From Henricia sp. BOLD:AAB3569 (Eukaryota > Echinodermata > Asteroidea > Spinulosida > Echinasteridae): a stretch of DNA of 64,000 nt. Shown here in pieces: positions 1 to 64,000 of the stretch (position 1 is the stretch's first letter; each line of letters begins with the position of its first letter). Under the pieces are notes generated by a model. It did no database searches, had not been told where the DNA came from, and saw only the letters and a list, made by a program, of their open reading frames with translations. The translations under genes and the position numbers were made by a program. The stretch covers positions 1 to 64,000 of the forward strand of contig JBBELK010000311.1 in the NCBI GenBank assembly GCA_037783545.1, given 5' to 3'.

Positions 1-23
1 CTGTCATGCCTCGAAAGCCAAAC

Positions 24-187
24 ATACTTACCTGGCTCAGGAAATTCCGCGATCACGAAAGCGGACTTCCCAAGGCGAGGTCCACTCATTGCACTTCGAG
101 TGGATTGACCTTTGCGATTCCCCCAAACGTGGGGAACTCGGGAGTACAATTTCTGATAGTGGGGACTGCGTTCGCGCTCTCCCCGTG
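24..187 (+). ncRNA. U1: U1 snRNA, array copy 1
   Basis: U1 is the RNA of the U1 snRNP, which pairs with 5 prime splice sites in the nucleus. The 5 prime end is ATACTTACCTGG, the splice-site-pairing sequence. Stem-loop 1 has the loop GATCACGAAAG, the site known to bind U1-70K. Stem-loop 2 is CCACTC/GAGTGG around ATTGCACTTC, whose ATTGCAC core is the U1A site. Stem-loop 3 lies around CCCCAAACGTGGGG. The Sm site reads AATTTCTGA, with C where human U1 has G. Stem-loop 4 ends in a GCGTTCGCGC hairpin. The length of 164 nt equals human U1; the exact 3 prime end (185-187) is inferred. Confidence 0.96.
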
Positions 188-192
188 CATAC

Positions 193-206
193 AAAACAAT
201 AATAGA
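193..206 (+). terminator. Candidate snRNA 3 prime box (copy 1; same in copies 2-33)
   Basis: AAAACAATAATAGA lies 6-19 nt after the end of U1. It resembles the second half of the metazoan snRNA 3 prime box (AAARNNAGA), which directs Integrator-dependent 3 prime end formation. It recurs at the same offset in every unit except the last. Function is inferred from position and sequence. Confidence 0.6.
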
Positions 207-380
207 ACAAGAAATAAAAACCTCGAACTTGTCAATCATCATGTTCATATGTGGGACTTGGTAATCCCAGAAGCCTTCACTGACCAGCCAGCCTTTCCTT
301 TAGAAAGTGCCAGGTACGTTGCCCTATAGAAAGCGATGTGGCGGAGGCAGATTATGGTAGGCTCGGCTGCTAACCGGCTG

Positions 381-399
381 CTAACCATGGGTAGTGCGT
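381..399 (+). promoter_or_regulatory. Candidate proximal sequence element (PSE) for U1 copy 2
   Basis: CTAACCATGGGTAGTGCGT occupies about -61 to -43 relative to the U1 start at 442, which is where the SNAPc-bound PSE of Pol II snRNA genes sits. There is no TATA box at -25, as expected for a Pol II type snRNA promoter. The same block precedes every copy; the last copy has ACCATTGG instead of ACCATGGG. The placement is strong but the consensus match is only partial, so this is a candidate. Confidence 0.5.
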
Positions 400-441
400 C
401 GTACCATTTCAACGCCCACTGTCATGCCTCGAAAGCCAAAC

Positions 442-605
442 ATACTTACCTGGCTCAGGAAATTCCGCGATCACGAAAGCGGACTTCCCAAGGCGAGGTC
501 CACTCATTGCACTTCGAGTGGATTGACCTTTGCGATTCCCCCAAACGTGGGGAACTCGGGAGTACAATTTCTGATAGTGGGGACTGCGTTCGCGCTCTCC
601 CCGTG
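442..605 (+). ncRNA. U1: U1 snRNA, array copy 2
   Basis: This is the first copy with its whole promoter spacer inside the window. No difference from copy 1 was noticed. Confidence 0.95.
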
Positions 606-859
606 CATACAAAACAATAATAGAACAAGAAATAAAAACCTCGAACTTGTCAATCATCATGTTCATATGTGGGACTTGGTAATCCCAGAAGCCTTCACTG
701 ACCAGCCAGCCTTTCCTTTAGAAAGTGCCAGGTACGTTGCCCTATAGAAAGCGATGTGGCGGAGGCAGATTATGGTAGGCTCGGCTGCTAACCGGCTGCT
801 AACCATGGGTAGTGCGTCGTACCATTTCAACGCCCACTGTCATGCCTCGAAAGCCAAAC

Positions 860-1024
860 ATACTTACCTGGCTCAGGAAATTCCGCGATCACGAAAGCGG
901 ACTTCCCAAGGCGAGGTCCACCTCATTGCACTTCGAGTGGATTGACCTTTGCGATTCCCCCAAACGTGGGGAACTCGGGAGTACAATTTCTGATAGTGGG
1001 GACTGCGTTCGCGCTCTCCCCGTG
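860..1024 (+). ncRNA. U1: U1 snRNA, array copy 3 (one-base insertion)
   Basis: An extra C at about 921 changes the 5 prime strand of stem-loop 2 from CCACTC to CCACCTC, giving a bulge just below the U1A loop. This makes the unit 419 bp and shifts the phase of all later copies by one. It could be a weaker copy or a sequencing/assembly error. Confidence 0.94.
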
Positions 1025-1278
1025 CATACAAAACAATAATAGAACAAGAAATAAAAACCTCGAACTTGTCAATCATCATGTTCATATGTGGGACTTGGTA
1101 ATCCCAGAAGCCTTCACTGACCAGCCAGCCTTTCCTTTAGAAAGTGCCAGGTACGTTGCCCTATAGAAAGCGATGTGGCGGAGGCAGATTATGGTAGGCT
1201 CGGCTGCTAACCGGCTGCTAACCATGGGTAGTGCGTCGTACCATTTCAACGCCCACTGTCATGCCTCGAAAGCCAAAC

Positions 1279-1442
1279 ATACTTACCTGGCTCAGGAAAT
1301 TCCGCGATCACGAAAGCGGACTTCCCAAGGCGAGGTCCACTCATTGCACTTCGAGTGGATTGACCTTTGCGATTCCCCCAAACGTGGGGAACTCGGGAGT
1401 ACAATTTCTGATAGTGGGGACTGCGTTCGCGCTCTCCCCGTG
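1279..1442 (+). ncRNA. U1: U1 snRNA, array copy 4
   Basis: Matches the array consensus; no difference noticed. Confidence 0.95.
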
Positions 1443-1696
1443 CATACAAAACAATAATAGAACAAGAAATAAAAACCTCGAACTTGTCAATCATCATGTT
1501 CATATGTGGGACTTGGTAATCCCAGAAGCCTTCACTGACCAGCCAGCCTTTCCTTTAGAAAGTGCCAGGTACGTTGCCCTATAGAAAGCGATGTGGCGGA
1601 GGCAGATTATGGTAGGCTCGGCTGCTAACCGGCTGCTAACCATGGGTAGTGCGTCGTACCATTTCAACGCCCACTGTCATGCCTCGAAAGCCAAAC

Positions 1697-1860
1697 ATAC
1701 TTACCTGGCTCAGGAAATTCCGCGATCACGAAAGCGGACTTCCCAAGGCGAGGTCCACTCATTGCACTTCGAGTGGATTGACCTTTGCGATTCCCCCAAA
1801 CGTGGGGAACTCGGGAGTACAATTTCTGATAGTGGGGACTGCGTTCGCGCTCTCCCCGTG
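1697..1860 (+). ncRNA. U1: U1 snRNA, array copy 5
   Basis: Matches the array consensus. Confidence 0.95.
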
Positions 1861-2114
1861 CATACAAAACAATAATAGAACAAGAAATAAAAACCTCGAA
1901 CTTGTCAATCATCATGTTCATATGTGGGACTTGGTAATCCCAGAAGCCTTCACTGACCAGCCAGCCTTTCCTTTAGAAAGTGCCAGGTACGTTGCCCTAT
2001 AGAAAGCGATGTGGCGGAGGCAGATTATGGTAGGCTCGGCTGCTAACCGGCTGCTAACCATGGGTAGTGCGTCGTACCATTTCAACGCCCACTGTCATGC
2101 CTCGAAAGCCAAAC

Positions 2115-2278
2115 ATACTTACCTGGCTCAGGAAATTCCGCGATCACGAAAGCGGACTTCCCAAGGCGAGGTCCACTCATTGCACTTCGAGTGGATTGAC
2201 CTTTGCGATTCCCCCAAACGTGGGGAACTCGGGAGTACAATTTCTGATAGTGGGGACTGCGTTCGCGCTCTCCCCGTG
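2115..2278 (+). ncRNA. U1: U1 snRNA, array copy 6
   Basis: Matches the array consensus. Confidence 0.95.
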
Positions 2279-2532
2279 CATACAAAACAATAATAGAACA
2301 AGAAATAAAAACCTCGAACTTGTCAATCATCATGTTCATATGTGGGACTTGGTAATCCCAGAAGCCTTCACTGACCAGCCAGCCTTTCCTTTAGAAAGTG
2401 CCAGGTACGTTGCCCTATAGAAAGCGATGTGGCGGAGGCAGATTATGGTAGGCTCGGCTGCTAACCGGCTGCTAACCATGGGTAGTGCGTCGTACCATTT
2501 CAACGCCCACTGTCATGCCTCGAAAGCCAAAC

Positions 2533-2696
2533 ATACTTACCTGGCTCAGGAAATTCCGCGATCACGAAAGCGGACTTCCCAAGGCGAGGTCCACTCATTG
2601 CACTTCGAGTGGATTGACCTTTGCGATTCCCCCAAACGTGGGGAACTCGGGAGTACAATTTCTGATAGTGGGGACTGCGTTCGCGCTCTCCCCGTG
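2533..2696 (+). ncRNA. U1: U1 snRNA, array copy 7
   Basis: Matches the array consensus. Confidence 0.95.
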
Positions 2697-2950
2697 CATA
2701 CAAAACAATAATAGAACAAGAAATAAAAACCTCGAACTTGTCAATCATCATGTTCATATGTGGGACTTGGTAATCCCAGAAGCCTTCACTGACCAGCCAG
2801 CCTTTCCTTTAGAAAGTGCCAGGTACGTTGCCCTATAGAAAGCGATGTGGCGGAGGCAGATTATGGTAGGCTCGGCTGCTAACCGGCTGCTAACCATGGG
2901 TAGTGCGTCGTACCATTTCAACGCCCACTGTCATGCCTCGAAAGCCAAAC

Positions 2951-3114
2951 ATACTTACCTGGCTCAGGAAATTCCGCGATCACGAAAGCGGACTTCCCAA
3001 GGCGAGGTCCACTCATTGCACTTCGAGTGGATTGACCTTTGCGATTCCCCCAAACGTGGGGAACTCGGGAGTACAATTTCTGATAGTGGGGACTGCGTTC
3101 GCGCTCTCCCCGTG
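2951..3114 (+). ncRNA. U1: U1 snRNA, array copy 8
   Basis: Matches the array consensus. Confidence 0.95.
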
Positions 3115-3368
3115 CATACAAAACAATAATAGAACAAGAAATAAAAACCTCGAACTTGTCAATCATCATGTTCATATGTGGGACTTGGTAATCCCAGAAG
3201 CCTTCACTGACCAGCCAGCCTTTCCTTTAGAAAGTGCCAGGTACGTTGCCCTATAGAAAGCGATGTGGCGGAGGCAGATTATGGTAGGCTCGGCTGCTAA
3301 CCGGCTGCTAACCATGGGTAGTGCGTCGTACCATTTCAACGCCCACTGTCATGCCTCGAAAGCCAAAC

Positions 3369-3532
3369 ATACTTACCTGGCTCAGGAAATTCCGCGATCA
3401 CGAAAGCGGACTTCCCAAGGCGAGGTCCACTCATTGCACTTCGAGTGGATTGACCTTTGCGATTCCCCCAAACGTGGGGAACTCGGGAGTACAATTTCTG
3501 ATAGTGGGGACTGCGTTCGCGCTCTCCCCGTG
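3369..3532 (+). ncRNA. U1: U1 snRNA, array copy 9
   Basis: Matches the array consensus. Confidence 0.95.
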
Positions 3533-3786
3533 CATACAAAACAATAATAGAACAAGAAATAAAAACCTCGAACTTGTCAATCATCATGTTCATATGTGGG
3601 ACTTGGTAATCCCAGAAGCCTTCACTGACCAGCCAGCCTTTCCTTTAGAAAGTGCCAGGTACGTTGCCCTATAGAAAGCGATGTGGCGGAGGCAGATTAT
3701 GGTAGGCTCGGCTGCTAACCGGCTGCTAACCATGGGTAGTGCGTCGTACCATTTCAACGCCCACTGTCATGCCTCGAAAGCCAAAC

Positions 3787-3950
3787 ATACTTACCTGGCT
3801 CAGGAAATTCCGCGATCACGAAAGCGGACTTCCCAAGGCGAGGTCCACTCATTGCACTTCGAGTGGATTGACCTTTGCGATTCCCCCAAACGTGGGGAAC
3901 TCGGGAGTACAATTTCTGATAGTGGGGACTGCGTTCGCGCTCTCCCCGTG
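3787..3950 (+). ncRNA. U1: U1 snRNA, array copy 10
   Basis: Matches the array consensus. Confidence 0.95.
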
Positions 3951-4204
3951 CATACAAAACAATAATAGAACAAGAAATAAAAACCTCGAACTTGTCAATC
4001 ATCATGTTCATATGTGGGACTTGGTAATCCCAGAAGCCTTCACTGACCAGCCAGCCTTTCCTTTAGAAAGTGCCAGGTACGTTGCCCTATAGAAAGCGAT
4101 GTGGCGGAGGCAGATTATGGTAGGCTCGGCTGCTAACCGGCTGCTAACCATGGGTAGTGCGTCGTACCATTTCAACGCCCACTGTCATGCCTCGAAAGCC
4201 AAAC

Positions 4205-4368
4205 ATACTTACCTGGCTCAGGAAATTCCGCGATCACGAAAGCGGACTTCCCAAGGCGAGGTCCACTCATTGCACTTCGAGTGGATTGACCTTTGCGATT
4301 CCCCCAAACGTGGGGAACTCGGGAGTACAATTTCTGATAGTGGGGACTGCGTTCGCGCTCTCCCCGTG
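4205..4368 (+). ncRNA. U1: U1 snRNA, array copy 11
   Basis: Matches the array consensus. Confidence 0.95.
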
Positions 4369-4622
4369 CATACAAAACAATAATAGAACAAGAAATAAAA
4401 ACCTCGAACTTGTCAATCATCATGTTCATATGTGGGACTTGGTAATCCCAGAAGCCTTCACTGACCAGCCAGCCTTTCCTTTAGAAAGTGCCAGGTACGT
4501 TGCCCTATAGAAAGCGATGTGGCGGAGGCAGATTATGGTAGGCTCGGCTGCTAACCGGCTGCTAACCATGGGTAGTGCGTCGTACCATTTCAACGCCCAC
4601 TGTCATGCCTCGAAAGCCAAAC

Positions 4623-4786
4623 ATACTTACCTGGCTCAGGAAATTCCGCGATCACGAAAGCGGACTTCCCAAGGCGAGGTCCACTCATTGCACTTCGAGT
4701 GGATTGACCTTTGCGATTCCCCCAAACGTGGGGAACTCGGGAGTACAATTTCTGATAGTGGGGACTGCGTTCGCGCTCTCCCCGTG
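4623..4786 (+). ncRNA. U1: U1 snRNA, array copy 12
   Basis: Matches the array consensus. Confidence 0.95.
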
Positions 4787-5040
4787 CATACAAAACAATA
4801 ATAGAACAAGAAATAAAAACCTCGAACTTGTCAATCATCATGTTCATATGTGGGACTTGGTAATCCCAGAAGCCTTCACTGACCAGCCAGCCTTTCCTTT
4901 AGAAAGTGCCAGGTACGTTGCCCTATAGAAAGCGATGTGGCGGAGGCAGATTATGGTAGGCTCGGCTGCTAACCGGCTGCTAACCATGGGTAGTGCGTCG
5001 TACCATTTCAACGCCCACTGTCATGCCTCGAAAGCCAAAC

Positions 5041-5204
5041 ATACTTACCTGGCTCAGGAAATTCCGCGATCACGAAAGCGGACTTCCCAAGGCGAGGTCC
5101 ACTCATTGCACTTCGAGTGGATTGACCTTTGCGATTCCCCCAAACGTGGGGAACTCGGGAGTACAATTTCTGATAGTGGGGACTGCGTTCGCGCTCTCCC
5201 CGTG
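5041..5204 (+). ncRNA. U1: U1 snRNA, array copy 13
   Basis: Matches the array consensus. Confidence 0.95.
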
Positions 5205-5458
5205 CATACAAAACAATAATAGAACAAGAAATAAAAACCTCGAACTTGTCAATCATCATGTTCATATGTGGGACTTGGTAATCCCAGAAGCCTTCACTGA
5301 CCAGCCAGCCTTTCCTTTAGAAAGTGCCAGGTACGTTGCCCTATAGAAAGCGATGTGGCGGAGGCAGATTATGGTAGGCTCGGCTGCTAACCGGCTGCTA
5401 ACCATGGGTAGTGCGTCGTACCATTTCAACGCCCACTGTCATGCCTCGAAAGCCAAAC

Positions 5459-5622
5459 ATACTTACCTGGCTCAGGAAATTCCGCGATCACGAAAGCGGA
5501 CTTCCCAAGGCGAGGTCCACTCATTGCACTTCGAGTGGATTGACCTTTGCGATTCCCCCAAACGTGGGGAACTCGGGAGTACAATTTCTGATAGTGGGGA
5601 CTGCGTTCGCGCTCTCCCCGTG
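5459..5622 (+). ncRNA. U1: U1 snRNA, array copy 14
   Basis: Matches the array consensus. Confidence 0.95.
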
Positions 5623-5876
5623 CATACAAAACAATAATAGAACAAGAAATAAAAACCTCGAACTTGTCAATCATCATGTTCATATGTGGGACTTGGTAAT
5701 CCCAGAAGCCTTCACTGACCAGCCAGCCTTTCCTTTAGAAAGTGCCAGGTACGTTGCCCTATAGAAAGCGATGTGGCGGAGGCAGATTATGGTAGGCTCG
5801 GCTGCTAACCGGCTGCTAACCATGGGTAGTGCGTCGTACCATTTCAACGCCCACTGTCATGCCTCGAAAGCCAAAC

Positions 5877-6040
5877 ATACTTACCTGGCTCAGGAAATTC
5901 CGCGATCACGAAAGCGGACTTCCCAAGGCGAGGTCCACTCATTGCACTTCGAGTGGATTGACCTTTGCGATTCCCCCAAACGTGGGGAACTCGGGAGTAC
6001 AATTTCTGATAGTGGGGACTGCGTTCGCGCTCTCCCCGTG
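5877..6040 (+). ncRNA. U1: U1 snRNA, array copy 15
   Basis: Matches the array consensus. Confidence 0.95.
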
Positions 6041-6294
6041 CATACAAAACAATAATAGAACAAGAAATAAAAACCTCGAACTTGTCAATCATCATGTTCA
6101 TATGTGGGACTTGGTAATCCCAGAAGCCTTCACTGACCAGCCAGCCTTTCCTTTAGAAAGTGCCAGGTACGTTGCCCTATAGAAAGCGATGTGGCGGAGG
6201 CAGATTATGGTAGGCTCGGCTGCTAACCGGCTGCTAACCATGGGTAGTGCGTCGTACCATTTCAACGCCCACTGTCATGCCTCGAAAGCCAAAC

Positions 6295-6458
6295 ATACTT
6301 ACCTGGCTCAGGAAATTCCGCGATCACGAAAGCGGACTTCCCAAGGCGAGGTCCACTCATTGCACTTCGAGTGGATTGACCTTTGCGATTCCCCCAAACG
6401 TGGGGAACTCGGGAGTACAATTTCTGATAGTGGGGACTGCGTTCGCGCTCTCCCCGTG
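6295..6458 (+). ncRNA. U1: U1 snRNA, array copy 16
   Basis: Matches the array consensus. Confidence 0.95.
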
Positions 6459-6712
6459 CATACAAAACAATAATAGAACAAGAAATAAAAACCTCGAACT
6501 TGTCAATCATCATGTTCATATGTGGGACTTGGTAATCCCAGAAGCCTTCACTGACCAGCCAGCCTTTCCTTTAGAAAGTGCCAGGTACGTTGCCCTATAG
6601 AAAGCGATGTGGCGGAGGCAGATTATGGTAGGCTCGGCTGCTAACCGGCTGCTAACCATGGGTAGTGCGTCGTACCATTTCAACGCCCACTGTCATGCCT
6701 CGAAAGCCAAAC

Positions 6713-6876
6713 ATACTTACCTGGCTCAGGAAATTCCGCGATCACGAAAGCGGACTTCCCAAGGCGAGGTCCACTCATTGCACTTCGAGTGGATTGACCT
6801 TTGCGATTCCCCCAAACGTGGGGAACTCGGGAGTACAATTTCTGATAGTGGGGACTGCGTTCGCGCTCTCCCCGTG
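6713..6876 (+). ncRNA. U1: U1 snRNA, array copy 17
   Basis: Matches the array consensus. Confidence 0.95.
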
Positions 6877-7130
6877 CATACAAAACAATAATAGAACAAG
6901 AAATAAAAACCTCGAACTTGTCAATCATCATGTTCATATGTGGGACTTGGTAATCCCAGAAGCCTTCACTGACCAGCCAGCCTTTCCTTTAGAAAGTGCC
7001 AGGTACGTTGCCCTATAGAAAGCGATGTGGCGGAGGCAGATTATGGTAGGCTCGGCTGCTAACCGGCTGCTAACCATGGGTAGTGCGTCGTACCATTTCA
7101 ACGCCCACTGTCATGCCTCGAAAGCCAAAC

Positions 7131-7294
7131 ATACTTACCTGGCTCAGGAAATTCCGCGATCACGAAAGCGGACTTCCCAAGGCGAGGTCCACTCATTGCA
7201 CTTCGAGTGGATTGACCTTTGCGATTCCCCCAAACGTGGGGAACTCGGGAGTACAATTTCTGATAGTGGGGACTGCGTTCGCGCTCTCCCCGTG
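7131..7294 (+). ncRNA. U1: U1 snRNA, array copy 18
   Basis: Matches the array consensus. Confidence 0.95.
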
Positions 7295-7548
7295 CATACA
7301 AAACAATAATAGAACAAGAAATAAAAACCTCGAACTTGTCAATCATCATGTTCATATGTGGGACTTGGTAATCCCAGAAGCCTTCACTGACCAGCCAGCC
7401 TTTCCTTTAGAAAGTGCCAGGTACGTTGCCCTATAGAAAGCGATGTGGCGGAGGCAGATTATGGTAGGCTCGGCTGCTAACCGGCTGCTAACCATGGGTA
7501 GTGCGTCGTACCATTTCAACGCCCACTGTCATGCCTCGAAAGCCAAAC

Positions 7549-7712
7549 ATACTTACCTGGCTCAGGAAATTCCGCGATCACGAAAGCGGACTTCCCAAGG
7601 CGAGGTCCACTCATTGCACTTCGAGTGGATTGACCTTTGCGATTCCCCCAAACGTGGGGAACTCGGGAGTACAATTTCTGATAGTGGGGACTGCGTTCGC
7701 GCTCTCCCCGTG
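7549..7712 (+). ncRNA. U1: U1 snRNA, array copy 19
   Basis: Matches the array consensus. Confidence 0.95.
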
Positions 7713-7966
7713 CATACAAAACAATAATAGAACAAGAAATAAAAACCTCGAACTTGTCAATCATCATGTTCATATGTGGGACTTGGTAATCCCAGAAGCC
7801 TTCACTGACCAGCCAGCCTTTCCTTTAGAAAGTGCCAGGTACGTTGCCCTATAGAAAGCGATGTGGCGGAGGCAGATTATGGTAGGCTCGGCTGCTAACC
7901 GGCTGCTAACCATGGGTAGTGCGTCGTACCATTTCAACGCCCACTGTCATGCCTCGAAAGCCAAAC

Positions 7967-8130
7967 ATACTTACCTGGCTCAGGAAATTCCGCGATCACG
8001 AAAGCGGACTTCCCAAGGCGAGGTCCACTCATTGCACTTCGAGTGGATTGACCTTTGCGATTCCCCCAAACGTGGGGAACTCGGGAGTACAATTTCTGAT
8101 AGTGGGGACTGCGTTCGCGCTCTCCCCGTG
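7967..8130 (+). ncRNA. U1: U1 snRNA, array copy 20
   Basis: Matches the array consensus. Confidence 0.95.
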
Positions 8131-8384
8131 CATACAAAACAATAATAGAACAAGAAATAAAAACCTCGAACTTGTCAATCATCATGTTCATATGTGGGAC
8201 TTGGTAATCCCAGAAGCCTTCACTGACCAGCCAGCCTTTCCTTTAGAAAGTGCCAGGTACGTTGCCCTATAGAAAGCGATGTGGCGGAGGCAGATTATGG
8301 TAGGCTCGGCTGCTAACCGGCTGCTAACCATGGGTAGTGCGTCGTACCATTTCAACGCCCACTGTCATGCCTCGAAAGCCAAAC

Positions 8385-8548
8385 ATACTTACCTGGCTCA
8401 GGAAATTCCGCGATCACGAAAGCGGACTTCCCAAGGCGAGGTCCACTCATTGCACTTCGAGTGGATTGACCTTTGCGATTCCCCCAAACGTGGGGAACTC
8501 GGGAGTACAATTTCTGATAGTGGGGACTGCGTTCGCGCTCTCCCCGTG
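8385..8548 (+). ncRNA. U1: U1 snRNA, array copy 21
   Basis: Matches the array consensus. Confidence 0.95.
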
Positions 8549-8802
8549 CATACAAAACAATAATAGAACAAGAAATAAAAACCTCGAACTTGTCAATCAT
8601 CATGTTCATATGTGGGACTTGGTAATCCCAGAAGCCTTCACTGACCAGCCAGCCTTTCCTTTAGAAAGTGCCAGGTACGTTGCCCTATAGAAAGCGATGT
8701 GGCGGAGGCAGATTATGGTAGGCTCGGCTGCTAACCGGCTGCTAACCATGGGTAGTGCGTCGTACCATTTCAACGCCCACTGTCATGCCTCGAAAGCCAA
8801 AC

Positions 8803-8966
8803 ATACTTACCTGGCTCAGGAAATTCCGCGATCACGAAAGCGGACTTCCCAAGGCGAGGTCCACTCATTGCACTTCGAGTGGATTGACCTTTGCGATTCC
8901 CCCAAACGTGGGGAACTCGGGAGTACAATTTCTGATAGTGGGGACTGCGTTCGCGCTCTCCCCGTG
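8803..8966 (+). ncRNA. U1: U1 snRNA, array copy 22
   Basis: Matches the array consensus. Confidence 0.95.
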
Positions 8967-9220
8967 CATACAAAACAATAATAGAACAAGAAATAAAAAC
9001 CTCGAACTTGTCAATCATCATGTTCATATGTGGGACTTGGTAATCCCAGAAGCCTTCACTGACCAGCCAGCCTTTCCTTTAGAAAGTGCCAGGTACGTTG
9101 CCCTATAGAAAGCGATGTGGCGGAGGCAGATTATGGTAGGCTCGGCTGCTAACCGGCTGCTAACCATGGGTAGTGCGTCGTACCATTTCAACGCCCACTG
9201 TCATGCCTCGAAAGCCAGAC

Positions 9221-9384
9221 ATACTTACCTGGCTCAGGAAATTCCGCGATCACGAAAGCGGACTTCCCAAGGCGAGGTCCACTCATTGCACTTCGAGTGG
9301 ATTGACCTTTGCGATTCCCCCAAACGTGGGGAACTCGGGAGTACAATTTCTGATAGTGGGGACTGCGTTCGCGCTCTCCCCGTG
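9221..9384 (+). ncRNA. U1: U1 snRNA, array copy 23 (variant flank)
   Basis: The RNA matches the consensus. The flank has G instead of A three bases before the start (CCAGAC for CCAAAC), a marker shared only with copies 24 and 33. Confidence 0.95.
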
Positions 9385-9638
9385 CATACAAAACAATAAT
9401 AGAACAAGAAATAAAAACCTCGAACTTGTCAATCATCATGTTCATATGTGGGACTTGGTAATCCCAGAAGCCTTCACTGACCAGCCAGCCTTTCCTTTAG
9501 AAAGTGCCAGGTACGTTGCCCTATAGAAAGCGATGTGGCGGAGGCAGATTATGGTAGGCTCGGCTGCTAACCGGCTGCTAACCATGGGTAGTGCGTCGTA
9601 CCATTTCAACGCCCACTGTCATGCCTCGAAAGCCAGAC

Positions 9639-9802
9639 ATACTTACCTGGCTCAGGAAATTCCGCGATCACGAAAGCGGACTTCCCAAGGCGAGGTCCAC
9701 TCATTGCACTTCGAGTGGATTGACCTTTGCGATTCCCCCAAACGTGGGGAACTCGGGAGTACAATTTCTGATAGTGGAGACTGCGTTCGCGCTCTCCCCG
9801 TG
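9639..9802 (+). ncRNA. U1: U1 snRNA, array copy 24 (stem-loop 4 variant)
   Basis: Carries the -3 G flank marker and a G-to-A change at 9778, so GTGGGGAC becomes GTGGAGAC. This lies in the 5 prime strand of stem-loop 4 and should disturb one base pair. Confidence 0.94.
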
Positions 9803-10056
9803 CATACAAAACAATAATAGAACAAGAAATAAAAACCTCGAACTTGTCAATCATCATGTTCATATGTGGGACTTGGTAATCCCAGAAGCCTTCACTGACC
9901 AGCCAGCCTTTCCTTTAGAAAGTGCCAGGTACGTTGCCCTATAGAAAGCGATGTGGCGGAGGCAGATTATGGTAGGCTCGGCTGCTAACCGGCTGCTAAC
10001 CATGGGTAGTGCGTCGTACCATTTCAACGCCCACTGTCATGCCTCGAAAGCCAAAC

Positions 10057-10220
10057 ATACTTACCTGGCTCAGGAAATTCCGCGATCACGAAAGCGGACT
10101 TCCCAAGGCGAGGTCCACTCATTGCACTTCGAGTGGATTGACCTTTGCGATTCCCCCAAACGTGGGGAACTCGGGAGTACAATTTCTGATAGTGGGGACT
10201 GCGTTCGCGCTCTCCCCGTG
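10057..10220 (+). ncRNA. U1: U1 snRNA, array copy 25
   Basis: Matches the array consensus; the -3 marker is back to A. Confidence 0.95.
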
Positions 10221-10474
10221 CATACAAAACAATAATAGAACAAGAAATAAAAACCTCGAACTTGTCAATCATCATGTTCATATGTGGGACTTGGTAATCC
10301 CAGAAGCCTTCACTGACCAGCCAGCCTTTCCTTTAGAAAGTGCCAGGTACGTTGCCCTATAGAAAGCGATGTGGCGGAGGCAGATTATGGTAGGCTCGGC
10401 TGCTAACCGGCTGCTAACCATGGGTAGTGCGTCGTACCATTTCAACGCCCACTGTCATGCCTCGAAAGCCAAAC

Positions 10475-10638
10475 ATACTTACCTGGCTCAGGAAATTCCG
10501 CGATCACGAAAGCGGACTTCCCAAGGCGAGGTCCACTCATTGCACTTCGAGTGGATTGACCTTTGCGATTCCCCCAAACGTGGGGAACTCGGGAGTACAA
10601 TTTCTGATAGTGGGGACTGCGTTCGCGCTCTCCCCGTG
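10475..10638 (+). ncRNA. U1: U1 snRNA, array copy 26
   Basis: Matches the array consensus. Confidence 0.95.
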
Positions 10639-10892
10639 CATACAAAACAATAATAGAACAAGAAATAAAAACCTCGAACTTGTCAATCATCATGTTCATA
10701 TGTGGGACTTGGTAATCCCAGAAGCCTTCACTGACCAGCCAGCCTTTCCTTTAGAAAGTGCCAGGTACGTTGCCCTATAGAAAGCGATGTGGCGGAGGCA
10801 GATTATGGTAGGCTCGGCTGCTAACCGGCTGCTAACCATGGGTAGTGCGTCGTACCATTTCAACGCCCACTGTCATGCCTCGAAAGCCAAAC

Positions 10893-11056
10893 ATACTTAC
10901 CTGGCTCAGGAAATTCCGCGATCACGAAAGCGGACTTCCCAAGGCGAGGTCCACTCATTGCACTTCGAGTGGATTGACCTTTGCGATTCCCCCAAACGTG
11001 GGGAACTCGGGAGTACAATTTCTGATAGTGGGGACTGCGTTCGCGCTCTCCCCGTG
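10893..11056 (+). ncRNA. U1: U1 snRNA, array copy 27
   Basis: Matches the array consensus. Confidence 0.95.
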
Positions 11057-11310
11057 CATACAAAACAATAATAGAACAAGAAATAAAAACCTCGAACTTG
11101 TCAATCATCATGTTCATATGTGGGACTTGGTAATCCCAGAAGCCTTCACTGACCAGCCAGCCTTTCCTTTAGAAAGTGCCAGGTACGTTGCCCTATAGAA
11201 AGCGATGTGGCGGAGGCAGATTATGGTAGGCTCGGCTGCTAACCGGCTGCTAACCATGGGTAGTGCGTCGTACCATTTCAACGCCCACTGTCATGCCTCG
11301 AAAGCCAAAC

Positions 11311-11474
11311 ATACTTACCTGGCTCAGGAAATTCCGCGATCACGAAAGCGGACTTCCCAAGGCGAGGTCCACTCATTGCACTTCGAGTGGATTGACCTTT
11401 GCGATTCCCCCAAACGTGGGGAACTCGGGAGTACAATTTCTGATAGTGGGGACTGCGTTCGCGCTCTCCCCGTG
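11311..11474 (+). ncRNA. U1: U1 snRNA, array copy 28
   Basis: Matches the array consensus. Confidence 0.95.
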
Positions 11475-11728
11475 CATACAAAACAATAATAGAACAAGAA
11501 ATAAAAACCTCGAACTTGTCAATCATCATGTTCATATGTGGGACTTGGTAATCCCAGAAGCCTTCACTGACCAGCCAGCCTTTCCTTTAGAAAGTGCCAG
11601 GTACGTTGCCCTATAGAAAGCGATGTGGCGGAGGCAGATTATGGTAGGCTCGGCTGCTAACCGGCTGCTAACCATGGGTAGTGCGTCGTACCATTTCAAC
11701 GCCCACTGTCATGCCTCGAAAGCCAAAC

Positions 11729-11892
11729 ATACTTACCTGGCTCAGGAAATTCCGCGATCACGAAAGCGGACTTCCCAAGGCGAGGTCCACTCATTGCACT
11801 TCGAGTGGATTGACCTTTGCGATTCCCCCAAACGTGGGGAACTCGGGAGTACAATTTCTGATAGTGGGGACTGCGTTCGCGCTCTCCCCGTG
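11729..11892 (+). ncRNA. U1: U1 snRNA, array copy 29
   Basis: Matches the array consensus. Confidence 0.95.
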
Positions 11893-12146
11893 CATACAAA
11901 ACAATAATAGAACAAGAAATAAAAACCTCGAACTTGTCAATCATCATGTTCATATGTGGGACTTGGTAATCCCAGAAGCCTTCACTGACCAGCCAGCCTT
12001 TCCTTTAGAAAGTGCCAGGTACGTTGCCCTATAGAAAGCGATGTGGCGGAGGCAGATTATGGTAGGCTCGGCTGCTAACCGGCTGCTAACCATGGGTAGT
12101 GCGTCGTACCATTTCAACGCCCACTGTCATGCCTCGAAAGCCAAAC

Positions 12147-12310
12147 ATACTTACCTGGCTCAGGAAATTCCGCGATCACGAAAGCGGACTTCCCAAGGCG
12201 AGGTCCACTCATTGCACTTCGAGTGGATTGACCTTTGCGATTCCCCCAAACGTGGGGAACTCGGGAGTACAATTTCTGATAGTGGGGACTGCGTTCGCGC
12301 TCTCCCCGTG
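12147..12310 (+). ncRNA. U1: U1 snRNA, array copy 30
   Basis: Matches the array consensus. Confidence 0.95.
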
Positions 12311-12564
12311 CATACAAAACAATAATAGAACAAGAAATAAAAACCTCGAACTTGTCAATCATCATGTTCATATGTGGGACTTGGTAATCCCAGAAGCCTT
12401 CACTGACCAGCCAGCCTTTCCTTTAGAAAGTGCCAGGTACGTTGCCCTATAGAAAGCGATGTGGCGGAGGCAGATTATGGTAGGCTCGGCTGCTAACCGG
12501 CTGCTAACCATGGGTAGTGCGTCGTACCATTTCAACGCCCACTGTCATGCCTCGAAAGCCAAAC

Positions 12565-12728
12565 ATACTTACCTGGCTCAGGAAATTCCGCGATCACGAA
12601 AGCGGACTTCCCAAGGCGAGGTCCACTCATTGCACTTCGAGTGGATTGACCTTTGCGATTCCCCCAAACGTGGGGAACTCGGGAGTACAATTTCTGATAG
12701 TGGGGACTGCGTTCGCGCTCTCCCCGTG
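12565..12728 (+). ncRNA. U1: U1 snRNA, array copy 31
   Basis: Matches the array consensus. Confidence 0.95.
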
Positions 12729-12982
12729 CATACAAAACAATAATAGAACAAGAAATAAAAACCTCGAACTTGTCAATCATCATGTTCATATGTGGGACTT
12801 GGTAATCCCAGAAGCCTTCACTGACCAGCCAGCCTTTCCTTTAGAAAGTGCCAGGTACGTTGCCCTATAGAAAGCGATGTGGCGGAGGCAGATTATGGTA
12901 GGCTCGGCTGCTAACCGGCTGCTAACCATGGGTAGTGCGTCGTACCATTTCAACGCCCACTGTCATGCCTCGAAAGCCAAAC

Positions 12983-13146
12983 ATACTTACCTGGCTCAGG
13001 AAATTCCGCGATCACGAAAGCGGACTTCCCAAGGCGAGGTCCACTCATTGCACTTCGAGTGGATTGACCTTTGCGATTCCCCCAAACGTGGGGAACTCGG
13101 GAGTACAATTTCTGATAGTGGGGACTGCGTTCGCGCTCTCCCCGTG
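12983..13146 (+). ncRNA. U1: U1 snRNA, array copy 32
   Basis: Matches the array consensus. Confidence 0.95.
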
Positions 13147-13400
13147 CATACAAAACAATAATAGAACAAGAAATAAAAACCTCGAACTTGTCAATCATCA
13201 TGTTCATATGTGGGACTTGGTAATCCCAGAAGCCTTCACTGACCAGCCAGCCTTTCCTTTAGAAAGTGCCAGGTACGTTGCCCTATAGAAAGCGATGTGG
13301 CGGAGGCAGATTATGGTAGGCTCGGCTGCTAACCGGCTGCTAACCATGGGTAGTGCGTCGTACCATTTCAACGCCCACTGTCATGCCTCGAAAGCCAGAC

Positions 13401-13564
13401 ATACTTACCTGGCTCAGGAAATTCCGCGATCACGAAAGCGGACTTCCCAAGGCGAGGTCCACTCATTGCACTTCGAGTGGATTGAACTTTGCGATTCCCC
13501 CAAACGTGGGGAACTCGGGAGTACAATTTCTGATAGTGGGGACTGCGTTCGCGCTCTCCCCGTG
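13401..13564 (+). ncRNA. U1: U1 snRNA, array copy 33 (variant)
   Basis: Carries the -3 G flank marker and C-to-A at 13486, between stem-loops 2 and 3 (GATTGAACTT for GATTGACCTT). Confidence 0.94.
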
Positions 13565-13818
13565 CATACAAAACAATAATAGAACAAGAAATAAAAACCT
13601 CGAACTTGTCAATCATCATGTTCATATGTGGGACTTGGTAATCCCAGAAGCCTTCACTGACCAGCCAGCCTTTCCTTTAGAAAGTGCCAGGTACGTTGCC
13701 CTATAGAAAGCGATGTGGCGGAGGCAGATTATGGTAGGCTCGGCTGCTAACCGGCTGCTAACCATTGGTAGTGCGTCGTACCATTTCAACGCCCACTGTC
13801 ATGCCTCGAAAGCCAAAC

Positions 13819-13983
13819 ATACTTACCTGGCTCAGGAAATTCCGCGATCACGAAAGCAGACTTCCCAAGGCGAGGTCCTCTCATTGCACTTCGAGTGGAT
13901 TGACCTTTGCGATTCCCCCAAACGTGGGGAACTCCGGAGTACAATTTATGATAGGGGGAGACTGCGTTCGCGCTTTCCCCGTG
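13819..13983 (+). ncRNA. U1: U1 snRNA, array copy 34 (diverged edge copy)
   Basis: Last unit of the array. Changes seen include A at 13858 (stem-loop 1), T at 13879 (breaks a stem-loop 2 pair), C at 13935, A at 13948 in the Sm site (AATTTATGA), a reworked GGGGGAGAC start of stem-loop 4 and TTTCCCC for CTCCCC. The 70K and U1A loop sequences and the splice-site-pairing 5 prime end are intact. Its downstream sequence is unrelated to the array spacer but contains GTTACGTTAGA, itself similar to a 3 prime box. It may be a variant U1 or a decaying pseudogene; sequence alone does not decide. Confidence 0.85.
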
Positions 13984-13985
13984 CA

Positions 13986-14717
13986 TGATTGTTACGTTAG
14001 AACAAAATCCATTTTGTGGGAAAATCTGAACACGCTCCTTTAAGATTTTCTTAGAAAATACTTTAAAAATTTGGGAAAATTCCAAATACGTTTGCCATTT
14101 ATTCTTTCAAATAAAAATACTACGCGATAGTGCCCCAATTATTGGGTGAGGAAACATGAATTTTAAATGCATGCCATTTGGCAAAAAAAGAAAAGAACCT
14201 TCATAGGCCTATGGTTAAACATGTTGCTTTTAGAAGTGGTAAAAATAATTAGATGTAACTTCCATGCGATACATCAATCATCAGAAGATAAATCATATGG
14301 TCCTTATCAGGATTCAAATCCGAGATTTCTGACACACCTAAACAAATATGGACATAAAACACTGGTGTAATAATCCCTCCGGTTTTCCCCAATAACATGT
14401 TGCATAAATGTGGAATTAGGCAAAGAAGCAATGCAATGTTTGGTACGTAATCTCCCATCCCATGGTTATTTCATCTCAATATTCGAACCCAGATGAGGAC
14501 CCAATATATAATTTCTCTCATCCCCATGGTGAATTTGGCACCATGTCAATAATTGTGTTATTTGATAAGCCTTTTGTGATTAACCTTTCCATCACTGTCT
14601 TTCCTTTCATTCTGGATTTTATCAGTGTTCATGCTGCAAATGTGCGCTATGCACATTTTGACGGAGCTTATACTGCATACATAGCAACAGCAGTTGTAAG
14701 AACTCTGGATGCCGCAA
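13986..14717. other. Unique AT-rich flank of the U1 array; no gene seen
   Basis: No open frame with recognisable similarity, no snRNA unit and no clear terminal repeat were found here. It marks the boundary between the homogenised array and single-copy DNA. Confidence 0.5.
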
Positions 14718-15001
14718 TAGGGCGACATTTCGGGAAGCCTTTCCCCGGGGACCACCGAAATTTCGGCAAGAACCACTCAAAATGACACCCTATTTTGTTT
14801 ACCCAAAGCTTCCAAAAATTGTTACAGACCTAAGAGAATTGGTTCTAGACCTAATAAAAATGGTTCTCGATTTAAAAAAAATGGTTTTTGACCTAACAAA
14901 AATTATGTTTAAACTCAAAAATATTAGGGCGACACCAAAATGTCGCCCTAATAGAGCGTGTCGCCCTAAAATAGCTTTTTTACACACAAATTGTCGCCCT
15001 A
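14718..15001. mobile_element. Short element bounded by TAGGGCGACA inverted ends
   Basis: A perfect 10-bp inverted pair, TAGGGCGACA at 14718 and TGTCGCCCTA ending at 15001, bounds 284 bp. Inside, the motif recurs as a hairpin (14924-14934 against 14941-14951) and again at 14959, giving five copies in all. A non-autonomous DNA element is likely, but no target duplication was confirmed. Confidence 0.45.
14828..14915 (+). repeat. Imperfect 21-bp tandem repeat
   Basis: About four diverged units of the type GACCTAAYAAAAATGGTTYT follow one another inside the element described for 14718-15001. Confidence 0.5.
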
Positions 15002-15225
15002 CCCTAGCATCCAGAGTTTTTGTATATAGTGTGTCCCTTTAAAATTCACATTCACGGATATTAAAGGGAAAAAAATGTAATTAGTCATATTGATAATTGC
15101 TATTCTACATGTGTAAACTATTAAAGAAACAGACATGACTTTGAATTAACCCTTGCCTTTTATTAATCCATTGTTTTCTTTCAATGTCAACAGCATGTAG
15201 GCCTACTCACAGAATTATCTTGTAA

Positions 15226-15375
15226 AATAGAGCTTCTGCACCAGCGGCCATGACAGGGGGCAGGTTTTCTTATTTAAATGATGTAACAATAGAACCACGA
15301 AGCACCTACTCATGCATGACACATGGTAACAATGTGACATGTCCCCTGTCATGGCCGCCGTGCAAAGGCTCTATT
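15226..15375. mobile_element. 150-bp inverted-repeat MITE, copy 1
   Basis: Arms of about 36 bp, starting AATAGAGC and containing GGCCATGACAGGGG, face each other with a 75-bp core. A related copy lies at 55634-55764 with the same core words (CAGGTTTTC, ATTTAAATGATGT), so this is a dispersed family and not a chance hairpin. Confidence 0.7.
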
Positions 15376-15761
15376 GGTACTCATAGTGACCATAGTTATT
15401 ACTTATTGGGTATAATAGAAAGGTATGATAAAAAATGACAATGTGTTACATCCACAATAAAGGACTGCTATATGCATTCTGTTTTTTTATAAAGTGATAT
15501 TTGGTATAGTCTATCGGCACAAGCTTAGCTTGGAAGCCTTGTTCATATGGCAAACCCCAGCATAAACATCGACTCTGGCTATGTTTGACCATAGATGACT
15601 CACGTTTACTAGCTCTTCCAGTATTTATGCCAAACTCATTCTTGTCAGTGACCGATGAATATCCATGGCTGAATTAAACATTTGACTCCTAAAACTTTTG
15701 CTTGTGCGGAATGTACCTCAAAACGACATCAATAAATAAATTGTATTCCTTTAAGAAAGAC

Positions 15762-15952
15762 TTAACCACTCTTTCAAGAGCCATAAGGACAACTCGTAAT
15801 GTAATTTCACCTTTCTTTTAGTGGAGATTTCACTCCAGCACCTTTAGAGTGGGTTTTAACTCTCTTCTAGAGTAAAAAAGCACTCTAAATAAGCGAAATA
15901 TTCACTCGAGAACGAGCTGTCCCTTATATGGGTCCTAAACGAGTGGTTTTCA
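15762..15952. mobile_element. Inverted-repeat element with CACTC/GAGTG-rich core
   Basis: The left end (AACCACTC, then CCATAAGGACAACTCGT) is mirrored by the right end (ACGAGCTGTCCCTTATATGG, then GAGTGGTT). The core is rich in ACTC/GAGT words. Looks like a diverged MITE; no target duplication was resolved. Confidence 0.5.
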
Positions 15953-16023
15953 CTCTTTTGCACTCTTATTAAGAGGTAGCCTATTTAAAGATAGCCTATT
16001 TAGGGATAGTGTTCATCAACAAA

Positions 16024-16385
16024 TTTGATACAAAATGTGGACAAAAAATATCCACGAGTTTGGGAAAAATTGATGCAGTGAAAAGCAACTTGGCCCCAAC
16101 AAGATTTGAACCGTAGACCTTCTGCTTAACGTGCAGACGCCCTACCAATTGAGATACGAGGCCAACTGGTGGTCTCGAATCATGGTATTGCAGTTGTTCC
16201 TCACTGACTGGGATTGGCTACCAAGTGAGCTTAGCAAGCCCTAAAGAGGGATAAACACTTCAATAAAATAACCTCCTCCCCCTACCCCAAGAGATCACTT
16301 AAGATACACCCCAAACCCCTGCCCGGCTTGCCCCAGTTATCAAGTATGAATAAGTGATTTTTTTAAAGGGATTATGGCCAGGGCA
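16024..16385 (-). mobile_element. tRNA-derived repeat, copy 1
   Basis: Contains a 72-bp tRNA-like block on the minus strand (16092-16163) with flanks that are repeated in the next 650 bp. Shared flanking words are TATCCACGAGTTTGGG before and GATCACTTAAGATA after the tRNA block. Read as a SINE-like or locally duplicated element. Confidence 0.55.
16092..16163 (-). pseudogene. tRNA-Asn-like sequence (GTT anticodon position)
   Basis: On the minus strand the block begins GGCCTCGTATCTCAATTGG and ends TTGGGGCC, so the acceptor stem pairs with two wobbles. The anticodon arm is CTGC-ACGTTAA-GCAG, placing GTT (Asn) in the anticodon. The D and T stems do not pair well and the block sits in a repeat, so a functional tRNA gene is unlikely. 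Confidence 0.5.
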
Positions 16386-16399
16386 CGTACCGCCAGGGT

Positions 16400-17040
16400 G
16401 AATAAATTCAATACAAATATGGACAAATATCCATGAGTTTGGGAAATCTGGATGCAGTAAAAAGCAACATGGCTCCACCAAAATTATAACTGCAGGTCTT
16501 CTGCTTAACGTGCATGCATACATCCAATAGCATGTATCCAATTGAGCTATGAAGCCATCTTGGGCCAATTTCATAAAGCTGTTTAGCAAAACAATTTGCT
16601 TAATCAAACATTTGTTTGTTTTATAAAAATGGGTCAATAGTCAAAATTGCATGTCAATTTGTGTTTTTCACAAGAATATCTGGTATTCTTGCTAAGAACA
16701 CAAGTTAACATAAAATGTTGACTATTAACCCATTTTTATAAAGCAAACAAATTTTTGATTAAGCACATTTTTTTGCTAAACAGCTTGATTAAATTGGCCT
16801 CTGGTGGTCTCAAATCACAGTATTGGAGTTGTTCCTCAATTATTAGGATTGGCTAACACTGTCACGTGAGCTTAATATATTAGCAAGCCATACAGATGGA
16901 TAAACCCTTCAAAGGGATAACCACCTCTCCCATAGATCACTTAAGATATGTTCCAAACCCAGGGGTGCATCAGGGTTTATCCCTGATATTCACCCCGGCG
17001 GTCCGTGGGTCATAATCCCTAAAAAATAATCACTTATTTA
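16400..17040 (-). mobile_element. tRNA-derived repeat, copy 2, split by a palindromic element
   Basis: Repeats copy 1 with a decayed tRNA block at 16471-16556 that contains a small internal duplication. It is interrupted by the element at 16563-16798: the words GAAGCCATCT and TCTGGTGGTCTC, contiguous in copy 1 in the form GAGGCCAACTGGTGGTCTC, are separated here. TCT is a possible 3-bp target duplication. Confidence 0.5.
16563..16798. mobile_element. Palindromic MITE, family GGCCAATTT, copy 1
   Basis: Almost the whole 236 bp is an inverted repeat: both ends read GGCCAATTT inward, followed by GCTGTTTAGCAAA and GCTTAATCAAA on each arm. Relatives occur at 45197-45281 (one end) and 49397-49868 (interrupted copy). 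Confidence 0.7.
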
Positions 17041-18040
17041 TACTTAACCTATAAACAACACAAGAATCCTTGCTTTGCATGATCGTAAACCATTGTTTGC
17101 CTAAAAATGTGCTTTTCACCTTTAGTATCACCGTTACCGTATTTTTTCTTTCTTTTAAAAAAAAATTAAATTATAATATATGTACTTTTTAATGTAATAA
17201 TGTACTGGCAATTCTGCTTATGGCAGCGAGTAGTACGTGAAAATAAACCATTACTAATAATAATAATAATAATAATTTAAATTTCAGTTGCATATTTCTT
17301 TCAGTTGCATAAGTTGTTTGGACCCTGTTACAGCATTGACGGCCATGCAAAGGAAAAACAAATTACTGCCGAGTATTGGGGGCTATGGTGGAGGTAAAGA
17401 ATATATCAAAGCAGGATTAACACACAAATGGTGTAGGGTCTTGACCAAAAATTATATCAGGGCGTCAACATTACAATATGTGGGATGTAGTGAAAACAAT
17501 ATAATGGTATTACAATACACTACATGAATTAGAATAGAATATTACTAAATATCGAGCAGTGGCTGATCCAGCCTAAACAAAATACAGGAATACAACGGAA
17601 CCTGGGGTATCCAAACACCCATGGGTTCCATTGCAATCATGTATTTTAATGCTTGGATGGATCCGCCGCTGCCAAGTTTAAAGGTCCAGCAAAACTTTGA
17701 CAAATTCCAGGAACAGCATTAGATAACTAAAGGATAGTGTATATATGTAAATTGCCTTGTAGAAATTTCAGCAACACATGCAGTATCGGAAAACCTCTAA
17801 AAATCCAAGCATGGTTTTTGCATTGAATAAATGTTTTTTTAAATTCTTTGCAAACGATTTGACCAAAAGAAATCACATTCAGTTGGCCATTTCTACCACA
17901 AAGATACCATTTTACACAAGAAAATGCGGTGTTTTTTACCATTGATAACAGTTGCGTACTACTGACAATTTTCGGTTGGGGGATGCCTTAATAACGGGGG
18001 TTGAAAAAACCTCTACACGCTGCGATCACTACGCTGCCAC
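17041..18040. other. No gene seen; simple (AAT)n tract at 17254-17278
   Basis: Mostly AT-rich non-coding sequence. The only clear structure is an AAT microsatellite at 17254-17278. Short open frames show no recognisable domain. Confidence 0.5.
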
Positions 18041-18058
18041 AAGGCAACTCACTCCAAT

Positions 18059-18430
18059 GTGAATGGGTTCTCTTGCCCAAGCTGTAGCGCTATATTCAAA
18101 CGCAAAGACAACACGAAGCGCCACTTCCGTACTAGACACACCGATAATGCCGCTCAATGCACCACCAGCAATTCCCGCGCTTTAACCCGACCCAAGACAC
18201 CTCCTGCCTTTAGTGCCCATCCCTACGATGACCAACCCGGTTGCAGCCATTTGTCTTCTCCTAACAAGCAACAACCACGCAAGAGCGAAAATGCCAATGT
18301 CGACACCCCTCAAACCAAGAAACAACCCCACATAATATGGTCGACGCCATGCTACCATGCCCATCGACGAACGACTCTCCAACACCAGCGCCATTCCCAA
18401 CGTTGCATCCGAGAACCAGCCCGGATGTAG
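18059..18430 (+). pseudogene. LINE ORF1-like fragment with one C2H2 zinc finger
   Basis: A 123-codon frame starts with a finger of spacing C-X2-C-X12-H-X4-H (CPSC...HFRTRH), then a proline/serine/glutamine-rich tail. A second frame downstream (18357-18851) seems to continue it after a frameshift. Position upstream of the reverse transcriptase suggests a nucleic-acid-binding ORF1 product. Could instead be a captured host finger. Confidence 0.5.
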
Positions 18431-18504
18431 CCATTGTTCTTCTCCCAACCGGCAACAGTCAAGCAAAGAAACCTCCCAACAACAGACTGACGATGAAGAC
18501 GACA

Positions 18505-18524
18505 TACACACACACACACACACC
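18505..18524. repeat. (CA)n microsatellite
   Basis: Uninterrupted CA dinucleotide run inside the LINE ORF1-like region. Confidence 0.9.
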
Positions 18525-20130
18525 GACGCTCATGAATGTGGTGTACGCTTTTCTCGCCCAATTCATTGTACAGGCATTCTAATAAGTACCACCACAACAA
18601 TGAATCTCATCTACGTAGCGACTCAGACAACCAGCTGCAAGAAGACCCAGAAAAGGAAGACGAAGAGGATGAAATCACTCAAATCATTCGGCAAAACTGG
18701 AGCAGCATACGCACTCACTATCTTACAGGTCGAGTTTATCAAAAACATCTACTATTTCCGAATTGAGCACTATGACGTCAGCATGAAAAGTATTTTGGAG
18801 GGTATCTTCAGACGGGTAACGTGTCAGGCAAAGTCCACAATCTTCCATTGAGTTCGTGATCCGCCACATTGAGACCGGTGAGTTCAGATATTTCCATCCA
18901 AGTAGCAACAACGCCCAATTTCTGTCTGCAAATTATGTCACAAACCGTTGCCAACCGAAAAGATCTTCACCAATTTATCAGCAAAGTCGAAGTCTCGAAG
19001 AGGAAGAGAATTTCTGAGAAAACCGCGGCCAGACGCAAAGTGGACCATAGTGTCGGTTACCAACATCTCATCAGCGTATGTAAATAAAATGGCTGACTTT
19101 TATATAGGGTCCCGGAAAAGTTACCTATGTTACGAGCAACCAAGGCGTTACGAGCCTCACCCACAATGCCCACCACGGTGGTCGTTACAATGAGAATCTC
19201 TGCTTCTTTAGGTGTGTCGCCCTTCACCAAGGAGCCGATATCAGGTCTCTCGAGAGACCAACACTCCACCATGCAAATAAGTTATATTAAGCTACCGAAA
19301 AGTAACTCGAAAAGGGCATTACTCTCAAAGACCTCAACAAAGCTGAGCTCCTATTCGAAGTCAATGTTCAAGTTTACCAACATGTGCCAGATGATCAAAA
19401 CTACGAATGTCATTTCGCTTAAGTCGCTCGAGATAAGATCCATGAAGGTAAACTAAAGTGGGAAAACCAACATTAACTGTTGAGCGTTAGCATAGCTAGC
19501 AACGTTCCGCACTTCGAACAACCAAAGGGCTTTGTTTCATAGGGAGATCCCAGTAAGGTGTGACTGAAATAATCAATTATCTTCACGAAATCAATCATAC
19601 CGCCTGTGCCCTTATGACTGATAAATGTCATCAATTGTTGGAGGAAATAGACGAGCTCATCAATCACCAAAAAGAAGAGGTACAGCAGCAAGAGGCTCAA
19701 AACAACAAGACCGTCGCAAAAAAAGTCCTAGGCGAGAAACTGAAAGAAGGACTAGAAAGAACATCTGCAAGAACTTACAGTTCTTGGACAGAGTGTCATC
19801 GCTCTTCTCGAAAAACCAGGCGATCCCCTCCTTCCACGGAATAAGCGGCCGATTTCTTTATTAAATACGGATTATAAACTGCTTGCCAAAACCCTTTGCA
19901 GTCGCATGAGTCGTGCCTTGCTGTACATCATCGATCCTTTTCAGACCGCTCATCAATTTATCATCATAATACCAGACTCTTGCGAGACCTCTACCAGTAT
20001 GCGGAAGAGCTTCTTCCTATAACTGCCTGTTTATTTCATTAGACCAGCAGAAACTATTCGATCGTGTGAGAGTTCTTTCCTGTTCAAAACTATGTATAAC
20101 TTCGGTTTTGGCCGGTCCTAACTTCACTAA

Positions 20131-20475
20131 ATGAATCCAGCTCTTGTACACCGATATTTCAGGCCAAGTTCTTGTCAACGGCTTCCTTTCCGATCATTTC
20201 CACTCGGAAAGGGTGTCAAGCAGGGGCGTGTCTCCCTTCTACGTGTGTTGTTTATCGAGTATTTTGCTTCTGCAGTTTTGAATGACGAGAAGATATCCGG
20301 TATTTTTATTCCTGGCAGTGGGAATAAACAGTGCAAAATAGTACAATATGCAGATGACACCACGTGCATCGGCGCAACGTCCCGTCTCTCCAGCGTCTGT
20401 TCCACATCTTCTCGCTGTTCGAGGGAGCTTCAGGTTCTCGCCTCAACATCCAGAAGTCAAAAGGCATGGTTGTAG
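20131..20475 (+). pseudogene. LINE reverse-transcriptase fragment with YADD
   Basis: Encodes a GVKQG-like turn, then KIVQYADDTTCIGA. YADD is the catalytic reverse transcriptase box. The frame is closed on both sides by mutations; the preceding palm part (RPISLLN...) lies in another frame at 19846. Confidence 0.8.
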
Positions 20476-20501
20476 GAGATTAGGGAAATAGCCTTTCCAA
20501 T

Positions 20502-21027
20502 TTGTACCCCATAACGTGGACAAAAGACCAAATACAAATTAATGGCTTCTGGGTAGGACGCGGCGACATGGCCAAAAAGAATTGGGAAGATCGACCACAA
20601 ACACTTTTTAGTGCGATAGACCATTGGAAATCTCGTTCACTCTCCCTCATCGGCAAAGTGTTGGTCATTAACTCAGTGTTTCTGTCTCATCTGCTTTATG
20701 TACAGTCTACCCCTCCCAACAAGAATCGAGAATACTGTAAACCGCTTCATGTTTAGTTTCTTTTGGTCCAACAAGTCGGAACTTGTCAGCAGAAAAGTCA
20801 TCATGCAGGATGTGGATAAAGGTGGGCTGGGGGTTACCAACATCCGTTTGAAGTCACAAGCTCTTTTTATCAAAGGTTTCTCCCGTATCCTCGATCCACA
20901 AGGGCCTCCTTGGAAGTTTCTTGCTCTATTCTGGACATCGTTGCCATTCTCCCACCATACCTTAATTCAAATAGCAGGCCTCGTTCCCTTTCATGTCCTT
21001 GTTTCTACGTTTTGTTTTCCAATTTGA
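20502..21027 (+). pseudogene. LINE reverse-transcriptase thumb/C-terminal fragment (two frames)
   Basis: Two overlapping frames (20502-20756 and 20698-21027) together give the post-palm region: ILGFWVG-like start, WKSRSLSLIGKVLVINSV, then FMFSFFWSNKSELVSRKV and GGLGVTNI. A single frameshift near 20700 separates them. Confidence 0.7.
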
Positions 21028-21250
21028 TTTCTTCTCTCACCAGACACAATGTAAACATCAACTGAACGTCAGTTTCTGTAAAACACAACCACCTCGCAAC
21101 ACCAAATGTGGTCTATAAGATGCTCTTCCTGCTGCTCTAGATGGAGATACTGTGGTGTACTTCTCGGTATCGGAGATGCAGGAGAAATGCTGTCCATACA
21201 AGTTCAGATACTGCCACGGGCACTGATGCCACTTGAAACCCAATGACCGT

Positions 21251-22780
21251 CAAAAGTCAGAAACCAGGCAGAAAACGGACGAAATTACCACCTAAATTCG
21301 TCAGCAGGGCTACAACGTGGAGACAATTTTGGAGTACTACTGGAATATCATCCGAAGTCATCTCGACCAGATGTCGCTGATTTTGCGAACACACTGAAAC
21401 TACCACATCACAACAAGAAGACGCATCGAGAGGATAATTGACAGGGTGTTAGATGGGTCACTGTTCGGGATAGTCGAATACGACGTTCACATACCGGACT
21501 CTGGGGGCTAATACCTGCCGTCTGAAATCACAGCGAGCAACACCACCAACACCGCAACGTATAGTGGCCCCACAGGAAGGATCGTCAACGGTGGAGCCTA
21601 CACCGCCTCCGGATGATAGGTGTCCCCTGCCCGTCAGGGTAAGTGAACACAAAAGAAGAGGAAGGCGCCGGAGAACAAGGAGTCTGGAGCAGAAAAATCA
21701 TTATGGTACTATACAGCGACAGACATATGACAGAAACACCCATAACGTCAAATGAGCGTGTCATCCGTTTCGCCAGTAAAGAAAAAAACTGAGAAAATAA
21801 TTTTACTCACCTAGGCTTTTGGATAGGAGGGTTGTGCGTGTGCAGGCAAATAAACATACGTATGATGATGCCAGTAGGAAGTATGCTGTAGCATGGCTGT
21901 AATAATTCATGTAAGCTGGTAGTTCTATGGCCTAAGTCCCGCCTAACTAACCTGCTGTTCGTTGGGCCTAATTGTTATAAAAACCATTTGAAAATGTTAT
22001 TTTGACAATAAAAACACAAATTTAGAAGGAAATGGGTCGATTCTGATTGGCCACTACTTTAAGAAGGCTAAAAGTGACTCTTTTACGTTAACTTTTGAAC
22101 GCGAAGACATCACTTTAAGTCCTTTGCAAAATATGCCCGCGGTCATCTTAGTCCGCGTTTGATTTTCTACTGTCGTGACTTCAGTCATTCTCCAAGCATA
22201 TGTGGATATTGGTACCAGTTTGTAATAATTGGGTTCTACTAGCAGGCAACACAGCCATGAGAACAGTTGGCTTCCTCAACTCACTCGGCGGATACACTAA
22301 GGCAGAAGACCGATACTGTACACACTTCATGTAAGGTTGTGTCAAATATTTAATCAATAACTTAATATTCAAATAAAAATGTTAGTATTCAAATACTTGA
22401 AACGTTAATGGGTGACGAGTTTCTCAGTAAAACTAGAAAGAAATAAAAATGCATATATACAAGAGGTGTATTCTCAAAGTTGTTACAATAATGGTATATG
22501 ATCCAAATGTATCCAACGGGACTTGGTGCCTTTCTAGATAGCATTATAATTTCCAGTATGGTGTAGGCTAACTAGGCAAATCTATAACTAATAAATCATG
22601 AATAAATCAGTCAAAACGAATATTCCATATTTGATTAAATATTTGGTTTTTATATTCGAATGTAAATTATTCGAACTGATGACAGGCTTTAATTTAATGT
22701 ATACATGCATGTAATGTATCACTCATCCTTTGCAATTCCACCATGCTCTATCTAGAATTGTTATTTTCTGCCCAGAAAAA
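21251..22780. other. No gene seen; possible LINE tail and one orphan TIR
   Basis: 21251-21780 may be LINE 3 prime sequence but has no motif that proves it. At 22055 lies TACTTTAAGAAGGCTAAAAG, matching the terminal repeat of the foldback element at 44098-44999, with no partner end found nearby. Confidence 0.4.
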
Positions 22781-22784
22781 TCTC

Positions 22785-22990
22785 TGCTGGGTGCAGAGCC
22801 AACATCGACTCACCAGGTAGATACCCTGTATACCACATGTACATGTAGTTACAGGAAAAGATGGAGAAAAAAGGTGCCTGTAGACAACAAAGAATATGTG
22901 GAGGCGAGTTGGCAGAGGACTCCTGCAAAGAAAGAAGTCTGGGTCCACTGCCCCAAAAACCCGGGGCCCATTACCAGTGTGTGGAGTGGG
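22785..22990 (+). repeat. Unclassified repeat, unit A
   Basis: Starts GGGTGCAGAGCCAACA and shares with 23517-23680 the words AAGGTGC, GAGGCGAGT and GAGGACTCCTGCAAGGAA-like sequence. A 70-codon frame (22861-23073) runs through it, of unknown meaning. Probably two copies of a transposon-derived segment. Confidence 0.5.
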
Positions 22991-23516
22991 AGAAGGTAGA
23001 TGAGATGATACACCTTATCAACAAAGAAGAGCTGGACGACCGGGTTCCAGGCTTCACTGGACAAGAAGAGTAGTTAGTGTCATTAGGAATTGCCTGCCAG
23101 AGATGAGAACCTAAAGCACGCCTTCTGTAATGTCTTTGATTCTACCTTAGATTCCGTCTCATCAGCTAATCATCATCCGAGCACCCCAGTCCGTCTCCAA
23201 TTACAGTCCATGAGAATGCAAACACCTACAACAAATGAAATTTAACAGATGGAACAAGAATGCATTTTGTAAATATGAAGGTTGTTCTTTTAATCATCCA
23301 AACATACAAAAGTTTTTGTTACAGATGCATTTTGTGCACTATCAAAGCGAACAAGCTAGGGTAATGTAATGCTCATCTATGTCCAAGGGAGGTCTTGGGG
23401 GGGAAAAAACAAGATTTAAGCCTATTATTCACATATCATGAAACCCCATCATGGTTCCAAAAAATTGTGATGAGGATACCACTAAACGACGACCGCCAGT
23501 TACGGAGAATGTCCCC

Positions 23517-23680
23517 ACCGGGTGCAGAGCCAACACTGACTCTCCCAGGTTAGAGCAAGGGGAAAGGACCGAAAAGAAAGGTGCATGTGAAGGCGAGTCG
23601 GCAGGAGATTCCTGCAAGGAAGTTTGCGTTCACCACCCCAAAACACCAGTCCTTCGTGGAAACTGCACACAGCTAGGCCC
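23517..23680 (+). repeat. Unclassified repeat, unit B
   Basis: Direct relative of 22785-22990, also starting GGGTGCAGAGCCAACA. An open frame at 23451-23705 overlaps it. No known protein family was recognised. Confidence 0.5.
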
Positions 23681-23773
23681 AGCGAAAAATAAACGGGGCC
23701 AGTAGATAACGTCACGAATGCTGTGAATGCCATAAACCAGGGGCACCGGTAAGAAAATTTGCAGACATCCACT

Positions 23774-23936
23774 AGGGTAGGCCCTGTCGTTTTTATACTT
23801 ATTTCAAGTCTGAGATGGTGTATACTTCATAAATTGTGTGAAGTACCTATGCATATCTGGTACATTATACACGAAGTCAGACTTGAAATAAGTCTTAAAA
23901 CGACAGGACCTACCCCTGGAAATTTTACCAGTACCC
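23774..23936. mobile_element. Hairpin MITE of about 163 bp
   Basis: Left arm GGGTAGGCCCTGTCGTTTT...ACTTATTTCAAGTCTGA is mirrored by TCAGACTTGAAATAAGT...AAAACGACAGGACCTACCC. Arms of about 50 bp with a few mismatches enclose about 60 bp. Confidence 0.65.
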
Positions 23937-24701
23937 CCTGCGTAAACTTGGGGCGATTGTGCAGAATTGGCGAGAAAGTTATTAAAAAAATTGCAAAATT
24001 TGCTGTCAGCGGCCAAGGGCGAAATAGTTGAGGTTGGAGCCTAATAATCGGATTGAATTGATTACGTTGAGCGTGGGTTCATCAGACTATGTGTAGGAAA
24101 ACATGAGAAGGCATATGTAGCAACCTGCAAAACATGTCAAGAAGGGTTACTGTCAAAGATGTTCTTGCTCTATTATCTTAACAGAGGGGACCAGAGTGAT
24201 GTTGATATGCTGTCTGAAAACGATGAAGAATTGTTCTTGATTTATGCTATCTTTATTGCTTTAAGACACCGCCTTGTGCTTTCTTCATTTCATGAGTGGC
24301 TTGTGTGTTGTCATTAAGATGAATAACTCTTGCCAGCTTTTCAAAATTGAAAAGGCCGACCCTCGCAGCTGCCTTGGCTAATCAGCCCCCACCAAGGAAG
24401 AGCTATGGCAGTGACAGAAGATGTCAGGAAGGATCAGCATAACCACTTTCCTGCATGGGATTCAGCTAGACAAAGATGCAAGATGTGTTCCTCCTGGTGT
24501 CTTCACGTTTGTGATGTGTTCATCTGTGCTTGAACAAAACAAGGAACTGGCATATCACAAATAACTGTAAACGAAACTTCCTGTCACTTCCTGAATAGAA
24601 CTTTTGCAATGGCAAACGGCAAAATGTTCTAACAACCATAACCCCACTGCACCAGAATCTAGGCCCACCCCTCCTATCAATATTTCACAGTGCCCCACCA
24701 A

Positions 24702-24763
24702 CCCCCCCCCCCCCCCCCTCCCCCCTCCCCCCTCCCCCCTCCCCCCTCCCCCTCCCCCTCCCT
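24702..24763 (+). repeat. C-rich polypyrimidine tract, (CCCCCCT)n
   Basis: A run of about 18 C is followed by repeated CCCCCCT/CCCCCT units. The complementary strand is a run of many G-tracts and could form G-quadruplexes; a triplex is also possible. Confidence 0.9.
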
Positions 24764-25020
24764 GCCAACCTCTCACCCTAACCTAGTAATCTTGTCCCTC
24801 ACTACCATATCCTCCTCTAGTCTAAAAACCAATCATATGCATGTCCAAATTATTAAAGTTATTTCTGTGTATATGTGCATTATATGTAGTTTGTATACAT
24901 GTGGTGACTAAAATGAAAAATATGCTGCTATGTATGTGAGTGAAGTGGTCCCTATGAAGTATTTTCATCAGGTTAAAGAATTGTTTACATGGTATTTACT
25001 CTTTGAGAAGTACAGGGATG

Positions 25021-25094
25021 TATTATTCTTTAGTTATGTGATGCTGTTGTTCCTGTTTTTAAAAGTTTTCCAATCATGTAATTTATCTTTAAAG
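25021..25094 (+). repeat. Direct repeat, left copy
   Basis: TTAGTTATGTGATGCTGTTG and the following 35 bp recur at 25461-25526. The copies bracket the dispersed repeat at 25184-25450, so a local duplication accompanied or followed that insertion. Confidence 0.6.
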
Positions 25095-25183
25095 GATGCC
25101 CCCTTTTGAGAGATGGGCGATGAGTTTCTGTTTGCCTCTTATCAAGCCAGACTTCAACGTGTTCACATCAATATGGGTTAAAG

Positions 25184-25450
25184 CCCCAATACATCATTTG
25201 CAGTGACTCAAAATTTTACTTCATCAGTTGAGGAGAAAAACCTGACGAAGTGTTAATAATAGCAATGATAACAAAAACTTTTTTTTTTCTCGTTTCAAAT
25301 GGTACCTTTGTGGTAGAAATTTGCCTTTTTTTTAAAAACTGTCTGCAGACAACTTTTTTATTCTTCACTTAATGCACAAAAACCATACATGAATTTTTCA
25401 GATTCTCTGAAGTATCACCGCATCTATGTGGCTGAAATTCTAACAAGGCA
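25184..25450 (+). repeat. Dispersed repeat R, copy 1
   Basis: Begins AAAGCCCCAATACATCATTTGCAGTGAC (written in two parts: AAAGCCCCAATACATC and ATTTGCAGTGAC). Similar starts are found at 27190, 31186, 49977 and 52490. Later shared words are GATAGCAATG and a T-run followed by AAATGGTACCTTT. An unclassified MITE or SINE. Confidence 0.5.
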
Positions 25451-25460
25451 GTTTATCAAC

Positions 25461-25526
25461 ATTATTCTGTAGTTATGTAATGCTGTTGTTCCTGTTTTTA
25501 AAAGTTTTCCAATCTGTCTTTAAAGT
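25461..25526 (+). repeat. Direct repeat, right copy
   Basis: Second copy of the 25021 block, nearly identical for about 55 bp (GCTGTTGTTCCTGTTTTTAA). Confidence 0.6.
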
Positions 25527-26074
25527 TCATCTTGGCCAAACGAAATACCTTCAGTATTTTACACAGTATACATCTATCCCAACAGACACATCTTTAGCTG
25601 CTCAGAAAATTCAAGATGTGCCATTCGGTAAACACAGTAACACACCCTGTGTAATTAGGCGCACCGTCACTGCACTGGTTTCCTCTCAAGGGTTGCGACA
25701 AAACTCGGTCCAATAATCAGACCAGAGGATCCAGGATCATGAGCATTTGAAGCAAAGAACATGCGAAACTGATTTAGGCACTTGGTTTGAAGAAAAAAAT
25801 AAATCATACTGTACAAATCAGTGGCCTCACGTTTCTACCCTAGCAGGGTCTTTTCCAAAATCATCTCAGCTATACTTTTAACTTCATGTTACCAACATTT
25901 ACACTATACTCCCCACAGTTCCTCCTGCTAGGCCACAAGGCAAACGGCACTATGTCTGCTACATATTGAGATGGTGACTCCACTGGGCTTTACATCTGTA
26001 GGATTCCATGCACTGAGTACCAGGTTCTCTTACAATGTGCATACAGTTGTTACCTTCAAACGACGCAATGTTGT

Positions 26075-26123
26075 TCATTTCACAAAGTCGTACAGGTATC
26101 GGATGACATCAAAGCTAACGGTT
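26075..26123 (-). CDS. ORC5: ORC5 exon 9 (C-terminal end)
   Basis: Encodes RTVSFDVIRYLYDFVK and a TGA stop, the typical ORC5 C-terminus. The first base completes the split Arg codon from exon 8. The acceptor TCTAG follows an unusual (TTTTA)n run, read as (AAAAT)n on the plus strand at 26138-26167, which serves as the polypyrimidine-like tract. Confidence 0.9.
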
Positions 26124-26339
26124 CTAGATTAGATGCGAGAAAATAAAAATAAAAATAAAAATAAATTGTAATTTAATCATAAACAATGAGCAGTCATCAT
26201 GGTACATGTACATGTAAGCAAGTTAGTTTGTACACTCTGAACAGATTTAAGGTTTAACATAACTTTCCAAAACCAAATATTCTGTTCAATGCCAGGAAAA
26301 GGGATGTACCAACACTGGTCACCACAGGGATTCATTCAA

Positions 26340-26890
26340 TTTGCACTCCTGATCATGAAGGAAACGAGGCCTGCGGCTTGGGCCATTATCACTCGTCTAG
26401 GCCCCTAGCCGGTTTTAAACGTATTGTTTAAGACCGGCAAAACTCACTTTTATTCCCATTCATAAATACCGTCCTTTTTGTTTAAATCAGTAAAACTCAC
26501 CAAAACTTGCTTGCCGTTTTGCCATTTTTTACAATGCACTTTTGTATGCATCGCGTACGTTCGTTCAAACTGCTAGATGTGCATCGAGTTGTTTTTGTTC
26601 GATTGCGCGCGTTATGTGTAATAAAGGCGTGTTTTACATGCACGCACACGACGGGTTACTTTGCAAATTTTGCTTTTGGGCGTGTGCAGTTTCTGTGTAC
26701 GTGTGTGTGTTCCATACAAGCTGACTAGGCTAGGGCGTGGGCCGAACGTGGGCCAGGCAAGAAGTGTTTGGGTTCCACAAGAAGTGTTTAGACTGGCCGG
26801 CCGGTCTTTATCGTCCGATTAAGACAGGCTACAAGACGTGCTATCAATCAATAGGGATGTGTAAACTGTCTAAGGTATTTATGAATTTGT
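26340..26890 (-). repeat. Dispersed repeat Q, copy 1 (minus orientation)
   Basis: Read on the minus strand it has GGTCTTAAACAATACG, TTAAAACCGGCTAGGGGCC and TGATAATGGCCC, the same block as 31375-31600 and 54815-55145. Lies in ORC5 intron 8, immediately upstream of exon 9 in transcript order. Confidence 0.55.
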
Positions 26891-27189
26891 TTTAATAGCC
26901 AAATAGGTGCAGTCACCGCTAATATTGTAAAATAGTTGTATCAGCATTGTATCAGGATGGTTGAATCAGCACGTGTTAAAGTTTGTAAAAAATTGTTCTT
27001 GCCCTCCCCCTCATTAATGCTGTTGCCAATGTTGCCATGGCCATCATCAATATACACTAATTGTCTAGAAGCAGAGTGAAACGGTTAGGGCACGTGCCCT
27101 GGCCTGTATGATCTGTTTCTTATCATCAGGCACAGCCCTCCTTTTTTTATTTAGGTTCGTGTAGGGAAATAGTTTCGGTGGGCAGCATT

Positions 27190-27360
27190 AAAGGCCCAGT
27201 GTATCATTTGCAATGACCCCAATAAGTAATCGACGAGTTTACAGGGGAAAAGTTCTGAAAGTAAAGATTGAATTAATAGCAACTACCCAATGAAAGGTTT
27301 TCGCTCAAAATGATATAATTTTACCAGAAAATAATCCGTAAAGATGAAATTATTTAGATC
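27190..27360 (+). repeat. Dispersed repeat R, copy 2
   Basis: Starts AAAGGCCCAGTGTATCATTT, then GCAATGACCCC, with AATAGCAACT further in. In ORC5 intron 8, antisense to the gene. Confidence 0.45.
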
Positions 27361-28040
27361 GTTTGCAAACGATTTACTTATTTTTGGTTCGCATCTACGC
27401 GGTCCAAAATGCATGGGCGCCGTGTACTCCGTGTGCGTGTTCCAACGCGATGCATTTTTATGGATCGCGCGCATACGCAGTATGTGCGCCACAGAGTGCA
27501 TGACGCAAGCCTGTCTGTACCCGATCAACTGAGAACGAATATTTGAAACACCCCGCCAAGACCAGGATAATGCATATGGATTTTCATGGTTTTTTTAAAC
27601 GTGGTTCATTTGACAAAGCTGAAATTTCTTCGGATGAGTTTGTTGATGTCTTTCTTTTGATTTATAATGGTTTTATTCGCAGAATCGCTCAAAAACAGAT
27701 CATCTACAGGGCCTTTAAGCGCTTGCAGGTGCCAAGTACATGGAAATACAATATCCCTGCCCAATGGTGTGATGTCACCCTTAATTTAGCCACAAGCTGT
27801 GGTGCGAGGGGCACTTTAGCTGTGCACTATGGTGTGAGGCCATTCTTTTGCTGTGCACCATGGTGTGAGGGCACCATTTGGTCCCAGCTGCCATTTTCCC
27901 TAGATACATACACCGCCATCAAGAAGTACCATGTATTATTAATCTGCAATGGTCATTTGTGCTGCATTTTCTTGAAAAATATTGTAACTTTTAGACTAAT
28001 TGACGGCATTTTCCATTTAAAAAAAGCAATGATGACACAC

Positions 28041-28153
28041 CTGGCAATTGAGCGAATGAACTCCAGCGACACTGTGCACTTGTACTTAGGAGTGTCCAGT
28101 TGGTCATCATGGCCGACTTGAGCCAAGAGTTGCAGCGTGACAAGTGATGAAAT
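28041..28153 (-). CDS. ORC5: ORC5 exon 8
   Basis: Encodes [20 protein letters not shown], then [17 protein letters not shown] plus two bases of an Arg codon. Acceptor CTTAAAG and donor AG/GTGTGT are in place. The match to the human ORC5 C-terminal region is close throughout. Confidence 0.93.
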
Positions 28154-28561
28154 CTTTAAGAAAAATAAAAGAAGTAACTTTTACACTGAAATACTTTTAT
28201 GTTTAATGAACTATTACCAGTTAGGTCATATAAAAGGAGTTTGTTCAGATTTTTCCAGAAAATGGATTTCGTTCTAATCCAACCATCATATAAAATGCCT
28301 CCCAAAAATACTATATATGGAAAGAAAACAGGAAATTTGCAATCTCCAATTTGGATGTGGAAGCAAAAATCTTGGTATAATCACTGCATTGTTTTATGTA
28401 ACCGGATAAATTAGTTTACATCGGTGTTTTAAAAAAAAGAGAAAAATGATATGGTATCAAAATCTCAACACCCATGGGAAAAATGGGGGGTTCAAAAATG
28501 TGATCTGGACATGCTCCTTAAAAACAAAATGGTCCAACTGTTGCAGGTTGAGGTGCCATAC

Positions 28562-28672
28562 CTGTGAGAAGATATTAGCTGACGGAGCAACTCTAGCATC
28601 AACGACACTGTAAAATATTGCCATTAGTCTGTCCAGTGGGAATGCCCGGGGTCCAAGGAGTTGGTGGCTGGT
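28562..28672 (-). CDS. ORC5: ORC5 exon 7
   Basis: 37 codons, phase 0 at both ends, encoding the block [20 protein letters not shown] and then [17 protein letters not shown]. Acceptor TTTCAG, donor CAG/GTATGG. Confidence 0.95.
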
Positions 28673-29066
28673 CTGAAACATGAGCAGTGTAAAAACAAAA
28701 GAGTTAAAAGTTATATTGTCTGTGGTCTGCGGTTATATTGTCTGTGATTTTTTTTCTTCGAACAAGTTTTTAAATCATTTACTAATAACGAAAAAACATC
28801 ATACTTTGTATTTTAGACATCAGCAACCCTGAGAAAAACACAATTTTTATACAGCCATTTTTGCATTTTGCAGTGATGAGAATTATTGGTGGACAGCCAA
28901 TAATTTGAAAAGTTGACAGTAATTGTTCGACATCTTAGCGTTGGTCGATTGTTTTGGAACTCTATGGTTTTGGGCGGCCGCTGCACCAAAGGGTTAAGGT
29001 GCACTGAAATACTGAGAGACACAAACCAAGGCACATTTACTTATACATGTATTATAAAATGCTCAC

Positions 29067-29289
29067 CTCTTTCTTCCTATTGACTGCACTCTTCCTTATC
29101 TTGCCATGATGCTTTGCGAAGAACCGGCGGTCGTATCTGGCAGGGTTGTAAGAGGCCAAGTAGGCGGCAATAAGGAGATACTTGGAGTAGAATGGCAGCT
29201 CAATCTGGGCCCTTGATGACAGCATGCCAGAGTGGGACTGTAGACCAAGCTGATCAGTCTCCCCTAGCTGGTATTTCTCCCACTGCTCA
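29067..29289 (-). CDS. ORC5: ORC5 exon 6
   Basis: Begins with the third base of a split Ser codon, then EQWEKYQLGETDQ and, later, IELPFYSKYLLIAAYLASYN and RRFFAKHHGKIRK. Donor GAG/GTGAGC, acceptor TTAACAG. The FYSK..AAYLASYNP block is diagnostic of ORC5. Confidence 0.95.
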
Positions 29290-30540
29290 CTGTTAAGAAT
29301 AGAGATTTTTTTTCACTAAAAAAAAATGGAAGACAGAAAATGACAAATGCAATACATGTACCTGGTAAGATGTCTCAGGATGCGATATGGTAGAGCATGA
29401 AACTGAAACAAGCAAATATTATACATGAAGAGAGAAAAATATATGGTCCTCATGCATGATTTGAACCCAAAGACCTCTACCAGGCCCTGGGAACCATACA
29501 TGTAGCTTAGCTAGCCGGAAGAGCATCTGCCTAACATACCACAACCAGGGATGATATTGCCAAAAGCATTAACAGGAACACCGGCTTACTGTTTACATAA
29601 TGTAGCGATCTAGCATCCTTGACAATTTTTTTTTCATGTCACGTAATTAGAAATGATTAAAATTAACAAAAGAGACAAATGTTGGGCTATACGCTTTACC
29701 AGCCGTTGCGATGTATTATGTATCATGTTTTTGTAAATAAAGGTGGCGTTCGATATTGGGTCGACACATGTTTAACCTCGTTTCCTTGTTTTTCCCCGAC
29801 TCATCACACATTGCATGATCCCTCAGGTCAGCGCTGACTTGAGGAAGCAACTCGAACGCAACTTTTTGGTGTCTTTAGCGTCCCCAACAGGCCTATGTGC
29901 TGTTATTAACGATAAAATCATAGGTCTACCAAAAAGCGCTACTCTCTTTAAGATTCCCACAGCAAAGAATTGTGACCTTTCCACTACTGGGATAATCCAT
30001 ACTTAAGGAATCTAATAAAACCTATTTTGTTGGGTTATCAGCCTCATAAGAACTGCATGGCATGAGCTGACCTCTGAAGCTGTGCATCTCCCAAACAGCT
30101 CTAGAAGTGCAGGAGCTCAGGAAGGCACTTCAGTTAGAGTGTCGTACCCTGCCTCAGTGGCTCTTAGAGAGGTAGGTGCAGTCTGCCTTGCCAAATTAGG
30201 TATTTATACACACGTTACTGACTGAAAAAAAGTTACATCTCTTAGCCTCATTCTTTCGGTCAGAGTATAATTTGGATTTCTTATTGAACCGTATACATAG
30301 TAACCGTATACATAGTATACAACCGTAGTCACAAGTAACAATAAATGGACATGCACTAAGAGTATACTGCAGTTTATTTCACCAATTTGTGACATCATAA
30401 AGTTCCTCAGACTTTCAAGGGATTTGTGTGAACTTGCAAGGCCATGTGATGGCCTCTTCAAATACGATAGGGGTGTATTTACATGTATTTCCCAATGTCA
30501 TTAATTTACTCAAATTGTAAAAGAATCCACTGGGTGATAC

Positions 30541-30680
30541 CTTGTAACCTCTCGGAGGTACACCGTCTGAAGAGCCTTCTTAAGATGCGGCTCCATGTTT
30601 CTCCACAACTTGTGCGAGTCTTTCTCTGAAGCCTCTCCTTTTGTTATCGGTTCAACGTACTTTGGAAAATTGAGTTGTGC
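30541..30680 (-). CDS. ORC5: ORC5 exon 5
   Basis: 140 nt, phase 0 to phase 2. Encodes [20 protein letters not shown] and [20 protein letters not shown]. Donor AG/GTATCA, acceptor GGACAG. Confidence 0.94.
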
Positions 30681-31185
30681 CTGTCCAAATTAAAGCACAA
30701 GGTAATAGCTGCTTTACAAGCCTATTGATTGCTTTCCGTGACGTAGAACATCCGGGAATGTTTGGTGGTCAACGGTCACGCGTGTACACGCGCGCGCCAC
30801 TAGATGCACATGAACACGCATACAAAATACTCACCAGCGTACTTTCATTCGAAGATGCCGCACGCGCGCGTTGCGATACGTTTAAATTATTGAGCATGCA
30901 CTGCAGCTTGTAAAAATGAAAGTACTTTTGCTTGATCACAATTTTTATAGCCTGAAGAAATACATTTTTATCTTTATCGATACAACAGCCATGGCGCAAC
31001 AACATAAAGCAAGGTTAAGTAACAAAGATAAGTGCAACCAATGCGCTTTTATTGCTTTTTTTGGCCGGTTATCACTCGAGCCACGTGTGTCATGAAAATT
31101 TACAACCAATTCAAAATGGTGGATGGAAGGGGTGACGTTACCGGAAAGCAATCAATTGTCGTCTTTAAAAAATCCCAAACGCTTA

Positions 31186-31330
31186 AAGGCCCATTGTATT
31201 ATTTGATAAGACCCAGGATTTTAGAAAAACCTTACTGAAAGTTTTGATAGCAATGCTAATAAATCCTGCATGATTTCGTTTCTCTGTCCAAAATGATATT
31301 CTTAAGAATTTAACAACTGAATTATTTTTG
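31186..31330 (+). repeat. Dispersed repeat R, copy 3
   Basis: Starts AAAGGCCCATTGTATTATTT and has GATAGCAATGCTAATAAATC inside. In ORC5 intron 4. Confidence 0.45.
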
Positions 31331-31374
31331 AAATTACAGTAGTGTGCACAGTCCTTTTCTTACCATTAATTAAT

Positions 31375-31600
31375 AAATACCTTAGACAGTTTACGCATCC
31401 CTATTGGCTAAAAGCACATCAAGTGGGCAGTTTTAAACAAAAAGGTATTTATTAATGAATTAAAAGTAGGTTTGGCCATGAGTCTTAAACAATCCGTTTA
31501 AAACCGGATAGGGTCCTGGGCACTGATAATGGCCCTCGCCTGGCGGCTCAGGCCATTATCAGTGCCCAGGACCCTAGCCAGTTTTAAATGTATGTTTAAA
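31375..31600 (+). repeat. Dispersed repeat Q, copy 2, with a perfect 24-bp hairpin
   Basis: Shares GAGTCTTAAACAATCCG and TTTAAAACCGGATAGGG with the other Q copies. At 31511-31534 and 31551-31574 are two 24-bp arms (GGGTCCTGGGCACTGATAAT then GGCC) that are exact reverse complements, with a 16-nt loop. The flanking TTTAAA words are also mirrored. Confidence 0.65.
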
Positions 31601-31751
31601 ACATAGCTGTATCTATGTAGCTGAATTTTTTGTAGGTTAGTTTTAATACCAACACTCTTCTTTGGATACACATGACATGTCATTGTTCTCTGAATTACTA
31701 AACAGTTTCATGTACACATGACACAATGAGTAGATCAAACAAAATACTCAC

Positions 31752-31882
31752 AAGGTGTCTAATCTCACTAAGGTCACGACAGACCATGTAGAAAATACTC
31801 ATCAGCAGGTTGACATACGTCGAGTAAAACTCAACTGAATAACCTTCTGGGTTGTCATTCGATATAATTTCTAACATCTCAT
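31752..31882 (-). CDS. ORC5: ORC5 exon 4
   Basis: 131 nt, entering with two bases of a split Asn codon. Encodes EMLEIISNDNPEGYSVEFYS and MSIFYMVCRDLSEIRHL. Acceptor TCAACAG, donor CTT/GTGAGT. Confidence 0.93.
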
Positions 31883-32130
31883 CTGTTGAAACACAAGTTT
31901 AGCCAAGATTAAGAATTTATCTAGCAAATTTATCTACTCTTTTCTTTTAAATAATCAGCTCCAAAAAAGGGTACGGGGCTGTCCATAGAGTTTTTTTTTT
32001 TTTTCGGTACTGAAACCAAGGATTTCTCAAAAGCGCCCGTTGCACTGTCGCTCGCAAGCATGAGGAAACTCATGATGAATTAGAAACGGCCAGAGACACC
32101 GGGGAATCACTCCCCTTGCTCTTCACGAAA

Positions 32131-32335
32131 GAATGCTCTGAGATCTTTAAAGTGCCTTACCTAACACACTGGCCCAACAGCTTTACATCCCTTCCGAAGG
32201 ATGGAGCAAGTGTGATTAAGTGCCTTGCTCAAGGGCACAGGTTCCCCAGCCGTGGCGAGTTTCGAACCCGCAACCCCAAGTTTTCACCACTGATTGCGAG
32301 TCAGTGACCCAAACCACTCGGCCAGAGTACGTCAC
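32131..32335 (-). mobile_element. tRNA-derived SINE, copy 1 (long-variable-arm tRNA head)
   Basis: On the minus strand the head is CTGGCCGAGTGGTTTGGGTC with box-A-like sequence, an anticodon arm ACTGA-CTCGCAA-TCAGT, a long extra arm and a box-B-like GGGTTCGAAACTC. The tail contains GGGCACTTGAGC...CTTCGGAAGGGATGTAAAGC-type SINE sequence. A second copy is at 48110-49035. In ORC5 intron 3. Confidence 0.7.
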
Positions 32336-32675
32336 AAGTACATACAAATGAAATGCCAACTTTTTAGACCCCTTCCCCCAATACGCATTTTTGGCAAAAT
32401 TTGTGACATCTTCCATCGATTTTAACATTGGCATATGCATCAGCTCTGAATAAAATCTAACAGGGTGATTTAAGTACAAAAACCGGTTTGAAATAGTTTT
32501 ATACCTAGATACCAACTGATGAGACATTCTGTACAAAACCTAGGAGATAGACAAGTCAGGAAAAAAAGTGAACTTTCCCCCTATAATCTTAGTTTTAAGC
32601 ATCACATTTAACATCTACCCACCCTTCAGTTTGTTTAATTTTCCAGAAGTCATAGCTCACATGAAAGGATCTTAC

Positions 32676-32868
32676 TTTTGGTGTAATCTGGAAAGTGGAT
32701 GATGAAAGGCTCAAAGAAGTTGGAGCCGAAGCCAAAGAGAAACTTCTCCCATACAATCTGGCTGAGAAGGAAGACACAGACATTGCATCCTGATAATTCG
32801 GACAGGTTCAAGAATGCTGGCAGGATGTTGCCATCCATGTGTCTTAGACGCTCGGCTTTGTCCAGTAC
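32676..32868 (-). CDS. ORC5: ORC5 exon 3
   Basis: Begins with VLDKAERLRHMDGNILPAFL, the Walker B strand and following helix, and continues with CVFLLSQIVWEKF and FEPFIIHFPDYTK. Acceptor ATATGTAG, donor AAA-A/GTAAGA; the last base belongs to an Asn codon completed in exon 4. Confidence 0.95.
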
Positions 32869-32993
32869 CTACATATGTAATGTGTGGAAAAATGAGATGC
32901 AGGGTTCTTGCAGTCAGTCTGTAGCCAAATGGATAAATTTTACCAGCTTGCAATTGGCTGTAATCTTGATAGCGAGAAAATGTGTTTGTATCA

Positions 32994-33112
32994 ATAGACT
33001 GTATCGAATAGCCGCCATTTCGTGGGGCAGTTCCTTGTTCCTTGAGAACATGCATGGTTGGACATATTGTGCTTTCATTGTTGAACGGGCGGCTATTCGA
33101 TACGGCCTGTTT
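32994..33112. mobile_element. 119-bp MITE with 23-bp inverted ends
   Basis: Ends read ATAGACTGTATCGAATAGCC and, inverted, AACAGGCCGTATCGAATAGCC. Lies in ORC5 intron 2. Confidence 0.65.
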
Positions 33113-33185
33113 AAAAATGTACACAATATTGCATTAATTTACTTTGCTCAGTTAATTACGCATCCATGCAACAATGAACATCAAG

Positions 33186-33372
33186 AGAAAATCTGGCCAA
33201 CATTAGTTGGCCAACAAGGTCCAACATCTGTCTGACGATGTCGGCCGACCGAAAGTTGGATGGTGTGGACACCACTCCAGACAATTGCCCAACATCATCC
33301 AACAAGTTGGTACAATATGTTGGAACATGTAGCTATCGCCCGACATTGTTGGAACTTGTTGGAGAAACGGGC
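33186..33372. repeat. CCAAC/GTTGG-dense minisatellite-like block
   Basis: The words CCAAC and GTTGG occur about fifteen times in 190 bp in both orientations, often as CCAACA...TGTTGG, which can fold into many small hairpins. Origin unknown; located in ORC5 intron 2. Confidence 0.6.
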
Positions 33373-33540
33373 CGCACAATTAAGTCTGTGACAAGTCCAG
33401 TTCCAAAAAGCAAAAGATGAACACGCACAAAACAATGCCTTTGTTGGAGTTCATTTAAATAGCTTGTGACTCGAGGGATTGCGACAGCTTGTGAGGACTT
33501 GTGACGGACTCGACTACAACTCTGTCATCTAGTAGTAGAG

Positions 33541-33660
33541 CTCATCTAGTAGAACATCTGCCCAGTGTCAGATCTAGAGGTATCGAGTTCAAATCTCATT
33601 GATGAGAACCATACAATTATTGTCTTGTCCTGTACTTGTTCTTGTTCTTTTACAGAGGTA
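33541..33660 (+). mobile_element. Decayed tRNA-derived SINE fragment
   Basis: AGAACATCTGCCCAGTGTCAG and GAGTTCAAATCTCATTGATG resemble the tRNA head of the element at 54094, followed by a short CT-rich tail. Diverged. Confidence 0.35.
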
Positions 33661-33735
33661 GGTCTCCAGTTTAAAGATCTTCGTCTCAGTTTGTGGTTTG
33701 TTTCATTAGGAAATTTAAACAAGATTAAAACTCAC

Positions 33736-34032
33736 AATGTAAATGGTTTCATTCTCTATTTGTCTTTCCTCGATCGTCTTCTTAAGCAGCCTCACAAAGG
33801 TGTTCATGTTGTCACAATGGTTCAAGCTGCTGTAGTTGGTTTCTGCACTTGGTTCGTGATTGGCCAGCTGGTCAAGAATTCTCTCCAATAGCTGCCGAGG
33901 AGACGGACACTCAATGCAGTTGACGAATGCGTGAGGCACCGATAGAGCTTGTAAGAGTGTAGAGACCACAAGGGTTTTACCGGTGGAACCGTGGCCGTAT
34001 ATGAACACAGATGGGCAGGTCGGGTGCGATGG
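33736..34032 (-). CDS. ORC5: ORC5 exon 2 (Walker A)
   Basis: 99 codons, phase 0. Encodes SVFIYGHGSTGKTLVVSTLL with the P-loop, then FVNCIECPSPRQLLERILDQ, ending NETIYI. Acceptor GCTACAG, donor ATT/GTGAGT. Gly and Lys-Thr of the P-loop are intact, so ATP binding is expected. Confidence 0.96.
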
Positions 34033-34570
34033 CTGTAGCATTTTAAAAAGAAACGGGACAAAAATTAATGGCTGTTGACAATGTTATATGCCTCAACTAT
34101 TGTAAAAGGCTTTCCTAATCCTAACTTATAACTTTGTTCGGAAAGTTCTGGCAAATTGGTGTAGTAGCAGTAGTCTAGGGAGGGTGGTTCCAGGGAGTGG
34201 GGACTCCCCCTCCCCTCCTGGAACCTGAGGTCTACTCATCATTGTTGAGTTTTAGATTGTCATGTTGACTACCGGTATGTGGACCGACATGATGCCGTCG
34301 ATGTTGAGGCTTAATTTGCACACGTCCCTCACGTCCACTAGCTGCCACAATCGAAAATGCCAAAACCACAGTTACCTCATTCTCGATGCCGACAGTGGAC
34401 GAGAGAGACGAATTGACCGTGATTATGCACAAGGCCTCAATGTCGGAGTCTTCACATTGCAGTCCACTTAGTCGATGTGACAATCTAAAACTCCCTACTG
34501 TTTCTGGACATACTCCACAATGTCACGTTGCTTCTCTGAGCTTTTTGTCACATGCGAAATTGATCCTTGA

Positions 34571-36063
34571 TGTGACACCGGAAATGTGACACGACAAGGA
34601 TGGTGTACATTACTGTGTCTGATTCATTTAATGGTGAACTGCATCTTTTAACTGAAGCAAAACCAAAAGCAAAACCCTGAAAAGATACAAAATAGAATTT
34701 CCATATAAATACAATGCTTTAGGAAATACCAATCCAGCAAAGTAAATTATAAAAAGAACAATGATAATCCTCACAATTTGCCTCTAACTGTAAAGTCAAG
34801 TTAAATTCCAAAAATGAATTAATACAAGGCATGTAAATGCTTTAACTTGCAAAGACAAAAATAGGAAATAACTAAAGCAAATGTGCAATGACCTCTAAAT
34901 ATATGTCTATGGACTCAATATATGTCTATGGACTCAGCAAACCACAGACTTAAATCAGTCCACTCATCATTATAACCTAAGGATCCATAAAGAAACTAAC
35001 TTAGGAAAAATGAATTAATATCATAAGAACAGGATTATAAAGAAATAACATAACTAAATAAATGCTAAACAAGTATGCAGATGGCATGTTTAATTAAGTA
35101 TTAAAAGAGAAATATGAGTAATATATGCTGCATCACATAAACCTATGGACTAGTGTGCCAGTCTAATAATACACTGGTCACAGGCTTGAATAAACACTGG
35201 ACAAAAGAAATCCCTGCAGGGTAATAAACTCTTGGCAGACTTCCTGCCTCCCTGTACTAAGGTATGGTGCCTTCCAGGAAACTGTGTGCACCTCATTATA
35301 TATGCAGCAACTTTGGGGATTAAGGGTCTAAACAGTGGCTATACTACACTGCACTATGGGCATCTACACAGGGCAAGGGAACTATGAATTTATACACTAA
35401 AAGTATAAAACTAAGAATATGTACATAAAAAGTGGAAAATAGATGATGAGGAATATATTGTAAAATAAGGAAATCTATTCTTAAACCTTGTGTACTCAAG
35501 AAGTTAACTAAATGTGAACAAGAAATAAAGTGGATATACATGTACATGTAATCAAAGTAAGGGAAATCTAAATCCTTCAAATCCATGGAAATAGATTATA
35601 TCTCTAAACACAGAAAGTCATCAATAGGATGATCTTTCCTAAATATGCAATAATATACTATACAACAACACAGTGAATCCAGGCTTCCTAAAGACCATCA
35701 ATGAATGAATCCACTTTAAATTCAGTAATCAGAGTAAAGTTTAAGAATACTCAAGCTAACTTCGGAATTAATCAAAAAGTGTTCACGAAGTCTCAATAAA
35801 AAGAAACTTAGGAACTTTAACAATAAGAACAATTATTAAACCAATATAAATGAATTCTTACCCCAGTCGAGTCATCCACAACATCTTGAGGCATTAACTA
35901 AGAACATAATTTTTGTAGAAGGAAGCAGGACACTGTGTGTGGTGTTAACAGTACCAGTGCTAGTGGTGGAATGACTCACTCAAGACAAAGGATAAGTGTG
36001 GGCTTTACCTTAAGGGTCAAGCGAGGGCGCTGCGCAGGAGAAATATGTAAATGAGCTGTCACA
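34571..36063 (-). repeat. 3 prime LTR of the gypsy element
   Basis: 1493 bp, AT-rich, containing the direct repeat ATATGTCTATGGACTCA twice at about 34903-34936. The 3 prime LTR in element orientation, next to the polypurine tract. Confidence 0.95.
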
Positions 36064-36080
36064 TACTCCCCTGCTCTAAG
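36064..36080 (-). other. Candidate polypurine tract
   Basis: On the minus strand AGAGCAGGGGAGTA abuts the 3 prime LTR; it would prime plus-strand DNA synthesis. Confidence 0.65.
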
Positions 36081-36158
36081 GTTGCCGTCCCGACAACCTA
36101 AACTGATAAAAGATTAATACAAACAAAACAAATGCAATTTACTATTTACAAAAAAAAA

Positions 36159-39100
36159 TCATCTTGGCTGGACTCCGGCCAACATCTGCGCCAACAGCAG
36201 CTGCGTTCGGCTGATGTCCGCCAGTACACGTGGGTCTATCGCAGGTGCAGGGACAGGCATTGCTGGAGTCTCCGACTGGATGACAGACTTCGGGAGGTGA
36301 TTGGGATTGGAGTGTTGTCCCGCTCCAGCACGGCTGGTGTGGCGCGACTGCTCCGCTTTGGCAAGTGGGACCTCCTCCTCTGTAGTGGGCTCCGGTGGGG
36401 TATCTTCCACTTCTGATGGGGGTTGAGGGGCTAGATCGTCAGGGTAATGCTCCCCTGCTTTGTGTAAAGCAGCGGGTGCTATCTCTGGATCTTGCACATC
36501 TGAAGATTGAGGGGCTTGGTCCTCAGGGTGGTGCTCCCCTGCTTTGTGAAAAGCAGCAGGTGCACTCTCTGGCTCTGGTTGACCTGTTGGCATCGCCGGA
36601 GTCTCACCTTCTGTCTCCAGTATGATGACCACCTCATCTGCCTCCTCATCTTCGTCAATGTGCATTGGCAAAACTGGGTCGTCTTGATGACGACATCCAG
36701 TAGCTGGAGGTTCATCCTCATGCAGTACCAAGGTTCTGCTGTCTAGGAGGTCCTTTCGATTCAGGGTCTTCTCCTTCCCCTCTCCGTCAAGTGGAGCAAC
36801 GATGTAGACGTGGCCGGTTGGGTTCGGCCTCCCTACAACTTTGTGGGGTCGGTTGTCCCACACATCTTGGATCTTGTTTCTCCCCTTGACGGAACGGTTT
36901 CGCAGAAAGACCCTTGCTCCAACATGGAGATCCTCATCTCTCGCTGCCTCATTATAGCGTTGCTGTCTTCTGAGAGCCTCCTTCTCTGTTGTGCCTGCAG
37001 CTTTCTGAAATGCGTGCTGCATTCGCACATGATGGTCCGCTACCCACTGGTCAAGCTCAAGATCGTCGTCTTCCTCTCTTCCGAACCCAAGAAGGTGGTC
37101 TACGGGTAATCTTGGTTCCCGTCCGAAGAAGAGATAGTAGGGGGAATAACCTGTTGAGGAGTGGGGTGTCGCGTTGTATGCGTAGATCAGCTCTGGGAGA
37201 TGTTCTGGCCATCTGCGCTTCTGGTCCGGGGGCAGCGTGCGTAAGCGATCGTGCATGGTACGATTAAAACGCTCGCACTGCCCATTTCCTTCGGGGTGGT
37301 AAGGCGTCGTTCGGCTCTTGGTGACACCGTACATCTCACAGAGTTCCCGGATGACTTTGCTTTCGAAGTTCCTGCCCTGGTCGCTGTGAAGTCTGCGAGG
37401 AACACCAAAACGGACGAACCAGTCTCTCACTAAGCATCGAGCCACCGTTCTTGCCTTTTGGTCCTTGCATGGTATGGCTTGTGTAAACTTTGTAAAGACA
37501 TCGGTGAGAACCAGCACGTTTTCCACATTGTTTGTGCCAGGCTCCAGGACGGTGAAGTCCATGGCGAGAACTTCGAGGGGTCTTTTGGCGATTAAGGAAC
37601 CCATGGTAGGATGGAGCTTCTTCCCAGCTTTGGCTAACATACACCTCTGACAATTCCGGCAGTACTCTTCGATGTCGTGTATCATCCCTGGCCAGAAACA
37701 TCTGCTACGGGCGAGTGCAAGGGTCCTTTCTACTCCTTGATGTCCAACCTGATCATGGACTGCAGTTAACAACTGCTCTCGTAGAACTTGAGGAAGTAGA
37801 AGTTGACTGATCTCGCCACTCGCTTCTTTCCTTTTCTTGTAGAGAATGTTGTCTCTGGCCTCCAGGTGGTTCCAGAACTTCAGCAACTTCCGCGTTGGCT
37901 TGTCCTCCTTCATGAGCTTACTGATGTGGGGTTGTCGTCCACTCTCCCAGTAAGTCCACAATCTGCCTAGGTGTTTGTCGTTCCGTTGGAGTGTAGCCAT
38001 GTCTTCAGTAGAGATGGAGGGAAGGGTTGACATCGCAGCAGGTGCTGTCACATCTGGTCTGATGCGGAGTTCATTTAGTCCAGCTTCAACCAGGGTGTCT
38101 CTTACTTGCGAAACAACTGTGGAGGGAATGTGAGTGGAAGCATAAGATGAAGAAATGGTCTCTTCAGTGGATATCTCTTCAGAGTGGGCAGTTTGCAGAT
38201 CTTCACTGTGAGTGGTCTTCCTGCTGAGGGCATCGGCATTACGGTTACTTCTTCCCGACCTATATTTGATTGTGAACTGGAACTGTTCCAAATCTCCAGC
38301 CCATCTGGTCTCTATCGCTCCCAACTTCGTGTTCGTCTGAAGATAGCTGAGGGGGTTATTATCAGTGTAAACGACAAAGTTTGCACCGAGAAGGATGTCC
38401 CTGAACTTCACAGTGATCGCCCAACGCAATGCTAACAGTTCCAACTTCATGCTGCTGTAGTTCTGCATGTTCTTTTCATTCTCTCTCAAGCCTCTACTGG
38501 CGTAACCCAGGACTACAAAACATTGCTCTTGTTGTTGGGACAAAACTGCACCCAGACCTTGGTAGCTAGCATCAACCTCCAGGATTAATTGACGAGAGAA
38601 ATCGGGGTAGCCTAGGAGAGGAGCAGTCGTCAGAAGTTGCTTCAAGTCAGTGAACGACTTGTCACAAGACTCATCCCATGCATCTGATATGGGTTTGATG
38701 GGACTGACCTTTCTGTGCTTCTTCTTCCCTGTTCCCCCTAAGAGTGCGTGGAGTGGAGCCGCGACTTTAGCAAACCCTGGTACAAAACGGCGGTAGTACC
38801 CAGCTAGACCAAGAAACCCGCGGAGTTCACGTTCTGTGGCTGGCTTCTTCCATTCTCTAACCGCGCTTATCTTCTCAGGATCTGGAGATATCCCTCCATC
38901 AGATATGGAATGGCCCAAGTACTTTAGTTGTTCCGTGAATAGGTTGCACTTCTCTGGTTTAACCTTCAAGCCAAATTCAGTGAGGCGGTCCAGCACTGAC
39001 CGTAGTCGTTCAAGCGTCTCCTCGAAGGTACGACCAAAGACTAAGATGTCATCTAAGTAGACGATGAGAGACTGGAAGTTTTTGTCACCGAACGCTTTGT

Positions 39101-40847
39101 CCATCAAGCGCATGAATGTGGCTGGCGCATTGCAGAGGCCGAAGGGCATACGGGTGAACTCGTACAGACCTCCAGTCCCTACTCGGAAGGCTGTCTTCTC
39201 AACATCTTTTGCAGCAACGGGAATTTGATGGAACCCATGGGCGAGATCCAGGCTGCAAAAGAACTTCGCTCCACCAAGTGCATCGAGGGCTTCGTCGATG
39301 CGGGGAAGTGGATAGGCATCTCTGTGAGTCTTGGCATTCAGGGCCCTGTAATCAACACAAAGCCTTAGCTTTCCATCTCGCTTCCTCACGAGTACGATCG
39401 GTGAGGCATACGGACTGGATGACTCCCTGATCACGCCCCTTTCGAGAGATTTCTGCAGGTATTCTCGAACTTCAGCCCATTGGTGAGGTGGTATGCGCCG
39501 GTGAGGTACTCGAACTGGAACATTGTCAGTAGTGTTGATAGCATGAGATATTTTGTCACAGAGTCCGATGTCGTCTTCATCTCTGCTAAATATGCTGGCA
39601 TGGCTGGAAATTAGTTGGTGGAGTTGATGCTGCTGATCGTCACTTATCCCAGTACCGACTTTCATCCGTGACATCAGGCTCCTGGCTTCATCAGCGCAGT
39701 CGTTTTTAACTTCACCTGCCTGCATTTCCTGCCAAGTTGCTTCAAAAGCTCTGCTGTGGTGTTCAGCGACCGCACTGCTCACTGTGGCTACTGGGGTTCT
39801 CGGGGGTAAATAGAGGTCATCATTCGTGAAGTTAGCAACTTGAACCGGTATTCTACCACTGCTGTCGACGGAGACTAGTGTAGGAGCTACAGCTAACCCA
39901 TTTGGTAAGTGGGTCACATCTACATCCAGCTGTTCTATTATGGCCTCGTAAGTCACATCGGTTGCAGCAGGTTTCACTGAACATTCTATCAGAAGGAGAG
40001 AGTTGGCGGGGACTAGGATGGGCTTGGACCCCACTGTTCGGACTTTACCTGCAATATCTGGCTGATGTACAGTGCCACTTCGCACTTCCTCATAGAGAGC
40101 GAGTACATGAGCCCATTCAGGTCCGTCACTTCGTCTGTTCAACACCTCCAGGTAGTTTTGGCCGCTTGCATCTTGCAGTAACTTCTCTCGGATGTCCCTG
40201 AAGATGTTTGACCCAATCACTCCTGGTACTCTCTTCTTTCTCTCTGCAATCGATGTGCCTGTAGGGTCCTTGACCACCAGAAAACCCATGTTGACGAAAG
40301 AGTGGCCCAGCACTGTTAGTGGCAATTCAACATAGCCGAGGTAGGGAATGGCCAGACCTTGAGCACCGGATATGCTGATGAACGCAGTCACATCTACTAA
40401 TTCTGTCTCAAGAAAGTGTTCTCTGAAGAAAGATTCAGTAATCGTTGAAACTTGCGCTCCTGTGTCAAGTAGACAACGCACCCTTGATGCACCAAGCTGG
40501 ACGACAGATTCTGGACACTGCCCTACCGCTTTTCTGTAGATTGAGCCGCTATTAGTTAATTCTTGTGGGCCTGCCGTGTGGCTCTCAATGACAGGCCGTT
40601 CTAGTTTAACTGAGGGCCAGGCTTCTGGGGGACAAACTGCTGTGCTGGGGACTGCTGAGGAACGAACTGTTGAGCCGCGGACTGCTGGGAGACAAAGTGC
40701 TGTGCCATAGACTGCTGGGGGACAAACTGCTGGGGGACAAACTGCTGGGGATCCCTGGTACCCTGACTCGTTCCTCCTGACGACGGGGATGACGGGGCAT
40801 GGGGGCAGTCTCGCTTGAGATGACCTGTGGACTGGCAATTGTAGCAA
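36159..40847 (-). CDS. pol: Gypsy pol polyprotein: protease, RT, RNase H, integrase
   Basis: An uninterrupted 1562-codon frame. The protease has the DTGA active site at about residue 128. The reverse transcriptase has YPLPRIDEAL, DLAHGFHQIPV, FGLCNAP and catalytic YLDD near residue 596. RNase H is marked by LEVDASYQGLGAVL and YTDNNPL. The integrase has an HHCC zinc finger (about 1030-1070) and a catalytic core with AMDF, HSDQGRNF and the HPEGNGQCERF helix carrying the Glu. The C-terminal 250 residues are acidic and proline-rich; no clear chromodomain was recognised. The frame is -1 relative to gag and overlaps its last 247 nt, which suggests -1 ribosomal frameshifting; the first 80 or so codons as listed are probably not used as a start. 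Confidence 0.95.
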   Translation of the reverse strand: MLQLPVHRSSQARLPPCPVIPVVRRNESGYQGSPAVCPPAVCPPAVYGTALCLPAVRGSTVRSSAVPSTAVCPPEAWPSVKLERPVIESHTAGPQELTNSGSIYRKAVGQCPESVVQLGASRVRCLLDTGAQVSTITESFFREHFLETELVDVTAFISISGAQGLAIPYLGYVELPLTVLGHSFVNMGFLVVKDPTGTSIAERKKRVPGVIGSNIFRDIREKLLQDASGQNYLEVLNRRSDGPEWAHVLALYEEVRSGTVHQPDIAGKVRTVGSKPILVPANSLLLIECSVKPAATDVTYEAIIEQLDVDVTHLPNGLAVAPTLVSVDSSGRIPVQVANFTNDDLYLPPRTPVATVSSAVAEHHSRAFEATWQEMQAGEVKNDCADEARSLMSRMKVGTGISDDQQHQLHQLISSHASIFSRDEDDIGLCDKISHAINTTDNVPVRVPHRRIPPHQWAEVREYLQKSLERGVIRESSSPYASPIVLVRKRDGKLRLCVDYRALNAKTHRDAYPLPRIDEALDALGGAKFFCSLDLAHGFHQIPVAAKDVEKTAFRVGTGGLYEFTRMPFGLCNAPATFMRLMDKAFGDKNFQSLIVYLDDILVFGRTFEETLERLRSVLDRLTEFGLKVKPEKCNLFTEQLKYLGHSISDGGISPDPEKISAVREWKKPATERELRGFLGLAGYYRRFVPGFAKVAAPLHALLGGTGKKKHRKVSPIKPISDAWDESCDKSFTDLKQLLTTAPLLGYPDFSRQLILEVDASYQGLGAVLSQQQEQCFVVLGYASRGLRENEKNMQNYSSMKLELLALRWAITVKFRDILLGANFVVYTDNNPLSYLQTNTKLGAIETRWAGDLEQFQFTIKYRSGRSNRNADALSRKTTHSEDLQTAHSEEISTEETISSSYASTHIPSTVVSQVRDTLVEAGLNELRIRPDVTAPAAMSTLPSISTEDMATLQRNDKHLGRLWTYWESGRQPHISKLMKEDKPTRKLLKFWNHLEARDNILYKKRKEASGEISQLLLPQVLREQLLTAVHDQVGHQGVERTLALARSRCFWPGMIHDIEEYCRNCQRCMLAKAGKKLHPTMGSLIAKRPLEVLAMDFTVLEPGTNNVENVLVLTDVFTKFTQAIPCKDQKARTVARCLVRDWFVRFGVPRRLHSDQGRNFESKVIRELCEMYGVTKSRTTPYHPEGNGQCERFNRTMHDRLRTLPPDQKRRWPEHLPELIYAYNATPHSSTGYSPYYLFFGREPRLPVDHLLGFGREEDDDLELDQWVADHHVRMQHAFQKAAGTTEKEALRRQQRYNEAARDEDLHVGARVFLRNRSVKGRNKIQDVWDNRPHKVVGRPNPTGHVYIVAPLDGEGKEKTLNRKDLLDSRTLVLHEDEPPATGCRHQDDPVLPMHIDEDEEADEVVIILETEGETPAMPTGQPEPESAPAAFHKAGEHHPEDQAPQSSDVQDPEIAPAALHKAGEHYPDDLAPQPPSEVEDTPPEPTTEEEVPLAKAEQSRHTSRAGAGQHSNPNHLPKSVIQSETPAMPVPAPAIDPRVLADISRTQLLLAQMLAGVQPR

Positions 40848-41683
40848 CGTCTAGGACCCTGACTCCAACGGCGAGCAGGTCGCTGCATGGCCTGTAAGAG
40901 TGCCTCAATCTGCTGCTGTTGCCGCTGCAGTTGTTCGCCCTGCCTTTCAAGAAGTGCCTTCATGCCATGTGCCCCGTCTTCAGCCTTGACCTCGTGTACT
41001 ACTACTGCCTTCTGAGTTTTGACACGGCTGGTACCAAGCCACTCGATGGCACGGTCTCTAGCATCGAAGAAACTCAGCTCCGGTGAATCAATATTCATGC
41101 GACGCAGCTCTCTCCGTAGACCCTCATCATTAACTGCCTCGGCTAGCCTTCCCTTCAGCGTTTTATCTCTCGTAGCATTGAAGGAGACATCCAGGCGAGC
41201 CATGGAATTAAACAATTCCATGAGCTCGAGGGAGAAACTCAGTAGATCTTCTCCTTGGCCTTGGTGGAAGGAGAAAAACTTCTGCTGGATCTGGGGGAGC
41301 GTCTCACCATCACCAAAGACTTTCAGCAGTACACGGAAGATGTCGTCTGGACCCTTCACAGCATCACCTCTGCCAAGAATTTCTTGCCTAGCTCTGCCGG
41401 CAAGATGGTCGATGATAAACGCAGCACCATCCTCCACTCCGATCTGTCGAGCAGTCAACTGACCTTTGACGTCACTGACCCACTCTTGGACAGATGGATC
41501 ACTCGGTTTATCCGGCTTCCCCCTGAAGCGTTCCAACCGTCTCCCTGCTGATACATATATCTGCTTCGCTGGAGGGGTAGTAGAGCTGACGCCTGCTGTG
41601 GCCTTCTCGCGCTCCTCCTTCTCTGCCTGAAGAGCTACCTTCATCGCCTCAAGCTCGGCCCGCAGTTGCTCCATTCCCTCCAT
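40601..41683 (-). CDS. gag: Gypsy gag (capsid/nucleocapsid)
   Basis: 360 codons. N-terminal coiled-coil-like region, a capsid-like helical middle, and one CCHC zinc knuckle CYNCQSTGHLKRDC (C-X2-C-X4-H-X4-C) about 280 residues in, followed by a repetitive tail in which QQFVPQQS-type units recur (about 40630-40740). The tail repeats overlap the start of the pol frame and may be polymorphic in length. Start Met chosen as the first in-frame ATG after the primer site. Confidence 0.93.
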   Translation of the reverse strand: MEGMEQLRAELEAMKVALQAEKEEREKATAGVSSTTPPAKQIYVSAGRRLERFRGKPDKPSDPSVQEWVSDVKGQLTARQIGVEDGAAFIIDHLAGRARQEILGRGDAVKGPDDIFRVLLKVFGDGETLPQIQQKFFSFHQGQGEDLLSFSLELMELFNSMARLDVSFNATRDKTLKGRLAEAVNDEGLRRELRRMNIDSPELSFFDARDRAIEWLGTSRVKTQKAVVVHEVKAEDGAHGMKALLERQGEQLQRQQQQIEALLQAMQRPARRWSQGPRRCYNCQSTGHLKRDCPHAPSSPSSGGTSQGTRDPQQFVPQQFVPQQSMAQHFVSQQSAAQQFVPQQSPAQQFVPQKPGPQLN

Positions 41684-41778
41684 TCTTGATAGATGTAGCT
41701 GCTCGTCTCTGGGTCAATTGTCTGCCGTTAGTTTCGCCTCATCCTCGACTGGGGGTAGATGCAGTATTAATACACCAT

Positions 41779-41794
41779 CCTGCCTACGACGCCA
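41779..41794 (-). other. Candidate primer binding site
   Basis: TGGCGTCGTAGGCAGG begins two bases inside the 5 prime LTR on the minus strand. It starts with TGG, the complement of a tRNA CCA end. I could not assign the tRNA. Confidence 0.55.
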
Positions 41795-41796
41795 AA

Positions 41797-43289
41797 TGTG
41801 ACACCGGAAATGTGACACGACAAGGATGGTGTACATTACTGTGTCTGATTCATTTAATGGTGAACTGCATCTTTTAACTGAAGCAAAACCAAAAGCAAAA
41901 CCCTGAAAAGATACAAAATAGAATTTCCATATAAATACAATGCTTTAGGAAATACCAATCCAGCAAAGTAAATTATAAAAAGAACAATGATAATCCTCAC
42001 AATTTGCCTCTAACTGTAAAGTCAAGTTAAATTCCAAAAATGAATTAATACAAGGCATGTAAATGCTTTAACTTGCAAAGACAAAAATAGGAAATAACTA
42101 AAGCAAATGTGCAATGACCTCTAAATATATGTCTATGGACTCAATATATGTCTATGGACTCAGCAAACCACAGACTTAAATCAGTCCACTCATCATTATA
42201 ACCTAAGGATCCATAAAGAAACTAACTTAGGAAAAATGAATTAATATCATAAGAACAGGATTATAAAGAAATAACATAACTAAATAAATGCTAAACAAGT
42301 ATGCAGATGGCATGTTTAATTAAGTATTAAAAGAGAAATATGAGTAATATATGCTGCATCACATAAACCTATGGACTAGTGTGCCAGTCTAATAATACAC
42401 TGGTCACAGGCTTGAATAAACACTGGACAAAAGAAATCCCTGCAGGGTAATAAACTCTTGGCAGACTTCCTGCCTCCCTGTACTAAGGTATGGTGCCTTC
42501 CAGGAAACTGTGTGCACCTCATTATATATGCAGCAACTTTGGGGATTAAGGGTCTAAACAGTGGCTATACTACACTGCACTATGGGCATCTACACAGGGC
42601 AAGGGAACTATGAATTTATACACTAAAAGTATAAAACTAAGAATATGTACATAAAAAGTGGAAAATAGATGATGAGGAATATATTGTAAAATAAGGAAAT
42701 CTATTCTTAAACCTTGTGTACTCAAGAAGTTAACTAAATGTGAACAAGAAATAAAGTGGATATACATGTACATGTAATCAAAGTAAGGGAAATCTAAATC
42801 CTTCAAATCCATGGAAATAGATTATATCTCTAAACACAGAAAGTCATCAATAGGATGATCTTTCCTAAATATGCAATAATATACTATACAACAACACAGT
42901 GAATCCAGGCTTCCTAAAGACCATCAATGAATGAATCCACTTTAAATTCAGTAATCAGAGTAAAGTTTAAGAATACTCAAGCTAACTTCGGAATTAATCA
43001 AAAAGTGTTCACGAAGTCTCAATAAAAAGAAACTTAGGAACTTTAACAATAAGAACAATTATTAAAACAATATAAATGAATTCTTACCCCAGTCGAGTCA
43101 TCCACAACATCTTGAGGCATTAACTAAGAACATAATTTTTGTAGAAGGAAGCAGGACACTGTGTGTGGTGTTAACAGTACCAGTGCTAGTGGTGGAATGA
43201 CTCACTCAAGACAAAGGATAAGTGTGGGCTTTACCTTAAGGGTCAAGCGAGGGCGCTGCGCAGGAGAAATATGTAAATGAGCTGTCACA
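41797..43289 (-). repeat. 5 prime LTR of the gypsy element
   Basis: 1493 bp, same length as the 34571 copy and nearly identical. In element orientation this LTR holds the promoter; transcription would run into gag and then, in the sense direction, toward ORC5 exon 2. Confidence 0.95.
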
Positions 43290-43755
43290 TTGAGGAAAAG
43301 GTGAAGTTAGTCCACTTTCCCTATCACACAACTAGTCTAGGGCCTGTAAGACTAGTGCAGACGTACTGGCATTTGTAATCTTAATTTCTATTAATCTTTA
43401 CCGATGAAAATGGAAAACTTTATTCCATAAAAAAAGTGTTCACATAAAAGTGATATCATTATAGATAAAGAGATGTAATTTATTTGTATTTAAGAAACTT
43501 CTTTTTCTTCTTTAAAAGGCAGGGATGGGAACTGGTTTGTTTTTGCATTGTGTTCAACAGACAGAATGTACTTGACCATTACGTTCAAAAATACCCTAAG
43601 TGTAGAAAACCTATGAAATTGAAAGTTTTAGAAAAACTTCTAAATTCAGTTTTTTTTTTCACCAAATATGCACTTTTAAAACTTGGTTAAAAGCTGTTTC
43701 AAGAACAAAATGGCTGTGTCATGATTTTTTTGTTAAACTACAAATACTCTCGAGA

Positions 43756-44082
43756 CGTGGTGGTCTAGTGGATAGCGTGTCGGACTTTCGGTCGGGAGGT
43801 CCATGGTTCGAAACCTGGCCATTAATTGCACCGTGTTGTGTCCTTGGACAAGACACTTCACTCCAAGTTGTCTCTCTCCACAGTGGGGACCAGCAAATAC
43901 GGTTAGGGAAACCCAACTAAGTTGCTGGGGGTAGACCTGCGATGGACAGGCATCCGATCCAGGAGGATCAGTACATGTACATGTAGCATTGGTCCTAGTC
44001 CACGCCACGGAAACCGGGGATATATGAGTACCGGCCGTAATGATCGAGCCAATTGGCTTGTAAAACGACTTACCTACCTACC
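43756..44082 (+). mobile_element. tRNA-derived SINE
   Basis: Head GTGGTCTAGTGGATAGCG (box A) and GGTTCGAAACCTGG (box B) mark a Pol III promoter from a tRNA, with a Glu-like TTC at the anticodon position. The body has CCTTGGACAAGACACTTCAC and the tail has ACCGGCCGTAATGATCGAGC. About 327 bp, in ORC5 intron 1, antisense to the gene. Confidence 0.85.
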
Positions 44083-44097
44083 AATATCGAGTCCGAG

Positions 44098-44999
44098 TAC
44101 TTTTAGAAGGCTAAAAGTGTTGTTTTGGACGTTTTATATTGGGACGTTATCATTTTCTATATACACTTTTAGCCCCTTAACATTTTAACCCCCTTCGATC
44201 GTGTGGACCGTTCTTACACGCCCTCAAGAGGCCAGATACACATGTGTAAATCCTTACCGTAAATTCCAAATCAGACATTTAAAAGCACACCATGAAGGTC
44301 CTTGTAATCTCAAGACTTCTGTACCCTTGTCGTTCATTGTCCATGATGCATGATGACTCAAACATCAAAAAAGGATAGAAGGAAGCAAAATCTGGAGTAA
44401 AATCGACAAATTTGGACAGACGGGAGACTTGACCATGTCATGCATGCTGACTTCGCTACCCACGTGATCGCATCAAAAGGAAAGTAGTCCCACCCACGCG
44501 GATGGATTTTGTTTAGCCTAGACCTGCCCCCTGTCTATGTGCGCTACGCTGCTCTTACTCATATACAACGCGTGGGGAAGTAAATTTGTGGACATGGGTC
44601 CAGTCTAGGCTAAACAAAATCCATCCGCGTTGGTGGGACTACTTTCCTCTTGACGCGTCTCAGCATGAAGTCTGTGTACCGCGCTGGCTGAAAATTGTCG
44701 ATTTTACTCCAGATTTTGCTTCCTTCTATCCTTTTTTGATGTTTGAGCCATCATGGACAATGAACGACAAGGGTACAGAAGTCTTGAGATTACAAGGACC
44801 TTCATGGTGTGCTTTTAAATGTCTGATTTGGAATTTACGGTAAGGATTTACACATGTGTATCTGGCCTCTTGAGGGCGTGTAAGAACGGTCCACACGATC
44901 GAAGGGGGTTAAAATGTTAAGGGGCTAAAAGTGTATATAGAAAATGATAACGTCCCAATATAAAACGTCCAAAACAACACTTTTAGCCTTCTAAAAGTA
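44098..44999. mobile_element. 902-bp foldback element with about 420-bp inverted arms
   Basis: The left arm starts TACTTTTAGAAGGCTAAAAG and is reproduced in reverse complement at the right end with few changes across about 420 bp, leaving only a short centre near 44510-44560. A 9-bp duplication GAGTCCGAG flanks it exactly (44089-44097 and 45000-45008). Long inverted ends plus a 9-bp duplication fit a non-autonomous Mutator-like (MULE) or foldback transposon. Inside ORC5 intron 1. Confidence 0.9.
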
Positions 45000-45115
45000 G
45001 AGTCCGAGTCAGAGTCACGAGTCACTTTCCTCGAGTCCGAGTCACGAGTCACTTTCCTCGAGTCCGAGTTACGAGTCACTTTCCTCGAGTCCGAGTCACT
45101 TAAGTCACTTAAGTT
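45000..45115. repeat. GAGTCCGAGTCAC minisatellite
   Basis: About four units of roughly 27-30 bp (CGAGTCCGAGTCACGAGTCA plus CTTTCCT). The array is the target of the foldback insertion. The downstream sequence (TTCACCAAATTAATGAAACT) is shared, inverted, with 59920-59985, so the minisatellite is part of a larger dispersed element. Confidence 0.8.
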
Positions 45116-45196
45116 GTTCACCAAATTAATGAAACTGAATCTGCTATATTTCGTTCACACAATATGTGAAATGATATGACTATGAGACAGACTCAA

Positions 45197-45281
45197 TTTT
45201 AGCTTGTAATCCATTTTCTAAAGCAAATAAATCCTGTGCTAAGCAAATTTGTGTGCTTAGCAGCGCCATGAAATTGGCCCC
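45197..45281. mobile_element. Truncated end of the GGCCAATTT MITE family
   Basis: CTAAGCAAATTTGTGTGCTTAGCA, written as CTAAGCAAATTTGTGTG then CTTAGCA, and terminal AAATTGGCCCC match the right arm of 16563-16798. It ends 48 bp before ORC5 exon 1 in plus-strand order. Confidence 0.5.
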
Positions 45282-45328
45282 TGGACTTGAGTACGGGACT
45301 TGAGTACGGTACTACAATTAACACTGAC

Positions 45329-45436
45329 CTCTCCCATGAGCGAGCGTAGCAATCCTATTTGTTTTTGTCGGCACACAATCCTCTGAAGCAAATCTTCACA
45401 GTCACAGCCAAATCCATCTTTCTTTTTGCCATCCAT
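45329..45436 (-). CDS. ORC5: ORC5 exon 1 (start codon)
   Basis: 36 codons from ATG at 45436: MDGKKKDGFGCDCEDLLQRI followed by VCRQKQIGLLRSLMGE. The RE/RQ.QI..L..L.GE pattern matches the ORC5 N-terminus (CRESQVSILQSLFGE in human). Donor GAG/GTCAGT. No upstream in-frame ATG was found before a stop. Confidence 0.9.
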
Positions 45437-48109
45437 CGTCAATTAAGCTCAATGAAACTATAAAATCGTCACAACTGTAGAGGAGAAAATGTTAGACATT
45501 AATTAATCCACTGGATTTTTCATTCACGATTTGTATGCCATTTAAAAACCCAGCACACAAATTGTATGATTGGCATTTCCCAAAAAGTGTAAATTAGTCA
45601 GCCCAAGGAAAAGTGAATTTTTGGGAAAACAGTAAGTTTTTCTTTGAAAATGTGTAGGCCGGCCTATATTCAATTTTTTGTCTCTCATTTCCCATAAAGC
45701 CTATGCCTACTTAATTAATGCATGGTAACAATTAAATGTAGCTCCATATGATTAATAATGGTCAAGACTTTGTCCCAACCCTTTCTCCATGTCCCAACCA
45801 ACCATGGAGGATGCCCCAACTCATTCATATGCAATCACAATATTTAGTCCCAAATTATTTTTAAGTTTTTTTCTTAAAATATAGCTAAGAATTATTCTGC
45901 TACTGCTAGATTTTATGCCAGATTCATTTTTTTTTTCCAAAAAATTCTGCCAGATCTGGCAGAAATCTGCTCGGGTTGGTGACCCGTGACGCTGCGCGCT
46001 GACTTGGTTTTGTGAGCAAACGATCATCCGGCGGGAGTACATTTCGGGGCAACCCGTCCGAGAAAGTAACCCGAACGCACCTATAAATACCGGACACCGA
46101 TTGGTGGCTTTCGTTTGGTTGCTTACGTTCGGTCCGTGGTTCCGGTCGGCTAGTCTGCCGTAGTTTTCTGCCGTTGCTCGCGATCCGAACGAACGCACTA
46201 TAGTATCCTGCAAGCACCTAAATTCGCGCGCACGTAATTTCGCGCGCTGCTGCTTTCCTCGGCGTATCTTCTCAACAAAATCACGCACTGACGTCAAATT
46301 TTTCTTGAAAGTTGTTTGTCACATCATCTTTCAATTTGCATTCAAATGAGAAAAATTAAGGGTTTCTCAGTAAGTAATTGAATAACTGTTAATTCAGGGT
46401 AAAAAATTCTACCTTATAGACAGGGTACAAAATACTACAATCAAAATGGTTCTGAGAAATCTTTAAAATTCACGAAAACTTTTACCACCGATCGTCTGCT
46501 CAGTCTCCAGGCACTAAAAAACAATATTGATTAGGTTTTACTTTCCAAAAGAGGGCGCTTTGAAAGGTACGGGGCTTAAGGAAAGACATGTGTCTTATAG
46601 CTTTTCAATTCGAAATTAATACTGCTTAAGAAATTTGAGTCAATCATAATAATTTACTTATAATTTACAATTTCGTGTTTTTTTTTTCATTCCACAAGGG
46701 AAACAGACCGAGAGAATAAAAATAATAAAACATAATTAAAAAAAACAAAAACAGAAGGCTTAACATTAAAATGAAATCAACGGCAATATAGCCCATTCCG
46801 CCCTCCATTGGTCAACTTCACTGCTGGTTTTGGTAATAGATGTCCCAGAAAAAGCGTGCAGTTTATATGACTTAATCATCTCCAAAACTCAAATAATCTT
46901 TCAATTATGTCCTTATAAGTAATGTACTGGATCATAGTTATTAGAAAGCACTTCTTCTAGAAGCATAATTTTCAGATACTGGGCACAACGGGGACACCGT
47001 AGTGTGACATGTGACTAGGGAGCGAATTAACGTCACGTAACTTTGGCAAGTCTACTTTTGCATGTGTTTGCAAAAACAAAGCTGGCGTCGTACGGCGACG
47101 TTGCTCTTCCTTGAAATTTTACTCCCAGGTAGGGTTGGACATAAGGAATCTGACAAAGGAGCCAACATTTTCTTTTTGGTTGCTTGATTGTGATCAAAAC
47201 AGTGACAAGACTTATGTGCGCGAAATATGGTAGCCCGAGGATACTACTACTATACATACAAACAATGTACGTACAGTGTACAAAAGTACAAGCTCGCTTC
47301 GGAACTTTGGTCATGAAGTACAAGTAGGCGCAGAGTGCCATGCTTGCTTGCGCGGCATAAGGACAACTCGACAGAAAGCGGTCGTAAGTAGGCCTACTTT
47401 AATTTTCGAACATTTTATGCTTCGATTTGATATGCTTAAGTGCGCCGCAGGTAAAAGTTGCGGTCTTTTGCTTTCAGTACGGTAGTGGGTTCATGAGTGG
47501 TGTCACGTTGAGCATGTTGAGTGGTGTCAGTGCAGGTACAGGTCAACTCGACCGTTTACCAACTCGTCTTGCGCATCATCAGCATGGATATAGTTGCAGC
47601 CAGTAGCGCTGACGGCGTGATCTGCACGAGATAGCCCAGCTGATGGCGGTTGTGCAGTAGCTGATACAGATACAGACCAACTCGACCGTTGCGCGTTCAA
47701 CCTGGTTCAACGGGAAAATTCAACTCGTCCGTTTACATGCAGTTAGCCCTACAAATAGGGCTGTAAATAGCTCGCTTTTCAAATCTGACTTATTACAGTC
47801 GCAAATCACAGCCCTACTACGAGGGTGTACGTACGTACATGTAGACGCTAAGTTTTTAACTGCTGAAATCCGAGAAAGTTCCACTACAAATATCGTCCGA
47901 AGCACATCAGACCAGAGCACTTTCACATACACCATTGCAATCCTGAGAGTCTAGTGTTTCATAAAATAACGGTAACGCTTACGGAATCGTCAATTTGGCC
48001 ATCTACGATGTTTGGAAACATTTGGACAAAATTCGGACAACGTTCTGACGTGCATATCCCTGGGCGACGCCATCTTATTAGCTGATATGATGGCGCTTCT
48101 CGATCATGA
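45437..48109. other. ORC5 upstream region; no gene assigned
   Basis: A CpG-rich stretch at 45960-46280 includes TATAAATA (46082-46089, plus strand) and an inverted CCAAT (ATTGG at 46099). A 158-codon minus-strand frame (45821-46297) crosses it but has no recognised domain and no supporting splice structure. 46300-48100 holds AT-rich sequence and short unsupported frames. Confidence 0.4.
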
Positions 48110-49035
48110 GAATGCTCTGGGATCTTTAGAGTGCATTACCTAACACACTGGACCAACGGCTTTACATCCCTTTTCGAAGGATGGAGCAAGTTTGGTTAAG
48201 TGCCTTGCCCAAGGGCACAGGTACCGCAGCCGTACTTCCAAATACTGAAAGGCACCCAGGCCTGTTTTTTGCTGATATAGGCCTATGCTTCTGCTTGGCG
48301 GCATGGGTGACTTTCAAGATCAGCACTTTTTTCCCCATCAAAATCGTTGCTCAAAATGGAATCTTTAGGCAAGTCATATTACAGGAAATTGCTATTTTTG
48401 GTAAAATCAGGCAGGATTCACTCAAAATTACCACCAAACGGCTTTTTGTCAAAGCGACCCGCGTGGCAACTTTACGAGTGAAAATTCATTTGACGTGAAT
48501 CCTTCATTCACTGACCGCACAGTGGCACAAAAAAGAAAATCCCCCCTCGTCCAAAAATGGTACGTGCTGGATCTGGTCTGGTGCTTGAAACTGTTATAGG
48601 CGAGCGCCATTGCGCAGGCGCAGGCTATGACCTCTGTAAAACACGATGCCAGCCGATGTAGTTTATGAAGTTGAATTTGATCGTCAAATTGTTAAAAACG
48701 GAGGTGTGTACGTAAGTTTTCAGAGAATTACGGCCAGGGAGGTATGTAGAACGTGTAAAGATTTTGATTTTACCAAAAATAGCAATTTCTTGTAAAATGA
48801 CTTGCCTAAAGATTCCATTTTGAGCAACGATTTTGACGGGGAAAAAAAGTGCTGATCTTGAAAGTCACCCATGCCGCCAAGCAGAAGCATATATCAGCAA
48901 AAAACAGGCCTGGGTACCTTTCAGTATTTGGAAGTACCGCAGCCGGTTTCGAACCCGGATTTGAACTCGCAACCCCAAGTTTTCACCCATGATTGCGAGT
49001 CAATGGCCCTAACCACTCGACCACTGTACCCCATA
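48110..49035 (-). mobile_element. tRNA-derived SINE, copy 2, split by a long-TIR element
   Basis: 48110-48232 matches the body of the SINE at 32131-32335; 48937-49035 matches its tRNA head (GATTGCGAGTCAATGGCC, GGTTTCGAACCCGGATTTG). The two parts are separated by 704 bp of another transposon. Confidence 0.8.
48233..48936. mobile_element. 704-bp long-TIR (Mutator-like) element, copy 1
   Basis: Left end TACTTCCAAATACTGAAAGG and right end CCTTTCAGTATTTGGAAGTA are inverted copies, and similarity continues for about 180 bp on each arm. A 9-bp duplication CCGCAGCCG flanks it exactly (48224-48232 and 48937-48945), and removing the element restores the host SINE. No transposase frame; non-autonomous. 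Confidence 0.92.
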
Positions 49036-49135
49036 AGGCCTATGTATAAGCATCAAAACTAAAGTAGACAACCAAAATTTCTCGTTTTCTAGCTGCTATA
49101 TAGTGCTAGGCTGATGAGTAGTAGATTTTCAGGTG

Positions 49136-49330
49136 TTTTTGTTTCGCAATGTCATCAGTTTCGCTGATGATTCGCCCTCGCTTTGCTTTAAAGGCACAGG
49201 CTCATCATCAATGCGCGCGCCAAATTCGTGCAATGAAATACGCAGCTCCATATAGCAAATGCATTGAGCTGCCTATTTCGTGGCACGAATTTGGTGGGCG
49301 CGCATTGCTGACGAGCCTGTGCCTTTAAAG
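49136..49330. mobile_element. Inverted-repeat block with GCACAGGCTC arms
   Basis: TTTAAAGGCACAGGCTC...ATGCGCGCGCCAAATTCGTG (49189-49231) is mirrored by CACGAATTTGGTGGGCGCGC...GAGCCTGTGCCTTTAAA (49282-49328), enclosing about 50 bp. A MITE of about 140 bp (49188-49328). Confidence 0.6.
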
Positions 49331-49396
49331 GTAGAACACATGATTGGTATCTCGAAAGTCAGAAATGTTCACAGATTTACACATACACATTATTAG

Positions 49397-49868
49397 GGCC
49401 TACACAAAAATTTGTTTGATTTATAAAAATAAGTTAGCAGTCAAAACCAATGTGATGTGTATTGCATGCAATAGGCCGTATTCCTGAACGCGTGAGGGCG
49501 CTGTCAGGTGGTCCGCGTCCATCGCGCGTTATGTTCGAACACAAAAAACGCTACGCGCGCACGCCTTTCAAACGTTTATTTTGAATGGAAATCTGTGCGC
49601 GCGCCACAGGCCTGCGCGCTCCGCGTACGTGACTTTTCCCCACGTACGTATGCACGTACATGTGTGTACCCCCACTTTTCTGCTGTCGTCTATGGACATT
49701 TTCCCTCAAATCACCGTGTTCGAGGAATAGGAATACGGCCTATTAACTGGTGTTCTGCTATTCCTGCTAAAAACACAAGTTGACACTCAATTTTAACTAT
49801 TAACCCATTTTTAGAAATCAAACAAATTTTGGATTAAGCAAATTTGTCTGCTAAACAGAGCAATTGGC
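49397..49868. mobile_element. GGCCAATTT-family MITE, copy interrupted by another MITE
   Basis: 49397-49470 (AAATTTGTTTGATTTATAAA) and 49744-49868 (AACACAAGTTGACACTCAA, ending AATTGGCCCC) are the two arms of the family seen at 16563. The centre is occupied by the CGTATTCC element. Confidence 0.65.
49471..49743. mobile_element. CGTATTCC MITE, copy 1, nested
   Basis: Starts ATAGGCCGTATTCCTGAACG and ends AGGAATACGGCCTAT; GC-rich interior with many CGCG words. The same element occurs inverted at 60257-60538, sharing ACGTACGTGGGGAAAAGTC-type sequence and the words GTCCATAGACGACAG. Confidence 0.85.
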
Positions 49869-49976
49869 CCCAGGGTGTTTTCTGGCCTACGGTAACCCGT
49901 AGGAACAGAATCATTCTGTCTATTGTGATCGGTGCCTGCCATGAATTTTTGTGTGTGTGTTTGCAGTCCCCGAACT

Positions 49977-50200
49977 TAAAGCCCAATACATCATTTGCAG
50001 TTACTTAAATATTTATTTAACCATTTGACAAGGGAAAAAACGACTAAAAGTGTTGATTGCAATAGTAAACAAACACCCGTATGATTTTTTTCGTGTAAAA
50101 TGTACCTTTTTGGGAGAAACTGCAGGTTTTTAAAGATGGTTTCACCATCCAGGCTATTCACACTAAAATAAACATGCATAGATTTTTCAGGTTTGCTATT
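49977..50200 (+). repeat. Dispersed repeat R, copy 4
   Basis: Starts AAAGCCCAATACATCATTTG, then CAGTTACTTAAAT, and later GTGTAAAATGTACCTTTTTG. Closest in sequence to copy 1 at 25184. Confidence 0.55.
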
Positions 50201-50524
50201 TTAATCATTGAACCGACACTTTCAGTTTCACTTTAAATCCTTCCCATCCCTCCCCCCAGCCCCCACACCCCCTCAAAAAAATAGTGACACTGGTAATAAA
50301 ATTTCCTGACTTTTATGATGACCGTTACCCGCAAATATTTCTTAAACAAGTTCTAATTTGCAACCGTTGGAGAAAAAAAATGAAAAGAATTTAGAAGTGG
50401 AGTGATGAGACGTTCGGCCAAAGCGGTGAAAATCACTATTAGGGAAATGACTGAATCGAGGAATAAAGTATAATAGGCTTTTATATACATGTATTTAAAA
50501 GTGTGCTAACTACATGTACGTGAC

Positions 50525-51158
50525 TACTTCCAGATACTGAAAGTATTGGCTGTTTTTTTAATGAAAATGATGTTATTAAAGCATATACTTTAATCAGTAG
50601 AACCAAGTCTTTTTACAGGAAATTGTAATTTTTTTGTAAAATCAAAATCTCTACACGTTCTACATACCGCCCTGGCCGTAATACTCTCGTGTAAAACAAA
50701 ATGGTGATATTTTTTTTTTAAAATAAAATCCCCCCTCATCCAAAAATGGTACGTGCTGGGTCGCAATTCGGGTAGTTTGGTGCTCGACTCTTTTATACGC
50801 GAGCGCCATCGCACAGAGGCAGGACTCTAGGATTTATGCAAATCTGAAGGAATAAATCTCACCATTTTGTTTTACACGAGGCCTAGTATAGGAGGTTCTG
50901 CTCGGAGCGATGTGAATTCGATCGTCGATTTGAGAAAAACGAGGGTGTGTACGCCAATTTTAAAAGTAATACAGCCAGGGCGGTATGTAGAACGTGAAGA
51001 GATTTTGATTTTACCTGTAAAAAGACTTGCCTAAAGATTCCAATTGGAGCCACGTTTTTGATAGGGGAAAAAAATAGTTCTACTGAAAGTAACGTATCGG
51101 CTTTAATAACATCATTTTCATTAAAAAAAACTGCCGATACTTTCAGTATCTGGAAGTA
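50525..51158. mobile_element. 634-bp long-TIR (Mutator-like) element, copy 2
   Basis: Ends TACTTCCAGATACTGAAAG and CTTTCAGTATCTGGAAGTA. The interior shares ATCCAAAAATGGTACGTGCTG (split: CCAAAAATGGTACGTGCTG) and GGTATGTAGAACGTG with copy 1 at 48233. The flanking 9 bases do not match each other, so the target duplication has decayed or one end recombined. Ends 140 bp before the SUR start codon. Confidence 0.85.
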
Positions 51159-51298
51159 CCGGTAACCAGTGACTATTTGATGAACTGGTTGAAAGTTGAT
51201 ATCCTACATGTGTATACAGAGATTCCAGGGTGATTACGGTCACATTGAACAAATTCATGTTATTGTTTAAATTTCATGCAGCATCCATAGAACTTAAA

Positions 51299-51913
51299 AT
51301 GGAGGACGCTCTTGAGAAGTTCAACTGGTACTGTGGCATCAACAACACAGAGACTCTGGCTGACTTCACCTTTGACCTGAACCACACCCTGTACAATGCC
51401 TGCTTCACCGATCTCGTCTACACCCTACCGCATCTTGTCTTCATTGTCATGGCAACCATGGTGCTCCTTATCAAGGGATGCTGCACCGGTATCCGCAAGA
51501 AGAAGTTCACCTACCTCATCCAGTACCCTGGACACAATTTGCGCTGGTTGCTGTACCTAGTTTTTCTTTCGCTGGTGTTCTGCGAGCTTGCAGAGGGCAT
51601 CTTGAACGACACCTACGTTTACAAAGATGAGTCAACGAGGCCGCATTTGTACGTCCCTGCGGTTGTTGTCGCGGTTGCAACAATCCTAACCATGGTTTAC
51701 TACAACCAGACAGAAACATGGAATTCCAGGTATATGCCCTTGCTGCAGCTGGTCTACTGGGAACTGGCTTTGGGTGCCGAGGTCCTCAGGTTCCTGAATT
51801 TGTACAATGATCCTCGAGTGGATAACTCCCTCCTACGGGTAAAACTTAACATCGCTGCTATAGTGATATATTCACTGATGGTGGTGATAGAAATGAATGT
51901 CATCCGGATCAAG
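51299..51913 (+). CDS. ABCC8/9-like: SUR-like exon 1: N-terminus and TMD0
   Basis: 205 codons. Start ATG at 51299 lies in AACTTAAAATGGAGG; an in-frame ATG exists at 51230 but a possible splice acceptor TTTCATGCAG at 51271-51280 makes the upstream part likely 5 prime UTR or intron. Glycosylation sequons N15-N-T and N28-H-T sit before the first helix, as expected for the extracellular SUR N-terminus. Five hydrophobic helices follow (about 36-58, 76-97, 108-130, 140-158, 178-200). Donor AAG/GTAAGA. Confidence 0.9.
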
Positions 51914-51992
51914 GTAAGACCTTAAAGTTCACCCTCGGCGATTTTCTAATTTGCGAAGAAGGTTTATATCTTGATAACTACAATGTAAAGGT

Positions 51993-52111
51993 GCCTTTCC
52001 TTTGGTCCGTTTTTCATCCGTTTGCGTCTGAATCGCTCCATAGACCGATACAGACGGACGAGCGAAACGCAACGCACACAAAATTGATGAAAAACGGACT
52101 AAAGGAAAGGC
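51993..52111. mobile_element. 119-bp MITE with 26-bp inverted ends
   Basis: GCCTTTCCTTTGGTCCGTTT and its inverted partner AAACGGACTAAAGGAAAGGC bound the element, 80 bp after SUR exon 1. Confidence 0.75.
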
Positions 52112-52482
52112 GGCTTTACTAATATTCAAATAATATTTTTCATCAATTACTGTCTTAGTTTGTAAGTTTACTAATGAAGAAAATCTTGTAATTAAATATT
52201 CATGTTTTCAACGTTTTCTACTTTCTGCTGCTGGGGGAACAGTACAGTTTGCTGGGCCCGAGACATGTTTTGATGATGTCTAAGCGGGTAGTCGCGTTAT
52301 GCACAACGTTTAGGTGGAAGATACATGTACTTGTTAATAGTTTCCTTCCATTCATTAAACCCATAAAGTTCATTAAACCAGTAAATGGAAAGAATACACT
52401 TGAATCTAAACAACATGCAATTAAATATAATACTAACCACATTATTAAGCTTGTGATAAAAACCAATCATGTATACTGCCTT

Positions 52483-52640
52483 TGAAAGTCTATTGTATTA
52501 TTTTCAATGACCCAAATTCTTACTACAAACTCTAGCTGTTTATACAGAAACCTTAAATAGAGCAATGGTACCAAATACCGTATAACGTTATTCCACCTGA
52601 GGTGGTATCTTTTTGAAATTACATGGTTTTTAAAATGGGC
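52483..52640 (+). repeat. Dispersed repeat R, copy 5 (diverged)
   Basis: GTCTATTGTATTATTTTCAA and TGACCC match the start of the R family; the rest is weak. In SUR intron 1. Confidence 0.35.
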
Positions 52641-52912
52641 GTGCACACTTCATTTTTTGTATATACGGCTGGGTACATGTACTTTGGCAGTACACATGTA
52701 CATGGTTGCATTGCAAACATGCATGGATTTTCACAGATTGCTGAATCTACGGAGCTAAAATTTCTTTGGATTACTTTGATTCCTCTTTATTATACATTTA
52801 AGGTACATACTGTAGTTGTTCCAGAAAATGATTAACATTATTGATGGAAACATTCTCTACAAATGATATACTGGGTATTTGTCTGTAGCACGGAAACTTA
52901 ATATCGAGTGCT

Positions 52913-53017
52913 GGGGTGCATTCAATAGCACAATACAATACCAACAATACCTTCAAAGCTGAAGGTATAGAAAAATACAGCATGCCGGTATACGTATTGC
53001 GCTATTGAATGTGCCCC
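52913..53017. mobile_element. 105-bp MITE with inverted ends
   Basis: GGGGTGCATTCAATAGCACA and, inverted at the right end, GGGGCACATTCAATAGCGCA. In SUR intron 1, ending 164 bp before exon 2. Confidence 0.7.
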
Positions 53018-53181
53018 TGGAGGGTTCATGACCTCGCTTTCCGGCTACTTTCAGTGTTGTTGATTACCACATTCCGTATCGCACTGATCAATGTACAATA
53101 ATTACCGTATATCAACTACCCAATACCATTTTTTGCCGAGTAGAGATCAAAATGAGTGTGTATTCTTTGTTTTCTTCCAAG

Positions 53182-53418
53182 ATCTTCAAGTGTTGTCACA
53201 AGGAAGATGAGTTTCCCGAGGACCTTAAGAAGCCTGACATGTACTACATGCAGGGCTACACCAGCCTCCTGTCCTCAGCCTTCTACTGGTGGCTCAACTG
53301 GATCTTCAAGAAAGGTTACAAGACGGCCCTGGAGCTCTCAGATCTTGGCAGTCTCTCTGAGTTTCACACCACCAAATACCAGAGGGATGTCTTCACTGCA
53401 GCCCTTGAAAAGGAGCAG
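53182..53418 (+). CDS. ABCC8/9-like: SUR-like exon 2: L0 linker/start of TMD1
   Basis: 79 codons after TTCTTCCAAG. Contains the ABCC hallmark YTSLLSSAFYWWLNWIFKKG and LELSDLGSLSEFHTTKYQRD. SUR1 has the corresponding [20 protein letters not shown]. Ends LEKEQ at donor CAG/GTCTGT, a weaker-than-usual donor. Confidence 0.9.
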
Positions 53419-53438
53419 GTCTGTTGCATGCCTCATCC

Positions 53439-53478
53439 TACTCTAAGAATGCTAAAAGTGACTTTGTTACGTTGACCT
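53439..53478 (+). repeat. Orphan terminal repeat of the TACTTTTAGAAGGC family
   Basis: TACTCTAAGAATGCTAAAAG and GTTACGTTGACC match 22055 and the ends of 44098-44999. Starts 20 bp after the exon 2 donor. Confidence 0.4.
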
Positions 53479-53879
53479 AGGGACAGGACAAGTCAGTGTT
53501 GGGTTCTAGTTATTTTACACATGTCAAAAATCTCATAGTCAAAATCAAACTTTTAAAAACATACCATGCAGGTCGTTCTCCTCTAAAAAATTATGCGCAA
53601 TTTTTACATTTGTAGGGTTCACTTATTGTGTAAAATGTTTGATTTGACATGACATTATTCCGCAGTAACAATGGAATAACCTCAAGAGGGTGGGCTCACA
53701 GTGAGTCACAAGCAAACTACAGTAGTTTCATTTTGACTAACTTGACATTTGACATTTCTAACGTGACATTTCTTTAATTAATAGTGCACCAATCCCAGTG
53801 CCCTTTGGCAGCTGGAGTTAATGTTTTTAACTGGCATGTTAAAAAACTCCTAATATTTTTTACCTAATATTTTACAAAA

Positions 53880-54060
53880 CTATCTGAAAGAAGTCTTGGA
53901 GGTCTCGGGCTTGAATCCCGATGAGGCCTATGCAGGTGATTTTTCTGTCACCTCATATTTAGTAATTTTGTTTTAATGGCGATGAGGCACCGTATCAAAT
54001 TTTGCATTTGTTACTTTGCTCAGTTGCACATTCATGCAACACCGAGAGAAAAATTGGGTT
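53880..54060 (+). mobile_element. 5 prime-truncated tRNA-derived SINE
   Basis: GGTCTCGGGCTTGAATCCCG is a tRNA T-arm/box B, then GATGAGGCC and a tail ending in GCTCAGTTGCACATTCATGC. Same family as 54094; a tail relative is at 33140. Confidence 0.5.
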
Positions 54061-54093
54061 CGTAGGTAAAAACTTGAGAGAATATACCACTGT

Positions 54094-54235
54094 GCCTTGT
54101 AGCTCAGCTGGTAGAGCATCTGCCCGGTAAGTCGGAGCTCTTGGGTTTGAATCCTGACGAGGCCCGTGTTATTTTCCTGTCATCCCATGTTTTTTAGTAC
54201 ATGTATGCACTATGTAAGGCCTGCTGATGACTATC
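54094..54235 (+). mobile_element. tRNA-derived SINE with tRNA-Thr-like head
   Basis: The 70-nt head (54094-54163) has acceptor GCCTTGT/ACGAGGC, an intact D arm TAGCTCAGCTGGTAGAGC and T arm TTGGGTTTGAATCCTGA. GGT sits at the anticodon position but the anticodon stem is mispaired by an extra base, so a SINE or pseudogene rather than a working tRNA gene. In SUR intron 2. Confidence 0.6.
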
Positions 54236-54814
54236 TCCAATTTTTACCAATTTTGCACGAATACATGTACATTTAAAATAAAAGCTCCATACTGGTAATC
54301 CAGGATACCTTTTGCATGTGTCACGGTGTGGGGAATATACTATGTAGTCCAATACTCCTGATGAAAATCCACTATATCAGGGAGTGTTAACTTTATTTTC
54401 AATAATTTTCATCATCAAGAAAGTTAAAGGGCCTATGACATGCTAGACAACTTTTTGCCTAACCTTCGCTTCATATAAAGGATTACTTGTTAAAGCAAGA
54501 CATGCTATTGTTCGTTTGGATGTAAAATCAATAAAAGGTAGCCTTTTTCAACTTTGAAGATTTCATTGAAATAAATCACAGACAGAGGGCGCTGTTTGGA
54601 GTGCATCACGTAAGGAAAAGTTTAGAAAAAACAAGACTTCAAGTTGTGGGATATTGCTGCAGTTTTCTCCCCCAGTTTCGTCATGGCTTACAACAGGAAA
54701 CATGTAGAACAAACTCAAACAGTCATGGATTACAAAAGTTCCAGGACATTTGAGAAAAAGGTGGAATCTTTTGTGCACAGTTGAATGTGATTTTTCTGTG
54801 TTTGCCTCCGTCTT

Positions 54815-55145
54815 GCGTGGACCGTCTTAAACGGATAATAAAGACCTGGCTGGTTTTAAACACTTAAAAGCAAATTTGTTGCAGTAAGACAAACGGCTAC
54901 AGGTTTTCCCGGTCATGTGTGTGTGCGCGTACAACATGCGTGCAATGCATGTAACATGATTGAACACTGTAAAAATGTCAAAAGATCAAAGTTTACTGTC
55001 CAATTAAGAGTTTTACTGATTTATACAAAAGAGTATTTATAAATGGAAATAATAGTTGGTTTGGCCAGTCTTAAACAGTATGTTTAAAACTGGCTAGGGG
55101 TCTGGACGCTGACAATGGCCCTCGCCTTGTGGCTTGGGCCTTTGT
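54815..55145 (+). repeat. Dispersed repeat Q, copy 3
   Basis: Contains GTTTAAAACTGGCTAGGGG and CTGACAATGGCCCTCGCC, matching 31375-31600 and, inverted, 26340-26890. In SUR intron 2, ending about 70 bp before exon 3. Confidence 0.55.
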
Positions 55146-55212
55146 TAACTTTAATAGCTTTTAATACCAATACATACTTGCTTAATGCGTTATTGCTGGA
55201 TTTGATCCACAG

Positions 55213-55410
55213 GCTAGAGCCAAGGCTAACAAAAACCCTCTGAGCTTGTATCGCGTTTATACAAGAGCCTTTGGATACCGTATTATGATGGGTGGTTTTG
55301 TGAAGATTGTCGGTGACATCGCATCCTTCGTAGCACCTCTTGCACTGGCTGGGGCCATCAACTACGTCACAGCACTCTATTATACAACAGGCATCGAGGA
55401 ATATACCATA
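55213..55410 (+). CDS. ABCC8/9-like: SUR-like exon 3: first TMD1 helix
   Basis: 66 codons: ARAKANKNPLSLYRVYTRAF, then FVKIVGDIASFVAPLALAGA, ending EEYTI. The order of a basic elbow, YTRAFG and a D-FV-P helix is that of ABCC TMD1. Acceptor GATCCACAG, donor ATA/GTAAGC. Confidence 0.9.
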
Positions 55411-55633
55411 GTAAGCCAATGTTTAATGCAATCTATTGGAAATTATCGGGCTTTTCAATATTTTGTACATTATTTTCCAAGCTTCACTTGGCAGGTTTCA
55501 CTTTCCAAGGTAATTTGGAAATGTATACGTGTGTCGTAAAAACATCAAGATTTACATCTGAAGTCATTTGAATCAAGTCTGAATCAAGTCCCAAGTCTCA
55601 AAATATTGTGACTCGTGTATAACTCGAATCAAA

Positions 55634-55764
55634 GGCTGTAGCCATGGTAGGGGCAGGTTTTCACATTTAAATGATGTTGCAATAGATCCATAAAGTGCCT
55701 ACTCGTACATGACACACAGTGAAAATGCGACTGCATTGTCATGACCGCTCGTGCAAAGAGACTG
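55634..55764. mobile_element. MITE of the 15226 family, copy 2
   Basis: Shares GGGGCAGGTTTTC, ATTTAAATGATGT and GTGCCTACTC...CATGACACA with 15226-15375 over its whole length. In SUR intron 3. Confidence 0.65.
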
Positions 55765-55989
55765 TACACTATGTAAATGTAGCATGCTTAGGTCGGACTA
55801 TGGTAGAATCCACAACCTCCGCATACTGAGCAAATGTTTTAACCACTCGGCTGATACCAGACAAAGGTATTTCCTCGAAAATATGGTCTGTGTTGCCAAA
55901 ATGCCCCCTTCACTGTGGAAAGACCCAAATAGTGCATGACCTCATTGGCAGTCAATATGAGCATTAGCTATCTTTGTTTTTTCCAATAG

Positions 55990-56139
55990 ACCAAGTACGT
56001 GACAGGGTCTGACTTCTTGCGCAATGGCTTCGTGCTAGTCATCATCATGTTCTGGTCTAACATCATCAAGCTGTTGTCTCAGCAGGGGCACTATCACATT
56101 GTTATCATGGAATCGACTCACATCAAGTCTGCACTGCAG
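55990..56139 (+). CDS. ABCC8/9-like: SUR-like exon 4: second TMD1 helix
   Basis: 50 codons: TKYVTGSDFLRNGFVLVIIM, helix to LLSQQGHYHIVIMESTHIKS, ending ALQ. The end leads directly into the AAIYDKSLRLS motif of exon 5a or 5b. Donor CAG/GTGAGA. Confidence 0.9.
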
Positions 56140-56214
56140 GTGAGAAGTTGGATTTGGGGGGAATTTTCATCATCATTCCAAGCTTTATTGAATTTTACTT
56201 ATGCCGTGCGCTAA

Positions 56215-56745
56215 AAAAAGGCTTGCCACCAATCTCTTGTCAGTAATTAGTGTCGTTAACTCTTTTACTACAGAAAATTTCCAAGGTCTGTGTAGTAGAA
56301 AATTCTCCCACATTTCACCTGTCCTAAACAAGCTCCATTGGCTTCCGGTACATTATCGGATCATCTTCAAGATGATGCTCATTGTTTTTAAGGCATTGAA
56401 TGGCACGGCTCCATTATACATCTCGAATCTGCTCTCTTATCACAAACCATCACGCACTTTACGCTCTAGTAGTCAACTCTTGCTCCATCAACCAAGATCA
56501 CGTCGCACGTGGGGAAGTCGATCCTTCTCAGTGGCAGCACCCCGATTTTGGAATGAATTGCCCTTTCAGATCAGATCAAGTGATACACTATCCTCTTTCA
56601 AATCATGTCTCAAAACCCACCTCATGCACAAGGCATTTGATCAAATGTAGTTTTCTTTAATAGTGTGTAATTTGTATTTCAGCGCCCTTGAGGGTGGAAA
56701 CGTTGCGCTATATAAATATTCATTATTATTATTATATATTATTAG
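56215..56745 (+). mobile_element. 3 prime end of an L2/CR1-like LINE
   Basis: An open stretch of 149 codons encodes the conserved LINE C-terminus: PVLNKLHWLPVHYRIIFKM, FKALNGTAPLYIS, then FSVAAPRFWNELPFQIR and FKSCLKTHLM. It is followed by the tail GGAAACGTTGCGCTATATAA and an ATT microsatellite. Strongly 5 prime-truncated; in SUR intron 4, sense orientation. Confidence 0.85.
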
Positions 56746-56993
56746 TAATTAATTGAAGGCCAAGTTTCTGTGTGTACACAGAAGAGCCGCTGTCAATGGC
56801 TTTCCTGCCAGAAGTGGATATTTATCAAGCCACTGTAAGCGGCACATGGTAGTGGAATAGTTAATGAGTTATTTAGTTAACCCTTTGATGCACAGATTGT
56901 TTTGAAACTCTATTTTGTGTAATGAAGGGTTAACTCGTTGTTGTGACAGAATATTTTTGCAGTCAGCTTCAAAGCTGAAAAAAATCATGAATA

Positions 56994-57432
56994 TGGGTCT
57001 GTCCACAGTAATGGGGTACATTTCTGTAACATTCAAGATCTTGGGTACCAGTTAACTTCAAATGTCTTAATTTTATCTTTAAATTATCAAGCTAAACTGA
57101 GGAAATAACTTTTTCACCAAGGAGTAAGAAAAATAGTCTTACAACATACATTTGTGAAAACCTTGTGCACAAATTTATTCTATTACGCATGTAACAAAGA
57201 CGGAAAAAAATGTCACAAAATTGTCTGTCCACGTTACCTACGTAATAGGAAAATTTGTACACTTGCTTTTCAAAATTGTATGTTGTGGCAGCAATTTCTT
57301 ACCTTTTTGGGCAAAAGTTATCTCCTGAGAACAAAACAAGGACATTTCTTTAATTCTGAGATAAACTAAAGACATCTAAAAGGAATTATTGACTTGTTTT
57401 TCAAATGTACCCCATTACTGTGGACAGACCCA
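56994..57432. mobile_element. 439-bp element with perfect 30-bp TIRs and TA target sites
   Basis: TGGGTCTGTCCACAGTAATG plus GGGTACATTT at the left end is exactly mirrored at the right end. TA flanks both sides (56992-56993, 57433-57434), the signature of Tc1/mariner-type insertion. No transposase. In SUR intron 4. Confidence 0.85.
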
Positions 57433-57728
57433 TATACAATGTGACTCACAGTTTGCCATAAATTGCCCAGCCTCTTTTCACCCAGGGAGCTGAGAAGGTT
57501 AAATTAAAGAATGCTAATCGACAGACCATTTACCAGTGATAATGTGAAGCGCCATGTTATACATGTGTATGATATGTGCGCTGTATAAATATTAATGTTG
57601 ATATTTTTTCCAAGTTTGCTTTAATGTAAATCTACCTCTGAAAATGTTGATCAAATATTGGAATGCAAATTTCACTTGGATTCCAAGATTCTTGCTGGCA
57701 ACAATTGACTTTAAACATGTCAACACAG

Positions 57729-57884
57729 GCTGCAATTTACGACAAATCGCTGCGTCTGTCCAGCTACACCATGAGCGGGGGCGCTATGACCATGGGCCAA
57801 ATCACCAATCACATGTCGGTTGACACCTCCAACGTGCTGAACTCCACCCAGTGGGTCCATTACGTCTGGTCCATTCCATTCTTG
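57729..57884 (+). CDS. ABCC8/9-like: SUR-like exon 5a (alternative exon)
   Basis: 52 codons, phase 0: AAIYDKSLRLSSYTMSGGAM, then TMGQITNHMSVDTSNVLNST and QWVHYVWSIPFL. This is the ABCC segment with the cytoplasmic loop and coupling helix (GQITNHMSVDT) leading into the next membrane helix. Acceptor CAACACAG, donor TTG/GTACGT. Followed after only 59 bp by a homologous exon of identical length. Confidence 0.93.
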
Positions 57885-57943
57885 GTACGTCTCATTTTAC
57901 TTGCATTCACCCCCACAATTGAAATATTCTGATTGTTACGCAG

Positions 57944-58099
57944 GCCGCTATCTATGACAAGTCCCTGCGTCTATCCTCCTATATGATGTCTGGGGGCAGC
58001 ATGACAATGGGCCAAATTACGAATCACATGTCCGTGGATACCACCAATATTCTCAACTCTGTTCAGTACATCCAGTATATCTGGGGTATACCTTTTGTG
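57944..58099 (+). CDS. ABCC8/9-like: SUR-like exon 5b (alternative exon)
   Basis: 52 codons, phase 0: AAIYDKSLRLSSYMMSGGSM, then TMGQITNHMSVDTTNILNSV and QYIQYIWGIPFV. 41 of 52 residues equal exon 5a, while 23 of those 41 conserved codons differ at synonymous positions. Acceptor GTTACGCAG, donor GTG/GTACGT, the same donor sequence as 5a. Confidence 0.93.
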
Positions 58100-58289
58100 G
58101 TACGTAAATTGAATTTTTAGCAGACATTGCACGAGAAAACACTTTAGTTCCACTCTATTAGTTCAGTAGAATTCACACCAAGCTTGTAATACATGTAATT
58201 TGTCAAGAGTTTGTGGTGAGCAGTCCATTTTTGGCAGATTTTGCTGGCGCCATTTTGTCCTCAACCATAAAAAAAAGCAAAGAATCGGA

Positions 58290-59300
58290 ACTTGGCTGCA
58301 TTCCAAGTTCAGGTGTGGGAGCATGTGCCGCAGCGGCACTTTGCCTTATAGCGATCAATCGGGCATGCATCGGACCCATTCCCACCCCTCCAGGTGGTCC
58401 CCCTGCTGTGCCAACCACGACGCACGGGGTCGACCTACAGGTCGCCTCTACCCCACTCTCTTAGGGTCCTTGGCACGGAGGACCCGATTCGCCAGATTCG
58501 ACGAGGAGAAGCGAACCACATGGCCGTAGAGGCACAGCTGGTGCTCTCGGATCAAGCAGGTTACCCTCCCCACCCACGCCTTTCGAGCATCTTCTGGTTC
58601 GATAAAAGGTCTATCCAGCGGCGAAGGGAAATAGTCAGGAAGGCTGGTCAAGGTCCACGCTTCACTTGCATAAAGCAAAAGACCGGCAGGACCAGCGAGA
58701 GGAAGACTCAGACTTCTGCTCAAATGCCAAAAGCGCCAAACAGTCTTGTTCAGCGAGTTTATCACTCCCTGCGCTAGGTCTAGACGCCGAGTGACATCAG
58801 CCTCGCTAGTTGCAGAGCAGTGAACCACGCTACCGAGGTAAGTTAAGCTCTCCACGATCTCAGCACTCTCGCCCGATGCAAGACGAGAATCAACAGCAGC
58901 ATCCAGAAGGTCACCAAAAACCTGGATCTTGGTCTTGATCCAGGAGACTCGCAATCTTAGCCTCACCGCCTACCCACTCAGTGTCTCTAGTGCTTCCATC
59001 AGAATCTCCATCATCTCGGCAAAGATCATGGCGTCATCGGCGAAGTCCAGATCGGTGATCTAAACATCTCCGAACGACACTCCACAGTCGGTCCCTCCCA
59101 CAGTCGGTCCCTCCCACCATCCGTCCCTCCCACCATCCGTCCCTCCCACCATACGTCCCATAATCCAGTCCATACAAGTATTGAAAAATGATGGGGTCAG
59201 TACGCAAGCGTGTGCAACCACAGGAGACATGCCTCGCCACCCGCCTTGAGCATGATCTCCATGTAGATGCTGCAGACACCTGGCCCCTTGCCATCCTTAA
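58290..59300 (-). mobile_element. RTE/I-like LINE reverse-transcriptase fragment
   Basis: On the minus strand: FQYLYGLDYG-type turn, then TDLDFADDAMIFAEMMEIL with the catalytic FADD (about 59025-59036), SWIKTKIQVFGDLLDAAVDS, SLTYLGSVVHCSA and LCLYGHVVRF near the C-terminus. Several frameshifts and stops; inactive. A family common in fish and marine invertebrates. Confidence 0.8.
59087..59160 (+). repeat. 16-bp minisatellite (CCATCCGTCCCTCCCA)n
   Basis: About five units lie inside the LINE fragment, between its NTCMDW-like and FADD blocks, where they replace a normally variable loop. Confidence 0.85.
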
Positions 59301-59649
59301 TCTGCCCCAGACCCTTTTGAACTTCTTCGAGGCTCGGTGGGTCGCAGGTCACTGGCGGTTCAGCAGTCGGGGGCTCGACACCTCCCGCAGAGAGTGCATT
59401 TCAAACATGCGAACAATGCAAACATTTGCCAACAACTGGTACCCGGCCTTCCATAGATGCATACACTGTAACCAGTGGCGAACATTGGCAACGTTCGCAT
59501 AAGTGGAACGCAGCCCTGAATCTACTAAGTGTGGTGGCTCTTACTCAGGTTCTTCATTAACATATTTGTTACACTCAGTCACACTTAACCACACAAATAT
59601 AAACTGCACTTAGAAAATTTTGTAAATTTTGAGGTTTTGAGTGTGCACA

Positions 59650-60125
59650 AGTCAGTGTTGTAGTACTCGAGTCCAGGACTGAGACTTGAGTCCGACTCGA
59701 GTCACAATTTTCGTGACTCAGCCTCGACTCGAGTCACATTGAAAAATGACTTGGAATCGAACATGGTGACTCGTGACTCACGAGTCACATATTTCAAGAA
59801 AGAAAGAAAAAAGATTTGCCTGTGCTTAATGCAGGATTCTTCGGGAAAAAAACACTACGATGCGTGATTATGTACACTCCCTCACCAGTCTGGTAAGGAG
59901 CGCACGAGCACATCATCATTTCACATATTGTGTGCACAAAACTGCAGCAGATTCAGTTTATTTAATTTGGCAAACGAGTGACTCGTCACTCGTACTCGGA
60001 CTCGAGGAAAGTGACTCGTGATTCGGACTCGAGGCTAATGACTCGAGACTCGGGACTTGAACTCGGGGCTAGTGACTCGGGTCTCGGGCTCCGACTCGAT
60101 TTTGGTGACTCGACTACAACACTGG
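59650..60125. repeat. GACTCGAGTC-rich repeat, second copy
   Basis: Dense in GACTCGAGTC and CGAGTCAC words in both orientations. The interior ATTCAGTTTATTTAATTTGG and TTTCACATATTGTGTG match, inverted, 45115-45175. Probably a foldback-type non-autonomous element with minisatellite arms. Confidence 0.65.
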
Positions 60126-60256
60126 CACAAGTTTATGTATAGTAAACATTTAATGTCATTCATTTGGTTCTTCACCACAATTTCAAATTGTCATTGAAAA
60201 TAAGGTTCTGAGTGCTTTCTTTAGTGTGCAAATCATTCGATATGTGTGTCTGGCCA

Positions 60257-60538
60257 ATAGACCGTATTCCTGAACGCGGGAGGGCGCTAGAACAAGGTGA
60301 TTTGGGGGAAAATGTCCATAGACGACAGTAGAAAAGTGGGGGTACGTGCATACGTACGTACGTACGTGGGGAAAAGTCGCTCACGCGGAGCGCGCAGGCC
60401 CGTGGCGCGCGCACAGATTTCCATTACAAATAGACGTCTGGAAGGCGTGCGCGCGTAGCGCGTTTTGTGTTCGAACACAACGCGCAATGGGCGCGGATCA
60501 CTTGACAGCGCCCTCACGCGTTCAGGAATACGGCCTAT
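60257..60538. mobile_element. CGTATTCC MITE, copy 2 (inverted relative to copy 1)
   Basis: Ends ATAGACCGTATTCCTGAACG and CGTTCAGGAATACGGCCTAT, with inverted AGGGCGCT next to both. Complete 282-bp copy that shows the full inverted ends of the family. Confidence 0.88.
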
Positions 60539-61636
60539 AGTGTAGTTGCGCATTTTGGTGGCGGCCATGACATATGACAGCTGTGTATGCACAGCAACGC
60601 GTAAACAAACGGACGAAGTGTACTGCGAGACGGAAAATTTGACGCTGTCGTCGATTCGCATAAATCTCAGTCCCAGGCAACAAGGCCTAGTTTTGAGAAG
60701 GTTTTCTTGTGTTGGTGCTAGCTGCTGTACCGGCGATGCCTCAAGATTGTGCCGTTTCGAGCTGCCACAACCGGCGGTGGAGGCCCGGAGGGACAAAAAT
60801 GTGTGGGTTTTCAACATGACTGCGCGGCCGGCTCTGCATCTTTCATGTCTTTTGGTGATTCCCAAAAAAGTGATCGGGGCCAACTGCCTTCAGTCAGCAT
60901 GCACCTGGCATTAGGTAGGCATTGCATATGCAGCTATATAGGGATATAGGCCTACATGTACTGAGAAATTTGCCGAGGGGGCCGGGGAGGCCATGCAAGC
61001 CGAAGTTGCTTTGGGAGGGGAAGGGGATTTTTTAGGTGAAAAAACTAGGCCGACACGTTTGTTCGCATACCATGTGTTAATTTTCAATGAAACAACTTGA
61101 TATTTTCTCATTGCTAAAATCATATTTCCTAACTAGGAAATAATTCAGTTTACTGGTCGCCACTTATTCTCCTTATTGACTTAATAGCCACAAAAACGTG
61201 TTAATATTTTAATGAGGAGTGATTTTAGGAGTGAAAAACATTGACTATTCCTTGAAAATACTTAAACTTGTACTGCCCTGTTCCGTAAACGGAATTCATA
61301 CCTCTAACCAAATTTGCACGTTTTGGGGCATTATATGTCATATTTTATTAGGACGAATTAGTGGCGAACGTGTACGATATTTGTACCAAATTTTCGGGCA
61401 TGTACGCCACTAATTAAATGTATCTGTCCAGAAAAAAAATGAGCAGTTGATCATGGCTTTAGACTTTATGTGCAAAACATATTTCTCCCTAAAGGTCTAT
61501 TACTCAAAGACTATAGCACTTCAGACCAAACCATTTCAGGGGAAGTTTTCTACTATCACGGGGAAGACAAGCAACTGTTGAAAATGCTGTTTATGTTACT
61601 GTGTTTTGTGTTGAAATATTTCTTTCATATTTGCAG

Positions 61637-61843
61637 CGGCCAAGTTTTGCTGACAGATGTACATCAAGTGTCACTAAAACTACTGATGTTAAGACCAGAT
61701 GAAGTAGACCACACCTACTCATGTTTTCCTGTTCAGCAGTCTGCTGTTGAGGTGATGATTGAAGTGCCTCCAATCAATGACACTGAAGCACCAACTGACT
61801 GCATACCCTGTCTTCCACCAACATGTTCCGCATCATGGCCAAG
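61637..61843 (+). other. Unassigned exon-like open stretch
   Basis: 207 bp bounded by an acceptor TATTTGCAG and a donor AAG/GTACTT, open in one frame (GQVLLTDVHQVSLKLLMLRP... to ...CLPPTCSASWP). No family recognised. A second splice-like acceptor at 62722 would lead straight to a stop. It does not fit the ABCC protein. May be chance or an unrelated small gene. Confidence 0.25.
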
Positions 61844-61879
61844 GTACTTTTCCAGTTTAGTTCATTCAACATGTCACTT

Positions 61880-62375
61880 ACACCCCGTTTACACTCGATT
61901 CGCCTTTGCCGAATCGAACTCCGCAATTTCCAAAAAGGGGAGTTGAAGCCGGGTAGGCACTAAGTGTAAACGCAAAAGGTGAATTGAAAAAGGCGGATCA
62001 GACCCGGGTCTGATTCGCCTTTTTCAAGTCACCTTTGGGGTAGGGTTGAACCCCGCAATTGCGGGGTTGAATCCTGCAATCGTCAAGGTCGCTTGTAGTG
62101 TAAACGCTACCAGAATACAGATTCGGCAATTTGAGTGTCCTTGGGGCGGTGCCCGCAGTGTAGTAGATTTAATTGACCAATCTGGCACTAGTGCAGCAAC
62201 ACCTAACGGCTCACGCATGCGCTGCAGTTACATTTAGTGGTGACTTTTGCGGTTTCTGAAGCGAGTTGAAGCGATTTGGGGTGTAGTGTAAACGCGGCAA
62301 ATGTTCAGTTTTGTGGTCGCAATAAAAATGCTGGATCTGTATCCACCTTTGCCGATTCGAGTGTAAACGCGGTGT
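61880..62375. mobile_element. 496-bp element with GTTTACACTCGA inverted ends
   Basis: Left ACACCCCGTTTACACTCGAT and right, inverted, ACACCGCGTTTACACTCGAA, followed on both sides by CGGCAAAGG-like words. Internal GTGTAAACGC motifs recur at 61970, 62097, 62286 and 62361. Non-autonomous DNA transposon of undetermined superfamily. Confidence 0.75.
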
Positions 62376-64000
62376 TAGACCCAGTATTAACGGTGTGTGG
62401 TGTTTTAGCTCCTTTTTACACACTTTAATGGTGACTTGTCGCTAAAAATCACAAACATTTTAAGATGTAAAACTGGAATGTTAAAGTCCCCATTTTGTCA
62501 ATTTACCTTGCATACAGCTATTTTCTTGACTTCTCTCAACATAAAAAAAAAGGGCTTTGGGTAGGTTCTACGTTTTATTTGGACTTTCTTTTCACTTGTT
62601 GCTAAAGTTTTCAGGGCTTCTAAAAACCCAGTATTGCAGTAAATTTAACTAATTAAATTAAATTCCCTGTACATGTATAGTTAGTTTCTCATAATCAACA
62701 TTTGTGATTTGTTTCATTTCAGGTAAAACAAGATATGACAGAGCCAAGGACCGTTCCACCAAGAAACGGCACCTTTTGAAATAAGGAGGAAAAAAGCCAA
62801 GAGAGAGACACATTACCAGATGCATCCATCAACTGAGAAGGATGAGACAACATAAGGTTCTCAGACAGACTTAACTAGTTATAATATTATGCAGATGGAA
62901 ATGGAAATTAAAGTTGCACTGCCCGTGTTTTGGCCGTCAATTTTGTTTTTTTAAAGATAAATAGGTATTTTTCTAGAATAGAAAAAGTTATCAGCTTTCA
63001 TTTGGTACCAAGAACGCAAAAATCTGTCAAGGATTAATGCCAGTCGATTAAAAACAAGAAATGATTAAATGGCTGGCAGGTCATTTAATCGAGAGAGTGT
63101 TGACGTATTATGTTTTGACGTTTTAGGAAAAAGGCTTAGACCAATAATCTCCAGTTCTCGACGTCGGAAATTCAAGTTTTTGATATTTTTCGTTACAGAG
63201 ACACGTAAGCTTTCTAAATTCGTTCGCTTGTGTAAATTCATTTTTAAAATCTTTTCACCGAAACACGGGCAGTGCAACTTTAATGAAATGAAAAAACACA
63301 TTTGCTGTGGGTTGACAAACGTGTGAGTCGGTTGTCACAGAATAAAGTTCTGCCTAGACCTTTGCCATGTACAATTAAGCTCGCAGTATTATTCCCGCTT
63401 TGTGCTCCTTAAAAGAAAAGGTATATACTCAAGAAACAGACATAGGGCCTGTAGTGCTAAACATGTGCAACTCATTACTCATACATTATTCTTGTGCAAA
63501 GAAAAAGACAATGATCAAATGATAAAAAGCAGATGTGAACAAATGGCATTGCCTTGTAGTACGGGCACCGCCATTTTGTCCGAAAACTGGACTGTATGCG
63601 AAAAGACAATTTTCACCTAGTTTTGGAAAAAATTGCAGCACTCGCAATACGAGGCATCACTGCAATTGCCATTCTTTGTTCATTTTCGCTTTCAGTGGGT
63701 TGTTTTACTTTTCTTTTGTGTAACAAGATCAAGAAGGTACACAATGTCTTTGTCTTGGGTATATTTCTTTAATAATGTGGGGCGAGGCAGGAGGTGGCAG
63801 GGGTGGATGGGGAGTGGATTTATGGTAAAGGGGGCGTGTTGTGCTTGGAGGCCAGATATTAAATACCAAAGCAGCAGCTAATTGACAGGGTTCATTTTTG
63901 TTTGTTTTTTGGGCTGTTTGTTTTTTGTTTGTTTTTTGGACTGCCCCTTTTTGCGTATAAATTTGATGTGTGTGTGGTGTGGGAAAAAAAAGCAACATGG
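62376..64000. other. No gene or repeat recognised; right end of window
   Basis: AT-rich sequence with short frames only. No ABCC exon (no Walker A, no LSGGQ, no TMD1 continuation) was found on either strand. Confidence 0.45.

Follow-up and report, generated by a model that had tools for sequence, protein, structure and literature searches.

A sea-star gene of the SUR-like ABC transporter family carries two adjacent, similar exons, here called 5a and 5b, within the 64,000-nt stretch of Henricia sp. genomic DNA that we analysed (the window). This arrangement raises the question of whether the two exons are spliced as alternatives to one another, and, if they are, what exchanging one for the other would alter in the transporter. 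The gene model on which the analysis rests is given below; positions are those of the window unless the prefix C311 is used.

The host gene

51299..51913, plus strand: exon 1, coding (TMD0), begins at an ATG; open frame with a GTAAGA donor, within the 209-bit SUR1 match
53146..53418, plus strand: exon 2, coding (L0 linker); acceptor chosen by frame and uncertain
55213..55410, plus strand: exon 3, coding (TMD1 start); within the SUR1 match
55990..56139, plus strand: exon 4, coding (TMD1, before the CL4 loop); ends in phase 0 with a GTGAGA donor
57729..57884, plus strand: exon 5a, encoding the end of TM7, coupling helix 1 and the start of TM8; W42, H44, S48
57885..57943, plus strand: 59-nt intron between 5a and 5b
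57944..58099, plus strand: exon 5b, the alternative copy; Y42, Q44, G48; type shared with a Patiria miniata protein
58100..64000, plus strand: first part of the intron to exon 6
C311:66848, beyond the window: exon 6

The translation of exons 1-4 joined to 5b matched residues 12-462 of SUR1 with 209 bits (E 8e-61), followed by SUR2 (181 bits), YCF1 (57.5), MRP4 (52) and MRP1 (50). Because the scores drop from SUR1 and SUR2 to YCF1, MRP4 and MRP1, the TMD0 is of the SUR type. The gene (gene A) runs on to about C311:123591, with its last coding block at C311:123460, and 24 downstream coding blocks could be joined without a stop, a result that is partly by construction since the blocks were chosen as open stretches. 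The assembled model of 1496 residues contains two ABC_membrane and two ABC_tran stretches (Pfam), and gene A is therefore apparently complete, with both membrane domains and both NBDs, i.e. a SUR-type TMD0-L0 followed by an ABCC core; the first 464 residues alone gave no Pfam hit at 0.001. The named nearest database matches of the protein are 'ABCC8-like' or 'ABCC9-like'. However, the residues of SUR1 TM8 that line its drug pocket (W430, F433 and L434) are not kept, being N/N, Q/Q and W/Y in 5a/5b, and we therefore call gene A SUR-like. Exon 6 was sought in 58100-64000 with SUR1 and MRP1 sequences as probes, and no match had an E of 1 or below. Within the 8.7-kb intron that leads to exon 6 there are also minus-strand frames (58448-59400) that by eye resemble part of a LINE reverse transcriptase.

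Other parts of the window hold a tandem array of U1 spliceosomal RNA at 1-13986 (34 Rfam matches; 33.5 copies of a 418-bp unit with 99% matches) and, on the minus strand at 36159-41713, open frames of 1563 and 370 aa that by eye resemble Pol and Gag of a retrotransposon of the Ty3/gypsy type. Two weak tRNA matches just above threshold, at 54093-54165 and 16091-16163, are perhaps tRNA-derived SINEs.

Anatomy and conservation of the exon pair

Both exons are 156 nt long, lie in phase 0 on both sides, are preceded by CAG and are followed by a GTACGT donor. They are identical at 41/52 residues and 110/156 nt, with synonymous codon differences at 23 of the 41 identical residues, and the last 13 residues hold seven of the 11 replacements (hypergeometric P 0.0025). 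The coordinates, the lengths and phase, the splice signals, the 59-bp intron and the residue and codon counts agreed base for base with the original prediction. The pair is also the largest direct repeat in 51000-64000 (168 nt, 72%) in a repeat search that was given no preset location, and in that search the similarity stopped about 6 nt beyond the exon borders. In the Protein Data Bank both exons matched SUR2 386-435 (5a with E 7e-4, 5b with E 2e-4), and the best match of 5a alone was yeast YCF1 (E 3e-5).

Differences between 5a and 5b are distributed over codon positions 1, 2 and 3 as 10, 7 and 29, and dN is 0.185-0.188 at a dS that is saturated at about 2 (LWL85 2.26, ML 1.92, NG86 undefined). 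The saturated dS rules out an assembly artefact or a pair of alleles as the source of the two copies. Both copies are intact and conserved, and the locus shows features of a tandem duplicated exon substitution, namely adjacent homologous exons of equal length class and phase, each with its own splice sites and each under selection. If the 59-nt intron were retained unspliced, the reading frame would meet an in-frame TGA. Since both exons are 156 nt long, neither the inclusion of both nor the skipping of both would shift the frame.

The two exon types in other echinoderms

We searched the database with the assembled protein, scoring residues 300-560, and obtained 78 proteins, the seven nearest of which are from sea stars (Acanthaster, Patiria, Asterias; 67-78% identity). 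Only the 5b type (VQYIQYIWGIPF) is present in protein P0004, an entry called 'ABCC8-like isoform X2 [Patiria miniata]', and only the 5a type in P0005 (Acanthaster) and P0007 (Patiria). At the 11 discriminating sites P0004 has seven residues of 5b and three of 5a. It is the sole 5b-type protein found, there being no second among 13 matches to its segment, in a database whose representatives are clusters at 90% identity and so hide isoforms that differ only in exon 5; its label 'isoform X2' is silent on where the isoforms differ. P0004 might come from a gene with a 5b-type exon alone, P0007 in the same species having the 5a type. The N-terminal TMD0 of P0007 resembles by eye that of P0009, which is of the type of the tandem paralogue described below (gene B), while the whole protein groups with gene A; P0007 may be a chimera that arose through conversion, or two genes may have been joined in its model.

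With exon 5 left out, a tree on 19 rows (gene A, gene B and 17 echinoderm proteins) placed gene A, P0004, P0005 and P0007 in one clade (98/96) and gene B with P0003 and P0009 (100/100). In the tree of exon 5 only (20 rows, 52 columns) 5b paired with P0004 (96/95). Constraining 5a and 5b to an exclusive clade gave an AU p of 0.043, a marginal value from a test run once the tree was known; a clade of the two Patiria exons, with an AU p of 0.062, is not clearly rejected. A recent, lineage-specific duplication is disfavoured by the first of these values.

Against P0004, 5b is identical at 42/52 residues, and the neighbouring exons at 45/60 (exon 3), 41/50 (exon 4), 37/44 (exon 6) and 38/44 (exon 7), so that 5b is about as conserved as its neighbours. 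Together with a dN of 0.19 against saturated dS between the copies, this bears out the original claim that selection has kept both exons for a long time. W42, H44 and S48, the residues of 5a, also occur in urchin, brittle-star and crinoid rows, which suggests that 5a is probably the ancestral type and 5b the derived one. Y42 is found in nine listed proteins besides P0004, which are more distant SUR-like or fungal proteins, and the sea-cucumber protein P0020 has Y42; the signature of 5b is therefore its combination of residues and not Y42 alone.

The paralogous gene and the origin of the pair

Gene B, the tandem paralogue, lies at about C311:135366-172969 and has a single exon 5 (C311:142124-142279), the product of which is 94% identical to that of 5a; in exon 2 the two genes share 78/87 residues. 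The 399-bp intron that follows the exon 5 of gene B is, by eye, largely G-rich and repetitive. We searched the 740.7-Mb genome (the same assembly as the window) for exon-5-like loci. A 5b query matched 16 places with an E of 1 or below: 5a, 5b, the gene B exon 5, three weak matches and ten further loci whose E was 2e-7 or lower. The surroundings of the gene B exon and of the ten loci were searched for a second copy, within 1.5 kb at six and within 2 kb at five of them, and a convincing one was present at 0/11; the best second match had E 0.013, which is at chance level, as was the best one when 5a served as the query (E 0.010, 27% identity). Neither a third copy of exon 5 in the window nor a 5b relic near the exon 5 of gene B was found convincingly. 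Some of the exon-5-like loci form pairs whose encoded segments are identical or nearly so (C682:469869 and C822:669290; C237:493113 and C237:604206; C264:1428878 and C264:1564888), which are perhaps recent duplicates or, where the members lie on different contigs, uncollapsed haplotypes.

Values of dS between genes A and B differ strongly from exon to exon: they are 1.5-1.9 for exons 3 and 4, and 0.3-0.44 for exon 2, for 5a against the exon 5 of gene B (0.44), for exon 6 (0.37) and for exon 7 (0.31), while 5b against the exon 5 of gene B gives about 1.4-1.5. The two genes thus form an exon-by-exon mosaic of low and saturated dS, a pattern that points to gene conversion. The same values offer a different origin for the pair, in which recombination between the two genes brought 5a in from the exon 5 of gene B next to 5b as the own exon of gene A: the 5a value belongs to a low-dS stretch with exons 6 and 7, and exons 3 and 4 and the 5b comparison, at about 1.4-1.9, would be the old component of a mosaic of converted and old exons. 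We regard this origin as unlikely, because the 5a type is common to urchin, brittle-star and crinoid rows and 5b looks derived, the introns just outside 5a and the gene B exon are by eye unlike, and later conversion between the genes would yield the same pattern. The splicing outcome would be the same with either origin.

The 59-nt intron and the predicted splicing outcome

Of the 29 gaps that separate coding blocks in gene A, the 59-nt one from 5a to 5b is the shortest, the next being 538 nt, and in gene B the shortest of 28 gaps is 224 nt (the ends of the later blocks are approximate in both genes). Introns of about 59 nt are spliced routinely in some animals, and human introns shorter than 65 nt are known. 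The predicted branch points of the form yTnAy lie 10, 15, 25 and 48 nt from the 5a donor, with looser candidates at 38 and 54 nt, the second of which leaves only 6 nt to the acceptor. In human and viral systems the minimum distance from donor to branch point is about 50 nt (PMC6692369; PMC7969005). With U1 bound to the 5a donor, every branch point that U2 could use would lie less than about 50 nt away, and the joining of 5a to 5b would be blocked; a transcript in which exon 4 had been joined to 5a would then have 5a joined to exon 6, and the alternative outcome would be that 5a is skipped and 5b used. Upstream of the 5b acceptor the first AG lies at a distance of 92 nt and falls within 5a, and 5b may therefore also use a distant branch point. 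As the frame survives double inclusion as well as double skipping, exclusivity would have to be set at splicing and not by nonsense-mediated decay.

Local RNA structure was rejected as the cause of exclusivity, since the fold of the region was not outstanding (z 0.43, with 67/100 shuffles folding at least as well). Counts of nine known splicing-factor motifs in the flanks of the pair, taken alone, showed nothing striking. The pyrimidine content of the 5a and 5b acceptors is 0.50 each, the lowest of 12 compared, and that of the gene B exon 5 is 0.55.

Reading the locus from genomic DNA, we consider it likely that the pair is an ancient tandem duplication in a SUR-like gene whose copies are spliced in a mutually exclusive manner, probably by steric enforcement. 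The anatomy of the pair, the constraint on both copies, a relative with the 5b type alone and an intron that seems too short for 5a-5b splicing all argue for the exclusivity that was originally predicted. Three other outcomes have to be set against it. The two could be alternative cassettes without strict exclusivity, giving 5a only, 5b only, neither and some double inclusion, the products of which would be tolerated or removed as protein. The 156-nt length, which preserves the frame in every combination, is compatible with this, and the pyrimidine-poor acceptors make skipping plausible; but double inclusion would duplicate the coupling helix and the start of TM8, the intron is below the steric limit, and although 79 of 81 database proteins have a match to exon 5, none of the 79 has an adjoining second copy (P0010 has one second match of 21 bits, about 700 residues further on). 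We therefore think that non-strict use is improbable.

The same count of 0/79 weighs against constitutive inclusion of both exons in a protein with a duplicated segment, for which the 59-nt intron would also be a poor substrate, and in spite of the preserved frame this is the outcome that we find hardest to credit. Nor does it seem at all likely that only one of the two is in use, its neighbour being a relic or appearing very rarely. The single exon of gene B and of the ten other loci does indicate that a second copy is dispensable elsewhere, but at this locus frames and splice sites are intact in both exons, dN is low at a saturated dS, Patiria has 5b-type residues as well, and 5b is conserved about like its neighbours. 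Mutually exclusive use of 5a and 5b is accordingly the reading carried forward here.

Predicted effects of the exchange on the transporter

The TM7-TM8 loop of MRP1 is CL4 (residues 390-439) and contains a coupling helix at 412-421; changes at G392, Y404, R405, E422 and F434 can abolish expression (PMC8469891), as can changes at K406 and D430 according to earlier work cited in the same paper. The exon aligned to MRP1 402-450, and exon residue i corresponds to SUR1 position 392+i. Both exons have Y, K and D at the positions equivalent to MRP1 Y404, K406 and D430; at the equivalent of F434, 5a has V and 5b has I. The two exons also differ at residues 14 and 19, which lie at or next to the coupling helix, and seven of the 11 changes sit at the beginning of TM8. 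The exchange would therefore be expected to replace the first turns of TM8 and to leave most of the coupling helix, as well as the cytoplasmic end of TM7, unchanged.

In SUR1, W430, F433 and L434 on TM8 line the pocket for repaglinide and glibenclamide (PMC6699824), and PMC9279661 agrees on the role of W430 and F433; in MRP1, Y440 belongs to a set of eight residues in contact with LTC4 as well as with an inhibitor peptide (PMC10089224). In the alignment, exon residue 42 corresponds to both MRP1 Y440 and SUR1 L434 and is W in 5a and Y in 5b, and residues 38 and 41 correspond to SUR1 W430 and F433. Because these two are N and Q in both exons, only the third of the three SUR1 pocket positions varies, and the pocket itself is unconserved; among the 11 changed positions, just one has a documented contact with ligand.

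The clustering of the changes at the start of TM8, including W/Y at a cavity position, favours a change in the ligand cavity over one in NBD coupling, and the switch would mainly affect ligand recognition or the gating state of the cavity, and not the handshake with the NBD. It had been proposed that the switch could tune coupling between the transmembrane domain and the NBD. The exon indeed covers the first cytoplasmic loop, coupling helix included, but only two of the 11 changes are there, against the seven at the start of TM8, and the proposal is therefore weakly supported. Somewhat short of an even chance, in our view, is the fuller reading that one gene makes two proteins, with all domains in common but with different first turns of TM8, by an RNA-level switch of pharmacology that includes a W/Y swap at a cavity position of SUR1 and MRP1, is at least as old as the split from Patiria and is kept exclusive by an intron too short to splice. 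The exchange occurs in nature, involves just 11 residues and takes in a mapped ligand-contact position, so that a construct carrying either 5a or 5b would test directly the role of TM8 in ligand choice or channel gating of SUR-like proteins.

Comparison with known systems

We take the tandem-exon event of ABCC9 to be that of the terminal exons of SUR2A and SUR2B, a swap that exchanges the C-terminus after NBD2. ABCC9 (SUR2) is among the human genes with tandem-duplicated exons (PMC9741552), so that the original remark that no such case was known in SUR needs qualifying, although that event differs from the present one. The two are alike in that a SUR-family gene carries a tandem-duplicated exon substitution (PMC9741552), but the sea-star pair occupies the place of coding exon 5, which is internal to TMD1 and reaches from coupling helix 1 to TM8, and not that of the last exon.

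For Drosophila MRP (CG6214), the precedent that was named for alternative exons in ABCC genes, tandem exon substitutions are reported (PMC9741552). One of the fly events involves eight interchangeable exons, the fly and worm ABCC substitutions are described as unrelated yet structurally coincident (PMC9741552), and a dMRP '8a 4b isoform' is named in PMC6185855. The variable exons 4 and 8 of Drosophila MRP and those of C. elegans mrp-1 resemble the sea-star pair in being internal tandem exon substitutions of an ABCC gene, but they belong to MRP-type genes of protostomes, whereas the sea-star gene is SUR-like.

With respect to the proposed mechanism, the pair would resemble alpha-tropomyosin and OGDH exons 4a/4b, where branch points less than about 50 nt from the upstream donor prevent the joining of the exons (PMC7969005, PMC6692369). 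It differs from OGDH in that the OGDH intron is 118-131 nt long in birds and mammals and relies on distant branch points (PMC7969005), whereas the sea-star intron is 59 nt long and its branch points are predicted. The kind of event is thus known, with separate ABCC exon substitutions in human, fly and worm (PMC9741552), and among the papers listed in open-access full-text searches, the place in the protein, the lineage and an intron this short have no earlier report. An echinoderm event in the TM7-TM8 loop would suggest that the ABCC family repeatedly varies its core by splicing.
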